From Chloroflexota bacterium (GTDB lineage Bacteria; Chloroflexota; Limnocylindria; P2-11E): DNA of 64,000 nt. Below, piece after piece: positions 1-64,000 of the stretch. How positions within the stretch are numbered: the stretch's first letter is position 1; each line of letters begins with the position of its first letter. Under the pieces are notes generated by a model, which saw only the letters and a list, made by a program, of their open reading frames with translations, was not told the origin of the DNA and did not search any database. The DNA is taken from NCBI GenBank assembly GCA_016194865.1, contig JACQAT010000007.1, positions 62,001 through 126,000 of the forward strand. Reading direction: 5' to 3'. Made by a program: the position numbers and the translations under genes.

Positions 1-1169
1 AGTGCACGTTCCCGTCGCCGAAGTGGCCGTAGAAGATGACCGCGATCTCGCACTCCCTGCCGATCTCGCGCGCGCCGGATGGTGCGCGGGATCTCGGAGA
101 GCGGGACCGCGAGATCCTCGCCGGCGAAGATGCGGTGCTTGTTCGGGTGCGCGAGCGCCGCGGCCGCCGCGAGACCGCTCCGCGCCGACCACAGCCGCTG
201 GATCGCGGCCTCGTCCTCGGCGAGCGAGGTCACGGTCGCGCGCTGCTTCGCGATCGCCTCGACCATCCGCGCCGCGGACGCGACGTAGCCCGGCGTGCCC
301 TCGACCTCGATGAACAGGACGGCCTCGCCGTCGGGTAGCCCGAGGTCGGGCCGGTAGAGGCGGATCGCCTCGACGGCGCTGCGGTCGAGCAGCTCGGCGG
401 TCGAGGGAAGGATGCCCTCCTTGAAGAGGTCGTCGAGCGACCCGACGGTGTCCTCGAGCGCGTTGTAGCCCGCGAGCACCACAGCCCGCGCGGATGGCCG
501 CGGCTGGACGCGCAGCCGCAGGCGCGTCGCGATGCCGAGCGTGCCCTCCGAGCCCACGAACAGCTTCGTAAGGTCGATGCCGCTGGAGCTCTTCAGCGCC
601 TTCGAATGCAGGCCGCCGGTCTGGATCACGGAGCCATCCGCGAGCACGAGCTCGACCCCGAGCACGTACGCCGATGTCGTGCCCCAGCGCACCGCGTGCG
701 GCCCGCTCGCGTTGTTCGCGACCATACCGCCGAGCGTGCAGGCGCGGCCGCTACCGGGGTCGGGCGGGAAGAAGAGCCCATGCGGAAGCAGCGCGGCCTG
801 GAGATCGGCGAAGACGAGGCCCGGCTCCACGACCGCCTGGAGATTCGGCCGGTCGATCTCCACGATCGCCCGCATCCGCGCGAACGAGATGACGATCCCG
901 CCGCGCGCCGCGACCGCGCCGCCGGTCTGGCCGGTCCCGCCGCCGCGCGGGACGACCGGCGTGTTCGTCTCGTCGGCGATGCGCACGACCGCGGCGACCT
1001 CGGCGGTGCTCACGGGTACCACGACGACGTCGGGCACGCGGTTCATGCGCAGCGACCAGAACGAGGCGTCGTACGCGTAGGGGAGCAGCGTCGCGGGATC
1101 ATCGATCACCCGATCGGCGGCGACGACCTCGCGAAGGCGTGATGCGAGGCGCGGAGCGACGGTCTGCAT
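1..1169 (-). CDS. glcD: FAD-linked oxidase, GlcD family (C-terminus cut by window edge)
   Basis: Flavin-binding subunit of a glycolate/D-lactate-type dehydrogenase that oxidises a 2-hydroxyacid and passes electrons to an Fe-S partner. The reverse strand is open from ATG 1169 to the window edge. It shows the FAD_binding_4 phosphate-binding segment (PRGGGTGQTGG, about residues 74-84), the typical GRACTLGGMVANNASG block (141-156), and near the left edge GHFGDGNVH, the metal/substrate signature of the FAD-oxidase C domain. The last few dozen residues lie outside the window. The GlcF-type Fe-S gene starts divergently only about 30 bp away, so the two probably form one enzyme. The substrate cannot be read from the sequence. 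Confidence 0.9.
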   Translation of the reverse strand, partial: MQTVAPRLASRLREVVAADRVIDDPATLLPYAYDASFWSLRMNRVPDVVVVPVSTAEVAAVVRIADETNTPVVPRGGGTGQTGGAVAARGGIVISFARMRAIVEIDRPNLQAVVEPGLVFADLQAALLPHGLFFPPDPGSGRACTLGGMVANNASGPHAVRWGTTSAYVLGVELVLADGSVIQTGGLHSKALKSSSGIDLTKLFVGSEGTLGIATRLRLRVQPRPSARAVVLAGYNALEDTVGSLDDLFKEGILPSTAELLDRSAVEAIRLYRPDLGLPDGEAVLFIEVEGTPGYVASAARMVEAIAKQRATVTSLAEDEAAIQRLWSARSGLAAAAALAHPNKHRIFAGEDLAVPLSEIPRTIRRARDRQGVRDRGHLLRPLRRRERA

Positions 1170-1201
1170 GGGACAATCATGGCATCAGCGCCAGCATCCA
1201 C

Positions 1202-2431
1202 GTGAGGGACGAGGACCTCGCGACCTGCGTGTCGTGCGGCCTCTGCCTCAACGATTGCCCGACCTACCGGGTCCTCGGCAACGAGGCCGATTCCCCGCGC
1301 GGCCGCATCCAGCTCATCCGTGAGCTGGTGCGCACGAACGACGCGCCCGGCGCGTCGGTGGTCGCGCACCTCGAGGCCTGCCTCGTCTGCCGCGCCTGCG
1401 AGACCGCATGTCCCTCCGGCGTGCCGTTCGGAAGGATCATGGAGGGCGCGCGCGAGGTGCTGCGCGAGCGCGTCCCCGGCTCGCGCCGCGCCCGGCTGTT
1501 GCGACGGCTCGGTCTCGGCACGGTCGCGCGTCCCACGCGGCTCCGCCTCGCGACGTCGCTCGCGTCGTTCTACACGCGCACCGGCCTTCAGCGCGTCGTG
1601 CGCGCGACCAGGTTCTTGCCCGCGCGCCTTCGCGGCATGGAGCGGCTGTTGAGCGCGCCCGAGGGCGCGCCCTTCGATCCCCATGAACTAGCGGCGCGGC
1701 CGGCCGCGGACATCGCGTTATTAGCCGGCTGCGTGATTCGCATAGCGTTCGGCGAGACCGAGCGTTCGACGGTGCGGCTCCTCGAGAGCGACGACCGCAC
1801 GGTCACCTCCCCGCGCGCGCAGCGGTGCTGCGGCGCGCTGCACGCGCACTCCGGCGACGGCGACGGCGCGCGGGCGCTGGCGCGCGAGAACATCGCCGCC
1901 TTCGAGGGCAGCAGCGCGCCGATCGTGGTCAACGCGGCGGGCTGCTGCGCGCACCTCAAGGCCTACGGCGCGGTGTTGGCCGGGGATCCGCAATGGAGCG
2001 ATCGAGCGACAGCGTTCGCCGCGCGCGTGCGCGACGCATCCGAGGTCGTGGCGGCGACGAGCGTGCGCGCGGCCGTGAGACCGATCCGTGTCGTATATCA
2101 GGACGCCTGCCACCTCGCGCATGGGCAGCAGATACGCCGGCAGCCCCGCGCGCTCTTGCAGGCGCTACAGGGCGTGACGCTCGTGCCCATCGCCGACGCC
2201 GAGCGCTGCTGCGGCAGCGCCGGCATCTACAACCTGACCCATCCGGAAGTGGCGACCGAGCTCGAGCGGCAGAAGGTCGCCGCGATCCTCGCGGCCCGGC
2301 CGGACATCGTCGTGAGCGCGAATCCGGGCTGCATGCTGCAGCTCCGCGCGGGCCTGCGCGACGCCGGATCGAGTGTCCCGGTGGTGCACCTGATGCGCTT
2401 CCTCGACGATCCGGCTGCCTGCCTGCGCTAG
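1202..2431 (+). CDS. glcF: Glycolate oxidase iron-sulfur subunit (GlcF-like)
   Basis: Electron-transfer subunit partnering the divergent GlcD-type flavoprotein. It carries two ferredoxin-type clusters at the N-terminus (CVSCGLCLNDC, then CLVCRACETAC), followed by two CCG-type cysteine-rich domains (RCCGALHAHSG; DACHLAHG with CCGSAG). This is the standard GlcF order and length (about 410 residues). GTG 1202 is preferred because it begins immediately before the first cluster. An in-frame ATG at 1139 would overlap the divergent gene's start. It probably works at the cytoplasmic membrane, handing electrons to quinone or another acceptor. Confidence 0.88.
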   Translation: MRDEDLATCVSCGLCLNDCPTYRVLGNEADSPRGRIQLIRELVRTNDAPGASVVAHLEACLVCRACETACPSGVPFGRIMEGAREVLRERVPGSRRARLLRRLGLGTVARPTRLRLATSLASFYTRTGLQRVVRATRFLPARLRGMERLLSAPEGAPFDPHELAARPAADIALLAGCVIRIAFGETERSTVRLLESDDRTVTSPRAQRCCGALHAHSGDGDGARALARENIAAFEGSSAPIVVNAAGCCAHLKAYGAVLAGDPQWSDRATAFAARVRDASEVVAATSVRAAVRPIRVVYQDACHLAHGQQIRRQPRALLQALQGVTLVPIADAERCCGSAGIYNLTHPEVATELERQKVAAILAARPDIVVSANPGCMLQLRAGLRDAGSSVPVVHLMRFLDDPAACLR

Positions 2432-2445
2432 CACAAGCGTCAAGT

Positions 2446-2463
2446 CCCCGCCCTCGGGCGGGG
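2446..2463. terminator. GC hairpin after glcF
   Basis: Perfect 8-bp inverted repeat CCCCGCCC-TC-GGGCGGGG, 15 bp past the glcF stop. There is no T-run, so it may be only a 3'-end stabilising hairpin. Confidence 0.4.
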
Positions 2464-2516
2464 CGGCCGGCGCCGCGCGCACGGCGGGGCAAAGCGTGCG
2501 AAAATAGACGCTACCA

Positions 2517-2828
2517 ATGAGTGTTTCCCGATCGACCTACCGTCACCGTCTGCAGGCCGAGGATGTCCGCAAGAGCCGGATCCTGATCACGAAAGAGGCC
2601 TGGAAGCTGTTCCCCGATCCCGGCGCTCCCGTCGCGCTGCGTATCGGCGCGCGTCGTTTCGAGGCCGAGATCCGCGCCGAGCGCTGCACCTGCGTGCCGC
2701 CCGAGCATGAGCATTACCACCTCGTCTGCCCTGCGCTCAAGGGGCAGAGCGGCTTCAAGAATGGTGCGCTCGTGGTGATCGCGAAGGACTCGGACGGTGG
2801 CTATCGGTTCGTGGAGGAACGGGGCTAG
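2517..2828 (+). CDS. Small conserved-looking protein, unknown function
   Basis: A 103-residue soluble protein that I do not recognise. It is basic at the N-terminus, with alternating strand-like segments (SRILITKEAWKLF; VALRIGARRFEAEI) and a CTCVPPEHEHYH stretch whose Cys/His spacing could bind a metal. No signal peptide or membrane segment is seen. ATG 2517 lies 6 nt after TAGACG, matching the leaderless pattern used elsewhere in the window, which supports this start. High third-position GC is consistent with real coding. Confidence 0.7.
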   Translation: MSVSRSTYRHRLQAEDVRKSRILITKEAWKLFPDPGAPVALRIGARRFEAEIRAERCTCVPPEHEHYHLVCPALKGQSGFKNGALVVIAKDSDGGYRFVEERG

Positions 2829-2847
2829 CGCGGTCGACCCGCCGGTC

Positions 2848-2853
2848 TAGACT
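2848..2853 (+). promoter_or_regulatory. -10 box TAGACT, leaderless promoter
   Basis: TAGACT ends 7 nt before GTG 2861, so the transcript would begin at or next to the start codon. No clear -35 is seen. The same hexamer precedes rnpB. Confidence 0.6.
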
Positions 2854-2860
2854 CGTTTTC

Positions 2861-3268
2861 GTGGCCGACCAGACGTACATCCTCATCCACGTGTTCGGCA
2901 CCGTCCGAGATGAGCTCGATCGCTCGGATCGCGGCAAGAAGACCTACTCCGGCTGGCTGCGCGACTTCGTGCTCGACACGCCGCAGCGGCTCACCGAGAT
3001 CGCCCGTCTCCTCGATCTGCTGTCCGAGCAGGGCTGGAAGCTCATCGGCTCGCCGTACGACTGCGACGTGATGCTCGAGCGCGGCGTGAGCCGCGAGATG
3101 GCCGAGCAGGAGCTTCGCCGCGCCGAGATCTGGGACCGTCTCGCGAAGGTCGCTTCACCCGACGACGACGGACATGTCGTGTGGCACGAGCACCCCGAGG
3201 GACGCCCCGCCGCGCCAAAGCGCCGCCGCCGCGTCCGTCGCCCACCGACCAGAGAGCAAGGCTCCTAA
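2861..3268 (+). CDS. Hypothetical protein, 135 aa
   Basis: Unrecognised soluble protein with a mixed alpha/beta look at the N-terminus (QTYILIHVFGTVRDELDR), an acidic/amphipathic middle and a very basic Pro/Arg tail (KRRRRVRRPP) that could contact nucleic acid. The GTG start is fixed by the upstream TAGACT box. Its stop TAA (3266-3268) overlaps a Shine-Dalgarno-like AAAGGAG, and the next gene begins in the same reading frame 6 nt later, so the two are probably translationally coupled. Confidence 0.7.
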   Translation: MADQTYILIHVFGTVRDELDRSDRGKKTYSGWLRDFVLDTPQRLTEIARLLDLLSEQGWKLIGSPYDCDVMLERGVSREMAEQELRRAEIWDRLAKVASPDDDGHVVWHEHPEGRPAAPKRRRRVRRPPTREQGS

Positions 3269-3274
3269 AGGAGC

Positions 3275-4255
3275 TTGCCCCACCCGCTCGGGGACGAGCT
3301 CACCGAGCTCCACGTCCATCTGGGAGGCGCGGTCGATCCCGCGGCCCTGTGGAGCATCGCGCACCGTCAGGGCATCCGCCTCCCGAGCCGCGACTACTGG
3401 GAGTTCGTCGACCTCATCACGGTCAAGAAGGGCTCGCGCAAGTCGTTCGAGGAATTCCTCATGCTCTACCGCTGGACCGAGCTGATCCAATCGAGCCCGC
3501 TCGCGGTCGAGGAATCCGTCTACGAGGTCGTCGGCGGCGCGTATCGCAAGGCCAACATCACCACACTCGAGCTCCGCTACAACCCGATGAAGCGCAACCG
3601 CGGCGGCGAGCAGGACCTCGATCACATCATCATGGCGTCGATCCGCGGGGTCGATCGCGCGCTCCTCGAGTACCCGGTCAAGGCCGGTCTCATCTTCTGC
3701 CTCGACCGCACGATGGACATGGGCCTGAACGAGATCATCGTCGACAAGGCGATCGCGTACCGCCACCGTGGCGTCGTTGCGGTCGACATCGCGGGCCCCG
3801 CCAATCCCGCCTTCCACTATCGCGACTACGCGGCGCTCTTCAAGCGCGCGCGCCAGGCCGGCCTCGGCATCACGGTCCACGCCGGAGAGGACGAGGACTG
3901 GCACTCTGTCGACGAGGTCGTACGGTACCTCGAGCCGGACCGCATCGGTCACGGCATCCACGCGGCGCAGGACGCCGGGCTGTGCAGGCGGCTCGCGGAG
4001 CGCAACATCCTGCTCGAGGTCTGCCCGACGTCCAACCTGCACACCCGCGTCGTGAGGGACAACGAGGAGCTCGCCGGCTACCTCGCGGTGTTCCGCAAGC
4101 ACAAGGTGCGCTTCAGCCTCAACACGGACGGCCCGGAGATGCTGCAGACGACGCTGCGCGAGGAGCTCAAAGGCGCGGTCCGCAACGGCCTCGTCTCGAA
4201 GGAAGAGCTCGCGCAATGCGGGCAGTGGGCACAGGAGGCCTCGTTCATCAAATGA
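3275..4255 (+). CDS. Adenosine deaminase family amidohydrolase
   Basis: Zn-dependent purine (or related) aminohydrolase. It shows the metal motif HVHLGG at residues 13-18, the central zinc His and catalytic Glu in TVHAGEDED, the LEVCPTSN block that brackets the active site, and a C-terminal SLNTDGPEM block. Family members usually have two adjacent Asp at that last place (NTDDP). Here the second is Gly, so substrate contacts may differ from classic adenosine deaminase. Length (326 aa) is normal. TTG 3275 is the only usual start after the upstream in-frame TAA, and it lies just after AAAGGAG. The stop overlaps the next gene as ATGA. Confidence 0.85.
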   Translation: MPHPLGDELTELHVHLGGAVDPAALWSIAHRQGIRLPSRDYWEFVDLITVKKGSRKSFEEFLMLYRWTELIQSSPLAVEESVYEVVGGAYRKANITTLELRYNPMKRNRGGEQDLDHIIMASIRGVDRALLEYPVKAGLIFCLDRTMDMGLNEIIVDKAIAYRHRGVVAVDIAGPANPAFHYRDYAALFKRARQAGLGITVHAGEDEDWHSVDEVVRYLEPDRIGHGIHAAQDAGLCRRLAERNILLEVCPTSNLHTRVVRDNEELAGYLAVFRKHKVRFSLNTDGPEMLQTTLREELKGAVRNGLVSKEELAQCGQWAQEASFIK

Positions 4256-4485
4256 CGCTGGACGGGCCGCTGCGCCGCCTGCTCATCGTCGTCGCGGCAG
4301 CCGCGCTGCTCGAGGTCGTCGCCTGGCAGACGGTGCCGAGCTTCGGGACGCTGGCGGCCTTGGCCGGCGGCGCGGTCGCGTACCGCCTGACGATGGGGCA
4401 GACGGGCAGGCCGCGTGGTGAGCTCAAGTACTGGCGTGGCAGGCCGATCGTCGACGACGATCCTCCGAAGCGGCGGTGGAATTAG
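4252..4485 (+). CDS. Small membrane protein, 77 aa
   Basis: Short protein with two hydrophobic stretches (RRLLIVVAAAALLEVVAW and LAALAGGAVAYRL), then a polar, basic tail ending in PPKRRWN. Probably two membrane passes. The start ATG overlaps the deaminase stop (ATGA), so it is co-transcribed and coupled. Function unknown. Confidence 0.65.
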   Translation: MTLDGPLRRLLIVVAAAALLEVVAWQTVPSFGTLAALAGGAVAYRLTMGQTGRPRGELKYWRGRPIVDDDPPKRRWN

Positions 4486-4499
4486 CAGCCCCTCGCCCG

Positions 4500-4901
4500 C
4501 TACTTCCCGCCTTCGGTCTCTTCCTTCTGCGTCGCACCGGCCTCCGCGGACGTGCCCGGCTTCACGCCGGGGATCGCGCCGAACGTGGCGGCGCGCATGC
4601 CGTCCATCTCCGCGGGGTTGTCGTGCCGCATGACGAACGGCGCGAGCGCCCAGACGATCGCCCGCAGGGGCTCCGGATCCGGGGTGGGGTGACCGAAGCG
4701 CGCGGTCGCGAACCGGAGGAACTCGTTGGGCCAGACCAGCCGGCGCAGCTCCTCGCGCGCGCTCGCCTTCGCCGGCACGCACGCGCTGTGCGTCAGCGCG
4801 AATCCGCTCTCGATCGCGCCGTCGACGGTCCAGGACACGACGCCGTCGGCCACGACGAGCGGCTGCCCGCAGCCGTCGCAGACAAGGTCGTACTCACTCA
4901 C
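4500..4901 (-). CDS. Hypothetical protein with N-terminal Cys pair
   Basis: About 133 residues beginning VSEYDLVCDGCGQPLVV from GTG 4901. The CDGC pair (with a later Cys in HSACVP) suggests a small zinc-ribbon-like fold. The middle has an EFLRFATARFGH helix and the tail is low-complexity acidic (SAEAGATQKEETEGGK). It is divergent from the aldehyde oxidoreductase gene, whose ATG lies 32 bp away. A longer reading frame extends to 5006 but would overlap that gene. Function unknown. Confidence 0.6.
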   Translation of the reverse strand: MSEYDLVCDGCGQPLVVADGVVSWTVDGAIESGFALTHSACVPAKASAREELRRLVWPNEFLRFATARFGHPTPDPEPLRAIVWALAPFVMRHDNPAEMDGMRAATFGAIPGVKPGTSAEAGATQKEETEGGK

Positions 4902-4932
4902 GCCGGTGCTCCATCTGTCACCATTGTGTTCG

Positions 4933-6711
4933 ATGAGTGACGGGAATGGGACGAGACGCGGCAGCTGGGGCCGGATCCTACGGGTCGACCTCACTCGCCG
5001 GGCCACGTCCGTCGAGGAGATGGACGAGGCGACCTACAAGCGGCATCCGGGCGGCCGTGCGCTGATCGCGCACTACCTGCTCACGGAGCTGAAGCCCGGG
5101 GTCGACCCGCTGGGTCCGGACAACATCCTCATCTTCGCGATGGGCGTCCTCACGGGCACGCCGCTCTCCGGCGCGTCGCGCCACTCCGTGGGGGCGAAGT
5201 CGCCGCTCTCCGGCGGCTTCGGCGAGGCCGAGGTCGGCGGCTTCTGGGGCGCGGAGCTGAAGCGCGCCGGCTGGGACGGCATCGTCGTGATCGGCGCGTC
5301 GCCGACGCCGGTGTACCTGTGGATCAAGGACGACGCGGTCGAGATCCGCGACGCCACGAGCCTGTGGGGTCTCGAGATCATGGACACCGAGGAGAAGCTG
5401 AAGGCCGAGGTGGGCGAGCGGCTCGCGCGCGTGTGCGAGATCGGCCCCGCGGGCGAGAACCTCGTGCGCTACGCGGGCATCGTGAACGACTTCAAGGACA
5501 TCGCCGGGCGCTCCGGGCTCGGGGCCGTGATGGGCAGCAAGAAGCTGAAGGCCATCGTCGTCAAGGGCAGCCGCGCGCTGCCGCTGGCCGACGCGGTGAA
5601 GGTCAAGGAGATCGGGCGCTGGGTCGCCGACACGCTGCAGCAGAATCACTGGGCCTTCCACAACTACGGGACCGGGATGGGACTCGAGGGCTACACGACC
5701 GTCGGCGGCCTCGCGACCCGCAACTACGAGGGTGGCGTGTTCGAGGACGCCGCGGAGATCTCCGCCGAAGCGCTCGTCGACAGGGGCTACCGGGTCAAGA
5801 TGGAGGCCTGCTGGGCGTGCTCCGTGCGCTGCAAGAAGGTCGTGAAGATGGAGACGCCGTACCAGATCGACCCGAAGTACGGCGGTCCGGAGTTCGAGTC
5901 GGTCGGCGCGCTCGGCTCGCAGTGCGGCGTCGGCGATCTCGCGCTCATCTCGAAGGCCAACGAGCGCTGCAACGCGCTCGGCGTGGACACGATCTCGCTG
6001 GGCGCGACGGTCGCGTGGGCGATGGCCCTTCGGAAGAGCGGCGCGGCGCCCGACCTCGAGATCGACGGCGAGCCGCTCGAGTTCGGCAACGGCAAGGCCG
6101 TGCTCGCGGCCGTCGAGGCCATCGCGCATCGCCGCGGGACGGGCGACATCCTCGCGGAGGGCTCGCAGCGCGCGAGCGAGAAGCTCGGCGGCGCGGAGCT
6201 CCTGACGACGGTGAAGGGCCTCGAGCTCGCGATGCACGATCCGCGGCAGCGCACCGAGTACGGCAAGCAGGTGCGCATCTCGTATTCGACCAGCCCGACC
6301 GGTGGCGACCACATGAACGGCAACCTCCCGTCGCGATCGGCCAAGAACACCGTCGGCATGTGCTTCTTCCTGAAGTACGACGATGCCAAGCTGGCCGAGA
6401 TCGTGAACGCGGTCACCGGCTGGGGGCTCACGACGGAAGAGGTCCTCGATCACGGCGAGCGCGGGCTCGCGCTCGCGCGTCTGTTCAACCTGCGCGAGGG
6501 CCTCGACGCGGACGACGACCGGCTGCCCGAGCAGGCCATGAAGCCGCACGTCTCCGGCGTGCTGTCGAAGGTCCGGCTCGACCAGGACGATCTCAAGACG
6601 CAGATCCGCGCGTACTACAGGGCGCGCGGCTGGAGCGATGACGGCATCCCGACCGGCGAGACGCTCGCGCGGCTCGGGATCGCCGACTACGCGCCGACAG
6701 GCACCGCCTGA
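4933..6711 (+). CDS. Aldehyde:ferredoxin oxidoreductase (tungsten-type)
   Basis: Tungstopterin/Fe-S enzyme oxidising aldehydes (or reducing acids) with ferredoxin. The N-terminal domain begins SWGRILRVDLT and continues with the family blocks PLSGASRHSVGAKSP and GFGEAEVGGFWGAELK. The CWACSVRC motif supplies cluster cysteines, and a distal Cys in NTVGMCFF matches the fourth ligand. Length (592 aa) is typical. ATG 4933 starts at the family N-terminus, though the frame is open further upstream. A nearby ferredoxin (40.7 kb) and the molybdopterin MoaD-MoaE fusion (49.9 kb) could support it. Confidence 0.9.
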   Translation: MSDGNGTRRGSWGRILRVDLTRRATSVEEMDEATYKRHPGGRALIAHYLLTELKPGVDPLGPDNILIFAMGVLTGTPLSGASRHSVGAKSPLSGGFGEAEVGGFWGAELKRAGWDGIVVIGASPTPVYLWIKDDAVEIRDATSLWGLEIMDTEEKLKAEVGERLARVCEIGPAGENLVRYAGIVNDFKDIAGRSGLGAVMGSKKLKAIVVKGSRALPLADAVKVKEIGRWVADTLQQNHWAFHNYGTGMGLEGYTTVGGLATRNYEGGVFEDAAEISAEALVDRGYRVKMEACWACSVRCKKVVKMETPYQIDPKYGGPEFESVGALGSQCGVGDLALISKANERCNALGVDTISLGATVAWAMALRKSGAAPDLEIDGEPLEFGNGKAVLAAVEAIAHRRGTGDILAEGSQRASEKLGGAELLTTVKGLELAMHDPRQRTEYGKQVRISYSTSPTGGDHMNGNLPSRSAKNTVGMCFFLKYDDAKLAEIVNAVTGWGLTTEEVLDHGERGLALARLFNLREGLDADDDRLPEQAMKPHVSGVLSKVRLDQDDLKTQIRAYYRARGWSDDGIPTGETLARLGIADYAPTGTA

Positions 6712-7379
6712 CGCGCATCCTCGTCACGGGTTTCGACCCGTTCGCGGGGCGCGCCGTGAACCCGTCGTGGGAGGCGGTGCGCGAGCTCGATGGCGAGGTC
6801 GTCGCGGGGGCCTGGGTCCATGCCATCCGCGTCCCGGTCGTGTGGCGTGAGTCCGTCGCCGCGATCGCGGCCGCGCTCGATCGTGAGCCCGTCGACGCGC
6901 TGCTCATCGGTGGCCTCGCCTTCGGCCGCGCGGCCGTCAACGTCGAGGCGCTCGCGCACGCGGTCGGCGACGTCCCCTGGATCCCCGACAACGCCGGTCG
7001 CGCGCTCTCGAACGAGCGCAGCGACGGCGACGCATCCGGCCCCGACGCGCTCCTCGCGACCGCGCCCGTCCGAGCCATCGCGGCTGCGCTCAACAGTGCG
7101 GGCATCCCCGCGGTCGTATCGTGGGACGGTGGGACCTACGTGAGCAACGCGACGCTGTACGGCGCCCTGCGACACGCGCGCGACCGCGGGCTCGCGCTCC
7201 GCGCGACGTACCTGCATGTCCCCGCGCTCCCCGAGATGACGACGGGCACGAGCGCGCCCTCGCTGACGCTGGGCACGATCACGCAGGCGTTCCGCATCGC
7301 GTGCGAGGTCATGGCGACGCACGACGGTCCCGATGCCCAGGCGCAGCGCTGGCCGAGCGCGCTGGCCGCGCTCCCGTGA
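6708..7379 (+). CDS. pcp: Pyrrolidone-carboxylate peptidase (C15) homologue with Cys-to-Ser active site
   Basis: Cytoplasmic family that removes N-terminal pyroglutamate. The fold-defining N-terminus RILVTGFDPFAG, the Glu in GLAFGRAAVNVE, the IPDNAG segment and the His in LHVPALPE are all present. The nucleophile block normally reads GTYVCN but here reads GTYVSN (codon AGC), so the catalytic Cys is Ser. The conserved first strand requires a start upstream of GTG 6756. The only fit is CTG 6708, overlapping the preceding TGA as CTGA. The downstream transporter overlaps as GTGA. It may be a serine variant, an inactive homologue, or an enzyme with another activity. Confidence 0.85.
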   Translation: MTRILVTGFDPFAGRAVNPSWEAVRELDGEVVAGAWVHAIRVPVVWRESVAAIAAALDREPVDALLIGGLAFGRAAVNVEALAHAVGDVPWIPDNAGRALSNERSDGDASGPDALLATAPVRAIAAALNSAGIPAVVSWDGGTYVSNATLYGALRHARDRGLALRATYLHVPALPEMTTGTSAPSLTLGTITQAFRIACEVMATHDGPDAQAQRWPSALAALP

Positions 7380-8284
7380 GCGAGCGAGAGCGCGTCACCG
7401 CCGCGGCATTCGTGCTCGCGGTCGTCATCGGCGGACTGAACTTCGTCGCGGTCCGCTACAGCAATGAGCAGCTCCCGCCATTCTGGGGTGCGACGCTGCG
7501 CTTCGGGGTCGCCGCGGCGCTGTTCTTCCTGCTGGCGCTGCTCCTGCGCCTTGATCTGCCTCGCGGTAGGGCGCTGGTGGGCGTGCTCCTCTACGGCGCG
7601 CTCGGCTTCGGCGCGAGCTACGCGTTCATCTACTGGGGCCTGCTTGCCGCCCCCGCCGCGCTGGCGTCGGTGTTGACCTCGCTGGTCCCGCTGCTGACCG
7701 TGGTCCTGGCGGCGATGCACGGTCTCGAGCGGCTCGATTGGCGCCGGCTGGCGGGCGGTCTGGTCGCCGCCGGCGGGATCGCGCTCGTGTTCGTGGATCA
7801 GCTGGGCTCGGCCGTGCCGCTGGCGTCACTGCTCGCGCTCCTGGCGGCGGCGCTCTGCATCGCCGAATCGGGTGTGCTGGCGAAGCTCTTCCCGCGTGCC
7901 CATCCGGTCGCCACGAACGCGGTCGGCATGAGCGCCGGGACGGCCGTGCTGGCCGCCCTCACGCTCCTCACCGGCGAATCTCGCGCGCTGCCAGCCGCTC
8001 CTGCGACGTGGGTCGCGCTCGCGTATCTGGTCCTCGTCGGCTCGATGGGCCTCTTCGCGCTGTATTTGTTCATCCTGGGCCGCTGGACCGCTTCAGCGAC
8101 CTCGTTCATCCTCGTGTTCTTCCCGATCATCACGATCGCGGCGGGCGTCGTGCTGCGTGACGAGCGGGTTAGCGGGGCCTTCGTGGTGGGTGTGGCGATC
8201 GTGTTGGGCGGTGTGTATCTCGGGGCGCTCGCGCGTGGCCGCCCTGTGGCCGGTCCACCGCCGCGTCCTGCCATCATGCGCTAA
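7376..8284 (+). CDS. EamA-family DMT transporter
   Basis: Integral membrane exporter of the drug/metabolite superfamily. About 302 residues with some ten hydrophobic segments arranged as two EamA repeats; the first begins around VTAAAFVLAVVIGGLNFVAV, and the second carries the usual Trp-rich ASATSFILVFFP ending. GTG 7376 overlaps the pcp stop (GTGA). The substrate cannot be predicted. Confidence 0.85.
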   Translation: MSERERVTAAAFVLAVVIGGLNFVAVRYSNEQLPPFWGATLRFGVAAALFFLLALLLRLDLPRGRALVGVLLYGALGFGASYAFIYWGLLAAPAALASVLTSLVPLLTVVLAAMHGLERLDWRRLAGGLVAAGGIALVFVDQLGSAVPLASLLALLAAALCIAESGVLAKLFPRAHPVATNAVGMSAGTAVLAALTLLTGESRALPAAPATWVALAYLVLVGSMGLFALYLFILGRWTASATSFILVFFPIITIAAGVVLRDERVSGAFVVGVAIVLGGVYLGALARGRPVAGPPPRPAIMR

Positions 8285-8298
8285 GCGGAGGTGAGCGA

Positions 8299-9087
8299 AT
8301 GGGTCTGCTTGACGGCAAGCGGGCGCTCGTCATGGGCGTCGGCAATCAGCGCAGCATCGCCTGGGGCATCGCGACGGCGTTCCAGCGCGAGGGCGCCTCG
8401 CTCGTCTTCAACTACGCGGTCGAGCGCCTCCGCGAGAACGTCGAGAAGCTCGTCGCGACGCTGCCCAACGCGTCCTCGATCCCGATCCTCCCGTGCGACG
8501 TGTCCAAGCAGGAGGAGATCGACGCGCTGTTCAAGAAGGTCGACGAGCACTGGGGCGGCCTCGACATCCTCGTGCACTCGATCGCGTTCGCCGCGGTCGA
8601 GGATCTGCGCGGCCGCTTCCACGAGATCTCACGGGAAGGCCTGAAGACCGCGATCGAGATCAGCGCGTTCTCGCTCGTCGCCCTGAGCAAGGCCGCGCTG
8701 CCGCTGTTCGAGAAGTCGGGTGGGGGATCCGTGATGTCCCTCACCTACAACGCGGTCGAGCGCGTCGTGCCGAGCTACAACTCGATGGCGCTCGCGAAGG
8801 CGGTGCTCGAGTCGTCCACGCGCTACCTCGCGGCGGACCTCGGTCCCTCCAACGTGCGGGTCAACGCGATCTCCGCCGGGCCGCTCAAGACCCTCGCGGG
8901 CAGCGCGGTGAAGGGCATCTCGCAGGCGCGCGACCTCATGGAGGAGAAGGCGCCGCTGCGCCGGAACATCACCCAGGAAGAGGTGGGCAACGTGGCCGTC
9001 TTCCTCGCGAGCGACCTCTCGCGAGCGGTCACGGGCGCGACGATCTTCGCGGACAACGGCTTCAACATCCTCGGCGTCGCCGATTGA
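8299..9087 (+). CDS. fabI: Enoyl-[acyl-carrier-protein] reductase (NADH)
   Basis: Last reductive step of fatty-acid elongation. SDR fold with the FabI-type cofactor loop GVGNQRSIAWGIA near the N-terminus, HSIAFA in the centre, and the FabI catalytic pair: Tyr in LTYNAVE and the Tyr-x6-Lys motif YNSMALAK. The C-terminus follows the family (TGATIFADNGFNILG). Length of 262 is normal. A strong Shine-Dalgarno (GGAGGTGA) precedes ATG 8299, so this is a leadered gene. A triclosan-type target class. Confidence 0.95.
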   Translation: MGLLDGKRALVMGVGNQRSIAWGIATAFQREGASLVFNYAVERLRENVEKLVATLPNASSIPILPCDVSKQEEIDALFKKVDEHWGGLDILVHSIAFAAVEDLRGRFHEISREGLKTAIEISAFSLVALSKAALPLFEKSGGGSVMSLTYNAVERVVPSYNSMALAKAVLESSTRYLAADLGPSNVRVNAISAGPLKTLAGSAVKGISQARDLMEEKAPLRRNITQEEVGNVAVFLASDLSRAVTGATIFADNGFNILGVAD

Positions 9088-9098
9088 CGACGACCCCG

Positions 9099-10301
9099 AT
9101 GGCCCGCACGGGCCTCGGCCGCGACTTCTGGATCTTCTGGTCCGGCGAGACGATCTCGAACCTCGGCAGCTCGATCACGCAGTTCGCGATCCCGCTGCTC
9201 GTCTACAAGCTGACCGGCTCGGCGCTCTTCCTGGGCATCGGATTCGCCGCCGCGATCGTGCCGAACCTGCTCTTCGGCCTCCTCATCGGGGCTTTGGTCG
9301 ACCGGGTCGACCGAAAGCGCTTGATGATCGCGACCGACCTGCTCCGCGCGGTCGTCGTCATCTCGATCCCGCTCGCGGCCGGTGGCGGGCTCCTCTCGGT
9401 CGGGTGGCTCTACGTCGCGGTGTTCCTCACGTCGACGCTCTCGATCTTCTTCGACGGCGCCGAGTTCGCGGCCGTGCCGAGCCTGGTCGGCGATCGCGAC
9501 ATCATCGAGGCGAACGGCCGCATCCAGGCGTCGTATGCCGCCGCGAGCGTGATCGGCCCGCTGGCGGCCGGCGCGCTCCTCGTGCTCGTGCCGGTCGAGT
9601 GGCTGCTGCTCGCCGATGCGCTTTCGTTCGTCGTCTCGGCGGTGGCGCTCGCGTTCGTGGCGCGCTCGTTCAACCGCCAGGCGCCCGCGGGCGAGCCGAC
9701 CAGCATCTGGGCGGACGTGATGGAAGGGCTTCGGTACGTCCTGCGCGATCCCGTGCTGCGCTCGATCTCGCTGATGATGGCCATCATCAACGTGGTCAGC
9801 GTCACGACGTACGCGCAGATCGTCCTCTTCGCGAAGGAGCGCTACGCGGCCAGCGACGCCGAGGTCGGCCTGCTCTACGCGAGCGGCGGGGTCGGCGTGG
9901 TCGTCTGCTCGCTGCTCGCGGGCCCATTGCGGCGGCGCTGGCGCTTCCGCACGGTCGCGCTCGGCGCGCTCATGCTGGACGGGCTGCTCCTGGCGGGGCT
10001 GCCGCTGGCGCCGACGCTCCTCTTCGCGCTGCCGTTGTGGGCGTTCGCGATCGGCGCCGGCAACCTCTTCAACATCAATACCGGCAGCCTGCGGCAGTCG
10101 CTCGTGCCCGACCGGCTCCTCGGGCGCGTCATCAGTGTCGCGCGGGTGCTCGCGTGGTCCGCACAGCCGGTCGGCGCCGTCGTCGGGGGGATCGTGGTCG
10201 AGCGCAGCGGCAACATCTCGCTCGTGTACGCGGTCCTCGGCCTATTGGTCTTTCTCGTGGCGTTCGCGTTCCGTATCGCCAGCCCGTTGGGACGGGCGTA
10301 G
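9099..10301 (+). CDS. MFS transporter
   Basis: About 400 residues with 12 predicted hydrophobic helices. The conserved loop after helix 2 reads GALVDRVDRKRL, matching the MFS A-motif (GxLxDRxGRKR). It resembles the MFS_3 (enterobactin exporter-like) group. ATG 9099 is chosen; an in-frame TTG 9084 overlaps the fabI stop (TTGA) and is possible. Substrate unknown. Confidence 0.85.
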   Translation: MARTGLGRDFWIFWSGETISNLGSSITQFAIPLLVYKLTGSALFLGIGFAAAIVPNLLFGLLIGALVDRVDRKRLMIATDLLRAVVVISIPLAAGGGLLSVGWLYVAVFLTSTLSIFFDGAEFAAVPSLVGDRDIIEANGRIQASYAAASVIGPLAAGALLVLVPVEWLLLADALSFVVSAVALAFVARSFNRQAPAGEPTSIWADVMEGLRYVLRDPVLRSISLMMAIINVVSVTTYAQIVLFAKERYAASDAEVGLLYASGGVGVVVCSLLAGPLRRRWRFRTVALGALMLDGLLLAGLPLAPTLLFALPLWAFAIGAGNLFNINTGSLRQSLVPDRLLGRVISVARVLAWSAQPVGAVVGGIVVERSGNISLVYAVLGLLVFLVAFAFRIASPLGRA

Positions 10302-10305
10302 GGCC

Positions 10306-11124
10306 ATGCCACGCGTCGACGCGGGCGGCGTCGAGCTCTACTACGAGTCGATCGGCGAAGGCACGCCGTTCGTGCTCCACGCGCACGACCACACGCCGTG
10401 GCTCTTCTTTCAGGCACCCGTGTTCTCACAGCGTTACCGCGTGCTGGTGTACGACCGGCGCGGCACGGGTCGCTCGGCCAGCCCGCCGGGTCCCTGGTCG
10501 GCAGCCGATCTCGCGCGGGATCTCGCGGCATTCCTCGATGCGCTCGGCATCGAGCGCGCGATCGTCGGCGGCAGCTCGCTCGGCGGGGTGATGACGGCGC
10601 AGTTCGCGGTCGACCACCCCGGGCGCGCGCTCGCGCTGATCATCGGCCACACCGTGCCGTACCTGGATCCGATCGGTCGCGCGTGGGTCGAGGATGAGGT
10701 GCGCGCGGCACGTGAGGGCCGTCCGGTGATCGCGCGCCAACCGCGCTCCAGTGACGACGAGGCCGAGGGCCCGCCGACGACCGATCCCGCGTTCGCGGCC
10801 TCAGCGTTCGGCCGGATGGTGGCGGCGATGGGCAGCGGCCTCGGCCGCGAGCGCGAGGACGTCGCGCGTGCGATCGCGGTGCTTCTCGATTGGGATCAAC
10901 GCACGCGCAAGACCGATCTCGCGAAGATCGAGGTGCCGACGCTCGTCCTGGTCGGCGAGCGTGAGCCGCGGCTCACCATCGAGGGTTCACGCGAGTGGGT
11001 GTCGTGGATCCCCGGCAGCGAGCTGGTGATGCTTCTCGGCGCGCACCATGCGGCGCCACGCGAGGCAGCGCCCGCGTGGAACGCGGCGGTCCAGGGATTC
11101 CTCGACCGCCATGGCGTCCGCTAG
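10306..11124 (+). CDS. Alpha/beta hydrolase
   Basis: A 272-residue soluble hydrolase. The oxyanion region is VLHAHDHTPW, the nucleophile elbow GGSSLGG carries the Ser, and a His near the C-terminus (LLGAHHAAP) completes the triad. The acid position reads GEREPRL, so Glu may replace the usual Asp. It follows the MFS gene by 4 nt. Its stop shares a CTAG with the convergent MBL hydrolase. Substrate unknown. Confidence 0.82.
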   Translation: MPRVDAGGVELYYESIGEGTPFVLHAHDHTPWLFFQAPVFSQRYRVLVYDRRGTGRSASPPGPWSAADLARDLAAFLDALGIERAIVGGSSLGGVMTAQFAVDHPGRALALIIGHTVPYLDPIGRAWVEDEVRAAREGRPVIARQPRSSDDEAEGPPTTDPAFAASAFGRMVAAMGSGLGREREDVARAIAVLLDWDQRTRKTDLAKIEVPTLVLVGEREPRLTIEGSREWVSWIPGSELVMLLGAHHAAPREAAPAWNAAVQGFLDRHGVR

Positions 11125-11795
11125 AGGCGAAGCCCCGGCAGGTACCCCGCGTCGCGCAGCTCCGCCAGCGTCACGCGCTCCGCGCCGATCGTCGTCGGCG
11201 CGCCGTGCCCCGGATAGACCGTCGTGTCGGGCGGCAACGCGGCCGCGCGCTCGAGGCTGCGCTCCATCGCGTTCGGATCCCCGCCGCGGAGGTCGGTCCG
11301 ACCGATGTTCCCGCGGAACAGCAGGTCGCCACTGAAGAGGGTCTTCTCCTGCGGGAGGTAGAAGCACGTCGAGCCCTCGGTGTGTCCTGGCGTGTGTAGC
11401 GCGACGAGCTCGAGGTCGCGCAGGTAGGTGAGCGGGCCCTCCTCGATCAGGTCATCCACCGTCGCGGGGGGGACGGCATCGAGCCTACCGCCGAACATGG
11501 CGCGAGTCTCCGGCGACACGCTCGGACGCGTGCGGGCATCGAGCCGGTACGCGTCGGCGCGATGGATCGCCAGCCGGGCGCGCGTCGCCTCTTTCACCGC
11601 GGCGTTGCCGAAGACGTGGTCGTTGTGCCCGTGCGTGTTCAGGATCGCGAGAAGGTGCAGGCCCTCGTCGCGCAACAGCGCAAGCGCCTGCATCTCGCCC
11701 ATCGACGGATCGACCAGCAGGGCGTCGCCGCGCTCATCGATGATGAGATACATGCCGTTGTCAGACGGCGGAACGCGCCTCGCGAGCACACGCAT
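11121..11795 (-). CDS. MBL-fold hydrolase, glyoxalase II-like
   Basis: A 224-residue metallo-beta-lactamase-fold enzyme. The THGHNDH metal motif, HTPGHTEGS, the bridging Asp in LFSGDLLF and the C-terminal His in VYPGHGAP are all in place, typical of hydroxyacylglutathione-hydrolase-like proteins. ATG 11795 begins MRVLARRV, with a -10-like TACTGT 9 nt upstream. It is divergent from a gamma-glutamyltransferase, so a thiol/glutathione-like role is possible but not shown. Confidence 0.87.
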   Translation of the reverse strand: MRVLARRVPPSDNGMYLIIDERGDALLVDPSMGEMQALALLRDEGLHLLAILNTHGHNDHVFGNAAVKEATRARLAIHRADAYRLDARTRPSVSPETRAMFGGRLDAVPPATVDDLIEEGPLTYLRDLELVALHTPGHTEGSTCFYLPQEKTLFSGDLLFRGNIGRTDLRGGDPNAMERSLERAAALPPDTTVYPGHGAPTTIGAERVTLAELRDAGYLPGLRL

Positions 11796-11804
11796 GCCAC
11801 AACA

Positions 11805-11814
11805 ACAGTAGAGT
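11805..11814. promoter_or_regulatory. Overlapping divergent -10 boxes
   Basis: ACAGTAGAGT reads as TACTGT on the minus strand (9 nt before ATG 11795) and TAGAGT on the plus strand (9 nt before ATG 11824). The two boxes share two bases, so polymerase binding should be mutually exclusive. Confidence 0.45.
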
Positions 11815-11817
11815 GAC

Positions 11818-13578
11818 ATGTGGATGAGGGAGATCGCGGTCGAGACGACCGTGCCCCCGATCGGCGTGACGCAGGGCCGTCCCGCGCTGCTCGGCAGCAA
11901 GCACATGGTGAGCTCGAGCCACTATCTCGCGTCGCTCGCGGGCCTGCGCATGTTCCCGCGTGGCGGCTCCGCGATCGACGCCGGGATCGCGGCGGGTATC
12001 GCGCTCAACGTCCTGGAGCGGCACCTCACCGACTTCGGCGGCGTCGCGCCGATCATGGTCTTCCAGCCTGGGATGGCCGCGCCCGAGACGATCGATGGTC
12101 TCGGTCGCTGGCCGATGTCGTTGGACCTCGACACGTACCGAAGCCGGCACGGCGACGACATGCCGGTGGGCACGCCACGCGCGGTGACACCCGCGGCGTG
12201 CGACGCGTGGCTGACCGCGTTGGCGCGCTACGGGCGCCTCAGCCTCGCCGACGTGCTCGCGCCGAACATCGAGCTCTGCGATGGCTTCCCGGTCTACCCG
12301 CGCCTCGCGATCGCGATCCAACGGCTCGAGGAGCGCCTGCGCCAATGGCCCAGCAGCGCCGCGGTGTTCCTGCCGAACGGGAAGCCGCCGCGTGTCGGCG
12401 ACATCCTCGTGCAGCGCGACCTCGGCTCATTGTTCCGCCGGCTGGTCGCGATCGAGAGCGCGCACAGCTCGCGGGGCAGGGCGGCCGGGATCATGGCGGC
12501 TCGCGACGCGATCTACCACGGGGACATCGCCGAGGAGATCGCATCCTTCATGGTGCGCGAGGGCGGGGCGCTGACGCGCGACGATCTCGCGAGCTACCAC
12601 GTGAAGATCGAGGCGCCCGTCCACACCACCTACCGCGGGATCGACGTGTACGCGTGCGGGCCGTGGTCGCAGGGACCGCTCGTGCCGATGACGCTGAACC
12701 TCCTCGAGGGCTACGACATCGCGTCGCTCGGGCCCGGCTCGGTGAGCTTCCTCCATCGTTACACCGAGGCCATGAAGCTCGCCTGCGCGGACCGCGAAGG
12801 GTTCTTCGGCGACCCGGACCTCGTCGATGTGCCCATGAAGGGACTGCTCGACAAGGGCTACGCGGAGCAGCGCCGCCGGCTCATCCACGACGATCGGGCG
12901 TGGCCCGAGCTCCCGCCGCCCGGCGACCCCTGGCGCTTCGAGGGGCGGAGCGGTCCGAAGGGCTATCGCCCCGTGATCGCCGGCGGCGTGGGCGCGCCGG
13001 ACACGTCGTACGTCTGCGCGCTGGATGCCGAGGGCAACGCCTTCTCCGCGACGCCGTCCGACCCAGGGCTCGGCTCGCCGATCATCCCGGGCCTCGGCAT
13101 CATCGTGTCGACCCGCGGTGCGCAGCTCTGGACGACGCCCGGGCATCCCTCGGCGATCGCCCCGGGCAAGCGTCCGCGGCTCACCCCGAATCCCGCGCTG
13201 CTCATGAAGAACGGTCGCGCCTACATGCCCTTCGGCTGTCCGGGCGAGGACGCGCAGTGCCAGGCGATGGTGCAGGTCGTCTGCGACATCGTCGACTTCG
13301 GGATGAATACGCAGGCCGCGATCGAGTACCCCCGCGTCGTCTCGCACTCGTTCCCCTGGACGTTCCACCCGCACGCCTACTGCCCCGGCGAGCTGCAGGT
13401 GGAGGCACGCATCGCGCGCCCCGTGCGCGATCGTCTCGAAGCGCTCGGGCACGTGATCGTCGATCTGCCGGACTTCACACCCGCGGCCGCGGGCGTCTGC
13501 GCGATCCGCGTGCTGGACAATGGCACGCTCGAAGCCGGCGCCGACCCGAGGCGGGAGAGATATGCCGTAGGTTGGTAG
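11818..13578 (+). CDS. ggt: Gamma-glutamyltransferase family protein
   Basis: Ntn-hydrolase that processes gamma-glutamyl compounds. The N-terminal block GGSAIDAGIAAGIALNV, the large-subunit middle and the small-subunit start APDTSYVCALDAEGNAFS are visible. The Thr of that last motif aligns with the autoprocessing nucleophile, although the usual following Thr-His is Ser-Tyr here. No signal peptide is seen, so it may be cytoplasmic, unlike classic periplasmic GGT. The first codon may be ATG 11818 or ATG 11824. Length (586 aa) is normal. Confidence 0.87.
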   Translation: MWMREIAVETTVPPIGVTQGRPALLGSKHMVSSSHYLASLAGLRMFPRGGSAIDAGIAAGIALNVLERHLTDFGGVAPIMVFQPGMAAPETIDGLGRWPMSLDLDTYRSRHGDDMPVGTPRAVTPAACDAWLTALARYGRLSLADVLAPNIELCDGFPVYPRLAIAIQRLEERLRQWPSSAAVFLPNGKPPRVGDILVQRDLGSLFRRLVAIESAHSSRGRAAGIMAARDAIYHGDIAEEIASFMVREGGALTRDDLASYHVKIEAPVHTTYRGIDVYACGPWSQGPLVPMTLNLLEGYDIASLGPGSVSFLHRYTEAMKLACADREGFFGDPDLVDVPMKGLLDKGYAEQRRRLIHDDRAWPELPPPGDPWRFEGRSGPKGYRPVIAGGVGAPDTSYVCALDAEGNAFSATPSDPGLGSPIIPGLGIIVSTRGAQLWTTPGHPSAIAPGKRPRLTPNPALLMKNGRAYMPFGCPGEDAQCQAMVQVVCDIVDFGMNTQAAIEYPRVVSHSFPWTFHPHAYCPGELQVEARIARPVRDRLEALGHVIVDLPDFTPAAAGVCAIRVLDNGTLEAGADPRRERYAVGW

Positions 13579-13580
13579 TC

Positions 13581-13690
13581 CGCTCGCGCGGACTCCCAAC
13601 GTACTCCGCCCGGCTTCGCCGGGACGGTGAAGGTTGGATGCGCTCGCGCGGACTCCCAACGTACTCCGCCCGGCTTCGCCGGGACGGTGA
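13581..13690. repeat. Tandem 50-bp direct repeat with internal hairpins (60-bp period)
   Basis: Bases 13581-13630 recur exactly at 13641-13690. Each unit contains CCCGGC-TTC-GCCGGG and an overlapping GC palindrome, so each copy can fold. It fills the gap between ggt and the aminotransferase and looks like a REP-type dispersed element. Confidence 0.85.
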
Positions 13691-13696
13691 CGGCTG

Positions 13697-14851
13697 GTGA
13701 AAATGGAAGACACAAGGGTCGATCGCTGGCGCGACGAGTTCCCGATCACCCGTGACCTCATCTACCTCAACAATTGCTCGCTGACGCCCTTGCCGAAGCG
13801 TGGCGCGGCCGCGATCGCGGAGTACGCGCGCACCTGGACCGAGCTCGGTGGCCGTGCGTGGTACGACCACTGGGTCGGCGTGCTCGACGGGCTGCGCGGC
13901 GACTTCGCCGAGGTTCTTGGCGCGGATAGAGACGAGATCGCGCTCGAGCCGTCCGTCTCCGCGTCGCTCGTCTCGATCGCGTCGACGTTCGACTACACGA
14001 AGCGGCCGAAGGTGGTCGTGTCCGACATCGACTTCCCGACCGATGGCCACACCTGGCTCGCGCTGGAACGGCAGGGCGTCGAGGTCGTGTTCGTCCACAG
14101 CCCGGACCGCGCGACCGTGCCGCTCGAGCTGTTCGAGCGCGCCGTCGACGAGCGCACCGCGCTCGTCTGCACCGGCCATGTCTACTACACGAGCGGCTAT
14201 ATCCAGGACGTGCGGGCGCTCGCCGAGATCTGTCACCGCAAGGGCGCCGCGCTCGTCGTCGACGCGTACCAGTCGGTCGGCGCGTTCCCGTTCGACGTGC
14301 ACGCGAGCGGCGTCGACTTCCTGGTCGGTGGCACGCTCAAGTGGCTCATGGGTGGGCCGGGGATGGCCTTCGCCTACGCCAGGCGCGATCGCATCGACGC
14401 GGCGCGGCCGACGGCGCTGGGCTGGTGGGCCATGGCCGATCCGTTCACGTTCGACGTCGAGCACCTCTCGCTCGCGCCGAGCGCGCGGCGCTTCGAGTAC
14501 GGCACGCCCGCCGTCGCGGCCGCGTACACGGCACGCGCGGGGATCGCGCTGCTGCGTGAGATCGGCATCCCGACGGTCCGCGCGCGGCACATGGAGCTGT
14601 CGCAGCACCTCGTCGAGGGCGCGCTGGCCCAGGGCTGGACGCTGCGCTGCCCGCGAGACGCGTCGAAGCGCACGCCGATCGTCACGCTCGAGCATCCCGA
14701 GCCCGCGCGCGTCGTGACCGCATTGCGCGCGAGCGGCTGCATCGTGGACTACCGACCGGGTCTGGTACGGCTGTCACCGCACTACTTCAACACGTTCGCC
14801 GAGATCGATCGCACGCTCGAGCTTCTCGCGTCGCTGCGCGTCGCGGCCTAA
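13697..14851 (+). CDS. Aminotransferase class V-fold PLP enzyme
   Basis: 384-residue fold-type I PLP enzyme related to cysteine desulfurases and kynureninases. It has an N-terminal IYLNNCSLTPLP block, the cofactor Asp in VVDAYQSVGAFPFDV, and the Schiff-base Lys in FLVGGTLKWLMGGPG. GTG 13697 and ATG 13703 are both possible. No cysteine is seen in the position of the desulfurase catalytic loop, so desulfurase activity is not implied. It is preceded by the tandem repeat and converges with the next gene. Confidence 0.83.
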   Translation: MKMEDTRVDRWRDEFPITRDLIYLNNCSLTPLPKRGAAAIAEYARTWTELGGRAWYDHWVGVLDGLRGDFAEVLGADRDEIALEPSVSASLVSIASTFDYTKRPKVVVSDIDFPTDGHTWLALERQGVEVVFVHSPDRATVPLELFERAVDERTALVCTGHVYYTSGYIQDVRALAEICHRKGAALVVDAYQSVGAFPFDVHASGVDFLVGGTLKWLMGGPGMAFAYARRDRIDAARPTALGWWAMADPFTFDVEHLSLAPSARRFEYGTPAVAAAYTARAGIALLREIGIPTVRARHMELSQHLVEGALAQGWTLRCPRDASKRTPIVTLEHPEPARVVTALRASGCIVDYRPGLVRLSPHYFNTFAEIDRTLELLASLRVAA

Positions 14852-15210
14852 CGCTGCGCGGGCTTGCCCGGTGGCCGCGTGCGCAGTGCGCGCACGACCT
14901 CGATGAGATCGCCACCCGGATCATCAAAGGACGCCCTGCCCGCCGCGATGCGCTCGCCGCTGACGACGTGCGCACGGAGGATCCCCGCAGGGAGCAGCGG
15001 GTCCGCGAGGTTCGCCGGATCGTTGTCGACGCCGTTCCCAGCGATGCGACGCCGGATCTCGGCCCAGCGGACGATGACGTCGCGGTCCGCGACGGGCAGC
15101 GTCGCGTACACGGCGGGATCCTGGAGCGCCGCGCGGTACGGGAGCAGGCGGCGCCGCTCGGTACCCCGTGGATGCTCGGTCGCGAGGCGCAGCTCGGCAT
15201 CGTCGATCAC
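14848..15210 (-). CDS. Hypothetical protein, 120 aa
   Basis: Unrecognised soluble, charged, probably helical protein (DDAELRLATEHPRGTERRRLLPYRAAL). GTG 15210 is supported by TAGCAT 8 nt upstream, a leaderless arrangement. Its 3' end overlaps the aminotransferase stop. Confidence 0.6.
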   Translation of the reverse strand: MIDDAELRLATEHPRGTERRRLLPYRAALQDPAVYATLPVADRDVIVRWAEIRRRIAGNGVDNDPANLADPLLPAGILRAHVVSGERIAAGRASFDDPGGDLIEVVRALRTRPPGKPAQR

Positions 15211-15230
15211 GTGCGGTCATGCTACGTGCG

Positions 15231-15746
15231 ATGACGTTCTCCGCCGCCACGGTGCTCGACGAGGTCAAGGCCGGGACGCCGCTCGCGCGGATCGCGCACG
15301 CGCACTCGATGGACGAGATCTTCAACGCCGTCATGGACGGCAAGCAGGGCATGCGCTACGGCGTCTCCTCCCTGGACGATGCGGGCCTCCGCCGTGTGGC
15401 GGGGATCGAGCCGTGGTCCGTCGCGATGGTCGTCGGGCACGCGCTGCGTGCCGACGAGGACGCGCACACGATCGCGCGAAGCCTCGCCCTTGGTCGTGTG
15501 CCGCGCGAAGGCGCGCTACGCTACGGCGAGCCGGGCGAGAGCGCGATGGGCCGCGACGCGCTGCTCGCCGCGATCGCCGCGAGCGAGGCGCGCCTCGCCG
15601 AGACGCGCGTGCTCGCCGCAGGCGGTCCGACCTTCGCGCACAAGGACCTCGGCGAGCTCGACGCGAGGGGCTGGGTCCTCTTCATCGGGCTCCACGACGC
15701 GCTCCATCTGCACCAAGCCGCGGCGATCGTGCGCACGCCGAGGTGA
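15231..15746 (+). CDS. DinB-like four-helix protein
   Basis: A 171-residue protein with the histidine pattern of DinB/YfiT-like metal-binding bundles: WSVAMVVGHALRADEDAH in the middle and a C-terminal LHDALHLHQAA helix. The family includes thiol-dependent transferases and damage-inducible proteins. Activity cannot be assigned. ATG 15231 is chosen; ATG 15219 is in frame. It is divergent from the 120-aa gene with overlapping -10-like boxes. Its stop overlaps the next start (GTGA). Confidence 0.65.
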   Translation: MTFSAATVLDEVKAGTPLARIAHAHSMDEIFNAVMDGKQGMRYGVSSLDDAGLRRVAGIEPWSVAMVVGHALRADEDAHTIARSLALGRVPREGALRYGEPGESAMGRDALLAAIAASEARLAETRVLAAGGPTFAHKDLGELDARGWVLFIGLHDALHLHQAAAIVRTPR

Positions 15747-16486
15747 GCGATCCGGCCGACCGCGATCTGCTCGTGCTCGCGAAGACCATCGCCGCGAACG
15801 AGTTCCCGGTCGAGCGTCCCTCCGTGGTCGGCGTAGATCGCGAGACGGGTGGGCTGCTGCGGCTGACGCCCTTCCCCTGGAAGGGCAACGACAGCGATCC
15901 GCCGGTGCAGCGCTGGACCTGGCTGCACGCGAGCGCCGGCAACGCGCCGCGCGACCCGAGGCGCGATTCGCGCGAGGTCTCGGGGGAGCTGCTGACGACC
16001 GCCTACGTCGACGCCAAGGATGGCTGGAGATTGCGACGGCCGTTCATCCGTCCCCTTGAGCGCGGCTCGCTCGAGGAGCTGCAATCGATCGGCCGGGCGG
16101 GCGGCCCGACGCTGGGGATCGTCGTCCCGTCGGAGCAGGCGGACGTGCTGCAGCTGCCGCTGCGCCTGCGCTTCCGCTGCGCCGACGAGGCGTGCACGAC
16201 CGCGCACGACCTGCCGGTCCTCGATTGGGAGCTGCACGAGATGGCGCGCGTCACCCGCGAGCGGCACGGCGCGCGGTGGGCGACGCGCTTCCGTGAGACC
16301 TGGGGCGCGGCGCTGTTCGCGCGCTACGACGTGCGGCTCGTCGTGTCGGCGTACGCCCAATCGCCCGCGAAGCACTACGTGGCGGCCGTCATCGCGGTCC
16401 CGAAGGAGCTGGAGGATGCGCACGAGCACCTGCACCACACCGAGCACCGCAAGCACTTGCGCGAGGGCGGGGCCGCGGCCTCCTAG
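15743..16486 (+). CDS. Uncharacterised protein with CADEAC...H and LDWEL motif
   Basis: 247-residue protein. Its centre has a Cys/His cluster (RCADEACTTAHDLPVLDWEL) of a kind seen in uncharacterised proteins where a zinc knuckle precedes a DWE motif. Strand-rich N-terminal half (VVGVDRETGGLLRLTPF) and a His-rich tail (HEHLHHTEHRKH) follow. Coupled to the DinB-like gene by GTGA. Its stop shares CTAG with the convergent regulator gene. Function unknown. Confidence 0.65.
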   Translation: MSDPADRDLLVLAKTIAANEFPVERPSVVGVDRETGGLLRLTPFPWKGNDSDPPVQRWTWLHASAGNAPRDPRRDSREVSGELLTTAYVDAKDGWRLRRPFIRPLERGSLEELQSIGRAGGPTLGIVVPSEQADVLQLPLRLRFRCADEACTTAHDLPVLDWELHEMARVTRERHGARWATRFRETWGAALFARYDVRLVVSAYAQSPAKHYVAAVIAVPKELEDAHEHLHHTEHRKHLREGGAAAS

Positions 16487-17088
16487 AACGTCGGCGGCGT
16501 GATGATCCAGATCGCCTCAACGACCACGCTGCCGGCGTTCCGGTACCAGTGCGGCGCGGTGCTGGCGTAGGAGATCGAGTCGCCAGCTTCCAGCGTGTGG
16601 GTCACGCCAGCGACGTGCACCTCGTGCGTGCCACTGACGATGTAGCCCACCTCCTCGCCTTCGTGGACGAAGGGAGTGGCTTCGGTCGACATGCCCGGCG
16701 GCACTCGGAGGTAGATCACCTCGAGCTGGTGGTCGAGGTCAGGCGTGAGCAGCTCGTAGATCGTGCCGTCACCGTGTATCGCGTTGTGAGGGTTGAGCCG
16801 GCGTCGCTGATCACCGCGCACCACGGGCGAGATCGTCGGCTTCGGGTCGGGACCGAGCTCAACGAGCTGGGCAACGGACACGCGGAGCGCGTGGGCGATC
16901 CGGACCAGGGTCGCAAATGAGGGGTTGCCGAAACCACGCTCGATCTGGCTGAGGGACCCGAGACTGCAGCCGCTTCGGGCGGTCAGGTCTTCGAGCGTAA
17001 GCGCGCGGTCCATCCGGAGCTGCCGGATCTGCTGGCCGAGAGCGCGCGTGAGATCGGGTGGGAGGGGATTCGGCTTGACCGCGGCCAC
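16483..17088 (-). CDS. XRE-family transcriptional regulator with cupin domain
   Basis: 201 residues: an N-terminal helix-turn-helix (LGQQIRQLRMDRALTLEDLTARSGCSLGSLSQIERG, positions 17-52), a linker, and a C-terminal cupin (GMSTEATPFVHEGEEVGYIVSG ... LEAGDSISY) that usually binds the effector. It is divergent from the catabolic operon that begins at 17171, and the gap carries palindromes, so it probably autoregulates and controls that operon. The start is GTG 17088; a perfect TATAAT on this strand lies at 17136-17131. Confidence 0.9.
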   Translation of the reverse strand: MAAVKPNPLPPDLTRALGQQIRQLRMDRALTLEDLTARSGCSLGSLSQIERGFGNPSFATLVRIAHALRVSVAQLVELGPDPKPTISPVVRGDQRRRLNPHNAIHGDGTIYELLTPDLDHQLEVIYLRVPPGMSTEATPFVHEGEEVGYIVSGTHEVHVAGVTHTLEAGDSISYASTAPHWYRNAGSVVVEAIWIITPPTF

Positions 17089-17101
17089 AAGCTCTCCCTA
17101 A

Positions 17102-17140
17102 TCGATATTGACAGAATGAAGATTGACTTCATTATATCGA
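17102..17140. promoter_or_regulatory. Divergent promoter with nested inverted repeats (putative XRE-cupin operator)
   Basis: The inner palindrome AATGAAGATTGACTTCATT spans 17115-17133. Outer arms TCGATAT (17102-17108) and ATATCGA (17134-17140) form a second inverted repeat with a slightly shifted centre. The plus-strand promoter reads TTGACA (17108-17113), 16 bp, CATTAT (17130-17135). The minus-strand -10 TATAAT is 17136-17131. The operator overlaps both promoters. The stretch is conspicuously AT-rich. Confidence 0.7.
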
Positions 17141-17170
17141 AATCACAGCGGGCGAGGGCGTGGGGAAGCC

Positions 17171-18553
17171 GTGAATGAAGCCGGGAAGATCTCGGTGATC
17201 GAGCCAAGCCGCAGGGTGCCCGTGGTCGCCGAGACCGACGTGCTCGTCGTGGGCGGCGGCCCGGCCGGCGTTGGCGCAGCGGTCGCCAGCAGTCGCGAGG
17301 GCGCCCGGACACTGCTCACCGAGCGCTATCCGTACCTCGGCGGCATGGCGTCCGGCGGGATGGTCCTCGTCATCGACGACATGATGGATGGGCCGCGTCA
17401 GACGGTGCTCGGCATCGCTCAGGAATTCTCCGAGCGTCTGGAGCGGATCGGTGCGGCCGTCTATCCGCCGGTCGAGGATCGGTACCGGGCGGACCAGGAA
17501 CTCTGGAACAAGTGGGCGAGATGGGGGGCCATCGACCTCTACGCGCACGGCCGCATGAAGCCGATCACCTACGCCGTGGCCTTCGACCCCGACGGCTGGA
17601 AGCGCGTGTCCAACGATCTGGTGCGCGACGCGCGGGTGGAGCTCCGGCTTCACAGCTGGTTCAGCCGGCCGATCATGGAGGGCGACCGCATCGCCGGCGC
17701 CATCTTCGAGACGCCGGAGGGTAGGCAGGCCATCCGCGCGAAGATCGTCATCGACGCCACCGGCGACGCCGCGGTGGCGGCTCAGACGGGCGCTCCGATC
17801 GAGCAAGGCCGTTACTTCATCACGCTCGTGCACCGCTACGGCGGCGTGGACACCGATCGGGCGATCCGCTTCGAGATCGAGCATCCCAAGAATGCGGCGG
17901 CGCTCAACAGCGAGGCCAAGCGGCTGCTCGGCGGGTCGTGGGACATGTGGTGGCTGCTCACCCCGCTGCCCGGCGTCATCTGGTGCAACTGTCCCCACCT
18001 GCGCGGCTACGACAGCACCTCGGTGGAGGACCTGACCAGGGCCGAGTTCGACGCGCGGGCGAAGATCGTGAGCACGTTCAAGTTCGCGAAGGAGAACATC
18101 CCCGGTTTCGAGAACGCATTCCTGCTCGACGTAGCGCCCCAGATGGGGGTCCGGCAGGGCCGGCTCCTCCAGGGCGAGTACGTGGTCACGGCCGAGGACA
18201 TCCAGGAGGGGCGCTGGTTCCCCGACAGCGTCGCCCGAGGGCGCGATTACTTCACGCCGTACCGCGCCCTCGTGCCGAAGCGGCTCGATCAGCTGCTGGT
18301 CGCGGGACGGTGCTACTCGGCCACTCCGATCGCGCAGCGCAGCAGCCGCGAGATCGGGCCGTGCGTGGTGATGGGGCAAGCGGCAGGGGTCGCCGCCGCC
18401 GCCGCGCTGGACGCGGGCGTCACCGTGCGAGCCGTCGATGTCCCGACCGTCCAGCGGCGACTCAGAGCGCAGGGTGCGGATCCGGGCGACGTGCCGCCGA
18501 CCGCCGCCGCCGAGCTCGTCACGGCCGCCATGGGGCGTGGGGCGGAGCGCTGA
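17171..18553 (+). CDS. FAD-dependent oxidoreductase (FAD_oxidored type)
   Basis: First gene of the 17-25 kb operon. Dinucleotide-binding motif VLVVGGGPAGVGAAVASSREG with the acidic end at LLTERYPYLGGMA identifies a two-domain FAD enzyme. The C-terminal LLVAGRCYSATPIAQRSSREIGPCVVMGQAAG is typical of the PF12831-like group. About 460 residues. GTG 17171 is preferred over the longer frame that reaches back to 17123, because that one would lie inside the operator. The substrate is unknown; it may oxidise or dehydrogenate the compound the operon degrades. Confidence 0.87.
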   Translation: MNEAGKISVIEPSRRVPVVAETDVLVVGGGPAGVGAAVASSREGARTLLTERYPYLGGMASGGMVLVIDDMMDGPRQTVLGIAQEFSERLERIGAAVYPPVEDRYRADQELWNKWARWGAIDLYAHGRMKPITYAVAFDPDGWKRVSNDLVRDARVELRLHSWFSRPIMEGDRIAGAIFETPEGRQAIRAKIVIDATGDAAVAAQTGAPIEQGRYFITLVHRYGGVDTDRAIRFEIEHPKNAAALNSEAKRLLGGSWDMWWLLTPLPGVIWCNCPHLRGYDSTSVEDLTRAEFDARAKIVSTFKFAKENIPGFENAFLLDVAPQMGVRQGRLLQGEYVVTAEDIQEGRWFPDSVARGRDYFTPYRALVPKRLDQLLVAGRCYSATPIAQRSSREIGPCVVMGQAAGVAAAAALDAGVTVRAVDVPTVQRRLRAQGADPGDVPPTAAAELVTAAMGRGAER

Positions 18554-19728
18554 TGGCCCTTCCGCTGGACGGCGTTCGCGTCGTGGACCTCACCCAGGTC
18601 GAGTTCGGTCCGGTCTGCACGCAGGCGCTCGGCGACTTCGGCGCGGATGTCATCAAGATCGAGCGTCCGGGAGTCGGCGACCTCTCGCGCTCGGCCATCC
18701 AGGACTCGGCGGGCCTGGACAATCCGGTCTATCTCAGCCTCAACCGGAACAAGCGCAGCCTCGAGCTCGATCTGCGGAAGGCCGAGGGGCGCCGGGTCGT
18801 CCACGACCTGGTCGCGCGGTCCGACGTCATCGTCAACAACTTCCGTCCAGGCGTGATGGAGCGCCTCGACCTGGGCTACGAGCGGCTTCGCGAGATCAAT
18901 CCGCGGATCATCTACGCGTTCGGCTCGGGCTTCGGCAGCGCCGGCCCGTACGCTCACAAGGGCGGGCAGGACGTCCTCGCCCAGGCGCTCACCGGCGCGA
19001 TGGCCCGTCGGGCCGATCCGAGCCATCCGCTCGCCATCTATGCCACCGCCCTCGCCGACTACACCGCCGGGATGCTCATGACGCAGGGCATTCTCCTGGC
19101 GCTCCTGGCTCGTGAGCGGACCGGCGAAGGCCAGCGGGTCGACGTCTCGCTCTACGACGCGCTCCTCTCGATGCAGCTGCAGGAAGCGACGATGTCGCTC
19201 ATGCGGGGGGTCGAGCTGAACTGGGCCGCGAAGCCGCTCTCCGGCGTCTTCCCGACCGAGGACGGCGCCATCGTCATCGTGGGCGCGTTCAAAGCGAACC
19301 CGCTGCGCGACATCTGCGCCGCGCTCGAGCTCGACGATCTCTCACTGCTTCCGGAGTACGCGACCGAGGGGGCGCAGGTCGCCAACCGCGCGCAGCTCCA
19401 GCTGGCGTTCGCGCAGCGGATCGCGCAGTCACCGACCGCGCACTGGATCGGGCGTCTCGAAGCGGTCGACATCCTCTGCGCTCCGGTGCTGCCCCTGAGC
19501 ACGGCGCTCGCGGACGCGCAGGTCGCCGCCAACGAGATGGTCTGGCGCATCCCGCATGCGGCGGGCGAGGTCGCCACGCTCGCCAACCCGGTGAAGCTGT
19601 CGGCGACGCCGGCCTGCGCTCGCCGCGGCCCGCCGCGACTCGGCGAGCACACCGTCGAGGTCCTGCGCGAGCTCGGCTATTCAGCAGAGCGGATCGACGC
19701 GCTGGTCGCGTCGGGCGTGCCGACGTGA
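18553..19728 (+). CDS. CaiB/BaiF-type (family III) CoA-transferase
   Basis: Moves CoA from a CoA-thioester to a free carboxylic acid. The N-terminus LDGVRVVDLTQVEFGPVCTQALGDFGADVIKIE is a family hallmark, with NRNKRSLELDLRK following. The catalytic Asp is in TALADYTAGM. Length of 391 is standard. It starts within the preceding stop (TGATG) and ends in GTGA with the hydratase gene. It probably activates the operon's substrate or an intermediate to its CoA ester. Confidence 0.93.
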   Translation: MALPLDGVRVVDLTQVEFGPVCTQALGDFGADVIKIERPGVGDLSRSAIQDSAGLDNPVYLSLNRNKRSLELDLRKAEGRRVVHDLVARSDVIVNNFRPGVMERLDLGYERLREINPRIIYAFGSGFGSAGPYAHKGGQDVLAQALTGAMARRADPSHPLAIYATALADYTAGMLMTQGILLALLARERTGEGQRVDVSLYDALLSMQLQEATMSLMRGVELNWAAKPLSGVFPTEDGAIVIVGAFKANPLRDICAALELDDLSLLPEYATEGAQVANRAQLQLAFAQRIAQSPTAHWIGRLEAVDILCAPVLPLSTALADAQVAANEMVWRIPHAAGEVATLANPVKLSATPACARRGPPRLGEHTVEVLRELGYSAERIDALVASGVPT

Positions 19729-20504
19729 GCGGCATCCTCTACGAGCTCAAGGACCACGTGGCGCGCGTCACGATCGACCGGCCCCAGGTCCTCAACGCCA
19801 TCGATCCGGCCACCGAGCGGGAGCTGGAGCGGATCTGGGCGCGCATCGAGCCCGACCGGGACGTCTGGGTCGTCGTCGTCACCGGTGCCGGCGACCGCGC
19901 GTTCTCCGTCGGCTTCGACGTCAAGGCGCAGGAGGTGGAGCCGGGGCTCGCCTACTGGGCCCGGGAGCGGCCAGGTGGCTTCGGCGGTCTCGCGCTCCGC
20001 CGGACCCTCAACGTCCCGGTGATCGCCGCCGTGAACGGATACGCGTTGGGCGGCGGTATGGAGATCGTCCTCGGCTGCGACATCGTGGTCGCCGTGGAGG
20101 AGGCGCGCTTCGGGCTGACCGAGCCGCGGATCGGGTGGCTCCCGCTCGACGGCGGCGTGTTCCAGCTGGTCCGGCAGCTACCCCACCGGCTGGCGATGGG
20201 CATGCTCCTCACCGGGGAGCAGATCAGCGCCGCCGAGGCGTACCGCTACGGCCTGATCAACGAGGTCGTCCCGCGCGGCGGGCTCGCGGAGGCGGTGCAG
20301 CGCTGGGTCGACCGGGTGCTCCTGTGCGCTCCGCTGTCCCTGCGGGCCATCAAGGAGATGGTGCAACGGACGGCGGCCATGCCGGTGGAGGACGCGATCC
20401 GAATGCGCTTTCCCGCGCTGATCGAGGCGCTGGGATCCGAGGATGCGATCGAGGGGGTCAAGGCATTTCAAGAAAAGCGAACGCCGCGGTGGCGGGGGTC
20501 GTGA
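19725..20504 (+). CDS. Enoyl-CoA hydratase/isomerase (crotonase) family
   Basis: 259-residue crotonase. The oxyanion-hole segment is GDRAFSVGFDVKA, and the two acidic positions of hydratases are present: Glu in YALGGGMEIVLGCD and Glu in FGLTEPRIGW. This supports hydration (or ring opening/isomerisation) of a CoA ester made by the preceding transferase. GTG 19725 overlaps the upstream stop. Confidence 0.92.
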   Translation: MSGILYELKDHVARVTIDRPQVLNAIDPATERELERIWARIEPDRDVWVVVVTGAGDRAFSVGFDVKAQEVEPGLAYWARERPGGFGGLALRRTLNVPVIAAVNGYALGGGMEIVLGCDIVVAVEEARFGLTEPRIGWLPLDGGVFQLVRQLPHRLAMGMLLTGEQISAAEAYRYGLINEVVPRGGLAEAVQRWVDRVLLCAPLSLRAIKEMVQRTAAMPVEDAIRMRFPALIEALGSEDAIEGVKAFQEKRTPRWRGS

Positions 20505-20624
20505 CCAGCGGCCCGCGGGGAGGAGGGGGAGAGCGCTTCTGGCAATCGCGTGTCCGAACCAGGTGACGCGCTCGTCCGGCAGGGCGACCAGGCTCTGACC
20601 CGATCGCGCGGAAAGGGGCGATCC

Positions 20625-21722
20625 ATGACCAACGCGAAGGACTCGCTGTCACTCACTCGTCGCGGACTCCTGCGCGCGGGCGGTGCCCTGTCGCTCGGCG
20701 CCATGGGCACTGGACTGCTCGCCGCCTGCGCGCCGGCGGCCCAGCCGGCGTCCCTGCCGACCGCGACCTCCGCCGCCGCCGCGGCGACCCAGGTCGCGAC
20801 GCCGAAGCCGCCGCAGCCAGTGAGCATGCGCCTCGGCTGGCTCGCGAACTCGCAGTACGCGGGCGACTTCGTCGCGCTCGACAAGGGCTACTACAAGGAG
20901 CGCGGGATCGACCTCCGGATCGACCCGGGTGGGCCGAACATCGATCCGGTCTCGCTGACCGCGAGCGGCTCGAACACGATCGGGAACGTCTCCTCGATCG
21001 CGGCGATGTTCCTCGCGCGCTCGAACGGCATCCCGGTGCGGGCCTTCGCCACCGCACTCCAACGCCATCCCTTCGCGTTCATCACGCTCGATCAGAGCAT
21101 CAAGTCCCCCGAGGACTTCGTCGGCAAGAGGATCGGCATCCAGGCCACCGCGCGCCCGCTCATCGATGCGGTCATCGCGAAATACAAGCTGCCGCGCGAC
21201 AAGATCACGATCTCGGTGATCGGCTCGGAGACCGTTCCGCTGCTGACCAAGCAGGTCGACATCATCACCGCCTGGGTCATCGACGCACCGCAGATGGCCG
21301 CGGTCGGCCCCGGCGCGAAAGCGCTGCTCCTCTGGGACATGGGCATTCAGCTCTACGCGTTCACCTACTTCACCACGGATGAGGTGCTCAAGAGCCGCCC
21401 CGACATGCTCGCCGACTTCGTGGCCGCGAGCGCCAAGGGGTGGGAGTGGGCCGCCGATCATCCGGAGGAGGCCACCGACATCACGCTGAAGTACGCGAAG
21501 GATCTGAAGCGCGACCTCGAGCTGGCGACGTGGAAGCAGGAGAGCTCCTTCCTCTGGTCGGCCAAGACGAAGGAGCAGGGCTGGGGTTGGATGGAGCCCC
21601 AGGTGTGGGACGAGGCGATCAGGGTCTACGGCGATCTCGGCCTGCTCAAGGCGCCGATCACCTCAAAGGACGCGATGACCCAGGAGATCCTGCAACGTGT
21701 CGCCAGCCGACCCAAGCGCTAG
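20625..21722 (+). CDS. ABC transporter substrate-binding lipoprotein (NMT1/SsuA-like)
   Basis: Extracytoplasmic receptor. Signal sequence with twin arginines (LTRRGLLRAGGALSLG) and a lipobox LLAAC, so probably Tat-exported and lipid-anchored. The mature part begins with a low-complexity Pro/Ala/Thr linker, then LGWLANSQYAGDFVALDKGYYKERGI, typical of nitrate/taurine/thiamine-precursor-type binding proteins. The start ATG 20625 has GAAAGGGG upstream. The 120-bp gap before it is the only sizeable spacer in the operon and may hold a secondary promoter. Confidence 0.92.
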   Translation: MTNAKDSLSLTRRGLLRAGGALSLGAMGTGLLAACAPAAQPASLPTATSAAAAATQVATPKPPQPVSMRLGWLANSQYAGDFVALDKGYYKERGIDLRIDPGGPNIDPVSLTASGSNTIGNVSSIAAMFLARSNGIPVRAFATALQRHPFAFITLDQSIKSPEDFVGKRIGIQATARPLIDAVIAKYKLPRDKITISVIGSETVPLLTKQVDIITAWVIDAPQMAAVGPGAKALLLWDMGIQLYAFTYFTTDEVLKSRPDMLADFVAASAKGWEWAADHPEEATDITLKYAKDLKRDLELATWKQESSFLWSAKTKEQGWGWMEPQVWDEAIRVYGDLGLLKAPITSKDAMTQEILQRVASRPKR

Positions 21723-22503
21723 CCGGATCGACCTGGCAGCGATCCAGCTCGAGGAGGTGGGGATGACGTTCCCCACCTCCTCGGTTCCGCTGCGCGTGCT
21801 CGAAGCCGTGAGCCTCGCGGTCCGGCCGGGCGAGTTCGTGTCGCTGCTCGGACCGTCCGGATGCGGCAAGTCGACGGTCCTGCGGCTTGTCGCGGACATC
21901 CTCGTGCCCACCGATGGACGCATCACCGTCAACGGCGAGAGCCCGGAGACGGCACGCCGCCGCCGCGCCTTCGGCTTCGTTTTCCAGGACGCGACACTGC
22001 TCGCCTGGCGGAGCACCCTTGAGAACGTCCTGCTGCCGCTCGAGATCAGCGGCGACGCGAGCCGGGGGCGCGAGCGCGCCCGGCGACTGCTCGATCTCGT
22101 CGGCCTCGCGAAGTTCGAGAGTGCCTACCCCTGGCAGCTGTCGGGAGGGATGCGTCAGCGCGTCGCCATCGCGCGCGCGCTGGTCACGGAGCCGCGGATC
22201 CTGCTCATGGACGAGCCCTTCGGTGCCCTCGATGAGATCACGCGTGAGTACATGAACCTTGAGCTGCTGCGCATCTGGCAGGCGACCGCGACGACGATCT
22301 TCTTCGTGACCCACAGCTCCCCGGAAGCCGTCTTCCTGTCCGACCGCGTGGTCGTGCTGGGCACGCGGCCGGGACGGGTCAAGCTCGATCTGGCGGTCGA
22401 CCTGCCACGCCCGCGCGATCCGGCGCTCAAGGAGACGGTGGAGTTCGCGCGTTACACGGCGGCGCTCCGGCGGACGCTCGTAGGGGAAACCAGGCTCGAA
22501 TGA
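21697..22503 (+). CDS. ABC transporter ATP-binding protein (SsuB/TauB-like)
   Basis: 268-residue ATPase of the importer. Walker A GPSGCGKST, Q-loop VFQDATLLAW, signature LSGGMRQR, Walker B LLMDEPFGALDE and H-loop VTHSSPEA are all intact. GTG 21697 lies 26 nt inside the preceding gene. It ends in ATGA with the permease. Confidence 0.95.
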   Translation: MSPADPSASRIDLAAIQLEEVGMTFPTSSVPLRVLEAVSLAVRPGEFVSLLGPSGCGKSTVLRLVADILVPTDGRITVNGESPETARRRRAFGFVFQDATLLAWRSTLENVLLPLEISGDASRGRERARRLLDLVGLAKFESAYPWQLSGGMRQRVAIARALVTEPRILLMDEPFGALDEITREYMNLELLRIWQATATTIFFVTHSSPEAVFLSDRVVVLGTRPGRVKLDLAVDLPRPRDPALKETVEFARYTAALRRTLVGETRLE

Positions 22504-23306
22504 TGGCTATCGCCGCCGCGCGGCAGACTCCCCGCGGCCGCGTCGCCGCGCTGATCCGCCAATTCGGGCTGCCGGCGCTCGGCATCCTGACGATCCTCGG
22601 CTACTGGGAGCTGCACATTCGCCTGTTCAGCGTGCCGAATTACCTGATGCCACCTCCCTCGCTCATCGCGGTCACGCTGGTCGAGGAGTGGCCGACGCTC
22701 GAACGCAACGTCGGCACGACGGTGATCGAGGCCGTCGGCGGGTTCCTCCTCGGCAACGCGGTCGCGATCCTGCTCGCCGTCCTGTTCGTCCACAACCGGC
22801 CGATGGAGCGCACGCTCTTCCCGGTCGCGGTCGCTGTGCGCACGGTGCCGATCATCGCCATCGCGCCGATCCTCGTGCTGCTGCTCGGCAACGGCTACGC
22901 GCCGAAGGTGGTCATCGCCGCGCTCATCTCGTTCTTTCCGACGCTCGTGAATATGGTGCGCGGCCTCCAGGCGGTCGAGACGTCGGCGCTCGAGCTCATG
23001 CGCGTCCTCTCCGCGACCAAGGCACAGGTCTTCTTCAAGCTGCGGCTGCCCTCCTCGCTGCCATTCCTCTTTGCGGCGCTGAAGATCGCGACCGCCTCCT
23101 CGGTCATCGGGGCGATCGTCGCGGAGTGGATCGGCGCGGACACCGGTCTCGGCTACCTGATCGTCATCTCGACGTTCGAGTTCCGCACCGGCCTCCTCTA
23201 CGCCACGACCGCGGTGGCATCGTTCCTTGCGCTCGCGCTCTTCCTGTCGGTCGTTGCGCTCGAGCGGCTCATCGTCCGCTGGCAGCCGGATACACCACGC
23301 CAGTGA
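22500..23306 (+). CDS. ABC transporter permease (SsuC/TauC-like)
   Basis: 268-residue membrane protein with six hydrophobic segments and the ATPase-contact (EAA-like) region ETSALELMRVLSATKAQVFFKLRLPSSLPFLF. Completes the importer with the two preceding genes. Overlaps at both ends (ATGA, GTGA). Confidence 0.94.
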   Translation: MMAIAAARQTPRGRVAALIRQFGLPALGILTILGYWELHIRLFSVPNYLMPPPSLIAVTLVEEWPTLERNVGTTVIEAVGGFLLGNAVAILLAVLFVHNRPMERTLFPVAVAVRTVPIIAIAPILVLLLGNGYAPKVVIAALISFFPTLVNMVRGLQAVETSALELMRVLSATKAQVFFKLRLPSSLPFLFAALKIATASSVIGAIVAEWIGADTGLGYLIVISTFEFRTGLLYATTAVASFLALALFLSVVALERLIVRWQPDTPRQ

Positions 23307-24592
23307 GCGGGGCGTCGCTCACGCTGCTCGCGGACGAGGTGCTCACGCTCGACGCGGCCGGGACGGTCTATGCGCCCGGTGCCGTCGTGATCGAGGGCCC
23401 GCGCATCCGCGCGGTCGGGCCGCCGCCCGCGGCGGCGAGCGGCGAGGTCGCCGACCTCCGCGGCTGCGTCCTCCTGCCCGGGCTCATCAACGTGCACACG
23501 CACACTCCGATGTGGCTCTTTCGAGGACTCACCGAGGATGTACCCCGTGGCGAGTGGCTGACCGGGCGGATGCGCCCACTGGAACGGCGGGTCGGCGTGC
23601 CCGAGCTCCGCGCGGGCGCGCGGGCCGGCTGCCTGGAGCTCCTGCTCAACGGCGTGACGACCATCGCCGACCGGTACGGGCACATGGCCGACATCGCCGG
23701 CGCGGTCGAGGAGAGCGGCCTGCGCGCTGTGATCGCGCACTCGCTGTACGACGACAGCGTGGAGCGCGAGCTCCCGATCGCGGAGGCGCTGCTCGAGCGG
23801 TTCGGTACCGACCCGAGGCGCTCGCGTGTCTGGGCCGGCCTCGGCCCCCATGCCACCGACACCTGCGGCCCCGACCTGCTGCGGCGCGTGCAGGCGCTCG
23901 CGGAGCGCACCGGCGCGCGCGTCTTCATTCACCTCGCGCAGTCGGAGCAGGAGGTCGCCGAGGTGCGCCGCCAGGGCCACGCGGGGTGCGCTTCGTACCT
24001 TGACGAGGTGGGGCTCCTCGGCCCGACCGTGGTCGCGGCGCACGCGATCTATCTCACTGATGAGGAAGCCGACCTGGTCGGTCGCCGCGGGACCGCGGTC
24101 GCTCACTGTCCGAGCAGCAACGCGAAGCTCGAGGGTCGCGTCGCACCGATCGGCCGGCTGCGGCGAGCGGGTGCCATCGTCGGGCTCGGAACCGACGCGG
24201 CCTGTTGCAACAACGCGATGGACCTGTTCGCCGAAATGAGGGTCGCCGGGCTGCTGAACAAGGTCGCCGCGGATGATCCCGCCGCGCTTCCAGCCAGCGA
24301 CCTGCTTCGCATGGCCACGATCGACGCTGCCAGCGCGCTCGGCATCGCCGATCTGGTCGGGACGCTCGAGCCGGGCAAGCGTGCGGACATCATCGCCGTG
24401 TCGCGGCAGGCACCGCACCTGCTGCCCTGGCACGACGCCACCCCCAACCTGGTGTACGCGGCACGAGGCTCCGACGTCGTCGCGGTCTTCGTCGACGGGA
24501 GACCCATCGTGCTGGAACGCCGTCCGGTCCACCTCGATCCGGAGCGGATCGTCGCCGAGGCAACGCGCGCCGCCTTGTCGCTCGCAGGATGA
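23303..24592 (+). CDS. Amidohydrolase (ATZ/TRZ and cytosine-deaminase-like)
   Basis: 429-residue metal-dependent hydrolase, last gene of the operon. Metal ligands appear in NVHTHTPM, HLAQSEQE, AAHAIYLTDEE and the Asp of GTDAACCNNAMDLFAEM; PSSNAKL is the usual substrate-loop block. The family removes amino or other groups from N-heterocycles (melamine-type, S-adenosylhomocysteine, hydroxyatrazine). Its place after a dedicated importer suggests that it acts on the imported compound, perhaps first. GTG 23303 overlaps the permease stop. Confidence 0.9.
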   Translation: MSGASLTLLADEVLTLDAAGTVYAPGAVVIEGPRIRAVGPPPAAASGEVADLRGCVLLPGLINVHTHTPMWLFRGLTEDVPRGEWLTGRMRPLERRVGVPELRAGARAGCLELLLNGVTTIADRYGHMADIAGAVEESGLRAVIAHSLYDDSVERELPIAEALLERFGTDPRRSRVWAGLGPHATDTCGPDLLRRVQALAERTGARVFIHLAQSEQEVAEVRRQGHAGCASYLDEVGLLGPTVVAAHAIYLTDEEADLVGRRGTAVAHCPSSNAKLEGRVAPIGRLRRAGAIVGLGTDAACCNNAMDLFAEMRVAGLLNKVAADDPAALPASDLLRMATIDAASALGIADLVGTLEPGKRADIIAVSRQAPHLLPWHDATPNLVYAARGSDVVAVFVDGRPIVLERRPVHLDPERIVAEATRAALSLAG

Positions 24593-24618
24593 TCCGTTCG
24601 GCATGACGACGATCGTTC

Positions 24619-25050
24619 CTAGATCCCTGCGAGCTCCTTCGGCACGTCGCTCCGCTCGCTGCCGATCTCCCCGTCCTTGCCCTGGAACCCGTGCGGAAAG
24701 ATGCGCAGCAGCAGATAGGTCCCGGTCGTCGGATCCTCCGTCGCGTCCACGACGAGCGAGGGACCCCAGCGCGAGCTGAACCGCTCGCCGACGGCGGGCT
24801 TGCGGTCCGCGAGGTCGAATCCCTCACGGTCCCATTGGAGCACCGCATAGCCGCGGACGATGCGCTCTTCGTCGCCACCCTCATCGGGACGCCACTGATG
24901 CGCGCCCGGATGCTGCCGCTGGCAGACCGCGGGTGAGCCCGAGTGCAGCACGACCCACTTGTGGACGTCGGCGTCCTTCGACTGCGCGCCCTGCGGATAG
25001 GCTTCCGCGTGCAGCTTGCGACCCGTCGCGCAGAGGTAATAAAAGAGCAT
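24619..25050 (-). CDS. Hypothetical protein, 143 aa
   Basis: Unrecognised. Starts MLFYYLCATGRKLHAEAY and is otherwise soluble, with strand-like segments (GYAVLQWDREGFDL; GTYLLLRIFPHGF). ATG 25050 has CATACT 7 nt upstream on this strand, a leaderless arrangement, and shares the CATG palindrome with the divergent hydrolase start. Confidence 0.6.
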   Translation of the reverse strand: MLFYYLCATGRKLHAEAYPQGAQSKDADVHKWVVLHSGSPAVCQRQHPGAHQWRPDEGGDEERIVRGYAVLQWDREGFDLADRKPAVGERFSSRWGPSLVVDATEDPTTGTYLLLRIFPHGFQGKDGEIGSERSDVPKELAGI

Positions 25051-25918
25051 GGATCGCAGTATGACGGCCCGGACCGTGACGGTCGTGGGCGCGCGCATGC
25101 GCGTGATCGGATCCTCCGCGGGAACGCGCGAGCCCGTGCTCCTCGTCCACGGGGTCGGGGGCTGGGCCGAGAACTGGCGCGAGACGCTGCGGGCCCTCGA
25201 GGCCGCGGGGCATCCCGCGTACGCCCTCGATCTCCCTGGCTTCGGTCAGAGCGAGCGCGTGCGCCGCGCGCGCTACTTCGATGCCGCGCGCCCGTTCTAC
25301 GCCGAGCTCATCGTCGGCACGCTTGACGCGCTGGGCCTGGCCCATGCGCATCTCGTGGGTCATTCGTTGGGCGGCGCCATCGCGTACACCGCGGCGGTCC
25401 ACGCGCCGGATCGCTTCAGCTCCCTGGTGCTCGTCGCGGGCGCCGGCCTCGGCCTGGAGGTCGCCTTCTCGCTTCGCCTCGCGGCCCTGCCGGGAATGGG
25501 GCTGCTCGCGCGGCTGCGCGGTCGCAGGTACGCGCGCGCCGGCCTCGCGAGCTGCTTCCTCGATCCTCGCCGTGCGCCGGAGGAGCTGTGGCTCGAGGCG
25601 GATCGCTACGTGCCTCCGTCGCTCGGCGAGACGATCCGCGTGCTGCGTCACGGGCTCACGCTTCGCGGCGTGCGGCCGCGGCTTCGCGAGGCCTGGGCGG
25701 CGCGCGCCCCTCGCTTCACCCGGCCGGTCCTCGTCGTATGGGGCCGCGAGGACGTCGTCATCCCAGTGGCTGCCGCCACAGCGGCGCGCGAGCTGTTCCC
25801 GCGCGCGGAGGTCGTGGTGATCCCCGACGCGGGGCACTTGGTGATGATCGAGCAGCCGAGCGCCTTCGCGCGGGCGCTGCTTCCGTTCCTCGACCGCGTG
25901 GCACCATTGCCGCGGTGA
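25049..25918 (+). CDS. Alpha/beta hydrolase
   Basis: 289 residues, complete triad: Ser in VGHSLGGA, Asp in VVWGREDVVIP and His in IPDAGHLVMIE. The HGVGGWAENW segment forms the oxyanion hole. ATG 25049 follows TAATAA by 6 nt; ATG 25061 is in frame. It overlaps the dehydrogenase gene as GTGA, so it is co-transcribed with the 2-oxoacid dehydrogenase cluster. Substrate unknown. Confidence 0.87.
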   Translation: MDRSMTARTVTVVGARMRVIGSSAGTREPVLLVHGVGGWAENWRETLRALEAAGHPAYALDLPGFGQSERVRRARYFDAARPFYAELIVGTLDALGLAHAHLVGHSLGGAIAYTAAVHAPDRFSSLVLVAGAGLGLEVAFSLRLAALPGMGLLARLRGRRYARAGLASCFLDPRRAPEELWLEADRYVPPSLGETIRVLRHGLTLRGVRPRLREAWAARAPRFTRPVLVVWGREDVVIPVAAATAARELFPRAEVVVIPDAGHLVMIEQPSAFARALLPFLDRVAPLPR

Positions 25919-28347
25919 AGGCGGGCGTGGACGCGCGCGCGACCGGGATCGTCACGCCGAAGGCGAAGCTGCGGCTCTCGGCCGACGAGATCGTCGCGGA
26001 TTATCGCCTTGCGTTCCGCAGCCGCATCGCGAGCGTGTTCGGCCGGCGCGAGGTGCTCACCGGGAAGGCGCCGTTCGGTATCTTCGGCGACGGCAAGGAG
26101 GTCGCCCAGCTCGCGCTCGCGAAGACGTTCCGCAAGGGCGACTGGCGCACCGGCTACTACCGGGACCAGACGCTGGCGCTCGCCACGGGCATGGCGACCC
26201 TCGCGCAGTTCTTCGCCCAGCTCTACGCGGACGCGGACGTGGACCGCGACCCGTTCTCGGCGGGCCGTCAGATGGTGAGCCACTTCGCGTCGCGCAGCCT
26301 CGACGAGCAGGGCCATTGGCGGCGGATCGTCGACCTGATGAACAGCGCCTCGGATCTGTCACCCGTCGCGGCGCAGCTGCCCCGCGCTCTCGGCCTCGCG
26401 TACGCGTCGAAGCTGGTCCGCAACGACAGCGGCATGCGCGCGGTGACCGGCGACGTCTCGCGCAACGGCGACGAGGTCGCGTTCGCGACGGTCGGCAACG
26501 CGGGGACGAGCGAAGGCCTCTTCTGGGAGACGCTCAACGCCGCGGGCGTGCTCCAGGTCCCGCTCGCCATCTCTGTCTGGGACGACGGCTTCGGCATCTC
26601 CGTGCCGAACGAGCTGCAGACGACCAAGGGCTCGATCTCGGCCGTCCTCCAGGGCTTCACGCCCGATGGCGGACCGGGCGTCGACGTCCACGTCGCCAAG
26701 GGCTGGGACTACGTCGCGCTCTGCGACATGTACGCGCTCGGGATCGCGAAGGTGCGGGCGCAGCACGCGCCGGCGCTGTTCCACATCACCGAGATGACGC
26801 AGCCCCAGGGCCACTCCACGAGCGGGAGCCACGAGCGCTACAAGTCAAAGGAACGCCTGCGGTTCGAGACGGAAGGTGATCCGATCTCGCGCATGCGCGA
26901 ATGGATGGTGCGCGAGCGGCTGGCCACGGCATCGCAGCTCGACGCGTACGAGATCGAGGATCGCAAGGCGGTCGAGGAGATCCGCGGCGAGGCGTACGAC
27001 GCGTTCATCAACCCGCTGCGGGAGGAGCGCGACCGCGCCGTGCGGCTCCTCGAGCGCGCGGCCGATCAGGACGCGCTGCGCAGCATCGTCGACGAGCTGC
27101 GCAGGGCCGAGCCGAGCCGCCGGTCCGTGCACGCGGCGCTCGCTCGCGCGCTGTTCGCGCTTCGCGCGAGCGACGATCCTGCCCGGGACGAGATCGCGCG
27201 CGGTCTCGAGGCCCACGGACGCGAGGCGAGCGCGCGCTACAACTCGCACCTCATCAGCGAAGCGGACTCTTCTCCGCTGCGCGTGACCCCGGTGCCGCCG
27301 GTCTACAGCGAGTCGTCGGAGACCGTCGACGGACGCGTCATCCTGGTCCGCTGCTTCGACCGCAATCTCGCGCGCGATCCGCGGATCTTCGTGATCGGCG
27401 AGGACGTCGGCAAGCTCGGCGACGTGAATCTCGTGTTCGAAGGGCTCAACGCGAGATACGGCGATCTGCGGATCACGGATACGGGGATCCGGGAGGCGAC
27501 GATCCTGGGGCAGGGCATCGGCACCGCGCTCCGCGGCCTGCGGCCGATCGTGGACATCCAGTACGTCGACTACCTGCTCTATGCGCTGCAGGTCGCGTCC
27601 GACGACCTCGCCACGCTCCGCTTTCGCACCGCCGGTGGTCAGAGCGCGCCGGTGATCATCAGGACGAAGGGCCATCGCCTGCAGGGGATCTGGCACACCG
27701 GCTCCCCGATGGGCATGATCCTGAGCGCGCTCCGCGGCATCCACCTCTGCGTACCGCGCGACATGACCCAGGCCGCGGGCCTCTACAACACGCTGCTCCG
27801 CTCCGACGATCCCGCCATCGTCGTCGAGGTGCTGAACGGATACCGCGTGAAGGAGCGCGTGCCCGACAACGTCGGCGAGTTCATGCTTCCGCTCGGCGTG
27901 CCCGAGGTCGTGCGCGAAGGCACCGATGTCACGGTTGCCACGTACGGCGCGCTCGTCCGGATCGCGCTGGAGGCATGCGCGACCCTGGCGGACGCGGGCA
28001 TCTCGGTCGAGCTGATCGACGCGCGGACCCTGTCGCCATTCGACCGCGATCATCTCTGCGCGGCCTCCGTGCGAAAGACCGGCGCCTTGCTGGTGCTCGA
28101 TGAGGACGTGCCGGGCGGGGCCTCCGCGTACCTGATGCGCCACATCATCGAGGTCCAGGGCGCGTCGGATCACCTCGACGTCGGCCCGCGCACGCTGACC
28201 GCGAAGGACAACCGCGCGGGCGTCGGGCAGGACGCGGACTACTTCGCGAAGCCGAACCGCGAGGACATCGTGGAGGCGATCTACGAGCTCATGCGCGAGC
28301 GGCGACCGAAGGACCTCCCCGCGCTGCGGGAGCGCCCGATTCACTAG
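25915..28347 (+). CDS. 2-oxoacid dehydrogenase E1, fused alpha and beta subunits
   Basis: 810-residue thiamine-diphosphate decarboxylase component. The alpha half (about 1-380) has FATVGNAGTSEGLFWETLNAA for ThDP/Mg binding; the beta half (from about 470) starts with FVIGEDVGKLGDVNLVFEGL and ends with a transketolase C domain. Helical linker between. The full fusion acts as a stand-alone E1 for pyruvate, branched-chain or acetoin-type substrates; which one cannot be told. GTG 25915 overlaps the hydrolase stop. Oddly it is followed by another complete E1 beta gene. Confidence 0.9.
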   Translation: MKAGVDARATGIVTPKAKLRLSADEIVADYRLAFRSRIASVFGRREVLTGKAPFGIFGDGKEVAQLALAKTFRKGDWRTGYYRDQTLALATGMATLAQFFAQLYADADVDRDPFSAGRQMVSHFASRSLDEQGHWRRIVDLMNSASDLSPVAAQLPRALGLAYASKLVRNDSGMRAVTGDVSRNGDEVAFATVGNAGTSEGLFWETLNAAGVLQVPLAISVWDDGFGISVPNELQTTKGSISAVLQGFTPDGGPGVDVHVAKGWDYVALCDMYALGIAKVRAQHAPALFHITEMTQPQGHSTSGSHERYKSKERLRFETEGDPISRMREWMVRERLATASQLDAYEIEDRKAVEEIRGEAYDAFINPLREERDRAVRLLERAADQDALRSIVDELRRAEPSRRSVHAALARALFALRASDDPARDEIARGLEAHGREASARYNSHLISEADSSPLRVTPVPPVYSESSETVDGRVILVRCFDRNLARDPRIFVIGEDVGKLGDVNLVFEGLNARYGDLRITDTGIREATILGQGIGTALRGLRPIVDIQYVDYLLYALQVASDDLATLRFRTAGGQSAPVIIRTKGHRLQGIWHTGSPMGMILSALRGIHLCVPRDMTQAAGLYNTLLRSDDPAIVVEVLNGYRVKERVPDNVGEFMLPLGVPEVVREGTDVTVATYGALVRIALEACATLADAGISVELIDARTLSPFDRDHLCAASVRKTGALLVLDEDVPGGASAYLMRHIIEVQGASDHLDVGPRTLTAKDNRAGVGQDADYFAKPNREDIVEAIYELMRERRPKDLPALRERPIH

Positions 28348-28350
28348 ACT
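28345..28350 (+). promoter_or_regulatory. -10 box TAGACT, leaderless promoter inside the cluster
   Basis: TAGACT overlaps the stop of the fused E1 gene and ends 6 nt before GTG 28357, so E1 beta, E2, lipA and lipB could be transcribed independently of the fused E1. Confidence 0.6.
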
Positions 28351-28356
28351 TCATCT

Positions 28357-29340
28357 GTGGCCGAGAAGACCAACGTGCAAGCGGTCCACGACGCGCTCTT
28401 CGACGAATTCAAGCGCGACCCGAGGCTGATCATCGTCGGCGAGGATGTCGGCGCGCGGGGCGGTGTGTTCCGCGTGACGGACGGGTTCATCGAAGCCTTT
28501 GGGGCCGAGCGCGTCATCGACGCGCCCTTGGCGGAATCCTCCATCGTCGGTGTCTGCATCGGCGCCGCCATCGGCGGCCTGCTGCCCATCGCGGAGATGC
28601 AGTTCGCGGACTTCAGCGCGCCGGCGTTCGAGCAGATCGTCGACGAGGCGGCGCGGATGCGATATCGCTCCAACGGCGCGTTCGGCGTGCCGCTCGTGAT
28701 CCGCATGCCCTGGGGCGCGGGCGTGCGCGGCGCGCTGTACCACTCGCAGTCCGTCGAGGCGTTCTTCGCGCATGTGCCGGGCCTCAAGGTCGTCGTGCCG
28801 AGCACGCCCTACGACATCGCGGGCATGCTGCGGTCCGCGATCCGCGATCCCGACCCCGTCGTCTTCCTCGAGCACAAGGCCACGTACCGCTCGGTGAAGG
28901 GCGACGTGCCGGACGGCGAGTACACGATCCCGCTGGGGCCGGCCGATGTGAAACGAGAAGGCACCGATCTCACGGTCTTCGCCTATGGGCTGATGCTGCA
29001 TCACTGCCTGAGCGCTGCGACACAGCTCGAGGCCGAAGGCATCTCGGTCGATGTCGTCGACGTTCGCAGCCTGCGCCCGCTCGACGCGGACACGATCGTT
29101 CGCGAGGCGCGGAAGACGGGCAAGTGTCTTGTTGTGTATGAGGACAACAAGCTCTATGGCGCGGGCGCGGAGATCGCCGCGCTCATCGCCGAAGAGGCAT
29201 TCGACGATCTCGACGCGCCGGTCATGCGCATCGGCGGGCCCGAGATCCCCGCCACGCCGTTCAACAAGCCGCAGGAGGACTGGTACATGCCCGATCCGCT
29301 GAAGATCGCGACGAAGATGCGAGAGCTGGCGGCGTACTGA
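28357..29340 (+). CDS. 2-oxoacid dehydrogenase E1 beta subunit
   Basis: 327 residues: LIIVGEDVGARGGVFRVTDG, the AESSIVGVCIGAAIGGLLPIAE block and a C-terminal transketolase domain (VVDVRSLRPLDADTI). It resembles pyruvate/branched-chain E1 beta more closely than the beta half of the fused protein does. There is no separate alpha gene here, so a partner is either elsewhere or supplied by the fused E1. Ends in TGATG with the E2 gene. Confidence 0.92.
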   Translation: MAEKTNVQAVHDALFDEFKRDPRLIIVGEDVGARGGVFRVTDGFIEAFGAERVIDAPLAESSIVGVCIGAAIGGLLPIAEMQFADFSAPAFEQIVDEAARMRYRSNGAFGVPLVIRMPWGAGVRGALYHSQSVEAFFAHVPGLKVVVPSTPYDIAGMLRSAIRDPDPVVFLEHKATYRSVKGDVPDGEYTIPLGPADVKREGTDLTVFAYGLMLHHCLSAATQLEAEGISVDVVDVRSLRPLDADTIVREARKTGKCLVVYEDNKLYGAGAEIAALIAEEAFDDLDAPVMRIGGPEIPATPFNKPQEDWYMPDPLKIATKMRELAAY

Positions 29341-30710
29341 TGGCCAGCTTCGAGCTCAAGATGCCGAAGCTCGGTGAATCGGTCACCGAGGGGACCATCG
29401 GCAAGTGGCTGAAGCAGCCCGGCGAAAAGGTCGCCAAGTACGACCTGCTGGTCGAGGTGCAGACCGACAAGGTCAACACCGAGATCCCGTCCGAGGTCGA
29501 CGGTGTGCTCCGCGAGATCCGCGTCAAGGAGGGCGAGACGGTCGCCGTTGGCACGCCGCTCGCGGTGTTCGAGACGGCGGGGGCGGACGTCGCGGCGCCC
29601 GCGACGGAAGTCTCCGCGAGGGCGGGGACGCCGGGGCCGCCTGCCGCGGGCGTGCTCGCCGGCTCGCCTCCGTCATCCACCTCGCGCGTCGTGCCGCCGG
29701 CTCAAGCACCCGCGCTGGCGGCCCCGGCGTCCCCGCCCTCACCGCCTCCTGTGCCAGTGCCGGCGGCGGCTTCGGCCGCGCCTCCGCCTCGGGCTGGCGA
29801 GGACGTGCGTGCTACGCCCGCTGTCAGGAAGCTCGCTGCGGAGCACAACGTCGATCTCGCTCGCATCGAGGGAAGCGGGCTTGGTGGGCGAGTGTCGAAG
29901 CATGATGTCGAGAAGTTCATCGCCCAGGGCGGGCAGCCCGCGGCGCGCTCCGGGAACGGGCAGCCCGCTGCCCCGGCGGGAGCCGCAGCGCATCCGCCGC
30001 CGCTCGTCGATGAGGTCGTGGCGCTTACGCCCATGCGCAAGGCGATCGCGAATGCGATGGTGTTGTCGAAGAGCACGATCCCGCATGCGGCCGCGATGAT
30101 GGAGATCGACTGGACCAACGTCGCGAAGTTTCGGAGGGCGGTGGGTGAGCAGTTCAAGGCCCGCGAGGGCTTCGAGCTGACCTATCTCCCGTTCGCGATG
30201 AAGGCGGTCTGCCTGGCGCTGCGGAACAACCCGCTGGTGAACGCCTCGTGGACCGATGCCGGTATCGCCAAGCACAAGGCCATCAACCTCGGGGTGGCGA
30301 TCGCGCTCGGCGACGAGGGCCTGGTCGTGCCGGTCGTGAAGAACGCCGAGGATCTTTCGATCACGGGTCTCGCGAAGGCGGTCCGCGACCTCGCGACGCG
30401 CGCCCGCGCGAAGAAGCTGACGCTCGCGGACTTCGAGGGCGGGACGTTCACGGTGAACAACGGCGGCACGCTCGGCACGTATCTGAGCTATCCGATTGTC
30501 AACCCCGGGCAGGGCGCCATCATGACGACCGAGGCCATCGGCAAGCGCGTGGTCGCGCTCGACGACGATTCCATCGGCATCCGCACGATGGGGAACGTGG
30601 TCATCTCCTTCGACCACCGCGTGATGGACGGCGCGACGGCGGCGCGGTTCCTCCGCGACGTGAAGGCCTGGATCCAGGCCGTCGACGCGAGCAACGTGTC
30701 GCTCTCATAG
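29340..30710 (+). CDS. Dihydrolipoamide acyltransferase (E2)
   Basis: 456 residues. N-terminal lipoyl domain with the lipoylated Lys in [13 protein letters not shown] (about residue 44), a long Ala/Pro/Ser linker, a peripheral-subunit-binding domain ([32 protein letters not shown]), and a catalytic domain ending in [16 protein letters not shown] with the active His and Asp. Only one lipoyl domain. No E3 gene lies in the cluster. The lipA and lipB genes directly downstream supply the cofactor. Confidence 0.95.
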
Positions 30711-31654
30711 TGGCCGAGCTCGCGCCGATCGCGTTCGAGATACCCGGCGAGGTCGAGCGGCCGCGCTCGCGCGGGCGCGGCGCGCCGAACGTGTCCGTCC
30801 CCATCGATCGCGCGCGGCCCGATTGGCTGAAGGTGCGCCTCCCTACCGGCCCGCAGGTCGAGACGCTCCGCCAGCTGATGCGCAGCAAGGAGCTGCATAC
30901 CGTCTGCGAGGAGGCGCGCTGCCCGAACCTCACCGAGTGCTGGTCCGCCGGGACGGCGACGTTCATGATCCTTGGCGACACCTGCACGCGTTCCTGCGGC
31001 TTTTGCGCCGTCAAGACCGGTCGCCCGATGGAGCTCGACCTCGAGGAGCCCGCGCGTGTGGGTGAGGCCGTGGCGCGGATGGGCCTCGGCCACGCCGTCG
31101 TGACCAGCGTGAACCGCGACGAGCTGGAGGACGGCGGCGCGGCGATCTTCGCGCAGACCATCAGGGAGATCAGACGACAGTCGCCCCGGACCACGATCGA
31201 GGTCCTCATCCCCGACCTCCGCGGCGTCGTGGAGGCGCTCGACGTCGTGCTGGCCGAGCGACCGGAGATCCTCAACCACAACACCGAGACCGTGCCGCGT
31301 CTGTACGGTCGCGTGCGGCCGCAGGCCGTTTACGAGCGCTCGCTCGCGGTGCTGCGCCACACGAAGGAGACGGCGCCGACGCTCACGTGCAAGAGCGGGA
31401 TCATGGTCGGCCTCGGCGAGTCCCACGCGGAGGTGCTCGCCACGATGCGCGACATCAGGGCCCAGGGCACCGACATCCTCACCATCGGTCAGTACCTGCG
31501 GCCCTCACCCGTGCATCTGCCGATCGAGCGGTACTGGACCCCCGACGAGTTCGCGGAGCTCCGGAACGAAGGCATGGCGATGGGCTACCGGCACGTCGAA
31601 TCGGGTCCGCTCGTGCGCAGCTCGTACCACGCGGAGCGTCATGTCGGCGTCTGA
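30710..31654 (+). CDS. lipA: Lipoyl synthase
   Basis: Radical-SAM enzyme inserting two sulfurs into octanoyl chains on E2/GcvH. The auxiliary-cluster block [12 protein letters not shown], the radical-SAM motif CTRSCGFC and the C-terminal Ser ligand region [11 protein letters not shown] are intact. GTG 30710 overlaps the E2 stop (TAGTG). Overlaps lipB by 14 nt. Confidence 0.97.
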
Positions 31655-32387
31655 GCTGCGGGCGACCTGGCTCGGCGCGGTCCCATACCTCGCGACGTGG
31701 CGCCTGCAGGAGGCCGTCGCGTCGCGGCTCCGCGGCGGAGGTCCAGAGCGCCTGCTGCTGCTCGAGCACGATCCCGTCTACACCATCGGGCGCCGCGGCA
31801 CGACGGACAACCTCATCGCCGGCCCCCGCGAGCTCAGCGAGGCCGGCGCCGAGGTCTATCGCGTGGATCGCGGGGGCGACATCACCTACCACGGCCCCGG
31901 CCAGCTCGTCGGGTATCCGGTGCTGTCACTCGGGGATATGCCGGACCTTCCAGGCTACGTGCGCGCCATCGAGGACGCGCTCATCGCCGTGGTCGCGCGC
32001 CACGGCGTCGTCGGCCGGCGAGAAATGGGGAAGAGCGGCGTCTGGGTCGACCTCGACGACGGCCGCCCCGCGAAGCTGGCCGCGATCGGCGTCCGCGTGT
32101 CCCGCGGCATCACGACGCACGGATTCGCGCTGAACGTGTCGACCGATCTCGCGGCGTTCGCGCGCATGATCCCGTGCGGCTTCGTTCACGAGGTCGCATC
32201 TCTCCAGCGCCTCGGCGTCCATGCCGACGCGCGCGCGATCGCGGGTGAGGCGGCCGACGCGCTCGCCGAGCGCCTCGGTCGCGCGCTCTCGTGGGATCCA
32301 CACGTGGAGCCCGCGATGGACAGCGAGATCCCCGCGGACGCGCCCGTTCGTGGCGCGGAGGACCTGCTCGCGACCACACCCGTATAG
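31641..32387 (+). CDS. lipB: Octanoyltransferase
   Basis: Transfers octanoate from ACP to lipoyl domains. Family block [18 protein letters not shown], catalytic Lys in [17 protein letters not shown] and catalytic Cys in MIPCGF. 248 residues, normal apart from a short C-terminal extension. Position after lipA within the E2 cluster fits de novo lipoylation. Confidence 0.96.
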
Positions 32388-32388
32388 C

Positions 32389-32811
32389 GTGCTCATCCGC
32401 GAAGACCCGGCGACCGAGGTCACCGTCGCGACGCGCATCCTCGCGCATGCCGGCGCGCTGGCGCCCGATGGCCGCGTCGCGGCGCTCGTCGGCACGGAGG
32501 TCGTGTACCTCGCGGCGCGCGGGATCTCCCCGCACACGATGACCCCGTACGACGTGGCGGCGGTCAGGCTCAGCGACGCGAGCGTCCTGGCGGGCGAGCC
32601 GCCGGAGGATGTCGCGCGCTACCTCGAAGCGCTCCGGAGGACGGGCTCACGCGCGGCGGCGCGGGCCGGCGACGGCACGATCGTGACGGCGAGCACGGTG
32701 CGAGCGTGTGTCGCGGCGATGCTGCGCAGCTCGTGGGAGGAGGCGGAGACGGCCGCGCGGTCCAGCGGCGCGCTCGTGGGCGCGTATCCGCTCGGCTCGC
32801 AGGAGTACTAG
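32389..32811 (+). CDS. Class II aldolase/adducin-like protein, truncated and lacking zinc histidines
   Basis: About 140 residues. The order ATRILAHAGAL ... VAALVGTEVVYL ... MTPYDVAAVRLSDASVLAGEPPEDVARYLE resembles the class II aldolase fold (the TP-x-D-V block). The His cluster that holds zinc in active aldolases and epimerases is absent, and the protein is much shorter than the family's usual 200 or more. GTG 32389 follows the lipB stop by 1 nt. Probably a non-catalytic relative; the assignment is tentative. Confidence 0.5.
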   Translation: MLIREDPATEVTVATRILAHAGALAPDGRVAALVGTEVVYLAARGISPHTMTPYDVAAVRLSDASVLAGEPPEDVARYLEALRRTGSRAAARAGDGTIVTASTVRACVAAMLRSSWEEAETAARSSGALVGAYPLGSQEY

Positions 32812-32853
32812 TACCGACCGCGGGACCTTTGGACCGCGTCCGGCGCCGTCCGG

Positions 32854-33237
32854 GTGATGGCCGTGGACCCGAACGGGGGTCAGGATGTGCCCATGGGTGT
32901 GCTGGGCGGACACAGGCAGCCGGTGCTCATCTGGCTGTCGGTGCTCTCGGAGATCGAGGGCCTGGCGTTCATCGCCGTCGGCGTGATGCTGCATCGTGCC
33001 GACCTGTTCATCGACGCGCAGACGGCATTGCTTCCGGCGGCCGTCCTCGTCGCGACCGCGACGGCCATCGCGACCATCTGGCGCAGGCCACGCGCGTCCG
33101 TCGTCGAGCAGCCGGCCGAAGAGCTCATGCCCGTGAATCTCGCGTCGCGCATCGGCGCCGTCCCCGTGCCGGCGCGTAACGAGCAGAGCGACGAGGGTCG
33201 CGCGCGCTGGCGCCGCGCCCTGGATACCGACCGCTAG
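32854..33237 (+). CDS. Small membrane protein, 127 aa
   Basis: Two hydrophobic segments (PVLIWLSVLSEIEGLAFIAVGVML and ALLPAAVLVATATAIATIW) and a basic cytoplasmic-looking tail. No recognised family. GTG 32854 is tentative; GTG 32887 is in frame. Its stop shares CTAG with the convergent gene. Confidence 0.55.
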   Translation: MMAVDPNGGQDVPMGVLGGHRQPVLIWLSVLSEIEGLAFIAVGVMLHRADLFIDAQTALLPAAVLVATATAIATIWRRPRASVVEQPAEELMPVNLASRIGAVPVPARNEQSDEGRARWRRALDTDR

Positions 33238-33701
33238 GAGCCCGCGCTCCCCGCTCGGCTGCGCCACCACCTGAGCGCGAACCACGCCGCGACGGAGCCG
33301 AAGACCGTGCTGCCGGACGTCCAGAGCACGACGTAGACAGCGAGCACCGCGGGGATGAGCTGCTCCCGCGGGACCGCGTAGGTCGTCAGCACGGCGTCGA
33401 GATAGTCACGAACACCGAGCGCAGTGAGCACGCTGCCGCACACGCCCGCGACGGTGCCGCAGATCGCACCGGCCCAGAGCGCGTCGCGCTCATTGCCGCC
33501 GCCGCGGAGGACATGCCTGCCGAGGAGCGCGTAGACCGCGATCGTGAGGAGCAGGCCGAGCGCGCCAAGCGCGCTTGCCGCGGCGCCGGGTCGGATCGCG
33601 CCACGCGTCGGCAGCTCGGCGAGCTGCTGGGACGAGGAGAACGCGCTCAGCGCCGCGAACGCGCCAAGCGGCAGGGCCGCGACGAGGCCCGCGCGCTTCA
33701 T
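33234..33701 (-). CDS. Four-helix membrane protein, 155 aa
   Basis: Four hydrophobic segments, starting MKRAGLVAALPLGAFAALSAF and ending in a basic tail (RWWRSRAG). Not assigned to a family. Third gene of a minus-strand run with the GYD protein and the 84-aa protein. Confidence 0.6.
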   Translation of the reverse strand: MKRAGLVAALPLGAFAALSAFSSSQQLAELPTRGAIRPGAAASALGALGLLLTIAVYALLGRHVLRGGGNERDALWAGAICGTVAGVCGSVLTALGVRDYLDAVLTTYAVPREQLIPAVLAVYVVLWTSGSTVFGSVAAWFALRWWRSRAGSAGS

Positions 33702-33714
33702 GGCCGCGCCGGCC

Positions 33715-33969
33715 TCAGCCGGGGGGCTCGGTGTCGGGTAGCTCGATCGCCGAGCTCGTGACGACGCGCTTGCGGCGCTTGCGCTTCTCGAACGGGCCGC
33801 GCACGTCGAAGCCGAGCGTGAACTGCGTCGCCGCGTTGAGCAGCGCCTCGGCCGGCGCCATCCCGATGACGCGCACGAGGTCGTCGTACAGCCGTCCGAA
33901 GCGCTCGCGATCCTCGTCGCTTCGCACGATCTCGGGATAGGCAGGCGGCACGAGACGGTCCGCCGGCAT
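33715..33969 (-). CDS. Hypothetical protein, 84 aa
   Basis: Small helical protein (DRERFGRLYDDLVRVIGMAPAEALLNAATQF) with a very basic stretch (KRKRRKR) near the C-terminus, perhaps for nucleic acid binding. Its ATG overlaps the stop of the GYD gene (TAATG), so it is translationally coupled. Function unknown. Confidence 0.6.
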   Translation of the reverse strand: MPADRLVPPAYPEIVRSDEDRERFGRLYDDLVRVIGMAPAEALLNAATQFTLGFDVRGPFEKRKRRKRVVTSSAIELPDTEPPG

Positions 33970-34265
33970 TACTTGCTCTTCTTGCCGAGCCCGCGGATGA
34001 ACGACTCGATCGGCAGCGCCGACAGCGTCTCGATCGAGACTGTCCCACGCGCGCCAAGGCTTACCGAGACGCGCGCGATCGTCTCGGTGTCTTTTGCCTC
34101 GACGATGTTCACGAAGTCGTAGCGACCCAGGGTCGCGTATTGCGCGATCACGCGGGCGCCCTGTGCCTCGATCTCCTTGTTGACCTCCTTGATCCGGCGC
34201 GGGTTGGATTGCAGCGTCTTGAGGCCGCCGGCAGTGACGCGCGTGAGGAGCACATAGGTCGCCAT
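33969..34265 (-). CDS. GYD-domain protein
   Basis: 98 residues matching the GYD family (TYVLLTRVTAGGLKTLQSNP ... YATLGRYDFVNIVEAKD), ferredoxin-like alpha/beta modules of unknown function. SD AGGGAGG precedes ATG 34265. Divergent from the DUF2203 gene with overlapping -10-like boxes at 34281-34290. Confidence 0.85.
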   Translation of the reverse strand: MATYVLLTRVTAGGLKTLQSNPRRIKEVNKEIEAQGARVIAQYATLGRYDFVNIVEAKDTETIARVSVSLGARGTVSIETLSALPIESFIRGLGKKSK

Positions 34266-34299
34266 GACGTCCCTCCCTGTTGTCTAGGATGAGGAGGAT

Positions 34300-34620
34300 A
34301 TGCCGCGTTTCACGCGCAAAGACGCCGAAGCCCTGCTGCCCGTCGTGCGGCCGCTCGTCGAGGATCTCAAGCGCCGCAAGGCCGCGTACGACCGGCGCCG
34401 GAGCGAACCGGTCCTGCGTGAGATCAACGCGCTGATCCACGAGCTGCACGCGCTCGGTGTGGAGGTCAAGGACCTGGATCTCGGGCTCATCGATTTCCGC
34501 ACGCTCCGCGGCGACCGCGAGGTCTACCTCTGCTGGCGGCTCGGCGAAGGCGATCGCATCTCGTACTGGCACGATCTGGAGACCGGCTACGGTGGCCGCC
34601 AGCCGCTGGATCAGAACTAG
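34300..34620 (+). CDS. DUF2203 family protein
   Basis: 106 residues. N-terminal FTRKDAEALLPVVRPLVEDLKRRK and the conserved VKDLDLGLIDFRTLRGDREVYLCWRLGEGD with ISYWHDLETGYGGRQPL are typical. Function unknown. It has both a -10-like TAGGAT (34285-34290) and a strong SD (GAGGAGG) only 2 nt before ATG, so the leader is very short. Confidence 0.88.
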   Translation: MPRFTRKDAEALLPVVRPLVEDLKRRKAAYDRRRSEPVLREINALIHELHALGVEVKDLDLGLIDFRTLRGDREVYLCWRLGEGDRISYWHDLETGYGGRQPLDQN

Positions 34621-34629
34621 GAGAAGGCG

Positions 34630-35028
34630 ATGTCGCGCGCAACTGGCAAGTTCGACGTGCAGCTCGCGCCTCAGCCGCCGTACAACGCCGCGGAGGACTC
34701 GCTCCTTGGCAGGATGTCGCTCGATAAGCGTTTCCACGGCGACCTCGACGCCACGAGCAAGGGCGAGATGCTGACCGCGGGCACGAGCGTGGACGGATCC
34801 GCTGGCTACGTCGCCATCGAGCGCGTGACCGGAACGCTGCAGGGCAAGCAGGGCGGCTTCACGCTCCTGCACAGCGGCACCCTCATGCGCGGCGCGCCGT
34901 GGCTCGCCGTCGCGGTGGTGCCGGATTCCGGAACGGGCGAGCTCGCCGGTCTTTCAGGGACAATGTCCATCGAGATCGTCGGCGGCGCGCACGTGTACAG
35001 CTTCGACTACACGCTCATCGATCCGTAG
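34630..35028 (+). CDS. DUF3224 family protein
   Basis: 132-residue beta-barrel-like protein of the DUF3224 family (ATGKFDVQLAPQPPY ... GGFTLLHSGTLMRG ... GTGELAGLSGTMSIEI). Nine nt after the DUF2203 gene, SD AGGAGAAGG. Function unknown. Confidence 0.85.
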   Translation: MSRATGKFDVQLAPQPPYNAAEDSLLGRMSLDKRFHGDLDATSKGEMLTAGTSVDGSAGYVAIERVTGTLQGKQGGFTLLHSGTLMRGAPWLAVAVVPDSGTGELAGLSGTMSIEIVGGAHVYSFDYTLIDP

Positions 35029-35135
35029 TCGAAGCGACGACGCGCGTCATCGGCACGCGTCATCACTTTGTACGACAGCGCTTCATACGAATGTGGACTT
35101 GAATTCACGGTCTTCGCGCCCACATATGGTGAGTT

Positions 35136-36242
35136 GTGGACGATCGTTTCGAACGCGCCTGGGCCGCGGGCTTCTTCGATGGCGATGGCTGGGCGTCTCG
35201 CGTGAAATTCGGTCGAGGCGAACAGCGGCATGCCCAGGCGCGGATCAATCAGGCGAGTGAGGGCGGGCCGCCGGAGGCGCTACGCCGCTTCCAGGCCGCG
35301 GTGGGAGGCATCGGCAACATCACTGGTCCGGTCTCGATCATCGGCCGTCGGGACATCTACGCGTGGACGGCGACAGGGTCGCGCGTGCGCACCGTCTGGG
35401 ATGCGCTGCATCCGTGGCTGTGTCCAACGAAGCTCGCGGCAACGGCTCAGGCGGCGGAGGTTCTCGTGCCACTCCATGTGGGGTTGCTCGAACCCGCGGA
35501 GCTCGTCGCCTGGGCGGCAGGATTCTTCGATGCCGAAGGTTGCGTGTCGCTCGTTAGACATCGGAGCCACGAGGGATACTTCTATCCGGAGGCCGCGGTC
35601 ACCCAAAGCTCAGCTTCGGGGCAGCCCGCGGAGCTGTTGCGCTTTCAGCTCGCAGTAAGTGGCCTCGGTCAGATCTACGGACCCTACCGACAGGCTGGCG
35701 CCACAAAGCCGGTCTTCAGGTGGAGGCTCCATCCGCCCGAGCAGATCCGTGCCGTGATGGCGCTCCTTCGGCCACGGTTGGGGATCATGAAGTGCGAGCA
35801 GGCTGATGCCGTGTTCGCGGTCATTGACGGTCAGCCTTCGCTGCCACGGGGGAATCCGGCGTGGGGCAGGCATAAGACACATTGCATCCACGGTCACGAA
35901 TATCGGACGGCGCGAGTTCGCCCGTATCGATCTCGTGGCGTCGGTATCCCGCGTCGTGAGAACAAGCAGTGTCTTGTCTGTTCCCGTGAGCAGGCGCTCG
36001 CAAAGCGTGACGCAAAGAGAAAGGCCGATGGCTTTGACACCATCGGCCTCTCAGAAAGTGCGGCCTTGTACTACTGGCTTGATCGACATAGGTTGGCGAC
36101 GCCGATCGGCGATCCCTGGCAGTACTGCTGTGCAATTCGACGACAAGGCGTGCTCGGACGGGACAGGCGACAAGGGCGCGCGTCGAGGATGAACTCAACC
36201 GCCACCGAAAGCCGATCAGTGATCGGCAGCGGTGGCGGTTGA
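35136..36242 (+). CDS. LAGLIDADG homing-endonuclease-like protein
   Basis: 368 residues, free-standing. Two helices of the LAGLIDADG type: WAAGFFDGDG (residues 9-18) and WAAGFFDAEG (126-135), each with an acidic residue in the catalytic place, so a single-chain two-motif protein. The C-terminal half has CIHGHEY ... CLVC, a zinc-knuckle-like block seen in phage and homing nucleases. GTG 35136 has TATGGT 5 nt upstream. Codon use is visibly less GC-rich than neighbours. The last about 70 codons run through palindromes (36022-36049, 36211-36227) and may not belong to the original gene. Confidence 0.75.
   Translation: MDDRFERAWAAGFFDGDGWASRVKFGRGEQRHAQARINQASEGGPPEALRRFQAAVGGIGNITGPVSIIGRRDIYAWTATGSRVRTVWDALHPWLCPTKLAATAQAAEVLVPLHVGLLEPAELVAWAAGFFDAEGCVSLVRHRSHEGYFYPEAAVTQSSASGQPAELLRFQLAVSGLGQIYGPYRQAGATKPVFRWRLHPPEQIRAVMALLRPRLGIMKCEQADAVFAVIDGQPSLPRGNPAWGRHKTHCIHGHEYRTARVRPYRSRGVGIPRRENKQCLVCSREQALAKRDAKRKADGFDTIGLSESAALYYWLDRHRLATPIGDPWQYCCAIRRQGVLGRDRRQGRASRMNSTATESRSVIGSGGG
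36022..36049. repeat. 10-bp hairpin inside the LAGLIDADG reading frame
   Basis: AGGCCGATGG (36022-36031), 8-nt loop, CCATCGGCCT (36040-36049). Not followed by a T-run. Shares the GCCGAT core with the repeats at 36196 and 40489. Confidence 0.55.
36196..36241. repeat. Long imperfect hairpin / island repeat copy
   Basis: Outer arms CAACCGCCACC (36196-36206) and GGTGGCGGTTG (36231-36241) pair perfectly over 11 bp; inner arms GCCGATCA and TGATCGGC pair over 8 bp. The left half (36196-36218) matches 40489-40511 at 21 of 23 bases. It overlaps the stop of the LAGLIDADG gene and could also terminate transcription. Confidence 0.75.
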
Positions 36243-36263
36243 TGTGGCCAGGGCGGGCGGGCG

Positions 36264-36269
36264 TAGGCT
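36264..36269 (+). promoter_or_regulatory. -10 box TAGGCT, leaderless promoter
   Basis: Ends 6 nt before ATG 36276; no SD precedes the start. Confidence 0.5.
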
Positions 36270-36275
36270 CGTGGC

Positions 36276-36536
36276 ATGGAGGAACGAAGATCGCGCAAGG
36301 ACCTCCAGAACGTCCATGAGCAGCAAATAATCGGCGAGTTGCTGGTGCAACTCGCTGGATCGGGCCGATCAGTCGGCACGCCGATATTCCGGGATGCTCC
36401 GGATTGCGTTGTGCCAATCGACGGGCTCCCAACCTCTGTCGAGCTCGCATGCGGATACGCAGAGGCGGCCGCAGCGCTATGGCAATTCGAGAGCGTGAAG
36501 ACGGTCGACATGGGTGAACCCATACATGAGCTCTAG
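36276..36536 (+). CDS. Hypothetical protein, 86 aa
   Basis: Unrecognised small acidic protein (MEERRSRKDLQNVHEQQIIG ...). Start supported by the TAGGCT box 6 nt upstream. Overlaps the next frame by 11 nt. Lies just after the 36.2 kb repeat, in the accessory region. Toxin-antitoxin-like size and pairing, but no family motif is seen. Confidence 0.5.
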   Translation: MEERRSRKDLQNVHEQQIIGELLVQLAGSGRSVGTPIFRDAPDCVVPIDGLPTSVELACGYAEAAAALWQFESVKTVDMGEPIHEL

Positions 36537-36813
36537 CGGATCGGCCTCGATGGCTTCCGAGCGGGTCGTCGTCGGTTCGCTCGTCGATGAACTTAGGTCG
36601 GCGCTCCAGGCGACACTCGACCATCATTGCCGCAGCGCGTTCGGCCGGTCATACCTGATCCCCGATCCGAGCCATGACGAGCTCGGCGCGTCGCTCGAAC
36701 AGCTCGTCGAGGGCATAGTGGTGCCTGCCGATTGCGGCTTCACCGGCATCTATGTGGCGGTGCCCCGATTCGGAACGCCGCGGCATTTTGCCCATCTGGC
36801 CGGAGCCGCGTGA
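36526..36813 (+). CDS. Hypothetical protein, about 95 aa
   Basis: Possible second gene of a pair with the 86-aa gene. ATG 36526 overlaps its 3' end (an in-frame GTG 36514 is also possible). Sequence (VGSLVDELRSALQATLDHHC ... EQLVEGIVVPADCGF) is weakly coding-like. No function recognised. Confidence 0.4.
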   Translation: MSSSGSASMASERVVVGSLVDELRSALQATLDHHCRSAFGRSYLIPDPSHDELGASLEQLVEGIVVPADCGFTGIYVAVPRFGTPRHFAHLAGAA

Positions 36814-36815
36814 GC

Positions 36816-38219
36816 TCAGGGCAGATGTAGCCCGACGCTCGGCTCGCGGAAGCGGAGGACACGCACGGGGCCTGCGTACTTGGCGTTGCGCGCGTTCCGG
36901 GCCGCGACACCCATCTCGAACAGAGCAGGGTTCAGCTGAGCGGCGAACTGCGCGTAGACGCCGGCCATCGGCGTATCCCGTTCGATCGTCAGCGGGATGT
37001 CGTCTGGGTGGCGCCCGACCGTGAGCGCGATCGCACCGGCGATGTTCGAGCGCGTCGAGCTCTTCTCCAGTTGCCGCTCGAGCGCGCTGGATACCAGGAT
37101 TAACGATCGCTCGGGCACTTGGAAGCCGCCGACGACGAGCACGAACGATGGCTGACCCTGCCGCTGCTTCTTGGAGCTGCGGAGCGCATCGTCCGCCACT
37201 CTGTCGGCCTCCGCCGGCGTGAGGTCCCGGCCATCGCGCAGTTCGTCGGGGACCTTCACCTCGGTGCCGACGCTCTCGCTGCCGACGACGACGCGGAGGT
37301 CGGTGGTGGCGTGCTGCGCGTCTTCTTCGACTAGCTCCACGAAGGCGTTTCCCCAACTGTGGAGCATCCGGTGGGCGGAGAGCACGACGACGTTGTGCGA
37401 ATAGCTGTGGGAGTCGCGCAGGTTCGCGACGATCTTCTTGCCGACCGCGTGACCAGACCAATTGCGCAAGGTGTTGGCCACATGCCGCAGCTCGATGAGC
37501 TCCGGAAGGTATTGCGTCGCACGTTTCTCGCGAACCGCGTCGCGATCGGCCTCGACTGCCTCGACGAGGCGCAAGAGGCGATGCGTGGTCGGACGGCCGG
37601 GTGTCGATCGGCGATCAGCGAAGGGGCGGTAGAAGGGCTCAATGTCGCTCAGCACGTCTTCGTGGTTGAGCGCCGAGGACCAGTGCAGAGCGATCGCGCG
37701 GCGGACGCGCTGGGCGCTCTGCTCCATGGCGCTCCACTCCCAGCGCTCGACCGTATCCGACTGAGCGGGGGCAAGCGGCCGGCGGAAGCCCAGGCGCTCG
37801 AAGAGGCGCTTCGAGCGGGCGTTCTCTGGCGGGATCTCGGCCGTGAGCCGGCGCGCGCCGCGGCTCCTCGCCCAGGTGACCACAGCATCGAGGACCTCGC
37901 GACCGTAACGCTCGTCCCAGAGGTCTTCGGCGATCTCGATGAAGGCGACGTACGCATGGTCCGCGCTCTTGTTGTCCCAGTCGATCGCAACAAAGCCAAT
38001 CATGTCGTGCTGACCGTGCTCGATCACGAACATGAAGCGTGTGGCCGGGTGCTCGAGCAGAACGCCAGCGGAGATGCGCAGCTGCGCGATGTCGTAGCCA
38101 CGGCGTGCGCTCCACGCGGGCTGACCCGCCCGAATGGCGCGTGCGTCGGCCTCCGAGACCAGATGCAGCGTCAGCCGCGTCGTGTAGATCGCCTCTGTCG
38201 GCGCGACGGCGGTCATCAC
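36816..38219 (-). CDS. GNAT acetyltransferase fused to an uncharacterised C-terminal domain
   Basis: 467 residues. N-terminal about 1-165 is a RimJ/RimL-like GNAT domain (TTRLTLHLVSEADARAI ... IEIAEDLWDERYGREVLDAVVTWA ... NARSKRLFERLGFRRP). The remaining 300 residues are unrelated to acetyltransferases: a helical part (LRLVEAVEADRDAVREKR), then strands with VVVGSESVGTEVKVPDEL, followed by SFVLVVGGFQVP. The E-x-K within a strand after an acidic region resembles PD-(D/E)xK nuclease cores, an inference only. The length and fusion are unusual. Lies inside the repeat-bracketed region. Confidence 0.8.
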   Translation of the reverse strand: MMTAVAPTEAIYTTRLTLHLVSEADARAIRAGQPAWSARRGYDIAQLRISAGVLLEHPATRFMFVIEHGQHDMIGFVAIDWDNKSADHAYVAFIEIAEDLWDERYGREVLDAVVTWARSRGARRLTAEIPPENARSKRLFERLGFRRPLAPAQSDTVERWEWSAMEQSAQRVRRAIALHWSSALNHEDVLSDIEPFYRPFADRRSTPGRPTTHRLLRLVEAVEADRDAVREKRATQYLPELIELRHVANTLRNWSGHAVGKKIVANLRDSHSYSHNVVVLSAHRMLHSWGNAFVELVEEDAQHATTDLRVVVGSESVGTEVKVPDELRDGRDLTPAEADRVADDALRSSKKQRQGQPSFVLVVGGFQVPERSLILVSSALERQLEKSSTRSNIAGAIALTVGRHPDDIPLTIERDTPMAGVYAQFAAQLNPALFEMGVAARNARNAKYAGPVRVLRFREPSVGLHLP

Positions 38220-38226
38220 GCTGCCA

Positions 38227-39405
38227 TCACGAGCAGCCGTGGTTCGCTTTCACGGTGTTCCAGATCGCCTGGGCCTGGTTCATCACGTCCTGCGCCGATG
38301 CGAAGACCGATGCGTCGGTGGCTCGGAGCGACGCGAGCTGTGTCGCGACCGAGGTGGCCGTAGACCGGTAGGTGTCGATTGTGGCCTGCTCGACGCCCGG
38401 CGCGAGAACGCCGCTCACGCTGAGGGGTGAGGCCGCGATCGCGTCGGCCAGCGCTTTGGCGGCTTGCTGCGTCTCGGCGACCCGCTGCTCGATGACGCTG
38501 AGGTTGGTCGTGATGGTCTGGGCGACCCTGGCGAAGCTGTTGCGGTCGTACACGAGCGAGGTGTTGAAGTCGTAGGCCATCGAGGTCATGAAGTCGTACC
38601 GGGCGGTGGTGCAGGCTCCGTACTTGTCCAGAGGCTCGCGGGAGTCCTTCTGAAACGTAGCGAAGTCCGCTTGGAGCTGCGTGAGGTCGCTCTGCTCGCC
38701 TTTGATGCTCGACGCGGCGTCGAGGATCTGGCTCTTGCGGTTGGCGGTTCCGCTGTTCAGCTGATTGATCATCGACTGAAGCTCCGCGGAGCGATCGCGT
38801 ACGGCTTGCACCAGCGCGGCGTTGCGGTCGTCTTGGGCCTTCTTGTCGGCTGCTGCTCGGTCCGCTGCGGTCTTGGCGAGAGCGAGCTCGAGCTGCCAGG
38901 CGGTGAGCGCGTCGTTGAACGCCGCCTGGGAGGCCGCCCGGTAGGTCGCGGTCTGCAGCTGCCCGGTCTTGTCCGGGTAGGTCAGCGCGATCTGGTCACC
39001 ACTGCGCCTTCCACTGAACGAGATGCCGGTCGTGCCGAGGAACGAGCCGGTCGTGATCGTGAGCGCGGATCCACCATCGGTCGTGCCGGTGACCGGGTTG
39101 GTCGTCGCCTTCGTGTTGCCCTTCCCGTCGGGTTCCACGCTGATCAGCGATCCCGAGACGCTCGTCCCAGACTGGGTCAGGCTGATCCAGCCCATCCAGT
39201 ACGGACGCTGGTCGGTCATGAAGTTCCCCGTGAAGTCGCTCGGCCCCCGCTCAACGGTCGTCGAAACGCGGTTCGTCGGCGATGCCGAAGCGACGACCGC
39301 CGCGCTGGCGGTGCTGGCGCTGCCGGAGGTGGCGGCGCCGCTGCCGCACGCGGCGATGAGCGCGGCGCCCAGCACGAGCGAAAGCGCTGAAGTCTTCGGT
39401 CTCAC
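38227..39405 (-). CDS. Lipoprotein with coiled-coil segment
   Basis: 392 residues. Signal peptide with lipobox (LVLGAALIAACGSG), a Ser/Thr/Ala-rich linker, a beta-rich domain (ITTGSFLGTTGISFSGRRSG) and a long helical coiled-coil region (AFNDALTAWQLELALAKTAADRAAADKKAQDDRNAAL) through the C-terminal half. Surface-anchored; function unknown. GTG 39405 has GGAGGAAGG upstream and TAGCAT further back (39429-39424). Confidence 0.75.
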   Translation of the reverse strand: MRPKTSALSLVLGAALIAACGSGAATSGSASTASAAVVASASPTNRVSTTVERGPSDFTGNFMTDQRPYWMGWISLTQSGTSVSGSLISVEPDGKGNTKATTNPVTGTTDGGSALTITTGSFLGTTGISFSGRRSGDQIALTYPDKTGQLQTATYRAASQAAFNDALTAWQLELALAKTAADRAAADKKAQDDRNAALVQAVRDRSAELQSMINQLNSGTANRKSQILDAASSIKGEQSDLTQLQADFATFQKDSREPLDKYGACTTARYDFMTSMAYDFNTSLVYDRNSFARVAQTITTNLSVIEQRVAETQQAAKALADAIAASPLSVSGVLAPGVEQATIDTYRSTATSVATQLASLRATDASVFASAQDVMNQAQAIWNTVKANHGCS

Positions 39406-39440
39406 GGCCCTTCCTCCGCAGCAATGCTAGAGCGACGCCC

Positions 39441-39446
39441 TAGCCT
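39441..39446 (+). promoter_or_regulatory. -10 box TAGCCT, leaderless promoter
   Basis: Ends 6 nt before ATG 39453; no SD before the start. Confidence 0.5.
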
Positions 39447-39452
39447 GATTGC

Positions 39453-39971
39453 ATGGATTTCACGGGCGTCCTGCCTGGCGTCGCCGGACGCGCTCTGGGA
39501 TGGGCATGGGACCACCTGACGCATCGGCGCGAGCGCGAGCTGCAACGCCCGCTGACGCTCGAGATGCGCTCGATCCTCTTCGCCCTGCGCGAGGCCGCGA
39601 TGCTCTTGATGGCGACCAGCGTCCGTCGCGGAGCGGCGAAGAGCCCCGCGGAGGTCGACGCGGCGAATCGCGCCATGGTGGGAAGCTGGGTCGAATACGA
39701 GACGCTCTGGAAGGCACGGCTGCCGCGGTATCGTGAGCTCAACGATCTGCTCCCGCAGTACGACACGCGTGCCGAACGCACGGCGGCCGCCACGTACAAC
39801 GTCGGTCGCCGCATCGGTAACGTCGTGGGCTCGACTCCGAGTGCTGACGTGGGCGACCACTTCGCGGCGCTCCATGAGGCGATCCTCGAGTGGATCACCG
39901 CGATCGGTCGCGATCTTGGACAGAAGACCACGCTTCGCACGCGGACCGAAGGACAGGCGCGCCGACGCTAG
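39453..39971 (+). CDS. Hypothetical helical protein, 172 aa
   Basis: Unrecognised, predicted all-helical: VAGRALGWAWDHLTHRRERELQRPLTLEMRSILFALREA. First of two adjacent small genes (next starts directly after its TAG). Leaderless start supported by TAGCCT. Possible membrane association at the N-terminus is weak. Confidence 0.55.
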   Translation: MDFTGVLPGVAGRALGWAWDHLTHRRERELQRPLTLEMRSILFALREAAMLLMATSVRRGAAKSPAEVDAANRAMVGSWVEYETLWKARLPRYRELNDLLPQYDTRAERTAAATYNVGRRIGNVVGSTPSADVGDHFAALHEAILEWITAIGRDLGQKTTLRTRTEGQARRR

Positions 39972-40430
39972 ATGTCGAACATCGTTCAGCGGCTGGAAGC
40001 GTTCAACCGCGATCTCGCGGAGTACCGCGGGATCATTTCGGATGTCGGTCGGCGCGCTCCTGGTGAGGACTGGTACGGAGCGGCGATCCCGGCGGAGCGA
40101 CAGCGGCTGGACGAACTGTGTGCGCGCATCGCCGAGCAGTACGGCGGGCTGCACGAGGCGATCGTCGAGGCGCTGGGACACGAGCCGCTTGTTGAGCAGT
40201 ACGGCATCGTCGGCGGCGACCTGTTCATACTCGCGGCCGAGAATCCTGCGGCTAACCCCTGGCTCACCGCGATCATGGAGATGAGCGGACCCGCCGTCCT
40301 TCAGGCAATCGGGTACCACCGCGCGCGCCGGCGCAGCGCCATTTGGCGCGGAGCGGCGCGCGCGTACGGCGAGCTCAAGGACTTGGCGCGCATCATCGCG
40401 GAGTACCTGAAGATCGCACGTCCGGGCTGA
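39972..40430 (+). CDS. Hypothetical helical protein, 152 aa
   Basis: Begins immediately after the preceding stop (TAG-ATG). Helical, charged (IVQRLEAFNRDLAEYRGIISDVG; RRRSAIWRGAARAYGELKDLARIIAEYLK). Similar size and helical style to its neighbour, but no clear homology is visible. Function unknown. Confidence 0.55.
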   Translation: MSNIVQRLEAFNRDLAEYRGIISDVGRRAPGEDWYGAAIPAERQRLDELCARIAEQYGGLHEAIVEALGHEPLVEQYGIVGGDLFILAAENPAANPWLTAIMEMSGPAVLQAIGYHRARRRSAIWRGAARAYGELKDLARIIAEYLKIARPG

Positions 40431-40731
40431 GGCCCGCGTGGGGTGATCTACGGCTGAAGGAATTCCAGAAGCGCAAGATGCTCAGCGCCAACCGCCAACG
40501 AACGCCGATCAACTGACCGGCTCCAACCGCCAACGAACGCCGATGACGGGCCGTGTCGGCGACATTGATCGCGAAAGATTGGCGGCTGGCGTAATCGCCA
40601 AACTATGCCGATCAGACCTTTCGGGCCGAATGCACATCACTCGAGGTGGTGCAACCGCCATTCAATAACGATCACCCCGCCTTTCGACGGGGTGATCGCG
40701 AGTCACCGCCAAACTATGCCGATCAGACCAA
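40431..40731. repeat. Intergenic block of degenerate repeats and hairpins
   Basis: About 300 bp without a gene. 40488-40509 recurs exactly at 40523-40544 (35-bp step). CGCCAAACTATGCCGATCAGACC-type segments at 40596-40618 and 40707-40729 are identical over 23 bases. A partial inverted copy (TTGGCGGCTGG) lies at 40579-40589. All share a CCGCCAA ... GCCGATCA core also found at 36196. Spacing is irregular, so it is not a CRISPR array. Confidence 0.8.
40669..40698 (-). terminator. Strong hairpin downstream of ferredoxin gene
   Basis: CGATCACCCCG (40669-40679), 8-nt loop, CGGGGTGATCG (40688-40698), 11 bp perfect. On the minus strand it is followed by TTATTGAA, a weak T-rich tail, so it probably terminates the ferredoxin transcript. 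Confidence 0.6.
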
Positions 40732-40974
40732 CTACTTGTTGAAGTAGGCCTTATTGATCTCGATGTAGTTCTTCCACTTATCGGGGACAGCGTCCTCAGG
40801 GAAGATCGCGCTCACCGGGCACACCGACTCGCATGCGCCGCAGTCGATGCACTCGTCGGGATGGATGTAGTACATGTTGTCCGCGTCCGTCGTATAGATA
40901 CAGTCGACAGGGCAGACATCTACGCAACTTGCATCTTTAACGGTGATGCAGGGCTCTGTGATCACGTAGGCCAT
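40732..40974 (-). CDS. fdxA: Ferredoxin, 7Fe/8Fe (FdxA-like)
   Basis: 80-residue electron carrier: ITEPCITVKDASCVDVCPVDCI for the first cluster and CIDCGACESVCPVSAIF for the second. The pattern fits a 3Fe-4S/4Fe-4S or two-4Fe protein of the actinobacterial FdxA type. SD AGAGGTGG precedes ATG 40974. Probable partner for the AOR and other oxidoreductases. Confidence 0.93.
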   Translation of the reverse strand: MAYVITEPCITVKDASCVDVCPVDCIYTTDADNMYYIHPDECIDCGACESVCPVSAIFPEDAVPDKWKNYIEINKAYFNK

Positions 40975-41058
40975 CTGGCGTAACCACCTCTTCGGATTCT
41001 TCCGGAGCCCACTTGCGCGGTCCCTCCAGCCGTTGCGAAGGTTATCATCGCCGCACCG

Positions 41059-41430
41059 ATGAGCGAAACCGCCGAGTTCCCCTTGCCCGCCGATGTGACC
41101 GAGGAAGAGCGCGAGACCGCGAAGCGCGAGATCGGCAGGCACACGACCGTCACCGAGGCCAAGGAGCGGGTCGTCCGCTTCGAGGGCGAGCTCATCGGTC
41201 AGACCGGCCCGATCTGGCACTTCCAATACACACGCATGTACAAGCTGCCCAAGGGGTATCTCGTCGCGGCCCACGACCTGCGCGAGGGGATCAGGGTCGC
41301 CTTCGCGGACGATCCGGCGAAGCTCTCCGCGTCCTTCGACCAGGAGGCCGTGCGCGAGTTCATCGACGACGAGCTGCGCTTCCGGAAAGTCCTCCCCGAC
41401 GAGCACCGAGCCGAGCAGCCGGTCTCGTAA
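41059..41430 (+). CDS. Hypothetical protein, 123 aa
   Basis: Unrecognised soluble protein: helical acidic N-terminus (TEEERETAKREIGRHTTVTEAKERVVRF), then a strand-rich centre (GPIWHFQYTRMYKLPKGYLVAAHDL). Start supported by TATCAT at 41043-41048. Divergent from the ferredoxin gene. Its 3' end overlaps an open DUF309 frame. Confidence 0.65.
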   Translation: MSETAEFPLPADVTEEERETAKREIGRHTTVTEAKERVVRFEGELIGQTGPIWHFQYTRMYKLPKGYLVAAHDLREGIRVAFADDPAKLSASFDQEAVREFIDDELRFRKVLPDEHRAEQPVS

Positions 41431-41866
41431 GGCGGCCCGCCCGCCGAAGCGCGCGCCGGCGGGCGCGACCGACGAGCCGGACCGCGCCCGCTGCTCAGAT
41501 CCGCCGCCCCCGGAGCTGCTGCGCGGCATCGAAGAATTCAACCGCGGCGCGTTCTTCGAGCAGCATGAGACGCTCGAGCTCCTCTGGCGCGCGACGCCGT
41601 CACCGATCCGCGGTCTCTACCACGGAGTTCTACAGATCGGGGTCGGCTTCCATCACTGGCGCAACGGCAACTTCCACGGTGCCTCGGTGCTGCTCGAGGA
41701 AGGGATCGCGCGCCTGCGGCCCTTCGCGCCGTCGTGCCAGACCATCGATGTCGCGTCGCTCGTCGATGCCGCGACGCGTGCGCGCGCGACGCTGCTCGAT
41801 CTCGGTGAAGCGCGGATGACCGAGTTCGATCTCGCGAACGCGCCAAAGATCGCGCGCCGGGGCTAG
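41390..41866 (+). CDS. DUF309 family protein with no conventional start codon
   Basis: The frame from about 41390 to TAG 41866 encodes a Pro/Ala/Arg linker, then the DUF309 signature: IEEFNRGAFFEQHETLELLW, YHGVLQIGVGFHHWRNGNFHGA. Third-position GC is uniformly high from 41390 on. No ATG, GTG or TTG is in frame within the linker or for some 150 bp upstream. CTG 41516 or 41519, or a +1 shift from the upstream gene, could provide initiation. A sequence error is also possible. The left end is approximate. Shares CTAG with the convergent gene. Confidence 0.75.
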   Translation, partial: SSPTSTEPSSRSRKAARPPKRAPAGATDEPDRARCSDPPPPELLRGIEEFNRGAFFEQHETLELLWRATPSPIRGLYHGVLQIGVGFHHWRNGNFHGASVLLEEGIARLRPFAPSCQTIDVASLVDAATRARATLLDLGEARMTEFDLANAPKIARRG

Positions 41867-42195
41867 CTCTTCGCGGCGCTCTCGCCGTCCTGGCGCGGGA
41901 GCGGGAACTCCGCGGCCTTGAAGTCGGGCTGATCCCAGCCGAGCAGCGTGTGCGGCGGGAGGTTCACCGCCTCGACGCCGCGTAGGTCTGGGATCGCCTC
42001 GCGCAGCACGCGCTCGATCCCGCTCTTCAGCTGCAGCGACGCGACGAGGCGGCTGGTGCGCGGACGCGTGAGCGTGAGGACGATCTGCGCGATCCCGTCC
42101 TCCACCCCCTGGAGCTCGGCATGACCGCCGCTTCGCTCGAGGTACGGCGATATCTCCGCGAGCTTCGCGCGCACCTGCTCCTCGACCCCTGCCAT
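41863..42195 (-). CDS. NifU C-terminal-domain-like protein lacking the Cys pair
   Basis: 110 residues. The segment LKSGIERVLREAIPDLRGVEAVNLP aligns with the NifU/NfuA Fe-S scaffold domain, and GGHAELQGVEDGIAQIVLTL matches the strand before it. The scaffold's CxxC is missing: the loop reads LTRPRTSRLVAS. It therefore cannot hold a cluster in the usual way. Start ATG 42195 has TAGACT 7 nt upstream. Confidence 0.78.
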   Translation of the reverse strand: MAGVEEQVRAKLAEISPYLERSGGHAELQGVEDGIAQIVLTLTRPRTSRLVASLQLKSGIERVLREAIPDLRGVEAVNLPPHTLLGWDQPDFKAAEFPLPRQDGESAAKS

Positions 42196-42202
42196 CGCGC
42201 CG

Positions 42203-42208
42203 AGTCTA
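42203..42208 (-). promoter_or_regulatory. -10 box TAGACT, leaderless promoter
   Basis: Minus-strand TAGACT, 7 nt before ATG 42195. No SD. Confidence 0.6.
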
Positions 42209-42308
42209 CCGAGCGCACCCGCGACGGGTCCGGCACCATCTGCCCGACCTGCGTCCCGATAGGCCGTTAGGACCGGCGACCCAGCGACGCGCGCGTGAGG
42301 GCGCTCGG

Positions 42309-44276
42309 TTAGGCGACCCTGCGCTTCTTGTGGCTCACGTAGTCGACGAGCACGTACTCGCCGAGCTTCTCGGGCTCGACGTAGAACGCTCGGCCGTTGT
42401 TCACCTTCGACATCTGATTCACGAAGTCCACCAGGTAGTGGCCGCGCGCGAGCATGAAGGTGTTGATGGTGATCTGCTCGCGCGTGCAGCGCACCACCTC
42501 CTTCAATGTCTCCTCGAACGTCCGCCGGGTGGGTGGGTACGAGAAGCGCGGCACCGGGTTGCCCGGCTCGAAGTGCGCGGTGGGCTCGCCGTCGGTGATC
42601 ATGATGATCTGCTTGTTCTTTCCCCGTGACCGCGACAGCAGGCCGCGCGCGGTCGAGAAGGCGTGCTGCATGTTCGTGCCGTACACGTATTCGTTCCAGG
42701 TGAGGCGGGGGAGGTCGGTCGGCTTGAGCTGCACGGCAGCGGCCGAGAACCCGATGATGAACAGGTCGTCCTTCGGGTAGGTCGAGCGGATCAGCGCGTC
42801 GAGCGCGAGGGTGACCTTCTTCGCCGCGAGGAAGCAGCCGCGGAAGAGCATCGACCGCGAGACGTCGACGAGGATCGCGGTGGCCGATTGCGTGATGAGC
42901 TCGGTGCGGTACACGTCGAAGTCGGCCGGCCGCAGCTGCACCGGCGTCTTCGCTCCGTCGCGGATGACCGCGTTGCGCACCGTGCCGGGCAGGTCGAGCA
43001 GGAACTGGTCGCCGAACTCGTAGGTCTTCACCTCGTCCGTCGGGTCGCCGCCGCGGCCGCGCGTCTTCGCGCGATGCGTGCCGAACGCGTCGCGCTTCAG
43101 CGTCGAGAAGATCTCCTCGAGCGAGCGCTGGCCGATCTTGCGGATCCCACGCGGCGTCAGCTCGTACCGCTCACCGTCCTTGCGGATGAGCCCGGCGTCC
43201 TCGAGGAGCCGCTTCATGCGCTGGAGCTCCTCCAGCGCCTGCCGCGCCGCGGGGCCCGCGAGCCGGCCCATCCGCTCGGCATCGAGACCGGCCAGGTCGC
43301 CCTGGTCGCGCGCCGACTCGACGGTCTGCTCCATGTCGGAGAGCTGGTTCATCTCGTCCATCAGGCCCAGCGCCTCCGCGAGCGACAGCGGCTCGTCGCC
43401 GGTGAGGTCGTGCGCGTAGTCGTCCATCGGCATGACCTGGCCGAGCGTCTCGGCGAGCTCGTTCATCGCCTGCGCGAGCGCGGGATCCTGGAACGCGGCG
43501 CCGAGCAGCTGCTCGAGCTGGTCGCGCATGTCGCTCGACATCGAATTCCACAGCGACCGCATCGCCGCCATCCCGGCGGCGAGCTGGCGCAGCAGGTCGT
43601 CCCAGTCCTTCGCGTTGCCGGCCAGCTCCGGGTACTGCCTCTGGAAGGCCTCGAAGTCGGGCTCGCCGCCCTCCATCCGCTCCTTCAGCGCGCGGTTCAG
43701 GTCGCGCAGCATCTGCCGGGTGCGCTCGATCTGCTCGGGCGAGAGGTCCTTCAGCGAATCGCGCATGCCCTTGAAGTAGCTGCCCAGCACCTGCTCCTGC
43801 AGCTGTTTGAGCAGCTCCTGGTACTTCTCCGCGGCCTTCGGCTCCACGAACTCGTAGTCCTTGAGCTCGCGGATCGCGCGGCCGATGTCGTCCGGCAGCG
43901 CTTCGAGCTGCGCGAGCCGTTCCTGCGCCATCCGCTCCATCGCCGCGCCGAGCTCGGGCGTGGGCGCCTCCGCGCTCCGTCGCCGCTCGAGGCCCTCGCG
44001 CTCGAGCCGCTTGACCTCCTCGAGCTTCTCGCGCAGCTCGTCGAAGATCCCCGCCAGGCCGTGGCGCTCGGCGCGCTTCCGCTTCGCGGCCCGCAGCCGC
44101 TCGAGCAGGTCCTGCATGCCCTCCATGCGGCCGGGCAGGCCCCAGCGGCCGAGGCGCGCCATGGCATCCTCGAGGTCGCCGCCCGCGAGCAGCTCGTCCG
44201 ACATGGCCGCGAGGAGCTCGTCAGCCTCGATCGCGTCGAGGCGCTGCGTGCCGTCCCAGCGGCGGTAGGTGGTCAC
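42309..44276 (-). CDS. VWA-domain protein, partner of MoxR ATPase
   Basis: 655 residues. Long helical N-terminal region rich in Glu/Arg/Leu (from about 40 to 420) and a C-terminal von Willebrand A domain with MIDAS residues DVSRSM (DxSxS) and ITDGEPT. Cytoplasmic, no signal peptide. It lies 75 bp downstream of the MoxR-type ATPase on the same strand, a common pair for metal insertion or complex remodelling. The target is unknown. Confidence 0.88.
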   Translation of the reverse strand: MTTYRRWDGTQRLDAIEADELLAAMSDELLAGGDLEDAMARLGRWGLPGRMEGMQDLLERLRAAKRKRAERHGLAGIFDELREKLEEVKRLEREGLERRRSAEAPTPELGAAMERMAQERLAQLEALPDDIGRAIRELKDYEFVEPKAAEKYQELLKQLQEQVLGSYFKGMRDSLKDLSPEQIERTRQMLRDLNRALKERMEGGEPDFEAFQRQYPELAGNAKDWDDLLRQLAAGMAAMRSLWNSMSSDMRDQLEQLLGAAFQDPALAQAMNELAETLGQVMPMDDYAHDLTGDEPLSLAEALGLMDEMNQLSDMEQTVESARDQGDLAGLDAERMGRLAGPAARQALEELQRMKRLLEDAGLIRKDGERYELTPRGIRKIGQRSLEEIFSTLKRDAFGTHRAKTRGRGGDPTDEVKTYEFGDQFLLDLPGTVRNAVIRDGAKTPVQLRPADFDVYRTELITQSATAILVDVSRSMLFRGCFLAAKKVTLALDALIRSTYPKDDLFIIGFSAAAVQLKPTDLPRLTWNEYVYGTNMQHAFSTARGLLSRSRGKNKQIIMITDGEPTAHFEPGNPVPRFSYPPTRRTFEETLKEVVRCTREQITINTFMLARGHYLVDFVNQMSKVNNGRAFYVEPEKLGEYVLVDYVSHKKRRVA

Positions 44277-44351
44277 AGCACCGCTCCGCGGTGCCGTGAC
44301 CGTCCTGCTCCTTCGCCTTCGGCTACGGAGTAGCGCGCCTCGTTCATCGCG

Positions 44352-45749
44352 TCAGGCGCGGAAGGTGCTGCGCGACTCGCCGCGCTCCTTGTTGAGCTTG
44401 CGGTTCAGGTGCAGCCCTTCGAGGATGAACTCGACCGCCGCGGCGATGGCGGCGGGGTTCCCGGTCGCGCCGATCTTGCCGACCGCGCCCTTCATCCCGG
44501 GGATCTGCAGCGCCTGCTTCACGTATTCCTGGCTCGGCAGGGTCGCCGAGACGTGCATCGTGGCCCCGCGCTGGAACGCGGCGAGCAGCGAGTCGAACTC
44601 GACGAGCGAGAACGTGCGGTTGAAGACGTTCAGGATCGCGCGCTGCACGAGACGATCGATGACCTTCTCCTCGGACAGGTCCCCGACGGACTCGAGCTCG
44701 ATCTTGCCGGCGGTCGACGCGACCACGGCGGCGAGGTCGCTGACACGCGGCACCACCGTGGTCTCGCCATTGCGCAGCGCCCGCTTCAGAGCGTTCGACA
44801 CGAGGTTCTCGTAGTTGGTGATCGTCACGCGTACGGACACGCCGCTCCGCTGCGAGATCTCGGGCGAGCGCCGCGCGAGCTGCGAGACCTCGGCGAGGAT
44901 CTCCTTCATATAGCCGGGCACGAGCGTGGTGCGACCCTCATCCGGGTAGGCCGAGCGCTCCTGCTCCACGATGCCGACCTCGGTCGCGATATCGCGCGGG
45001 TAATGCGTGCGGATCTGCGAGCCGAAGCGGTCCTTGAGCGGCGTGATGATGCGACCGCGGTTCGTGTAGTCCTCGGGGTTGGCCGACGCGACGACGAAGA
45101 GATCGAGGGCCAGGCGCACCTTGTACCCGCGGATCTGGACGTCGCGCTCCTCCATCACGTTGAGCAGGCCGACCTGGACGCGCTCCGCGAGGTCGGGGAG
45201 CTCGTTCAGAGCGAAGATGCCCCGGTGCGTGCGCGGCACGAGGCCGTAGTGGATCGTCATCTCGTCGGAGAGGTAGCGCCCCTCGGCGACCCTGATCGGG
45301 TCGACCTCGCCGATGAGATCGGCGATGGAGATGTCGGGTGTGGCGAGCTTCTCGGAGTACCGCTGGTCCGGCGTGATCCACACGAGGTCCACGGCATCGC
45401 CGTCGTTCGCGACGCGATAGCGGCACGAGGCGCAGATCGGCGCGAAGGGCTCGTCGTTGATCTCGCACCCCGCGATCGCGGGGATGGCGGCGTCGAGCAG
45501 CGAGGTCAGCTGCCGGGCGATGCGCGTCTTGGCCTGGCCCCGCTCGCCGAGGAAGATGATGTCCTGCCCGGAGAGGATCGCGTTCTCGATCATCGGCGTG
45601 ACGGTCGTCTCGTAGCCCACGATCCCGGGGAACAGCGCGCGCTTCTCCGCCAGCGCCGTGATGAGGTTCGCGCGGAGCTCTTCCTTGACGCTGCGCGGTC
45701 GATAGCCGCTCTCGCGCAGCGCGGCGATCGTCATCGGTCGTTCCGTCAT
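44352..45749 (-). CDS. MoxR/ChlI-type AAA+ ATPase
   Basis: 465 residues. P-loop IIFLGERGQAKTRI, Walker B-like GIFALNELPDLAERVQVGLLNVMEE, and sensor block VVASANPEDYTNRGR as in magnesium-chelatase I subunits. A Cys-bearing insert (GCEINDEPFAPICASCRYR) after the P-loop may bind zinc. ATG 45749 has GGAGGGCGAGG upstream. Paired with the VWA gene. Not enough to call a true Mg chelatase. Confidence 0.9.
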   Translation of the reverse strand: MTERPMTIAALRESGYRPRSVKEELRANLITALAEKRALFPGIVGYETTVTPMIENAILSGQDIIFLGERGQAKTRIARQLTSLLDAAIPAIAGCEINDEPFAPICASCRYRVANDGDAVDLVWITPDQRYSEKLATPDISIADLIGEVDPIRVAEGRYLSDEMTIHYGLVPRTHRGIFALNELPDLAERVQVGLLNVMEERDVQIRGYKVRLALDLFVVASANPEDYTNRGRIITPLKDRFGSQIRTHYPRDIATEVGIVEQERSAYPDEGRTTLVPGYMKEILAEVSQLARRSPEISQRSGVSVRVTITNYENLVSNALKRALRNGETTVVPRVSDLAAVVASTAGKIELESVGDLSEEKVIDRLVQRAILNVFNRTFSLVEFDSLLAAFQRGATMHVSATLPSQEYVKQALQIPGMKGAVGKIGATGNPAAIAAAVEFILEGLHLNRKLNKERGESRSTFRA

Positions 45750-45799
45750 CGAGCCTCGCCCTCCGTCGATCGAGGCTAGCACGCTATCCTCGGCGCCTC

Positions 45800-45934
45800 G
45801 TGGATCCGCAGGACATCGACGACCCCGGGCTGCTCGCGCGACAGGCGCGCGAGGCGGCAGAGAAGCAGGCGGCGGAGCTGCGCGCGACGCACGTGCCGAT
45901 CTCGGTCGAGCCACCCACGGTCTATCGCCCCTGA
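45800..45934 (+). CDS. Small protein upstream of amidase, AtzG-like tail
   Basis: 44 residues from GTG 45800, with -10-like TATCCT at 45785-45790. Helical Ala/Glu-rich body and a C-terminal EPPTVYRP. That tail resembles the end of AtzG/DUF4089 proteins, small partners of AtzE-type amidases, though this one is shorter. Its stop TGA overlaps the amidase CTG as CTGA, which suggests coupled synthesis. Confidence 0.6.
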   Translation: MDPQDIDDPGLLARQAREAAEKQAAELRATHVPISVEPPTVYRP

Positions 45935-47373
45935 ACGGCATCCGCTTCGCGACCGTCGGCGAGCTGAGCGCCCTGCTCCGCTCGCGCAGGGTGTCGGCGG
46001 TCGAGCTCGCCGGCGCGGCATGCGACCTCCTAGAGCGCGAGGGCCCCAAATACAACGCGCTCGCCGCGCTCACGCGCGATCGCGCCCGCCGCGAGGCACT
46101 GGCGGCCGATAGAGCGATCCGCGCGCGGACGGCGCGGTCCCGTCTTTTGGGGATCCCGTACGGCGTGAAGGATCTGCTGAGCGCGAAGGGCGCGCCGACG
46201 ACCTGGGGCGCCCCGCCGTTCAAGGATCAGGTGTTCGACGAGGACGCGACCGCGGTCGCGAAGCTGCGACGAAGCGGCGCAACGCTCGCGGGGAAGCTGT
46301 CGATGGTCGAGCTCGCCGGCGGCGGTGGGTACCGCTATCCGAGCGCCTCGCTGCAGGGACCCGGTCGGAACCCGTGGGACCGCGAGCGCTGGTCGGGTGG
46401 CTCGTCCAGCGGCTCCGGCTCGGCGGTCGGCGCGGGGCTCGTGCCGTTCGCGCTCGGCTCCGAGACCTCGGGCTCGATCGGCACGCCCTCCGCCTACTGC
46501 GGCGTGACCGGCCTGCGACCGACCTATGGCCTCGTGAGCCGGCACGGCGCGATGGCGCTGTGCTGGACGCTCGACAAGATCGGTCCGATGGCGCGCACCG
46601 CCGAGGACTGCGGGATCGTGCTCGAGGCGATCGCGGGTCCCGATCCAAAGGACGCGACGTCAAGTGGGAAACGGTTCAGGCCTCTCGCGCCACGGGATGC
46701 GTCACGGCGACTGCGCGGCGTGCGCATCGGCTACGCGGGCGAGGAGATAGAGCAGCTCGGTGGCGCGACGGCCAAGGCCGCGCTGCTCCGTGGCGTCAGG
46801 GAGCTGGTGCGCATCCTGAACGCGAAGACCGTGCGCGCGGCACTGCCGCCGGACATCCCCTATGGCCACATGGTCGGCGCGGTCCTTGCCGCGGAGGCGG
46901 GCTCGATCTTCGCGGAGCTCATCGAGAGCGATCGCTTCGAAGAGCTGCGCGACGCGAAGCAGAAGGCGGGGCTCCGCCAGGGCCTCGAGATCAAGGCGCG
47001 CGATTACCTCAAGGCGATGCGCCTGCGCGTGTCGGTGCACGAGGCCTTCCGGCGCATCTTCGACGACTGCGACCTGCTGCTGTCGGCCGGCCGCACGGTC
47101 ACCGCGACGCCACTGACGCAGCCGCTAGACCTGCCACCCACCGCCGGTGGCGCGAACGCACCAAAGCCGGTCGGCAACGCGGCGCTCATCGCCGCTGGCA
47201 ATCTCGCCGGGCTGCCCGCGATCTTCTTCCCCTGTGGCTTCGGGACCGATGGCCTGCCCGTGGGCCTGCAGCTCGTCGGTCCACCGTTCTCGGAGGGGCT
47301 GCTCGTCGCGGCCGCGTCCGCGTATCAGCGGGAGACCGCCCACCATTCGAAGAGACCGAAGCGTTCGCCATAA
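45931..47373 (+). CDS. Amidase signature family hydrolase (GatA/AtzE-like)
   Basis: About 480 residues. The Ser-cisSer-Lys triad is readable: Lys in YGVKDLLSAKG, Ser in GGSSSGSGSAV and the nucleophile region GSETSGSIGTPSAYCGVTGLRPTYG. The natural N-terminus (FATVGELSALLRSRRVSAVELAGAACD) lies upstream of GTG 45991, so translation probably starts at CTG 45931. Not a full GatCAB set; AtzE-type activity on small amides is likely. Confidence 0.88.
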   Translation: MNGIRFATVGELSALLRSRRVSAVELAGAACDLLEREGPKYNALAALTRDRARREALAADRAIRARTARSRLLGIPYGVKDLLSAKGAPTTWGAPPFKDQVFDEDATAVAKLRRSGATLAGKLSMVELAGGGGYRYPSASLQGPGRNPWDRERWSGGSSSGSGSAVGAGLVPFALGSETSGSIGTPSAYCGVTGLRPTYGLVSRHGAMALCWTLDKIGPMARTAEDCGIVLEAIAGPDPKDATSSGKRFRPLAPRDASRRLRGVRIGYAGEEIEQLGGATAKAALLRGVRELVRILNAKTVRAALPPDIPYGHMVGAVLAAEAGSIFAELIESDRFEELRDAKQKAGLRQGLEIKARDYLKAMRLRVSVHEAFRRIFDDCDLLLSAGRTVTATPLTQPLDLPPTAGGANAPKPVGNAALIAAGNLAGLPAIFFPCGFGTDGLPVGLQLVGPPFSEGLLVAAASAYQRETAHHSKRPKRSP

Positions 47374-47389
47374 GAAAGGGACCGAGGGC

Positions 47390-48337
47390 CTAGCGCAGGC
47401 CGGGCAGCACTCCCTCGCCGAGCAGCTTCACCATCTGCCGCTCGAACCTGTAGGGGAACATCGCGTTCACGTCCTGGGCGCCCGCGGCCCCGTACTCCTT
47501 CAGCCTCGCCAGCACCCGCTCGGGCGTGCCCATCACGATGCCGGGCCGCGCGGCGAGCCAGTCCTCGACCGTGAGCTTGGCCCGTCCGGCGACCTCGCTC
47601 GCGATCGTCATCGCCTCGCCCTCCGTCGCGGCGACGAGGATATAGAGGAAGACGCTGCGCCGGAGCGTCGCGGGATCGCGCCCCAGCGACCGGCAGACGT
47701 TGTCGACCTCGCGCATCGCGTCGCGCATCTGCTGCGGCGTCGGAAAGCCGCCCTCCGGCAGGTAGTTGAAGACGTGGGCCCAGCGCGCCGTCAGTCGCAG
47801 GAGGCGGGGCTTCCGGCCGCCGATCCAGATGGGCAGGGGATCCTGAAGGGGCTTCGGCGCGCACAGCGCCTCGTCGACGCGGTAGTGCGCGCCGTGGAAT
47901 GTCGCTCGCTCGTCGCGCCACATCCGCGTGCAGATCTCGAGGGTCTCGCGGAGCTGGTCGATGCGCACGCCGGGCGGCGGGAACTCGTAGCCGTACGCGC
48001 GGTACTCGAGCTCCTTCCAGCCGGCGCCGATGCCGAACTCGAGGCGGCCGCCGGACATCCGGTCCACGCCGGCCGCGATCTTGGCGAGCAGCGCCGGATT
48101 CCGATACGACTGGCAGGTGACCATGGTCCCCAGACGGATCGTCTTCGTGCTCGTGGCGAGGCCCGCGAGCGCGGTCCAGGCCTCGAGGCAGTCCGTGGCC
48201 ACGCTGTCCCTGTTCAGGAACAGGTGGTCGGAGAGCCAGACCGCCCGGAAGCCGGTGGCTTCCGCATCGCGGGAGATATCGACCAGATCCCGGAAGCTGA
48301 AGCCGAACTGGGGTTCGAGCTGGACCCCGACGTCCAC
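47390..48337 (-). CDS. LLM-class (F420-dependent-like) oxidoreductase
   Basis: 315-residue luciferase-like monooxygenase-fold protein: FRAVWLSDHLFL, TKTIRLGTMVTCQSYRNPALLAKIAAGVDRMSGGRLEFGIGAGW, PLPIWIGGRKPRLL. Such proteins usually use F420 or FMN. GTG 48337 is supported by TAGGCT 6 nt upstream. Divergent from the SOD gene. Confidence 0.88.
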   Translation of the reverse strand: MDVGVQLEPQFGFSFRDLVDISRDAEATGFRAVWLSDHLFLNRDSVATDCLEAWTALAGLATSTKTIRLGTMVTCQSYRNPALLAKIAAGVDRMSGGRLEFGIGAGWKELEYRAYGYEFPPPGVRIDQLRETLEICTRMWRDERATFHGAHYRVDEALCAPKPLQDPLPIWIGGRKPRLLRLTARWAHVFNYLPEGGFPTPQQMRDAMREVDNVCRSLGRDPATLRRSVFLYILVAATEGEAMTIASEVAGRAKLTVEDWLAARPGIVMGTPERVLARLKEYGAAGAQDVNAMFPYRFERQMVKLLGEGVLPGLR

Positions 48338-48343
48338 GGCCTC

Positions 48344-48349
48344 AGCCTA
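48344..48349 (-). promoter_or_regulatory. -10 box TAGGCT, leaderless promoter
   Basis: Minus-strand TAGGCT, 6 nt before GTG 48337. Confidence 0.5.
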
Positions 48350-48382
48350 CGGCGATATCGTGCGCGCCAGCGGGAAGGAGCG

Positions 48383-48967
48383 ATGAAGATGAGCAAGCTC
48401 GGGATCTGCGCGCTCGTGCTGCTGCTGGCCGCGTGCACCGGCGGCCCGGAGAGCGGGAAGGCCAGCGCGACGCCGAACACCGATCGCTTCGCGGCCGCCC
48501 CGACGAACCAGCGCGCGCAGGCGAGCCTTGCCGACGGCACGGGCAGGAGCGTCGGGCTCGTGACGTTCAGCGAGGATCGCGTCGGCGTCCGCGTCGACAT
48601 CAGCGTCCTCGGACTCCCGCCGGGAACGCATGGCTGGCACGTCCACGCGGTGGGGAAGTGCGATGGGCCGGCGTTCACGACGGCCGGCGCGCACTACAAC
48701 CCGAACAACAGGACCCACGGCGAGCTCAGCCCGACCGGGCCGCACGCGGGCGACCTCGGCAACTTCGTCGTCAACAGCGATGGCCGCGGGTCGGGGACGT
48801 TCGTGACGCCGCTGCTGAGCCTCGCGCCCGGCAGCCCGTACTCCGTCTCGGCGGCAGGCGGCCTCGCGGTGGTGATCCACGCGAACGCCGATGACGAGAG
48901 GACCGATCCATCAGGGAACAGCGGGGATCGCATCGCGTGCGGCGTCATCAAGGTCATAGGGGGGTAG
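48383..48967 (+). CDS. sodC: Cu/Zn superoxide dismutase family lipoprotein
   Basis: 194 residues. Signal peptide with lipobox LLLLAAC, a short Ser/Thr linker, then the CuZn-SOD domain: HGWHVHAVGKC, AGAHYNPNNRTHGE, PHAGDLG and VVIHANADDERTDPSG. All copper/zinc His, the zinc Asp and the disulfide Cys pair (GKC, IACGV) are present. Surface-anchored defence against superoxide. SD GGAAGGAG before ATG 48383. Confidence 0.92.
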   Translation: MKMSKLGICALVLLLAACTGGPESGKASATPNTDRFAAAPTNQRAQASLADGTGRSVGLVTFSEDRVGVRVDISVLGLPPGTHGWHVHAVGKCDGPAFTTAGAHYNPNNRTHGELSPTGPHAGDLGNFVVNSDGRGSGTFVTPLLSLAPGSPYSVSAAGGLAVVIHANADDERTDPSGNSGDRIACGVIKVIGG

Positions 48968-49439
48968 GGGGGTTCTCGGGGGGCGAAGCCCCCCGGTGAT
49001 CGTCGTCCTCCGCGGTGATGCGGAAGGCCATGTGCCGGCCCGCGATCGTGATGGTCGCGAGCAGGAACGCCGCGAAGGGCGCGATCGCGGCGAGCGTGAA
49101 CGTGTTCGTCGTGCCGGTCACGACGCGGTCGACGATGACCGCGACGACGTACCAGAATGCGAAGGTGACGAGGCTCTCGACGAGCGGAAAGGTGATCGGC
49201 CGCCGCGGGATCCTGGTGACGGGCCGCGCCTCAGGCGGCAATCGCGCCTCCTCGGCGCGCTTGAGCGCGCGCTCGGGCCGCCAGAGGTAGCCGACCAGGG
49301 CGGCGCTCAGCAGCATCACGATCACGTAGAAGGCCGCCCCGTCGTAGCGGCCGAACGCGAGGGCGAACGCGGCGAACAGCAGCGCCAGCATCGACACGCC
49401 CGAGAGCACGACCATGACCAGCCTTCGCAGCGTCGTCAT
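48954..49439 (-). CDS. Membrane protein, 161 aa
   Basis: Four hydrophobic segments (LVMVVLSGVSMLALLFAAFALAF; FYVIVMLLSAALVGYLW; VTFAFWYVVAVIVDRVV; FAAFLLATITIAG), with a Pro-rich C-terminal tail encoded by the GC hairpin at 48977. ATG 49439 overlaps the EVE gene stop (ATGA). Tail-to-tail overlap of 14 nt with sodC. Function unknown. Confidence 0.65.
   Translation of the reverse strand: MTTLRRLVMVVLSGVSMLALLFAAFALAFGRYDGAAFYVIVMLLSAALVGYLWRPERALKRAEEARLPPEARPVTRIPRRPITFPLVESLVTFAFWYVVAVIVDRVVTGTTNTFTLAAIAPFAAFLLATITIAGRHMAFRITAEDDDHRGASPPENPPTPL
48977..48995. repeat. GC hairpin repeat, copy 1
   Basis: CGGGGGGC-GAA-GCCCCCCG, preceded by TCT and followed by GTG. Nearly the same block recurs at 52293-52312. 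Could act as a bidirectional terminator or REP-like element. Confidence 0.6.
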
Positions 49440-49864
49440 GGTGACATCGCGGACCGCACGGCGCGCTCGATGAGCGCGAAGTCGGCCGCCACGAGCTCGT
49501 GCAGGTTCCCCTGGAAGGCGAGCGTCCAGTGCGGCTCGCGACGCTTCACGAACCGTAGGCGTCCGCGCAGGCTGCCGGCCGGGACGCCTCTTCGCGGCGG
49601 GACGGCCGCATCCTTCGCGATGCGGACGCGCCAGGGATACGGGTCGGGCTTCCCGTCCGAGATCCAGATGCGCTCGCGGCCGACGAACACGGGGGAGCGC
49701 ACGGTGGCGGTCGCGGCGAACACGGCGCGGCCCGTGACGTACCAGCACAGCCGATCGCCAGGAGCGATGCGCGCGGCGCGTGCGCGGTGCCTGCTCTTGA
49801 TCCCCTGGACCGTGAAGCGGCGCCGGCGCGTGGCGATGAAGTTGCGCTCGCTCGACACGATCAT
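49436..49864 (-). CDS. EVE-domain protein
   Basis: 142 residues; the PUA-like EVE fold shows CWYVTGRAVFAATATVRS and the aromatic RIWISDGKPDPYPWRVRI. EVE modules bind modified bases in RNA or DNA. ATG 49864. Coupled to the 161-aa membrane protein. Confidence 0.75.
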   Translation of the reverse strand: MIVSSERNFIATRRRRFTVQGIKSRHRARAARIAPGDRLCWYVTGRAVFAATATVRSPVFVGRERIWISDGKPDPYPWRVRIAKDAAVPPRRGVPAGSLRGRLRFVKRREPHWTLAFQGNLHELVAADFALIERAVRSAMSP

Positions 49865-49884
49865 CCAGTAGCGCCGCTTCGGGC

Positions 49885-50553
49885 TCAGGCGTGCTCCTCG
49901 ATCCAGATCGCGCCGTCCTCGGAGTGCTCCTTCTTCCAGATCGGCACGATGCTCTTGAGCTCGTCGATCGCCTGACGCGCCGCGCTGAACGCCGCGTCGC
50001 GATGCGGCGCGCCAGCCGCGACCACGACAGCGATGTCACCGATGGCGAGGTCGCCGATACGGTGGTGCATCGCGATGCGCGCGGGCGCATGCTCGCGCTC
50101 GAGGCGGTCCGCGATCTCGCGCATCTTGCGCTCCGCCATCTCCGCGTAGGCCTCGTACTCGAGGTGCGTCACGCGCTTGCCGCGGCTGTGGTCGCGGACC
50201 GTGCCGAGGAACACGACGATGCCGCCGTGCGACGGATCGCGCACCGCGTTCATCACGTCGTCGACCGAGAGCGTCGTCTCCGACACCGCGATCCGCGGCG
50301 CCGTCCCCGTCGCGCCACCGGAGACCGGTGGGATCAACGCGACCTCGTCGCCGTCGGCGAGCGGCGCGTCCGCGTCCACGTACTCGCGGTTCTTCGCGAT
50401 CACGACCTGCCGGCCCTCGGCGATGAGCGGATGCCGCGCGACGATCGCCGCGATCGCGTCGCGGACCGTCGCCTCCGGCGGCAGCTCGAGCGTGAAGTGA
50501 CCCATGCCGGCGGCCTCTCGGTACGAGGCGAAGAGACGTACGTGCACCAACAT
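49885..50553 (-). CDS. MoaD-MoaE fusion, molybdopterin synthase
   Basis: 222 residues. MoaD-like ubiquitin fold (1-80) ends in PPVSGG, then a short linker and a MoaE domain with VFLGTVRDHSRGKRVTHLEYEAY and the catalytic Lys block WKKEHSEDG. Both halves make molybdopterin from precursor Z; MoaD must expose a Gly-Gly end, so cleavage after G80 would be needed. ATG 50553 has TAGACT 7 nt upstream. Supports the tungsten/molybdenum enzymes. Confidence 0.93.
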   Translation of the reverse strand: MLVHVRLFASYREAAGMGHFTLELPPEATVRDAIAAIVARHPLIAEGRQVVIAKNREYVDADAPLADGDEVALIPPVSGGATGTAPRIAVSETTLSVDDVMNAVRDPSHGGIVVFLGTVRDHSRGKRVTHLEYEAYAEMAERKMREIADRLEREHAPARIAMHHRIGDLAIGDIAVVVAAGAPHRDAAFSAARQAIDELKSIVPIWKKEHSEDGAIWIEEHA

Positions 50554-50560
50554 GCCGATG

Positions 50561-50566
50561 AGTCTA
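50561..50566 (-). promoter_or_regulatory. -10 box TAGACT, leaderless promoter
   Basis: Minus-strand TAGACT, 7 nt before ATG 50553. Confidence 0.6.
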
Positions 50567-50597
50567 GGGACCGTCGCGCGTGCGACAATCGACGCGG

Positions 50598-51905
50598 ATG
50601 GACCCCGCGGCGGCCCTGCCCGCGATCCTCGTGTTCCTGCTCCTGCTCGTGGCACAGGCGTTCTTCGTGATGTCGGAATACGCTTTCGTCCGCGTGCGCC
50701 AGACGCAGCTCGACGAGCTCGCCGGCGAGGGCAGTAGCCGCGCGAGGCTCGCCGCGCGGATGAGCCGCGAGCTCGAGGGCTACCTCTCGGCGACGCAGCT
50801 GGGCGTCACGATCGTCTCCCTGCTGCTCGGCTTCGTCGGCGAGCCGGCCGTCGCGCGCCTCCTGGAGCCGCTCTTCGGCGGACTCGCCGTGGTCTCCGAC
50901 GCGCTGTTCCACGCCGTGAGCTTCCTCGTCGCCTTCGCGCTCGTCACCTATCTGACGGTCGTGCTCGGCGAGCTCGCCCCGAAGTACCTGGCGATCCAGC
51001 GCGCGCTCCCGCTGTCGCTGTGGTGCGCCTACCCCCTCGAGGGCTTCTATCGGCTGACATACCCGTTCACCTGGGCGGTGAACCGCAGCGCCAGCGCCGT
51101 CCTCCGGCCATTCGGCGTCAAGTCGAGCGCGGACCTGGACCCGCACAGCGCGGAGGAGCTGCGCATGCTGGTCGCTGCCTCGACCCGGAAGGGCATCCTG
51201 CAGGAATCCGAGCGCGTCCTCGTGGGCAACGCGCTCGATTTCGCGGACACGTTCGTGCGACAGGTGATGGTGCCGCGCACCGAGATCATCGCCGTGCTCG
51301 ACGACACGCCGCTCCCCGGCCTGCTCACGATGGCGAAGGAGCATCCCTTCACCCGCTACCCCGTCTATCACGAGGACCTCGACCACATCATCGGCGTGAT
51401 CCACGTCAGGGACCTCGTGGGGCGTGACGATGACGCGAGCGCCGTGGCCCGCGACATCATGCGCAAGGTCCCGCTGGTCCCGGAGACGATGCGGCTCGAT
51501 CAGGCGCTCAACGAGTTCCGCCGCCAGCGCAGCCAGCTCGCCATCGTCGTCGACGAGTTCGGCGGGACGGCGGGCCTGGTCACGCTCGAGGACGTCCTCG
51601 AGGAGCTCGTCGGCGATTTCGTCGATGAGTTCGACAAGGAGACGCCACACTTCCGCGATCAGCCCGGCGGCGCGATCTCCATCGACGGGCTCACGCCGCT
51701 CGCCGACCTGCGGGAGCGTCTGGGGATCGAGCTGGCGGACGAGCCCTACGACACGGTCGGGGGCCTGGTCTTCGGCAGGCTTGGCAGGCTCGCGCGGGTG
51801 GGGGACACCGTGGAGCTGGAGGGCTGGCGGCTGCAGGTCAGCGCCGTCGACGGCCGTCGCGTCGCGCAGGTGACGGCGCAGAGCACCAAGCGCAAGCGCG
51901 CCTGA
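50598..51905 (+). CDS. CorC/HlyC-family (CNNM) transporter with CBS pair
   Basis: 435 residues: N-terminal DUF21 membrane domain (four hydrophobic segments), a CBS pair (VMVPRTEIIAVLD ... VPETMRLDQALNEFRR ... IVVDEFGGTAGLVTLEDVLEELVGD) and a CorC_HlyC C-terminal domain (GAISIDGLTPLADLRERLGI). Likely magnesium/cobalt efflux. ATG 50598 has GACAAT 8 nt upstream; GTG 50580 is in frame. Confidence 0.9.
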   Translation: MDPAAALPAILVFLLLLVAQAFFVMSEYAFVRVRQTQLDELAGEGSSRARLAARMSRELEGYLSATQLGVTIVSLLLGFVGEPAVARLLEPLFGGLAVVSDALFHAVSFLVAFALVTYLTVVLGELAPKYLAIQRALPLSLWCAYPLEGFYRLTYPFTWAVNRSASAVLRPFGVKSSADLDPHSAEELRMLVAASTRKGILQESERVLVGNALDFADTFVRQVMVPRTEIIAVLDDTPLPGLLTMAKEHPFTRYPVYHEDLDHIIGVIHVRDLVGRDDDASAVARDIMRKVPLVPETMRLDQALNEFRRQRSQLAIVVDEFGGTAGLVTLEDVLEELVGDFVDEFDKETPHFRDQPGGAISIDGLTPLADLRERLGIELADEPYDTVGGLVFGRLGRLARVGDTVELEGWRLQVSAVDGRRVAQVTAQSTKRKRA

Positions 51906-51951
51906 CGACCGAGCGTCACATCCTGGTCAGCCGTCCGTTGGTAGGTGCGTC

Positions 51952-52080
51952 ATGGACGCGCTGCAATCGATCGGCGACGGCGGGCTGCTCCTGCTCTCGC
52001 TTGCCGGCATCGTCGCCATCGCGCTGATGATCGCCTTTGACACCCGGGACACCCGGCAGAGACGCTCAAGAGCTCGCTAG
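51952..52080 (+). CDS. Single-pass small membrane protein, 42 aa
   Basis: MDALQSIGDGG followed by one hydrophobic helix (LLLLSLAGIVAIALMIAF) and a basic tail (RDTRQRRSRAR). Short but with a consistent coding pattern. Function unknown. Confidence 0.5.
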   Translation: MDALQSIGDGGLLLLSLAGIVAIALMIAFDTRDTRQRRSRAR

Positions 52081-52086
52081 CCGCGG

Positions 52087-52278
52087 TCATCGTTGCGCGA
52101 ACAGCCCGCCGATCGTGCTCACGAGCTCGCGCCAGCGGTCCGCCCAGAAGGCCTGCGCACGCGGGTCCGCGATGAGCAGCAGCAGCACCGTGATCGCCAC
52201 GACCCCCGCCACGCTCAGCACGAAGGTGATCGCGCTGGCGCGGAGCGAGAAGCCGCGCTGGTCGGCCGCGGGGGTCAC
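52087..52278 (-). CDS. Small membrane protein, 63 aa
   Basis: One transmembrane helix (ASAITFVLSVAGVVAITVLLLLIA) and a short amphipathic end (WADRWRELVSTIGGLF). GTG 52278 is chosen; the longer frame to 52470 would overlap parB. Function unknown. Confidence 0.5.
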   Translation of the reverse strand: MTPAADQRGFSLRASAITFVLSVAGVVAITVLLLLIADPRAQAFWADRWRELVSTIGGLFAQR

Positions 52279-52292
52279 GCCTGGGGGGTCCT

Positions 52293-52312
52293 CGGGGGGC
52301 GATAGCCCCCCG
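52293..52312. repeat. GC hairpin repeat, copy 2
   Basis: CGGGGGGC-GATA-GCCCCCCG, same block as 48977-48995, followed by CGGTG. Downstream of parB, it may terminate it. Adjacent bases contain a short tandem CCGGTGCTCGT. Confidence 0.6.
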
Positions 52313-52330
52313 GTGCTCGTCCGGTGCTCG

Positions 52331-53257
52331 TCACGCCTTGCTCCGCAGCCGTGCGACGAGGTTGTCCATCCGCGCGCGCGAGATCGTGAGGAACTTCGCG
52401 AGGTTCTGACGATCCCCGTCGGGGACCGTGCGCGAGCCCTCGTCCCCGACCGCGCGTGCGAGCTCGGCAAGCGCCTCGTTGAGCTTGCGGGTCGCGGTGA
52501 TGAGGGCGTCGTCGCGCAGCTGCGGCAGCGCGGGGACCGCCTTCGGCTCCTGCGCCTTCGGATCGAGGACCCGCGCGACGCGGTCGCGCAGCCGCACGAG
52601 CGTGAGGTCGCCTGAGAGCACGCGCTTCGCCAGCGAGCGGCGCTTGCGCTTGTCGTCGAGCTTCATCAGCTCGTACGCCGCGGTCAGGGTGTCGTAGCGC
52701 AGCGCGACCATCTCGCGGACGTCCTCCGGCGCGCTCGCCAGACGCAGCCGGTTCTCGACGTAGCCCTTGTCCTTGCCGAGCTTCGTCGCCAGGTTGCGGA
52801 TCGAGTAGCCGAGCTCGTCCGTCATCTTCTTGTAGATGGTCGCCTCGTCAAGCGGAGAGAGGTCCTCGCGCTGCAGGTTCTCGATGAGCGCGATCTCGAG
52901 CGCCGTCGCGTCGTCGAACCGCTCGACGATCGCGGGGACGGTCTCGCGCCCGGCGACCTTCGAGGCGCGCCAGCGGCGCTCGCCGGCGATGATCTCGAAT
53001 CTGTCGCCCGCGGGCCGGACCAGGATCGGCTGCAGGACGCCGTGCTCGCGGATCGACGCGGCGAGCTCCTGGATCGTCTCCTCGTGGAACGTCATACGCG
53101 GCTGCTCCGGGTTCGGGATGACCTTGTCGATCGGCAGCTCGCGGACGGACGTCGGCGCCCGCGCGTCGAGCAGGCTGATGATGCCCGCGCTCGAGCCCTG
53201 CTCCTGCTCGAAGATGCGGGTCCCGGCGCCGCGGAAGGACTTGTTCTTACCGAGCAT
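52331..53257 (-). CDS. parB: Chromosome-partitioning protein ParB
   Basis: 308 residues. CTP-binding box [26 protein letters not shown], the helix-turn-helix ([23 protein letters not shown]) and a C-terminal dimerisation region are all in order. Its ATG lies 11 nt inside parA. No parS consensus was seen in the window. Confidence 0.96.
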
Positions 53258-54014
53258 TGGTCACCTCCCTGGCCAGGTCGACGAACGCCTTCGCCGCGTC
53301 CGACTTGGGGTCATACACGGTGATCGGCACGCCGACCGTGGGCGCCTCGCCGATCTTCACGGACTGGCGGATGACGGTCTTGAAGACCTGGTGATCGCCG
53401 AGATCCTTCAACGAGTCCAGCATGTCACGGCCGAGGATCGTGCGGCTGTCGTAGAAGGTCGGCAGCAGGCCGAGGACCTTCAGCTTCGGGTTCAGCCGCG
53501 ACTGCACGGTCTTGATGATCTTCAGCAGGGCGGCCACGCCCTTGAGCGCGTAGTACTGGGTCTGCACCGGGATGATCACGCCGTCGGCCGCGACGAGCGC
53601 GTTGAGCGTGAGCAGGCCGAGCGTCGGTGGGCAGTCGATCAGGATGTAGTCGTAGCGATCGATCACGTCGTTGGCGAGCCGGTCGCGGAGCGTCATCTCG
53701 CGCCCGATCGCGTTGAAGAGCTCCACCTCGGCGGTCGAGAGCTCGATCGTCGTCGGCGCCACGTCGAGCCCCCTGGTCTTGCTCGGCTGGATGATCGACG
53801 ACAACGTGACGTTCTGGTCGACGAGCACGTTCGCCATGTTGTTGCCGAGCTGATTGAGGTCCACGCCGAGACCGACCGAGAGATTGGCCTGCGGGTCGAG
53901 GTCCAGGCACAGGACCTTCTTCTTGAGCTCGACGAGCGCGCCACCGAGATTGATGGCGCACGTCGTCTTGCCGACGCCGCCCTTCTGGTTGGCGATCGCG
54001 ATGACCTTGCCCAA
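53247..54014 (-). CDS. parA: Chromosome-partitioning ATPase ParA/Soj
   Basis: 255 residues. Deviant Walker [18 protein letters not shown], Walker A' DLDPQANLS and Walker [15 protein letters not shown] 54014 gives the family N-terminus ([12 protein letters not shown]), with SD GGAGG at correct spacing; the frame is open to 54071 without a better start. Translationally coupled with parB. No dnaA or rnpA-rpmH neighbourhood is present. Confidence 0.96.
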
Positions 54015-54128
54015 GCCGCATTTCCTCCAGCGCTTCGTTCCCCGAACGACGCGCACGTGCGGAAATGGCACGTGGCTCCCCTCGCGACGCCGTCGTAAGC
54101 ATAGTGCGCCCGCGCAGCGGACAGAGAG

Positions 54129-54200
54129 TGGGCCCGCCAGGATTCGGACCTGGGACCAGCAGATTATGAGTCCGCCGCTCTACCCCTGAGCTACGGGCCC
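54129..54200 (-). tRNA. tRNA with CAT anticodon (Met or lysidine-modified Ile2)
   Basis: 72-nt cloverleaf on the minus strand: acceptor GGGCCCG pairs with CGGGCCC, D arm TAGCTCAGGGGTAGAGC, anticodon loop CTCATAA, T arm CCAGG-TCCGAAT-CCTGG. No CCA is encoded. The CAT anticodon fits elongator Met or Ile2; sequence alone does not settle it. Lies between parA and the decayed dehydratase gene. Confidence 0.93.
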
Positions 54201-54282
54201 GATCGCGCGACGTCCGCGCCGACCAAGATAGCGCCACGATGGCGCCGCGCGAACGCATACTCAAAGGGATGAGAAGCGTCCG

Positions 54283-55087
54283 CTGACCACCTCGTTCGCC
54301 GACATCCTCCAGGCGCGGGAGACGATCTCGGCGCACGTGCACCGGACGCCGCTCCTGAGCTCGCGGTCCCTCGGGGAGCGGATCGGGGCGACGGCGTTCC
54401 TCAAAGCGCGTCATCGTGGCCATGCCAGAGCACGCGCCGCCGGCAAAGATCGAGGCCACCCGGTCCTACGGCGCGGAGATCAGGTTCGGCGCCGACACCA
54501 CGAAGCTCATGCCGATCGTGCAGCAGCTGCGCGACGAGCGAGGGCTCCGGTTCGTCCCGCCGTTCGACGATGACGACGTCATCGCGGGGCAGGGGACCGT
54601 CGGCCTCGAGATCATGGAAGACCTCCGGGACGCGGACCTCGTCGTCGTCCCGGTCGGCGGCGGCGGCCTCATCTCGGGCGTCGCGCTCGCCGTGGCCGAG
54701 CTGCGGCCGGGCGCCCGTGTCGTGGGGGTGGAGCCGGAGGGGGCGCAGGCGGTCCGCCTCGGCCTTGCCGCGGGCAAGCCGGTGAAGCTCGACTCCGTGC
54801 GGACCGTCGCCGATGGGCTCGCCGCGCCCTTCGCCGGCGAGCGGAATCTCGAGATCATCCGGCGGCTCGTCAGCGATGTCGTCGTCGTGAGCGACGAGGA
54901 GATCGTCGAAGCGCTGCGGTTCATCGCCGCACGCGCCCGTCTCGTCGTCGAGCCCGCCGCGGCCGCGGGCGTCGCCGCGCTGCTCATGGGTCGCGTCACG
55001 GTCGTGCCGGGACAGCGGGTCGTCGCCATCCTGACCGGCGCGAACATCGACCTCACGCGGGCCGGCGAGCTCCTCGCGCCCGCATGA
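54283..55087 (+). pseudogene. Threonine-dehydratase/serine-racemase-like gene with internal deletion and frameshift
   Basis: The N-terminal part (FADILQARETISAHVHRTPLLSSRSLGERIGATAFLKA) matches the start of fold-type II PLP dehydratases. After position about 54407 the frame shifts, and the matching sequence resumes as RVIVAMPEHAPPAKIEATRSYGAE to the normal end. About 50 residues are missing between the halves, including the Lys that binds PLP and the SAGNHAQG loop. The product cannot be active. The C-terminal frame alone is open from 54416. A CTG at 54283 overlaps a TGA from a preceding six-codon frame. Confidence 0.85.
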
Positions 55088-55500
55088 AGCTGACGCTGTT
55101 CGCCGACGGTGGCGCCAGAGGCAACCCCGGTCCCGCGGCTGGTGGCGCGGTGCTGCTCGACGAGGGCGGGTCTGTCGTCGCGGAGCTCGGACGCTTCCTC
55201 GGCAAGGCGACGAACAACGTGGCCGAGTACACCGGTCTGATCATCGGGCTCGAGGAGGCGCTGCGGCGCGGCGCCGACGCGGTCGACGTGCGCATGGATT
55301 CGCTCCTCGTCGTCCAGCAGCTGAAGGGTGTCTGGAAGATCAGGCATTCCGGCCTGAAGCCCCTCGCGCAGCGCGCGCAAGACCTGCTCGCGCAGTTCCG
55401 GGGGTGGTCCATCGAGCACGTCCCGCGCGATGGGAACGCGCTCGCGGACGCGCAGGTGAATCGAGCGATCGACGATGCGCTCGACGCGGCCGGGCCCTGA
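55084..55500 (+). CDS. rnhA: Ribonuclease HI family protein
   Basis: 138 residues. The four acidic active-site positions are in ADGGARGNPGPA, NNVAEYTGLIIGLE, VRMDSLLVVQQLKG and GNALADAQVN. It lacks the basic protrusion of E. coli RNase HI, as in many bacterial RnhA-like proteins. ATG overlaps the upstream stop (ATGA). Degrades RNA in RNA-DNA hybrids. Confidence 0.92.
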   Translation: MKLTLFADGGARGNPGPAAGGAVLLDEGGSVVAELGRFLGKATNNVAEYTGLIIGLEEALRRGADAVDVRMDSLLVVQQLKGVWKIRHSGLKPLAQRAQDLLAQFRGWSIEHVPRDGNALADAQVNRAIDDALDAAGP

Positions 55501-55581
55501 GCGAGCGAGAGAGGGCTTTGCCCGGCCGAGCGAGTCCGCCAGCCCTGAGCTTCGCGGCGAGTCACTGAGGCGAATGCCGAA

Positions 55582-56133
55582 GTGACGAGCGCGAGAGAGA
55601 TGAGCGACGATCCGCTCGCGGCGATGCTGACGCGCACGCTCGGCGAGCCCGTTCGCGACGTGCGCAGCGAGATCGTGAAGAGGGACGCGCGGATCGAGCT
55701 CGAGCGCGTCAGCTTCCGCGTCGGGGAGGGGTCGCGCTCGCTCGTCTTCACCCGGCTGCCGAAGGACCGCGCCCTCGAGGTCCAGCTGCTCCCGTTCCTC
55801 GCGCGCAAGACCGATCGCGTGCCACGCGTCTACGCGCGCGGCATCCCACCGCCGCTCGTGCCGGCGTGGCCCTGGCTGCTCCTCGAGGATCTCGTCGCCG
55901 CAGCGGATGCGTGCGACGACCGCGAGGGCATCGCGGAGGCGAAGCGCGAGGTCGAGCGCGCGGTCGCCGGCGATCGACCGGCGCTGCGCGCTCTCGGCGT
56001 CCCGGGGGACGGCACGGTGCTCATGCACGGCGACCTGCGCTGCGCGAACGCCAAGCGCACCGAGCGCGGGATCGTGCTGACCGAATGGGCCCGCGCCCAT
56101 CTGGGCGAAGGCGGCGAGCAGGTGCTGCCCTAG
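55582..56133 (+). CDS. Degenerate aminoglycoside-phosphotransferase-like protein
   Basis: About 183 residues. WPWLLLEDLVAAADACDD and VLMHGDLRCANAKRTERGIVLTEWARAHLG recall the brace and catalytic loop of APH/choline kinases. The HGDL block is present, but the usual DxN/IDW pair is altered (CAN, TEW), and the protein lacks half the normal length. Start GTG 55582 or ATG 55600. Probably non-catalytic or misassigned. It ends just before rnpB, and its stop overlaps the rnpB -10 box. Confidence 0.5.
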   Translation: MTSAREMSDDPLAAMLTRTLGEPVRDVRSEIVKRDARIELERVSFRVGEGSRSLVFTRLPKDRALEVQLLPFLARKTDRVPRVYARGIPPPLVPAWPWLLLEDLVAAADACDDREGIAEAKREVERAVAGDRPALRALGVPGDGTVLMHGDLRCANAKRTERGIVLTEWARAHLGEGGEQVLP

Positions 56134-56136
56134 ACT
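56131..56136 (+). promoter_or_regulatory. -10 box TAGACT of rnpB
   Basis: TAGACT ends 6 nt before the first base of helix P1 of the RNase P RNA, which fixes its role as a -10 element. It overlaps the stop of the upstream gene. Confidence 0.75.
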
Positions 56137-56142
56137 GAGCGT

Positions 56143-56425
56143 GCCGAGCAGACCGGGCGGTCGCGGCGCAAGCCGAGGAAAGTCCGGACTCCAGAGGGCA
56201 ACGTAGCGGGTAATACCCGTCCGCCGTGAGGCGAGGACCAGCGCCACAGTGACGAACCCGCGCAAGCGGGGGTGAAACGCGGCAAGCTCTACGTGGAGCA
56301 AGATCACGCAGGGGACCATGGTGTGGCCCGCACCGTCCCCGGGTGGATCGCTAGAGGCGGAGGGCGACCTCCGTCCGAGATGGATGACCGTCCACGACAG
56401 GATCCGGCTTAGAGGTCTGCTCGGC
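56143..56425 (+). ncRNA. rnpB: RNase P RNA
   Basis: Catalytic RNA that matures tRNA 5' ends. Helix P1 is closed by GCCGAGCAGACC (56143-56154) and GGTCTGCTCGGC (56414-56425). Conserved core pieces are present: GAGGAAAGTCCGGACTCC near the 5' end, CACAGTGACGAA, GGTGAAACGCGGCAAG in the middle, and CCGGCTTAGAGG at the 3' end. Length (about 283 nt) is on the short side of bacterial type A. No protein (rnpA) gene is nearby. Confidence 0.95.
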
Positions 56426-56540
56426 ATCACTCTCCAAGCGCGCTCCCTACCATTCTGTGAAGCGGGCTCATCCGTACGGCGGTCCCACACGTATCTGACA
56501 AATGGCGGCTCAACGCCGCGGATCACGCAGGAGGGAACCC

Positions 56541-57089
56541 ATGAAGCGCTTCGCGTTCGCGATCGCCGCCACCATCGCGCTCGCCGCATGCGGCGGCGCC
56601 GGCACGACGACGGCGAGCCCGACCACAGCAGGCACCACCGCGGCGACCACCGCACCGACGGCGGCTCCGACCGCCGCCCCGGTGACGGTCTTCACGTTCA
56701 AGGCGGACCTCAAGTCCAACGAGGAGAACCCCCCGATCACGGGCGCTGAGGCGACGTGCGCCGGGACCGGTACGCTCACGCTGGACACCGCGGCGAAGAG
56801 CGCGAAGTTCGACGTGTCGATCACCGGCTGCCCGGCCAGCGCGGTCATCAACATCGGTCACATCCACAAGGGCGCCAAGGGAGTCAACGGCGGCGTCGTG
56901 ATCGACTCGACGCTCAAGGCCGGCGATCTCAAGCTCACGGCCGGCGCGGTCACCTTCTCGAAGACGAACCCGGCGGCAGACCCGGCGGTCGTCGCGGACG
57001 TCATCGCCAACCCGGCGAGCTACTACATGAACTTCCACAGCGCCGTGAACGGCGGCGGCGTCATTCGCGCGCAGCTCGTCAAGGGCTAA
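56541..57089 (+). CDS. CHRD-domain lipoprotein
   Basis: 182 residues. Lipobox IALAACGGAG, a Thr/Ala/Pro linker, then a CHRD domain (FTFKADLKSNEENPPITG ... INIGHIHKGAKGVNGGVVI ... YYMNFHSAVNGGGVIRAQL). CHRD modules occur in surface proteins and may bind metal through the His pair. SD GGAGGG before ATG 56541. About 115 bp between rnpB and this gene contains no feature I can identify. Confidence 0.87.
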   Translation: MKRFAFAIAATIALAACGGAGTTTASPTTAGTTAATTAPTAAPTAAPVTVFTFKADLKSNEENPPITGAEATCAGTGTLTLDTAAKSAKFDVSITGCPASAVINIGHIHKGAKGVNGGVVIDSTLKAGDLKLTAGAVTFSKTNPAADPAVVADVIANPASYYMNFHSAVNGGGVIRAQLVKG

Positions 57090-57128
57090 GAGCGGTCACA
57101 CGGGCAGCGCGATCTCGAGCACGCAATG

Positions 57129-57156
57129 AAGAGGCCCCCGGGAACGGGGGCCTCTT
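57129..57156 (+). terminator. Strong hairpin after CHRD gene
   Basis: AAGAGGCCCCCG-GGAA-CGGGGGCCTCTT, 12-bp perfect stem followed by CTGTC. It can serve both this gene and the convergent M3 peptidase. Confidence 0.8.
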
Positions 57157-57180
57157 CTGTCGCTCCAACGCATGCGTACC

Positions 57181-59103
57181 TCAGCGCGGCGCGAGCCACT
57201 TCCGGAACGCCTCGAAGTCGTACGGCCGTCCAAGGAAGTCCTCGACGAGCGTCGCGGCGGGCTTCGTGCCCGCGGGCGCGAGGATCAGATCGCGATAGCG
57301 CCGCGCCGCGACCGGGTCGAGGAAGCCGTTCGGGAATGCGCTGCCGAGATCCTTCGCGATGCACAGCGACCACATGTACGTGTAGTAGGCGGCCGTGTAT
57401 CCATCCAGGTGACCGAAGCTCGCCTGGAATCGTGATTCCGGGAGCATCTCGGTCGGCGAGTAGCGTTCCGCGAGATCGAACGCGAGCGCGGTCGTGTCGA
57501 GGCCCGCTGTGTCCCGGTCGTGATACGCGAGCGAGACCGCGGACAGGAAGAGCTGGCGCTGCACGAACTGGCCGCGGGCGAAGTCGCGCGCGCTGCGGAG
57601 GCGCGCGACGAGCTCCTCGCTGATCTGTTCACCGGTCTCCACGTGCTTCGCGAAGCCGCGCAGCACCGCGAAGTCGTAGATCCACTCCTCGAGGAACTGC
57701 GACGGCGCTTCGATGAAATCCCACTCGGTCACGCGCACGAGGCGGGCCCACGGGTGGGTCCCGCCGACGATGCCGTGGATGAGGTGCCCGAACTCGTGGA
57801 AGAAGGTGACGACCTCGCGGTGCTCCATGAGCGCCGGCCCGCTCGCGGCGTCCGGGTCCGGGAAGTTGCACACCAGGACCGGATGGGGGAGCTGCTTGCC
57901 GGCGACGCCGACGCGCAACGAGAAGCACGCGGCGTGCTTGTACTTCCCTTCGCGCGGGTGCATGTCGAGCGAGATGCGGCCGCCCGGCCGCCCATCGACC
58001 GTCACGTCGAAGGTCTCGACGGACGGGTGCCACAGCGGCTCGTCGACCTTCGTGAACGCGATCCCGAACAGCTCGCTGACGAGATCGAGGATCGCCTGCC
58101 GCACCGCGCGGTACTCGAAGTACGGCCGCACCGTCCGCGCGTCGAAGCCCAGCGTCCTGGCCTTGACCTGCTCGGTGTAGTACGTGCTCTCCCAGTCGCC
58201 GATGGTCGTCGCGCCGGGGTGATTCCGGCGCTTGGCGGCCAGCAGCAGCTCGCGGTCCGCGCGCGCGCTCTCCTCGGTCGCTTCGTAGGCGCGCGCGATG
58301 AAGTCACGGACGTTCTGGGCGGATCCCGACATGAGGATCTCGGTCGCGTAGTCGGCCCAGGTCCCGTACCCGAGCATGGTGGCCAGCTCCTGGCGAGCAC
58401 CGAGCAGCCGATCGAGGATCTCGAGGTTGCGCGGTGTCGCGCGCGTCTGCGACGCGGCGCTCAGCGCGCGGCGTGCCCGTTCGCTCTTCGCGTATGACAT
58501 GAAGGGGATGGCGTCGGGGTAATCGGTGGTCACGCGGATCTTTCCGTTGTCGCCGGGAGGATGCTGCGCGACGTAGTCCGCCGGCAGGCCTTCGAGGTCT
58601 GCCGGGCCGTCGAGCTCGATCGCACGAACATCGTCGCGGATGTTCCGCGAGAACTCCTGTCCGAGCGTGATCAGCTTCGTGCGGAGGTCGCGCACCAGCT
58701 CGCGGCCGGCCTGATCCAGCTCGATGCCCGTCCGTCGCATGTCGCGCCGTGTGAGCTCGACGACGCGGAACGCCAGCGGATCGCTCTTGTTGATGCCGCC
58801 GAGCGCGTCGTAGAGGGCGGCATCTTGAAGGAGCTCTGTCTGCAGCGCCACCACATCGCGGACGATCGCCTCGGCGGCCGAGCGCACCTCGGCGTCCGGA
58901 TGGACCTCGCTCAGCAGGCCGCACTCAGAGCTCGCGTTCGCGAGCTCGACCGAGAGGTCGTTCAGCGGCGTGAGCACGTTGCCGGGTCCGAACGGCGCAC
59001 GCGCCTCGTGGATGGTGCCCAGCAGCTGGCGGGCGCGCTCGATGCGGCCTCGGTTCCGCTCGGTCACCTCGGCCGCGGCGCTGGCCGCCGTTCCGGTCGC
59101 CAT
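57181..59103 (-). CDS. M3-family oligoendopeptidase (thimet-type)
   Basis: 640 residues. The zinc motif HEFGHLIHGIV and the downstream Glu in WDFIEAPSQFLEEW are intact; the C-terminal domain (FGHLDGYTAAYYTYMWSLCIAKDL) is typical of M3A peptidases. Cytoplasmic, degrades oligopeptides. ATG 59103 is preferred, with CAGACT 8 nt upstream; GTG 59121 is in frame. Confidence 0.93.
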   Translation of the reverse strand: MATGTAASAAAEVTERNRGRIERARQLLGTIHEARAPFGPGNVLTPLNDLSVELANASSECGLLSEVHPDAEVRSAAEAIVRDVVALQTELLQDAALYDALGGINKSDPLAFRVVELTRRDMRRTGIELDQAGRELVRDLRTKLITLGQEFSRNIRDDVRAIELDGPADLEGLPADYVAQHPPGDNGKIRVTTDYPDAIPFMSYAKSERARRALSAASQTRATPRNLEILDRLLGARQELATMLGYGTWADYATEILMSGSAQNVRDFIARAYEATEESARADRELLLAAKRRNHPGATTIGDWESTYYTEQVKARTLGFDARTVRPYFEYRAVRQAILDLVSELFGIAFTKVDEPLWHPSVETFDVTVDGRPGGRISLDMHPREGKYKHAACFSLRVGVAGKQLPHPVLVCNFPDPDAASGPALMEHREVVTFFHEFGHLIHGIVGGTHPWARLVRVTEWDFIEAPSQFLEEWIYDFAVLRGFAKHVETGEQISEELVARLRSARDFARGQFVQRQLFLSAVSLAYHDRDTAGLDTTALAFDLAERYSPTEMLPESRFQASFGHLDGYTAAYYTYMWSLCIAKDLGSAFPNGFLDPVAARRYRDLILAPAGTKPAATLVEDFLGRPYDFEAFRKWLAPR

Positions 59104-59130
59104 TGGCGGCGAGTCTGGCACGATTCAGCC

Positions 59131-60201
59131 GTGCAGGTGATCGAGGCGGCCCTCGGCGCGTTCCTCGTCTGGGCCGCGCTCCACGACGTGTTCCAGTCCG
59201 TCATCGTGCCGCGGCCCACACCGAGCCGGTATCGGCCGGCGGCGCTCCTCGTCCGCAGGAGCTGGCCCATCTATCGCGATCGCTACCGGGACGTGACCGA
59301 CCCCGGCCGCCGCGAGAAGCGTCTCGGCGTCTACGCCCCCGCGCTCGTGATCGCGCTCCTCTCGCTGTGGATGCTGATGCTGGTGCTCGGCTTCGGCCTC
59401 GTCCTCCACGCGCTGCGCGACCAGGTGAAGCCGATCCCCGAGGACCTCGGGAGCGCGGTCTACTTCGCGGCGACATCCATCCTCACCATCGGCTTCGGTG
59501 ACTTCGTGGCGGTCGGATGGGCGGCCCGTGCCGTCGCGATCCTCGGTGGAGCGTCGGGCCTCGGCGTCGTCGCGCTCACGATCACGTACCTGTTCTCGCT
59601 CTACGGCTCGTTCCAGCGGCGCGAGGTGCTCGTCGTGACGCTCGATGAGCGCGCCGGCGCGCCGCCCTCGGGTGTCACGCTGCTCGAGACGTTCGCGCGC
59701 CTCCACATCCGAGAGGAGCTCCCGAGCCTCTTCGCGCGGTGGGAGGGATGGTGCGCCGAGGTGCTCGAGAGCCACCTCGCGTATCCGATCCTCGCCTTCT
59801 TCCGCTCGACCCACGACAACGAGTCGTGGGTCTCGGCGCTCGGCGCGATGCTCGACGCGGCGACGTTGCTGCTCACGGTGATCGACGATGGCGCGCACGG
59901 GCAGGCAAAGGTCACGCGCGGGATCGGCGCGCATCTCGTCGAGGACTTCAGCAATTTCCTGCGCATCGCCTCGAGCGGCGACGCCGGCGTGGAGCGCAGT
60001 GAGTTCGACGCCGCGCGCACGCGGCTCGCTGCGGCCGGGTACGCGCTGCGCGAGCCCGAGAGCGCGTGGGCAGAGTTCAGCAGGCTTCGCTCGCAGTACG
60101 CCTCCAGCCTCAACGACCTCGCGCGCTACCTGGCGGTGCCGCCGACCGAGTGGATCGGCGATCGCTCCGCCCTCCGTCACGGGCCGGTGCGGCCGGCCTA
60201 A
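59131..60201 (+). CDS. K+ channel-like protein (Ion_trans_2)
   Basis: 356 residues. One hydrophobic N-terminal segment, then a pair of membrane helices (LVIALLSLWMLMLVLGFGLVL; VAILGGASGLGVVALTITYLFSLYG) around the filter TSILTIGFGDFV. A cytoplasmic C-terminal domain of about 180 residues lacks a recognised RCK motif. GTG 59131. Its regulation is unknown. Confidence 0.83.
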   Translation: MQVIEAALGAFLVWAALHDVFQSVIVPRPTPSRYRPAALLVRRSWPIYRDRYRDVTDPGRREKRLGVYAPALVIALLSLWMLMLVLGFGLVLHALRDQVKPIPEDLGSAVYFAATSILTIGFGDFVAVGWAARAVAILGGASGLGVVALTITYLFSLYGSFQRREVLVVTLDERAGAPPSGVTLLETFARLHIREELPSLFARWEGWCAEVLESHLAYPILAFFRSTHDNESWVSALGAMLDAATLLLTVIDDGAHGQAKVTRGIGAHLVEDFSNFLRIASSGDAGVERSEFDAARTRLAAAGYALREPESAWAEFSRLRSQYASSLNDLARYLAVPPTEWIGDRSALRHGPVRPA

Positions 60202-60236
60202 CGAGCGCTCTGTTCGTCTCCATCCTCGGCGCACGC

Positions 60237-60242
60237 TAGGCT
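60237..60242 (+). promoter_or_regulatory. -10 box TAGGCT, leaderless promoter
   Basis: Ends 7 nt before ATG 60250. Confidence 0.5.
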
Positions 60243-60249
60243 CTCGCCG

Positions 60250-60609
60250 ATGCGCCGCGTGCTGGTCGTCGACGACGACGACGGGATCAGGGATTTCGTG
60301 ACCTCCGCGCTGTCGGAGGAGGGCTATGCGGTCGACGAAGCGGCCGACGGCGCCGAGGCGCTCGCCCACGCCTCCTCCTGGGACCCCGACCTCATCCTGC
60401 TCGACATGCGCATGCCCGTGATGGACGGTTGGGAGTTCGCGCGGACCTACCGCGACAAGCCCGGCAAGCACGCGCCGATCGTCATCGTCACGGCGGCCCT
60501 CGACGTCGCGAAGGATGCCAGGGAGATCGGCGCCGACGGCTTCCTCGCGAAGCCGTTCCAGCTCGACGACCTGCTACGCCTCGTCGACCAGCACACCCGC
60601 AGCAACTAA
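60250..60609 (+). CDS. Single-domain response regulator (CheY-like receiver)
   Basis: 119 residues, receiver domain only: acidic pocket DDDD near residues 8-11, phosphoacceptor Asp in LILLDMRMPVMDG, Thr in IVTAA and Lys in FLAKPF. No output domain. Partner kinase unknown; the kinase at 61 kb has its own OmpR regulator. Confidence 0.93.
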   Translation: MRRVLVVDDDDGIRDFVTSALSEEGYAVDEAADGAEALAHASSWDPDLILLDMRMPVMDGWEFARTYRDKPGKHAPIVIVTAALDVAKDAREIGADGFLAKPFQLDDLLRLVDQHTRSN

Positions 60610-60674
60610 GCGCCAGCCATCGCGGCCCTCTGGCACGCGCTTTGCGTCGAAGGCGCGTGCGAAGGAGGTGCCAC

Positions 60675-60824
60675 GTGCTCTGGACCATCGTTGTCGTGCT
60701 CTTGATCCTCTGGCTGCTCGGCGTCGTCGCGCTGCCGAGCATCGGGGCGCTGATCCACATCCTGCTGGTGCTCGCGCTCGTCGTGCTGATCCTGCAGCTG
60801 CTCAGCGGTAGGCGAGTCGTCTAG
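60675..60824 (+). CDS. Lmo0937-type small membrane protein
   Basis: 49 residues: MLWTIVVVLLILWLLGVVALPSIGALIHILLVLALVVLILQLL, two tight hydrophobic segments as in the Lmo0937 family. Clear SD AAGGAGGTG before GTG 60675. Often stress-linked; role unknown here. Confidence 0.8.
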   Translation: MLWTIVVVLLILWLLGVVALPSIGALIHILLVLALVVLILQLLSGRRVV

Positions 60825-60861
60825 CGCTCCGCAACGGAAGTTCCGTGTCCCGGCGCGAACG

Positions 60862-60896
60862 CGCAAGAAGGCCTGCTCAGGGCCGGCCTTCTTGCG
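60862..60896 (+). terminator. Hairpin after the small membrane protein
   Basis: CGCAAGAAGGCC (60862-60873), 11-nt loop, GGCCTTCTTGCG (60885-60896), 12 bp perfect. Followed by TGGGTG, no T-run. Confidence 0.6.
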
Positions 60897-61015
60897 TGGG
60901 TGGGGGTAGGGTCGTGCTCGCGCCAAAGCCTGCGGTCTGACCGTCAATGACAGGTCTACCGAAGGTCAACTCATCGGCAACGTCATGTGTGCGGTCCCGC
61001 ACACGTCGCGCTTGC

Positions 61016-61021
61016 TACGCT
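61016..61021 (+). promoter_or_regulatory. -10 box TACGCT before histidine kinase
   Basis: Ends 8 nt before GTG 61030; no SD. Confidence 0.4.
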
Positions 61022-61029
61022 CCAGATCG

Positions 61030-62814
61030 GTGGCGGACGTACTGCTGATCGAAGGCCAACAGGTCGAGCGAGCCATCGCCCGTGTGCGTTGGGCGGCGGC
61101 CGCGCTCATCGCCCTCCTCGGTCCGTTCTTTCCGAACCTCTCCGTGCTCGGCATCGTCGTGCTCGCCGGCTACGTGGTGGCCTACAACCTCGCGACGACC
61201 GCCGCGTCGGAGCGCGCGACCGATCCCGCGGCGCACCGGCGCATCGCGATCCTCGCGTTCATCGGCGATCTCATCACGTTCTCCGCGGCGGTCCTGCTCT
61301 TCTCGAGCGACCCGTTCTGGACCACGTACTTCGCGGGCACGCTGATCATCATCGGCACCGCGTTCCGCTTCGGGACGCGCGAGACCGCGATCGCGACGAT
61401 CGTCCTCAGCGCCGCGTACCTCGCGGTCAGTGTCTTCCGCCAGATCTCGTTCGGCTACGAGCTGAGCCCGCCGCGCGTCGCGTTCGGCGTGTCCATGTAC
61501 GTGATGACCGCGCTGCTCGTGGACCGCGTCGTGGGCGATGTCCACGCGATGCGCGTCGACCGCGAGGGTCTGATCCGGCGCCTCGAGCGGCGTGTCTCCG
61601 AGGATTCGGCGCTGTCCCAGGCGACGCGCATCGTCGCGACGGTCGCGGCGCCGGAGAGGGTCGTCCCCGCGCTGCTCCAGGCGAGCCGGTCGGTGCTTCG
61701 CTTCGATCGCGCGACGGTCTGGATCGCCGATGAAGCGTCCGGGACGTATCGCGTCCTGCACCGCCTCGGCGTCGCCGACCCACCGCTGCGCGACACGCTC
61801 CTCATCGGAGAAGGCCTGATCGCCGCGGCGCTGCGGGGCGCTGCGACCGTGCTCGTCCCGAACGTCCTCGAGGACCCCCGTTACGGCCAGCGCGCCAGCG
61901 GAGAGATCGCCCGCAGCATCATCGCGATCCCACTTCGCGTCGGCGGTCGCGTGGTCGCGATCTTCAGCCTCTCCCGCGCGCTTCCGGACGTCTTCACGGA
62001 GGACGACCTGCGGCTCTCCGACGCCGTCGCGGCGTTGATCGCGCAGGTGCTCGAGAATCAGCGGCTCTTCGCCGAGGCCGGGGAGGCCGAGGCGCTCCGC
62101 GCGCTCGACAAGCTGAAGGACGAGTTCCTGGCGGCGGTCAGCCACGAGCTGCGCACGCCGCTCACCGTCATCAGCGGTGCGCTCGAGGTGCTCGGCCGCC
62201 AGCCCGACCTGGGCGACCGCTCGAAGCGGCTCGTCGAGCAGGCTGGCCGCAGCGTCGAGCGGCTTCACCACGATGTGCAGGACCTCCTCGACCTGGCGCA
62301 GCTCCAGGAGTCGAAGATCGAGCTGTCGCGCGAATACGTGACGCCGCGACAGATCCTCGTCGAGGTCGCGACCGCGCACGAGGTCATCGCCGCGCGCCGC
62401 TCGCAGCGCCTCATCGTCCGCGCCGCGGAGCTACCGCCGGTCCTCGTCGACCGGCGGCGAATGCACCAGATCCTCGCGAATCTCGTGGCCAACGCGATCC
62501 GCTATTCGCCTCCGGACACGGATATCGAGCTCGTGGCCGAGCGGCGCGGCGAGGAGCTCCACCTTGCCGTGCGGGATCGCGGGCCCGGCGTGCCGGAGGC
62601 GGACCGGGAGCGCGTGTTCGACAAGTTCTACCGGTCGCCCGCCACGCGGGACCACGCGAGCGGGACCGGCCTCGGCCTCGCGATCGCCAAGACGCTCGCC
62701 GAGCTGCATGGCGGCCGCGTGTGGGTCAAGCCGCGCGCTGACGGTGCCGGGAGCGCGTTCGTCATGGCGCTGCCATACGAGTCGGTACGCGAGCCGGCCG
62801 AGGTCCTGTCGTGA
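61030..62814 (+). CDS. Sensor histidine kinase with GAF domain
   Basis: 594 residues. N-terminal block of about six hydrophobic segments (residues 20-170), a GAF-type sensory domain (APERVVPALLQASRSVLRFDRATVWIADE ...), then HisKA (AVSHELRTPLTVISG with the phospho-His) and an ATPase with N box ILANLVANAIRYS, G1 DRGPGVPEADRERVFDKFYR and G2 GTGLGLAIAK. GTG 61030 is preferred to the upstream GTG/ATG frame. Overlaps its regulator (GTGA). Confidence 0.92.
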   Translation: MADVLLIEGQQVERAIARVRWAAAALIALLGPFFPNLSVLGIVVLAGYVVAYNLATTAASERATDPAAHRRIAILAFIGDLITFSAAVLLFSSDPFWTTYFAGTLIIIGTAFRFGTRETAIATIVLSAAYLAVSVFRQISFGYELSPPRVAFGVSMYVMTALLVDRVVGDVHAMRVDREGLIRRLERRVSEDSALSQATRIVATVAAPERVVPALLQASRSVLRFDRATVWIADEASGTYRVLHRLGVADPPLRDTLLIGEGLIAAALRGAATVLVPNVLEDPRYGQRASGEIARSIIAIPLRVGGRVVAIFSLSRALPDVFTEDDLRLSDAVAALIAQVLENQRLFAEAGEAEALRALDKLKDEFLAAVSHELRTPLTVISGALEVLGRQPDLGDRSKRLVEQAGRSVERLHHDVQDLLDLAQLQESKIELSREYVTPRQILVEVATAHEVIAARRSQRLIVRAAELPPVLVDRRRMHQILANLVANAIRYSPPDTDIELVAERRGEELHLAVRDRGPGVPEADRERVFDKFYRSPATRDHASGTGLGLAIAKTLAELHGGRVWVKPRADGAGSAFVMALPYESVREPAEVLS

Positions 62815-63509
62815 AGGTGCTCGTGGTCGACGACGAGCCGGATGTCACGGCGGTGGTCGCGATGGGCCTCGGCCTGCAGCACCCGGAATACGTCGTCGTG
62901 GAGCACAACAGCGGCCTCACCGCGTCGCAGCGGATCGCGGACGAGCGTCCCGATATCGTGCTCCTCGACCTCACCATGCCCGGGCGAGACGGCTTCAGCG
63001 TGCTCAAGGAGCTGCGCGAGGGCGGGGGCGATGTGCCGGTCATCGTCCTCACCGCGCGCGATCTGGAGCAGGACAAGGTGCGTGGCCTGGAGCTCGGCGC
63101 CGACGACTACATCACCAAGCCGTTCAGCCACAAGGAGCTCGCGGCTCGGGTCGAGGCGGTGCTCCGCCGCTACCGCGCGGCGAACACGCAGGGGCGGAAC
63201 AACGTCTTCACCCACAACGGCCTGTCCATCGACTTCGCGCAACGCCGCGTGTCGCTCGGCGAGAAGCAGATCCCGCTCACGCCGACCGAGTACAACCTGC
63301 TCTATCACCTCGCGACGAACGCCGGCAGGGTCATGACCCACGAATCCCTGCTCTCGAAGGTCTGGGGCGACGAGTACCGCGACGAGGTCCACTACCTCAA
63401 GGTCTACGTCGGCCGGCTGCGGAACAAGCTCGAGGCCGACGCGCAGCAGTCCCGCTTCATCCTCACGGTGCGCGGCGTCGGATACGAATTCCCGAAGTCG
63501 ACCCATTGA
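62811..63509 (+). CDS. OmpR-family response regulator
   Basis: 232 residues. Receiver with VVDDEPD, phospho-Asp in VLLDLTMPGRDGF, Thr/Lys in VLTAR and ITKPFS, and an OmpR winged helix (LTPTEYNLLYHLATNAGRVMTHESLLSKVWG ... VYVGRLRNKLE ... VRGVGYEF). Same operon as the kinase; the ABC exporter downstream is a likely target. Confidence 0.95.
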   Translation: MKVLVVDDEPDVTAVVAMGLGLQHPEYVVVEHNSGLTASQRIADERPDIVLLDLTMPGRDGFSVLKELREGGGDVPVIVLTARDLEQDKVRGLELGADDYITKPFSHKELAARVEAVLRRYRAANTQGRNNVFTHNGLSIDFAQRRVSLGEKQIPLTPTEYNLLYHLATNAGRVMTHESLLSKVWGDEYRDEVHYLKVYVGRLRNKLEADAQQSRFILTVRGVGYEFPKSTH

Positions 63510-63533
63510 CTTTCATCCGCTGGCGCGGATAAA
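63506..63533 (+). promoter_or_regulatory. Sigma-70-type promoter before leader peptide and ABC exporter
   Basis: TTGACT (63506-63511), 16 bp, GATAAA (63528-63533), overlapping the stop of the response regulator. The clearest -35/-10 pair in the window apart from the 17-kb operon promoter. Confidence 0.65.
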
Positions 63534-63582
63534 GTGCGTGAGCCCGGAAGCGGGACAAGGACAAGAGGAGTGCGGCAGGAAC

Positions 63583-63663
63583 ATGTCGAACAGCTACATC
63601 CTTCGCCAGACGCCGACCGATGGCTTTGCCTCGGCGGAGCCTGCCCACATCCGGATGCAATAG
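63583..63663 (+). CDS. Putative leader peptide, 26 aa
   Basis: ATG 63583 to TAG 63663, preceded by CAGGA. Encodes a short peptide MSNSYILRQTPTDGFASAEP and a few more residues, no membrane segment. Located between a promoter and a terminator, upstream of the ABC gene, as in attenuation leaders. It could also be chance. Confidence 0.45.
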   Translation: MSNSYILRQTPTDGFASAEPAHIRMQ

Positions 63664-63692
63664 GGGCGTAGAGCCTCTCGCGCACCTCCGGA

Positions 63693-63724
63693 CCGTGGGC
63701 CTGAAGCCCACGGTTCTTTGTTTT
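63693..63724 (+). terminator. Rho-independent terminator/attenuator
   Basis: CCGTGGGC-CTGAA-GCCCACGG (63693-63713) then TTCTTTGTTTT. Lies 54 bp before the ABC gene ATG 63778, so it either separates transcripts or attenuates the exporter. Confidence 0.85.
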
Positions 63725-63777
63725 CGCCGATGACGGCGACGTGGGCGACGCGGATCCTCGCGAAAGGAACGTGACCC

Positions 63778-64000
63778 ATGACCCTCGACCTGGACCTGCA
63801 AGCGACGCGAGACGGCACCGTCAGTAGGCGCGGCGAGAGCCTCGCCCTTGTGGCGCGCGGCGTCTGCAAGAGCTTCCGCGGCGCCAAGACGGTCCGCGCC
63901 GTCGACGATGTCTCGCTGTCCGTGAGGCGCGGCGAGATCTACGGCCTGCTCGGGGCCAACGGCTCCGGGAAGTCGACGCTGATCCGCATGTTCTCGACCC
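63778..64000 (+). CDS. ABC transporter ATP-binding protein (3' end outside window)
   Basis: First 74 residues only. [51 protein letters not shown] with an intact Walker A, most like drug or antibiotic exporter ATPases (DrrA/CcmA type). SD GAAAGGA upstream of ATG 63778. It follows the putative attenuator. Confidence 0.9.

Follow-up and report, generated by a model that had tools for sequence, protein, structure and literature searches.

Several described systems share parts with the locus analyzed here. The carnitine cai/fix system (CaiB, CaiD, FixC, and FixX) has in common with it a family III CoA-transferase, a crotonase, and an FAD oxidoreductase, and with its relatives also a ferredoxin-like protein. 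The importer of thiamin precursors ThiXYZ is likewise built from an NMT1-type binding protein (the nearest fold being ThiY), an ATPase, and a permease, while MTA/SAH/5'-deoxyadenosine deaminases (COG0402) are the best matches of the amidohydrolase. Furthermore, many relatives of the operon contain a DHDPS-family protein and an alpha-ketoglutaric semialdehyde dehydrogenase, as do the Weimberg-type and hydroxyproline-type C5 pathways. The latter start from sugars or hydroxyproline and do not need a CoA-transferase, a crotonase, or such a deaminase.

The locus differs from each of these systems. Unlike in cai/fix, its flavoprotein belongs to PF12831, its transporter and deaminase are unrelated, and the operon lacks CaiA, CaiC, CaiE, and FixAB. 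The identity to ThiXYZ is approximately 22 to 28% over the aligned structure, and the linked enzymes are CoA dependent rather than those of thiamin salvage. The amidohydrolase is found in a context of CoA-dependent catabolism and scores below every equivalog cut-off, and the operon contains neither a DHDPS-family gene nor an alpha-ketoglutaric semialdehyde dehydrogenase gene. In line with the first-pass annotation, the gene set corresponded to no named pathway in an incomplete search of the open-access literature, and nothing relevant was retrieved on the gene set, the R. leguminosarum pRL11 locus tags, a nucleoside oxidase, or nucleoside uronates.

The window (the whole analyzed stretch of 64,000 nucleotides) originates from a soil Chloroflexota bacterium. 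Between positions 16483 and 24592, it harbors eight genes: a divergent regulator gene and seven codirectional genes encoding an FAD oxidoreductase, a CoA-transferase, a crotonase, a complete ABC importer, and an amidohydrolase (Table 1). All eight previously annotated genes proved real, at the positions given. The view that they overlap or abut holds for four of the six operon junctions, which overlap by 1 nt (FAD oxidoreductase/CoA-transferase) or 4 nt (CoA-transferase/crotonase, ATPase/permease, and permease/amidohydrolase), but not for the crotonase and binding protein genes, which are separated by a 120-nt gap. In two other Chloroflexota genomes, all eight genes are present with the order and the divergent regulator kept (75 to 82% protein identity).

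Table 1. Features of the cluster and the profile matches or sequence elements that define them
Feature	Position	Strand	Basis
XRE-HTH and cupin regulator	16483..17088	-	HTH_31/HTH_3 and Cupin_2; divergent from operon
Promoter and probable operator	17108..17138	+	TTGACA ... TATATC, inverted repeat between hexamers
FAD-dependent oxidoreductase (PF12831)	17171..18553	+	FAD_oxidored 3.4e-90; start GTG 17171 inferred
Family III (CaiB/BaiF) CoA-transferase	18553..19728	+	CoA_transf_3 PF02515, 1.8e-109
Crotonase-family enoyl-CoA hydratase/dehydratase	19725..20504	+	ECH_1 PF00378, 3e-57
NMT1-type substrate-binding lipoprotein	20625..21722	+	NMT1 PF09084, 3.9e-45
ABC importer ATPase	21763..22503	+	ABC_tran PF00005; alternative GTG start 21697
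ABC importer permease	22500..23306	+	BPD_transp_1 PF00528
COG0402 (ATZ/TRZ-type) amidohydrolase	23303..24592	+	Amidohydro_1 PF01979 1.3e-60; start GTG 23303 inferred

The regulator combines an HTH with a Cupin_2 domain and is thus of the XRE-cupin class; it is not PuuR (NCBIfam PuuR model, 49.9 bits versus a cut-off of 211). Its orthologues occupy the same position in the two relatives (75 to 78% identity), and homologues with 41 to 46% identity adjoin the same operon core in the two Actinobacteria tested. A promoter scan revealed a sigma70-like promoter (score 10/12) between the regulator gene and the operon, with the inverted repeat TGAAG-N5-CTTCA at positions 17117 to 17131 between its hexamers. 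This element matched once in the 64-kb window and never in 100 shuffles, and it is kept in all three Chloroflexota genomes; in the two relatives (L047 and L048), the arms of the palindrome are conserved and the spacer is not. Upstream of actinobacterial XRE-cupin genes, the palindrome occurred exactly at a single site (L103), with several looser matches elsewhere, which is no more than suggestive. The conservation of the regulator and of the palindrome supports the earlier proposal that the uptake and degradation genes form one operon with a regulator of its own. Until an inducer is bound, the XRE-cupin protein would act as its repressor.

The FAD oxidoreductase is 81 to 82% identical to its close relatives and 51 to 63% identical to those in other phyla. 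Its AlphaFold2 model (pLDDT 86.9) resembled PDB structures only in the general GGR/FixC/PHBH-like flavoprotein fold, with a TM score (query) under 0.5, so the fold comparison was dropped as a substrate clue. More distant relatives (approximately 30 to 35% identity) on plasmids of Polaromonas, Sulfitobacter, and Roseibium have other neighborhoods, of which that in Polaromonas resembles sugar-acid genes; at most, this hints weakly at hydroxyls as the target of the flavoprotein family. Genes of the xanthine-dehydrogenase-family FAD domain (PF00941) are also present in the genome, unlinked to the operon.

The CoA-transferase belongs to family III (PF02515, 366.7 bits) and carries the catalytic Asp169 in the motif DYTAG. 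It was neither a formyl-CoA/oxalate CoA-transferase (TIGR03253, 255 versus 504 bits; NF003809, 263 versus 442 bits) nor a carnitine CoA-transferase (NF002914, 117.7 versus 413 bits). In the crotonase (PF00378), Glu113 and Glu133 occupy the positions of the hydratase catalytic Glu pair and are invariant in 17 orthologues, as expected for an enoyl-CoA hydratase/dehydratase; crotonobetainyl-CoA hydratase was rejected (NF002936, 192 versus 500 bits). The intact catalytic Asp and the invariant Glu pair support a route via a CoA thioester. Of the acids suggested for growth experiments, neither carnitine-like nor nicotinate-like ones are specifically pointed to, the carnitine models being far below cut-off.

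The binding protein contains a Tat-like RR motif and a lipobox and is NMT1/THI5-like (PF09084, 154.8 versus 20.5 bits). Its closest solved proteins, by both sequence and fold, are 4nmy (thiamin bound) and 3ix1 (ThiY, which binds N-formyl-aminopyrimidine). It does not belong to the SsuA sulfonate-binding family (TIGR01728, 42.5 versus 163.5 bits). The best NCBIfam models for the ATPase were of the SaoA/taurine/nitrate type and all under cut-off, so assignment as a taurine/sulfonate importer was rejected; the best model for the permease was SaoP (90.5 versus 295).

The amidohydrolase is most similar to MTA/SAH/5'-deoxyadenosine deaminases, with the MTA/SAH deaminase 4f0r as the best PDB match (1.7e-67). 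Its best NCBIfam models were PRK06038, PRK09045, and PRK07228; scores against cut-offs for the MTA/SAH/5'-deoxyadenosine deaminase equivalogs were 352/609, 324/540, and 310/522 bits. A Trp...Glu motif near the metal site was dropped as a ribose-binding signature because guanine deaminases share it.

The gene set is not exclusive to the host. The FAD/CoA-transferase/crotonase core, mostly together with the importer, was found in Alpha- and Gammaproteobacteria, Actinobacteria, Acidobacteria, and Chloroflexota (49 to 71% identity), and the FAD protein has at least 532 relatives. Partner genes were counted over 91 sampled loci from several phyla. The FAD gene (91 loci) was accompanied by CoA-transferase and crotonase genes in 86 loci each, by importer genes for the permease (73), ATPase (71), and binding protein (68), and by genes for ferredoxin (54), DHDPS-family proteins (40), aldehyde dehydrogenase (33), amidohydrolase (24), and SDR (21). 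The aldehyde dehydrogenase best matched the alpha-ketoglutaric semialdehyde type, below cut-off, and in L047 its gene directly follows that of the amidohydrolase.

Deaminase-type genes were detected near the core in 39 of the 91 loci and were enriched there (40 of 1,079 genes within 7 kb versus 3 of 474 at greater distances; Fisher P = 3e-4, the loci not being fully independent). They fell into four groups: COG0402 amidohydrolases, adenosine deaminases, ADGF-like adenosine deaminases, and cytidine/dCMP deaminases. Genes of the COG0402, adenosine deaminase, and cytidine/dCMP deaminase families alternate at the locus. This points to a purine or pyrimidine with an exocyclic amino group and both supports and sharpens the earlier claim of a C-N bond, probably on a ring. 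Individual loci contributed further partners: an adenosine deaminase over the TIGR01430 cut-off (L063), flanking 5'-nucleotidase-type genes (L119), a thymidine kinase gene preceding the operon (L038), and a MaoC-type dehydratase gene preceding the FAD gene where no crotonase was detected (L115). Four Rokubacteria encode a uridine phosphorylase and a ComB-family phosphatase at the place that CoA-transferase and crotonase genes take elsewhere.

The genes that keep joining the core suggest a nucleoside as the substrate, and there is moderate support for a ligand composed of an amino-purine or amino-pyrimidine ring and a sugar-like part. In addition to the deaminase enrichment and these single-locus and rokubacterial partners, the likeness of the binding protein to aminopyrimidine and thiamin binders and the type of the aldehyde dehydrogenase count in favor. 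Against this stand several observations. No deaminase was detected nearby in more than half of the loci; adenosine deaminase, phosphorylase, nucleotidases, and kinase each occur in few loci, other deaminases being more frequent, and some were noticed post hoc. The window operon itself has no nucleoside-cleaving or -deaminating enzyme over an equivalog cut-off, its amidohydrolase and the aldehyde dehydrogenase of related loci missing all such cut-offs, and the binding-protein match hints equally at thiamin or hydroxymethylpyrimidine. Neither the host's own incomplete genome nor G022 yielded a DHDPS-family protein, and the commonest families among 89 other neighboring genes gave no further nucleoside signal. 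On balance, our leading but tentative reading, at somewhat short of even chances, is that the genes form a laterally mobile catabolic module for a nucleoside, or for a compound closely resembling one, which is taken up and broken down via a CoA thioester.

In such a module, the ABC system would import the ligand and the amidohydrolase would deaminate its ring. The FAD oxidoreductase, with ferredoxin in many relatives, would oxidize the sugar, in the simplest case from 5'-CH2OH to 5'-COOH; we know of no precedent for 5' oxidation by a PF12831 enzyme. The CoA-transferase would then form the thioester and might thereby pass CoA from the product back to the substrate, and the crotonase could remove the 4' proton and the 3'-OH, whereupon the enol ether would open and the base leave. 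Five carbons would be left, as 2,5-dioxopentanoate if the substrate is a deoxynucleoside and as 4-hydroxy-2,5-dioxopentanoate if it is a ribonucleoside. An aldehyde dehydrogenase would oxidize this remnant, and a DHDPS-family aldolase would cleave it if required; in the window's genome, enzymes encoded outside the operon would perform this last step. That these reactions constitute a widespread, undescribed CoA-dependent oxidative catabolism of nucleosides (C5' oxidation to a nucleoside uronate, thioester formation, beta-elimination of the base by crotonase, and entry of a C5 oxo-acid into central metabolism, with phosphorolysis and a phosphatase used at the same point in Rokubacteria) is a doubtful extension.

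Bacteria from soil, plants, and the sea carry the core in several hundred genomes at least, among them Rhizobium johnstonii 3841 and Paracoccus versutus, and its annotation there is limited to family names; naming the substrate would annotate all of them together. In R. johnstonii 3841, the operon corresponds to RL_RS29860-29885, and the orthologous binding protein is WP_011654782.1. If the substrate is a nucleoside, its degradation would differ from the classical routes by phosphorylase and hydrolase, which can be tested directly in culturable strains thanks to the conserved gene set.

An unlikely alternative to the nucleoside reading is catabolism of thiamin or of its pyrimidine part, in the form of hydroxymethylpyrimidine or a related compound. 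The ring would be deaminated, the side-chain alcohol oxidized to an acid and made into a CoA thioester, and a ring C=C hydrated by the crotonase before ring opening. The relationship of the binding protein to ThiY and a thiamin-bound protein fits, a 4-amino group suits the deaminases, and a pyrimidine-5-carboxyl-CoA would offer a crotonase the alpha,beta-unsaturated thioester that it needs. However, no thi genes were seen in the annotated neighborhoods examined, and the uridine phosphorylase with ComB phosphatase, adenosine deaminases, nucleotidases, and sugar-acid-type aldolase and dehydrogenase are left unexplained.

Improbable, too, is a substrate along the lines of the first-pass annotation, a different N-heterocyclic acid with a carboxyl group that resembles nicotinate, a pterin carboxylate, or a triazine and is taken up as such and converted to a CoA thioester, with the amidohydrolase cutting a ring C-N bond. 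CoA-transferase and crotonase imply an acid, COG0402 includes triazine, 8-oxoguanine, and pterin-type deaminases, and in many loci the COG0402 type is the sole deaminase. Yet the amidohydrolase is far closer to MTA/SAH/adenosine-type deaminases (231 bits) than to atrazine chlorohydrolase (149 bits) or 8-oxoguanine deaminase (134 bits), and the nucleoside-specific partners remain unaccounted for.

We consider N6-substituted, cytokinin-like adenines a long shot. The adenosine-deaminase-family and COG0402 enzymes could remove the N6 group, the FAD enzyme could oxidize the prenyl side-chain alcohol, and CoA-transferase and crotonase could perform a beta-oxidation-like step; the SDR genes and the rhizobia and rhizosphere isolates among the hosts also fit. 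However, marine and sludge hosts are common too, a thiolase was encountered at one locus only, and the DHDPS-family enzymes have no role. Finally, although every protein family here is common by itself, a chance assembly of unrelated single genes is refuted by the neighborhood comparison, since the eight-gene order with its divergent regulator recurs in three genomes and FAD oxidoreductase, CoA-transferase, and crotonase occur jointly in most of the 91 loci.

G000, the source of the window, is a metagenome-assembled genome of a Chloroflexota bacterium (1.38 Mb, 66% complete). The first-pass annotation had proposed an uptake-and-degradation operon with its own regulator, and this reading was right: all eight genes are in place and are kept in order in two relatives. 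The genes had also been described as overlapping or abutting. Overlaps were indeed observed at four junctions (4 nt at three, 1 nt at one), but the crotonase and binding-protein genes are separated by 120 nt. The GC content of the cluster (0.695) matches that of its surroundings (0.70).

Features of the operon and its surroundings (window coordinates)
Feature	Position	Strand	Family
Divergent XRE-cupin regulator and seven co-directional genes	16483-24592		
Gene 1, FAD oxidoreductase			PF12831
Gene 2, family III CoA-transferase			PF02515
Gene 3, crotonase			PF00378
Genes 4-6, NMT1 binding protein, ABC ATPase, permease			
Gene 7, amidohydrolase			COG0402-type
Adenosine-deaminase-family gene	3275-4255	+	PF00962 (7.8e-63)
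Aldehyde ferredoxin oxidoreductase family gene	4933-6711	+	PF01314/PF02730
60-bp tandem repeat	13581-13697		
Fused E1 dehydrogenase and following ORFs	25915-31654	+	E1_dh + transketolase domains

In the same-family genomes G003 (loci L040/L048) and G022 (L041/L047), the eight genes are all present in unchanged order, with 75 to 82% protein identity to their counterparts here. Formation of the cluster by chance is excluded. In G022, a ninth gene, encoding an aldehyde dehydrogenase, follows and overlaps the amidohydrolase gene. Since a close FAD orthologue was detected in only 3 of the 28 genomes in the family sample, the cluster is sporadic within the family.

The interval between the regulator and FAD genes contains TTGACA-GAATGAAGATTGACTTCAT-TATATC. 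This motif, with the inverted repeat TGAAG-N5-CTTCA, occurs once in the window and in none of 100 shuffles. In G003 and G022, the repeat arms and promoter hexamer regions are kept while the five central bases vary, which is the pattern of a predicted repressor site inside a promoter. When regions upstream of actinobacterial XRE-cupin genes were scanned, the exact site was found once (L103), along with several looser sites; these matches are no more than suggestive. At L103 (7639 and the region upstream), the exact site is accompanied by a one-mismatch copy, 5' of an XRE-cupin gene adjoining the same operon core.

This core (FAD, CoA-transferase, and crotonase genes) is broadly distributed. Its distribution is new here, and so are the operator-like sequence and the reassessment of the likely substrate class in favour of nucleosides. 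Among 84,980 species genomes scanned, at least 532 relatives of the FAD protein were present, and tblastn of that protein against plasmids gave approximately 60 records at 52 to 60% identity, the next ones being at ≤35%. The core was present in 15/385 Alphaproteobacteria genomes and 2/395 genomes of one Actinobacteria class, each count including that group's seed genome. Among 91 sampled loci around FAD-gene relatives, we counted FAD (91), CoA-transferase (86), crotonase (86), permease (73), ATPase (71), and binding-protein (68) genes. Commoner partners were ferredoxin (54), LysR regulator (49), DHDPS-family (40), and aldehyde dehydrogenase (33) genes, followed by amidohydrolase (24), SDR (21), XRE-cupin (20), MFS transporter (16), and CDA-type deaminase (8) genes. 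Many Actinobacteria have an MFS transporter instead of the ABC importer, with an XRE-cupin regulator gene beside it.

The CoA-transferase retains its catalytic Asp, and the crotonase has both hydratase Glu residues, which are invariant across 17 orthologues. At L115, where crotonase was not detected in the locus, a MaoC-type dehydratase gene lies immediately 5' of the FAD gene. Together, these sequence features give good support to the prediction that the core hydrates or dehydrates a CoA thioester.

Four lines of evidence suggest that the substrate combines an amino-nucleobase with a sugar part. First, 39/91 loci contain deaminase-type genes, which are over-represented close to the core (40/1079 genes within 7 kb versus 3/474 beyond; p = 3e-4, loci partly dependent). 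They fall into four groups: COG0402 amidohydrolases, adenosine deaminase, ADGF-like adenosine deaminases, and CDA/dCMP deaminases. The adenosine deaminase of L063 scores above the TIGR01430 cut-off; the window amidohydrolase has its top scores with deaminases of adenosine derivatives (MTA/SAH/5'-deoxyadenosine), yet below the cut-offs. The window's separate adenosine-deaminase-family gene lies outside the operon, ~13 kb upstream.

Second, four Rokubacteria retain the importer, FAD gene, and amidohydrolase but carry uridine phosphorylase (279.1 bits versus a cut-off of 280.3) and ComB-family phosphatase genes where CoA-transferase and crotonase usually stand; neither of the latter is in the run at these loci (L081, L083, L111, and L113). 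Proline-racemase-family and DAO-family genes belong to the same run.

Third, both the sequence and the predicted fold of the binding protein resemble those of the aminopyrimidine-binding importer protein ThiY and of a thiamin-bound protein. Because of these relatives, catabolism of thiamin or hydroxymethylpyrimidine is the strongest rival to a nucleoside-type substrate. The substrate may also be another N-heterocyclic acid or a cytokinin-like adenine. Carnitine, oxalate, sulfonate, and PuuR assignments were rejected, the cluster proteins missing the model cut-offs. Neither annotation nor the open-access full texts searched yielded a named pathway with this combination of genes.

Fourth, many loci encode DHDPS-family proteins and alpha-ketoglutaric-semialdehyde-type dehydrogenases, both typical of C5 acid pathways. 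Single loci contain 5'-nucleotidase-type genes (L119), a hydantoinase-like amidohydrolase and a CN hydrolase (L114), or thymidine kinase (L038). Apart from transporters, 89 other co-directional neighbours revealed no rival theme, and their commonest families added no nucleoside signal.

The simplest acid tying these parts together would be a nucleoside 5'-carboxylate. Its thioester with CoA would render H4' acidic; loss of the 3'-OH would then give an enol ether, the opening of which would expel the base. The remnant, 2,5-dioxopentanoate (deoxy) or its 4-hydroxy form (ribo), could be oxidised to 2-oxoglutarate or 4-hydroxy-2-oxoglutarate; DHDPS-family aldolases are known to act on substrates of the latter type. 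Relatives of the aldehyde dehydrogenase (44% identity) are present elsewhere in the window genome; a DHDPS-family gene was not found in the incomplete assembly searched.

Directly downstream of the operon, a second E1-beta-like ORF and a lipoyl-domain-like ORF come after the fused two-part E1 dehydrogenase (810 aa), and these genes may form a 2-oxoacid dehydrogenase cluster. The two copies of the tandem repeat are 96% identical and are flanked by gamma-glutamyltranspeptidase and class-V aminotransferase genes; one frame of the repeat reads RSRGLPTYSARLRRDG.

What the first reader, a model, noticed from the sequence alone, without database searches (positions are those of the whole stretch)
36816..38219. 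Acetyltransferase fused to a possible PD-(D/E)xK-like domain
The 300-residue C-terminal part has strand-E-x-K (GTEVKVP) in a context reminiscent of nuclease cores and no known acetyltransferase partner. Such a fusion in an island could be a defence or toxin-like module.
Basis: inference. Interest (0 to 1): 0.6.

Follow-up and report, generated by a model that had tools for sequence, protein, structure and literature searches.

The report
GNAT–orphan-domain fusion on mobile insert
A bacterial gene joins an ordinary acetyltransferase to a 300-residue domain with no known relatives that carries sequence marks of a DNA-cutting (PD-(D/E)xK) enzyme; it is cargo of a small mobile insertion, but that the domain is a nuclease is suggested, not shown.

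Summary
The ORF is real: window 36816-38219, minus strand, 467 aa, one open frame with coding-like codon usage. Residues 13-147 are a GNAT acetyltransferase (Pfam E 1.9e-14). Residues 165-467 match no family library; no relative was found in phages, plasmids, 177 genomes of the class or 400 of the phylum. The nuclease reading rests on one in-order signature, D307-L-R-V-x12-E320-V-K322, then a K/Q-rich stretch and a hydrophobic strand. It is rarer than chance (full pattern 8/5000 shuffles, 1 of 67 window genes), but the pattern was written after seeing the motif. Two single-sequence AlphaFold models failed (pLDDT 40 and 36), so the decisive test is inconclusive. The island is real and sharper than stated: relatives have the flanking LAGLIDADG-like and ferredoxin genes adjacent; here about 4.65 kb (36076-40730) is inserted, bordered by a 21-nt repeat found six times in this assembly, all at the two ends, with a possible ACTACT target duplication and no recognisable transposase. 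Best reading: a cargo gene for a GNAT plus probable PD-(D/E)xK protein, perhaps a conflict effector. Moderate interest.

The parts
36816..38219 (-). 467-aa gene: GNAT acetyltransferase (residues 13-147) followed by an orphan domain (about 165-467)
37779..38183 (-). GNAT domain, residues 13-147; motif A loop reads LWDERYGRE (first glycine of the usual Q/RxxGxG/A replaced by R); motif B PENARSKRLFERLGF is canonical
   Evidence: Pfam PF00583 1.9e-14, PF13302 2.3e-12; PDB relatives 2ae6, 3eo4
36819..37727 (-). orphan C-terminal part, residues 165-467
   Evidence: no match in four family libraries, phages or plasmids; one chance PDB hit, E 0.39
37254..37301 (-). PD-(D/E)xK-like signature: D307-L-R-V-x12-E320-V-K322; K/Q-rich stretch KKQ 350-352 and hydrophobic strand VLVVGG follow
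   Evidence: inspection of the sequence
38227..39405 (-). gene directly upstream on the same strand, ends 7 nt before the start of the fusion gene: lipoprotein-like (lipobox LIAACGS, by inspection), also an orphan
36076..40730 (.). inferred mobile insertion (4,655 bp) between the LAGLIDADG-like gene and the ferredoxin gene; exact ends are inferred from the repeats
   Evidence: synteny with relatives; end repeats
36076..36100 (.). left terminal repeat GGCTTGATCGACATAGGTTGGCGAC
40705..40730 (.). right terminal repeat, reverse complement TGGTCTGATCGGCATAGTTTGGCGGT
36198..36218 (+). internal copy of the 21-nt element repeat, near the left end
40491..40614 (+). three internal copies of the 21-nt repeat near the right end (40491, 40526, 40594)
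36070..36075 (.). ACTACT, left copy of a possible 6-bp target-site duplication
40731..40736 (.). ACTACT, right copy of the possible target-site duplication (overlaps the ferredoxin stop codon)
39453..40430 (+). two further cargo ORFs (172 and 152 aa) without a significant family match

Best explanation
A cargo gene of a small, apparently non-autonomous mobile element encodes a two-domain protein: an N-terminal RimJ/RimL-type GNAT acetyltransferase and a C-terminal domain that is probably a divergent PD-(D/E)xK (restriction-endonuclease-fold) module with D307, E320 and K322 as its metal-binding/catalytic set. Most likely it serves in conflict with phages, plasmids or competitors: the nuclease-like part would act on nucleic acid, and the GNAT part would acetylate a protein or small-molecule target, or regulate the nuclease part. 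Shown: the ORF, the GNAT domain, the orphan status of the rest within the searches made, the insertion. Inferred: nuclease fold (about 0.6 to 0.65), catalytic activity (about 0.45), conflict role (about 0.3).
For: Single open frame with coding-like codon usage through both halves. GNAT domain significant. D-h-x-h...h-E-h-K signature followed by a K/Q-rich stretch and a hydrophobic strand: 8/5000 shuffles, 1/67 window genes. The DNA pattern for DLRV...VEVK in viral contigs returned 4 ORFs, 3 of which look like small PD-(D/E)xK proteins (one a sub-threshold VRR_NUC match, E 2e-4). Cargo position in an insertion absent from relatives and bounded by element-specific repeats. GNAT and REase domains both occur as variable N-terminal domains of DndF (PMC10853773), a precedent for both domain types in defence systems though not for their fusion.
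Against: No family, PDB or homologue support for the C-terminal part. AlphaFold single-sequence models have no confidence there and Foldseek of the core finds no nuclease. hhalign of the core against three phage PD-(D/E)xK-type proteins is at noise level. The looser DNA pattern in 301 phylum genomes hit NuoD and a MerR-type protein, not nucleases. The helix before the first strand lacks the glutamate seen in many PD-(D/E)xK families (inspection, general knowledge). Nothing direct speaks for a conflict role.
Confidence: 0.45

Rival explanations
1. The C-terminal domain is a fast-evolving or lineage-specific domain unrelated to nucleases (for example substrate-binding or scaffolding) attached to an ordinary GNAT modification or resistance enzyme; the ExK motif is a coincidence.
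For: No homologue or fold support; loose D..ExK motifs occur in 13 of 67 window genes; the stricter motif also occurs by chance (NuoD and MerR-type hits).
Against: The stricter ordered signature is in 0.16-1% of shuffles, and motif, K/Q-rich stretch and strand come in the order expected for the fold.
Confidence: 0.36
2. The C-terminal domain has the PD-(D/E)xK fold but is not a cutting enzyme; it binds nucleic acid and brings the acetyltransferase to its substrate (ribosome, tRNA or a DNA-bound protein).
For: Missing helix-1 glutamate (inspection); inactive REase-fold domains are reported in conflict systems (PMC10853773).
Against: D, E and K of the core motif are all present.
Confidence: 0.17

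Closest known systems
GNAT acetyltransferases of the RimJ/RimL type (Pfam PF13302 / PF00583; PDB 2ae6, 3eo4)
   Same: Residues 13-147 match over the whole domain; motif B is canonical.
   Different: The acetyl-CoA loop has R for the first glycine (3eo4 also departs there: LWGKHIGR); 300 extra C-terminal residues.
PD-(D/E)xK / restriction-endonuclease-fold nucleases (e.g. VRR-NUC PF08774)
   Same: Order D-x-h-x(n)-E-x-K, then K/Q-rich stretch and hydrophobic strand.
   Different: No significant sequence similarity to any known family; fold not shown; no helix-1 glutamate.
DndF variable effector domains (GNAT or NERD REase, PMC10853773)
   Same: Shows GNAT and REase domains used as alternative effector domains in a defence protein.
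   Different: There they sit on a large NTPase core in Dnd loci; no Dnd gene was recognised among the neighbouring ORFs examined.
Transposons with multiple end-binding repeats (Tn7-like, Tn5053/Tn402-like), from general knowledge
   Same: Inverted ends with several subterminal ~20-bp repeats and a short target duplication.
   Different: No transposase or other mobility gene recognised inside; smaller; relationship not tested by sequence.

Membership tests
GNAT acetyltransferase | GNAT fold by sequence profile over the full domain | tested here: met
   PF00583 1.9e-14 and PF13302 2.3e-12, both above their cut-offs; phmmer to PDB GNATs
GNAT acetyltransferase | acetyl-CoA pyrophosphate loop Q/RxxGxG/A | tested here: inconclusive
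   Loop reads WDERYGRE; second glycine kept, first replaced by R; a solved GNAT (3eo4) departs similarly
PD-(D/E)xK nuclease | D...ExK catalytic motif on adjacent strands | tested here: inconclusive
   D307, E320, K322 present and rarer than in shuffles; strand positions not predicted with confidence
PD-(D/E)xK nuclease | alpha-beta-beta-beta-alpha-beta core fold | tested here: inconclusive
   AlphaFold pLDDT 40 and 36, Foldseek of the core without meaningful hits
PD-(D/E)xK nuclease | significant profile match to a clan family | tested here: not met
   No Pfam, NCBIfam, PADLOC or PHROGs family at E up to 10; HMMER filters drop most weak matches
PD-(D/E)xK nuclease | metal-dependent phosphodiesterase activity | not testable with these tools
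   needs purified protein
Known anti-phage defence system | match to a defence family model or neighbouring defence genes | tested here: not met
   No PADLOC model for this protein; no Pfam match naming a defence family in the other cargo genes; neighbours not scanned against PADLOC
Toxin-antitoxin / toxin-immunity pair | small partner gene that neutralises the toxin | not tested
   Upstream partner is a 392-aa lipoprotein-like protein without a family; no assay possible
Tn7-like / Tn5053-like transposon | terminal inverted repeats with several subterminal binding repeats | tested here: met
   six copies of a 21-nt repeat, only at the two ends in the assembly
Tn7-like / Tn5053-like transposon | encodes TnsB/TniA-type transposase and AAA+ partner | tested here: not met
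   none of the cargo ORFs matches a transposase family; the only rve match in the assembly is an IS-type rve_3 gene on another contig

The most novel reading that the evidence does not exclude
A new class of mobile-element-borne effector in which an acetyltransferase and a previously undescribed PD-(D/E)xK nuclease family act in one polypeptide, for example with acetylation controlling or complementing nucleic-acid cleavage.
Probability: 0.25. Interest if true: 0.6.

Novelty: new variant of a known kind. Interest (0 to 1): 0.4.

Why it matters
If the C-terminal domain is a nuclease, this would be a GNAT-REase fusion for which I found no precedent in the papers searched, and it would point to a defence or competition cargo in a poorly studied bacterial lineage. 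The small insertion with its own repeat set is also a marker by which sister elements, with other cargo or with the transposase, could be found. If it is not a nuclease, it is an orphan domain on an ordinary acetyltransferase and of local interest only.

Tried and rejected
Weak hits of the C-terminal part in relatives (for example L017, L021, L036-L040): those re-aligned or read look like chance or off-frame matches, and L036 gave no alignment at all. Degenerate DNA pattern DLRV...EVK in viral contigs and 301 phylum genomes: found short phage PD-(D/E)xK-type proteins, NuoD and a MerR-type gene, no relative. Exact-peptide scans of 85,000 genomes (twice) and of viral contigs: nothing, but these reach only close relatives. 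tblastn in plasmids with the whole protein: GNAT-region hits and one stray hit to residues 399-467. A search in another phylum was not possible because only genomes with a G handle can be centres. Single-sequence hhalign against phage nucleases with window proteins as background: noise. Literature: GNAT and REase domains both in defence proteins, but no fusion of the two found.

Full report
Observation. The ORF at 36816-38219 is on the minus strand, 467 aa, with no stop inside. Its GC3 is 0.84 against mostly 0.85-0.96 for neighbouring genes, and a codon-usage score trained on four window genes is positive in 11 of 12 blocks of 40 codons, so both halves read as coding. It starts 7 nt after the stop of the gene in front of it (38227-39405, same strand), so the two are probably co-transcribed (inference).

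N-terminal part. Residues 13-147 are a GNAT domain (PF00583 E 1.9e-14, PF13302 E 2.3e-12), closest in the PDB by sequence to 2ae6 and 3eo4. The acetyl-CoA loop has lost its first glycine (WDERYGRE), as 3eo4 also departs there (WGKHIGR); motif B is canonical. Whether it is active cannot be told from sequence. The Foldseek search of the full-length model, although the model is poor, finds GNATs as its best hits.

C-terminal part. Residues 165-467 match no Pfam, NCBIfam, PADLOC or PHROGs family at E up to 10, and in the PDB only a chance hit at E 0.39. tblastn finds nothing in 72,556 plasmids or 50,697 phage records. In 177 genomes of the same class, 400 of the phylum and 47 of another class of the phylum the only convincing match is the query itself; weaker matches that I re-aligned or read look like chance. 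Scans of about 85,000 genomes and of viral contigs with exact 8-residue peptides were also empty, but these reach only close relatives. So the same fusion was not found elsewhere, within these limits; an 'orphan' here means no relative at this sensitivity, not that none exists.

Nuclease signature. By eye the stretch reads: helix NVVVLSAHRMLHSWG, strand AFVELVEE, TDLRVVVG (D307), GTEVKVP (E320, K322), helix with KKQ (350-352), strand SFVLVVGGF, helix, strand IAGAIALTVG. That is the order of a PD-(D/E)xK core, without the helix-1 glutamate of many families. A loose D..ExK means nothing (13 of 67 window genes). The stricter form is in 1% of shuffles of the C-terminal part, and with the K/Q stretch and strand in 0.16%, and in no other window gene. 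The pattern was defined after seeing the motif, so these figures overstate the case. Back-translated into DNA, DLRV...VEVK in viral contigs gave four ORFs, three of them small proteins of PD-(D/E)xK appearance, one matching VRR_NUC just below its cut-off. In 301 phylum genomes a looser version gave NuoD (two genomes) and a MerR-type protein.

Fold test. Neither gives a usable C-terminal fold, the two disagree on secondary structure, and Foldseek of the core is noise. With no homologues there is no alignment to improve it. The test is inconclusive, not negative.

Island. The anchor gene next to ferredoxin (41059-41430) was found in 25 of 28 genomes searched in the family. In the fetched regions of relatives none of the genes between the LAGLIDADG-like gene and ferredoxin of this window is found; in five of them (L064, L065, L068-L070) the LAGLIDADG-like gene stands directly next to ferredoxin, and in L067 ferredoxin follows the DUF2203 gene. 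In the window about 4.65 kb separates them. The LAGLIDADG-like protein runs about 70 residues past the homologous end, as expected if the insertion lies at its 3' end. A 21-nt repeat, ACCGCCAAMNWANGCCGATCA, occurs six times in the window with up to three mismatches (0 expected in shuffles) and nowhere else in the 1.38-Mb assembly (66% complete), all at the two ends. The outermost copies are inverted: GGCTTGATCGACATAGGTTGGCGAC at 36076 and, in reverse complement, TGGTCTGATCGGCATAGTTTGGCGGT ending at 40730, with ACTACT on both sides. Two relatives (L064, L069) keep TACTACTTGTT at the ferredoxin end, close to the predicted empty site. A free gapped alignment of the two ends is not by itself significant (score 36, shuffles up to 41), so the case rests on the repeat search and the synteny. 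No transposase family was recognised in the cargo, so the element is probably non-autonomous (inference). The only rve-type transposase found in the assembly is an IS-like gene on another contig. The class-wide pattern search found only scattered single imperfect copies in other genomes.

Mechanism. Shown: GNAT plus orphan domain in one polypeptide, carried by a lineage-specific insertion. Inferred: PD-(D/E)xK fold (about 0.6 to 0.65); nucleic-acid cleavage (about 0.45) or binding only (about 0.17); a conflict role (about 0.3), for which cargo position and the use of GNAT and REase domains as alternative effector domains in DndF (PMC10853773) are the only arguments. Against it: no PADLOC hit and a lipoprotein-like neighbour.

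Verdict.

Noticed in passing
window 36076-40730: Small insertion with six copies of a 21-nt repeat confined to its two ends, a possible ACTACT target duplication and no recognisable transposase; looks like a non-autonomous transposon with cargo.
   Followed up: partly
window 35136-36242; L064, L065, L068, L069, L070: A free-standing LAGLIDADG-like gene kept at the same place (next to ferredoxin) in several relatives of different genera; L067 lacks it, L064 has it broken over two frames.
   Followed up: partly
window 38227-39405: Lipoprotein-like, coiled-coil-like 392-aa protein with no meaningful relative in the class; probably co-transcribed with the fusion gene.
   Followed up: partly
window 39453-40430: Two adjacent cargo ORFs that share a short similar stretch (..LHEAI..), perhaps diverged duplicates.
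   Followed up: no
window 36276-36813: Two small plus-strand ORFs (86 and 99 aa) facing the fusion gene, without family; coding status unclear.
   Followed up: partly
window 36190-36245 and 40670-40700: Near-perfect hairpins overlapping or next to copies of the element repeat.
   Followed up: no
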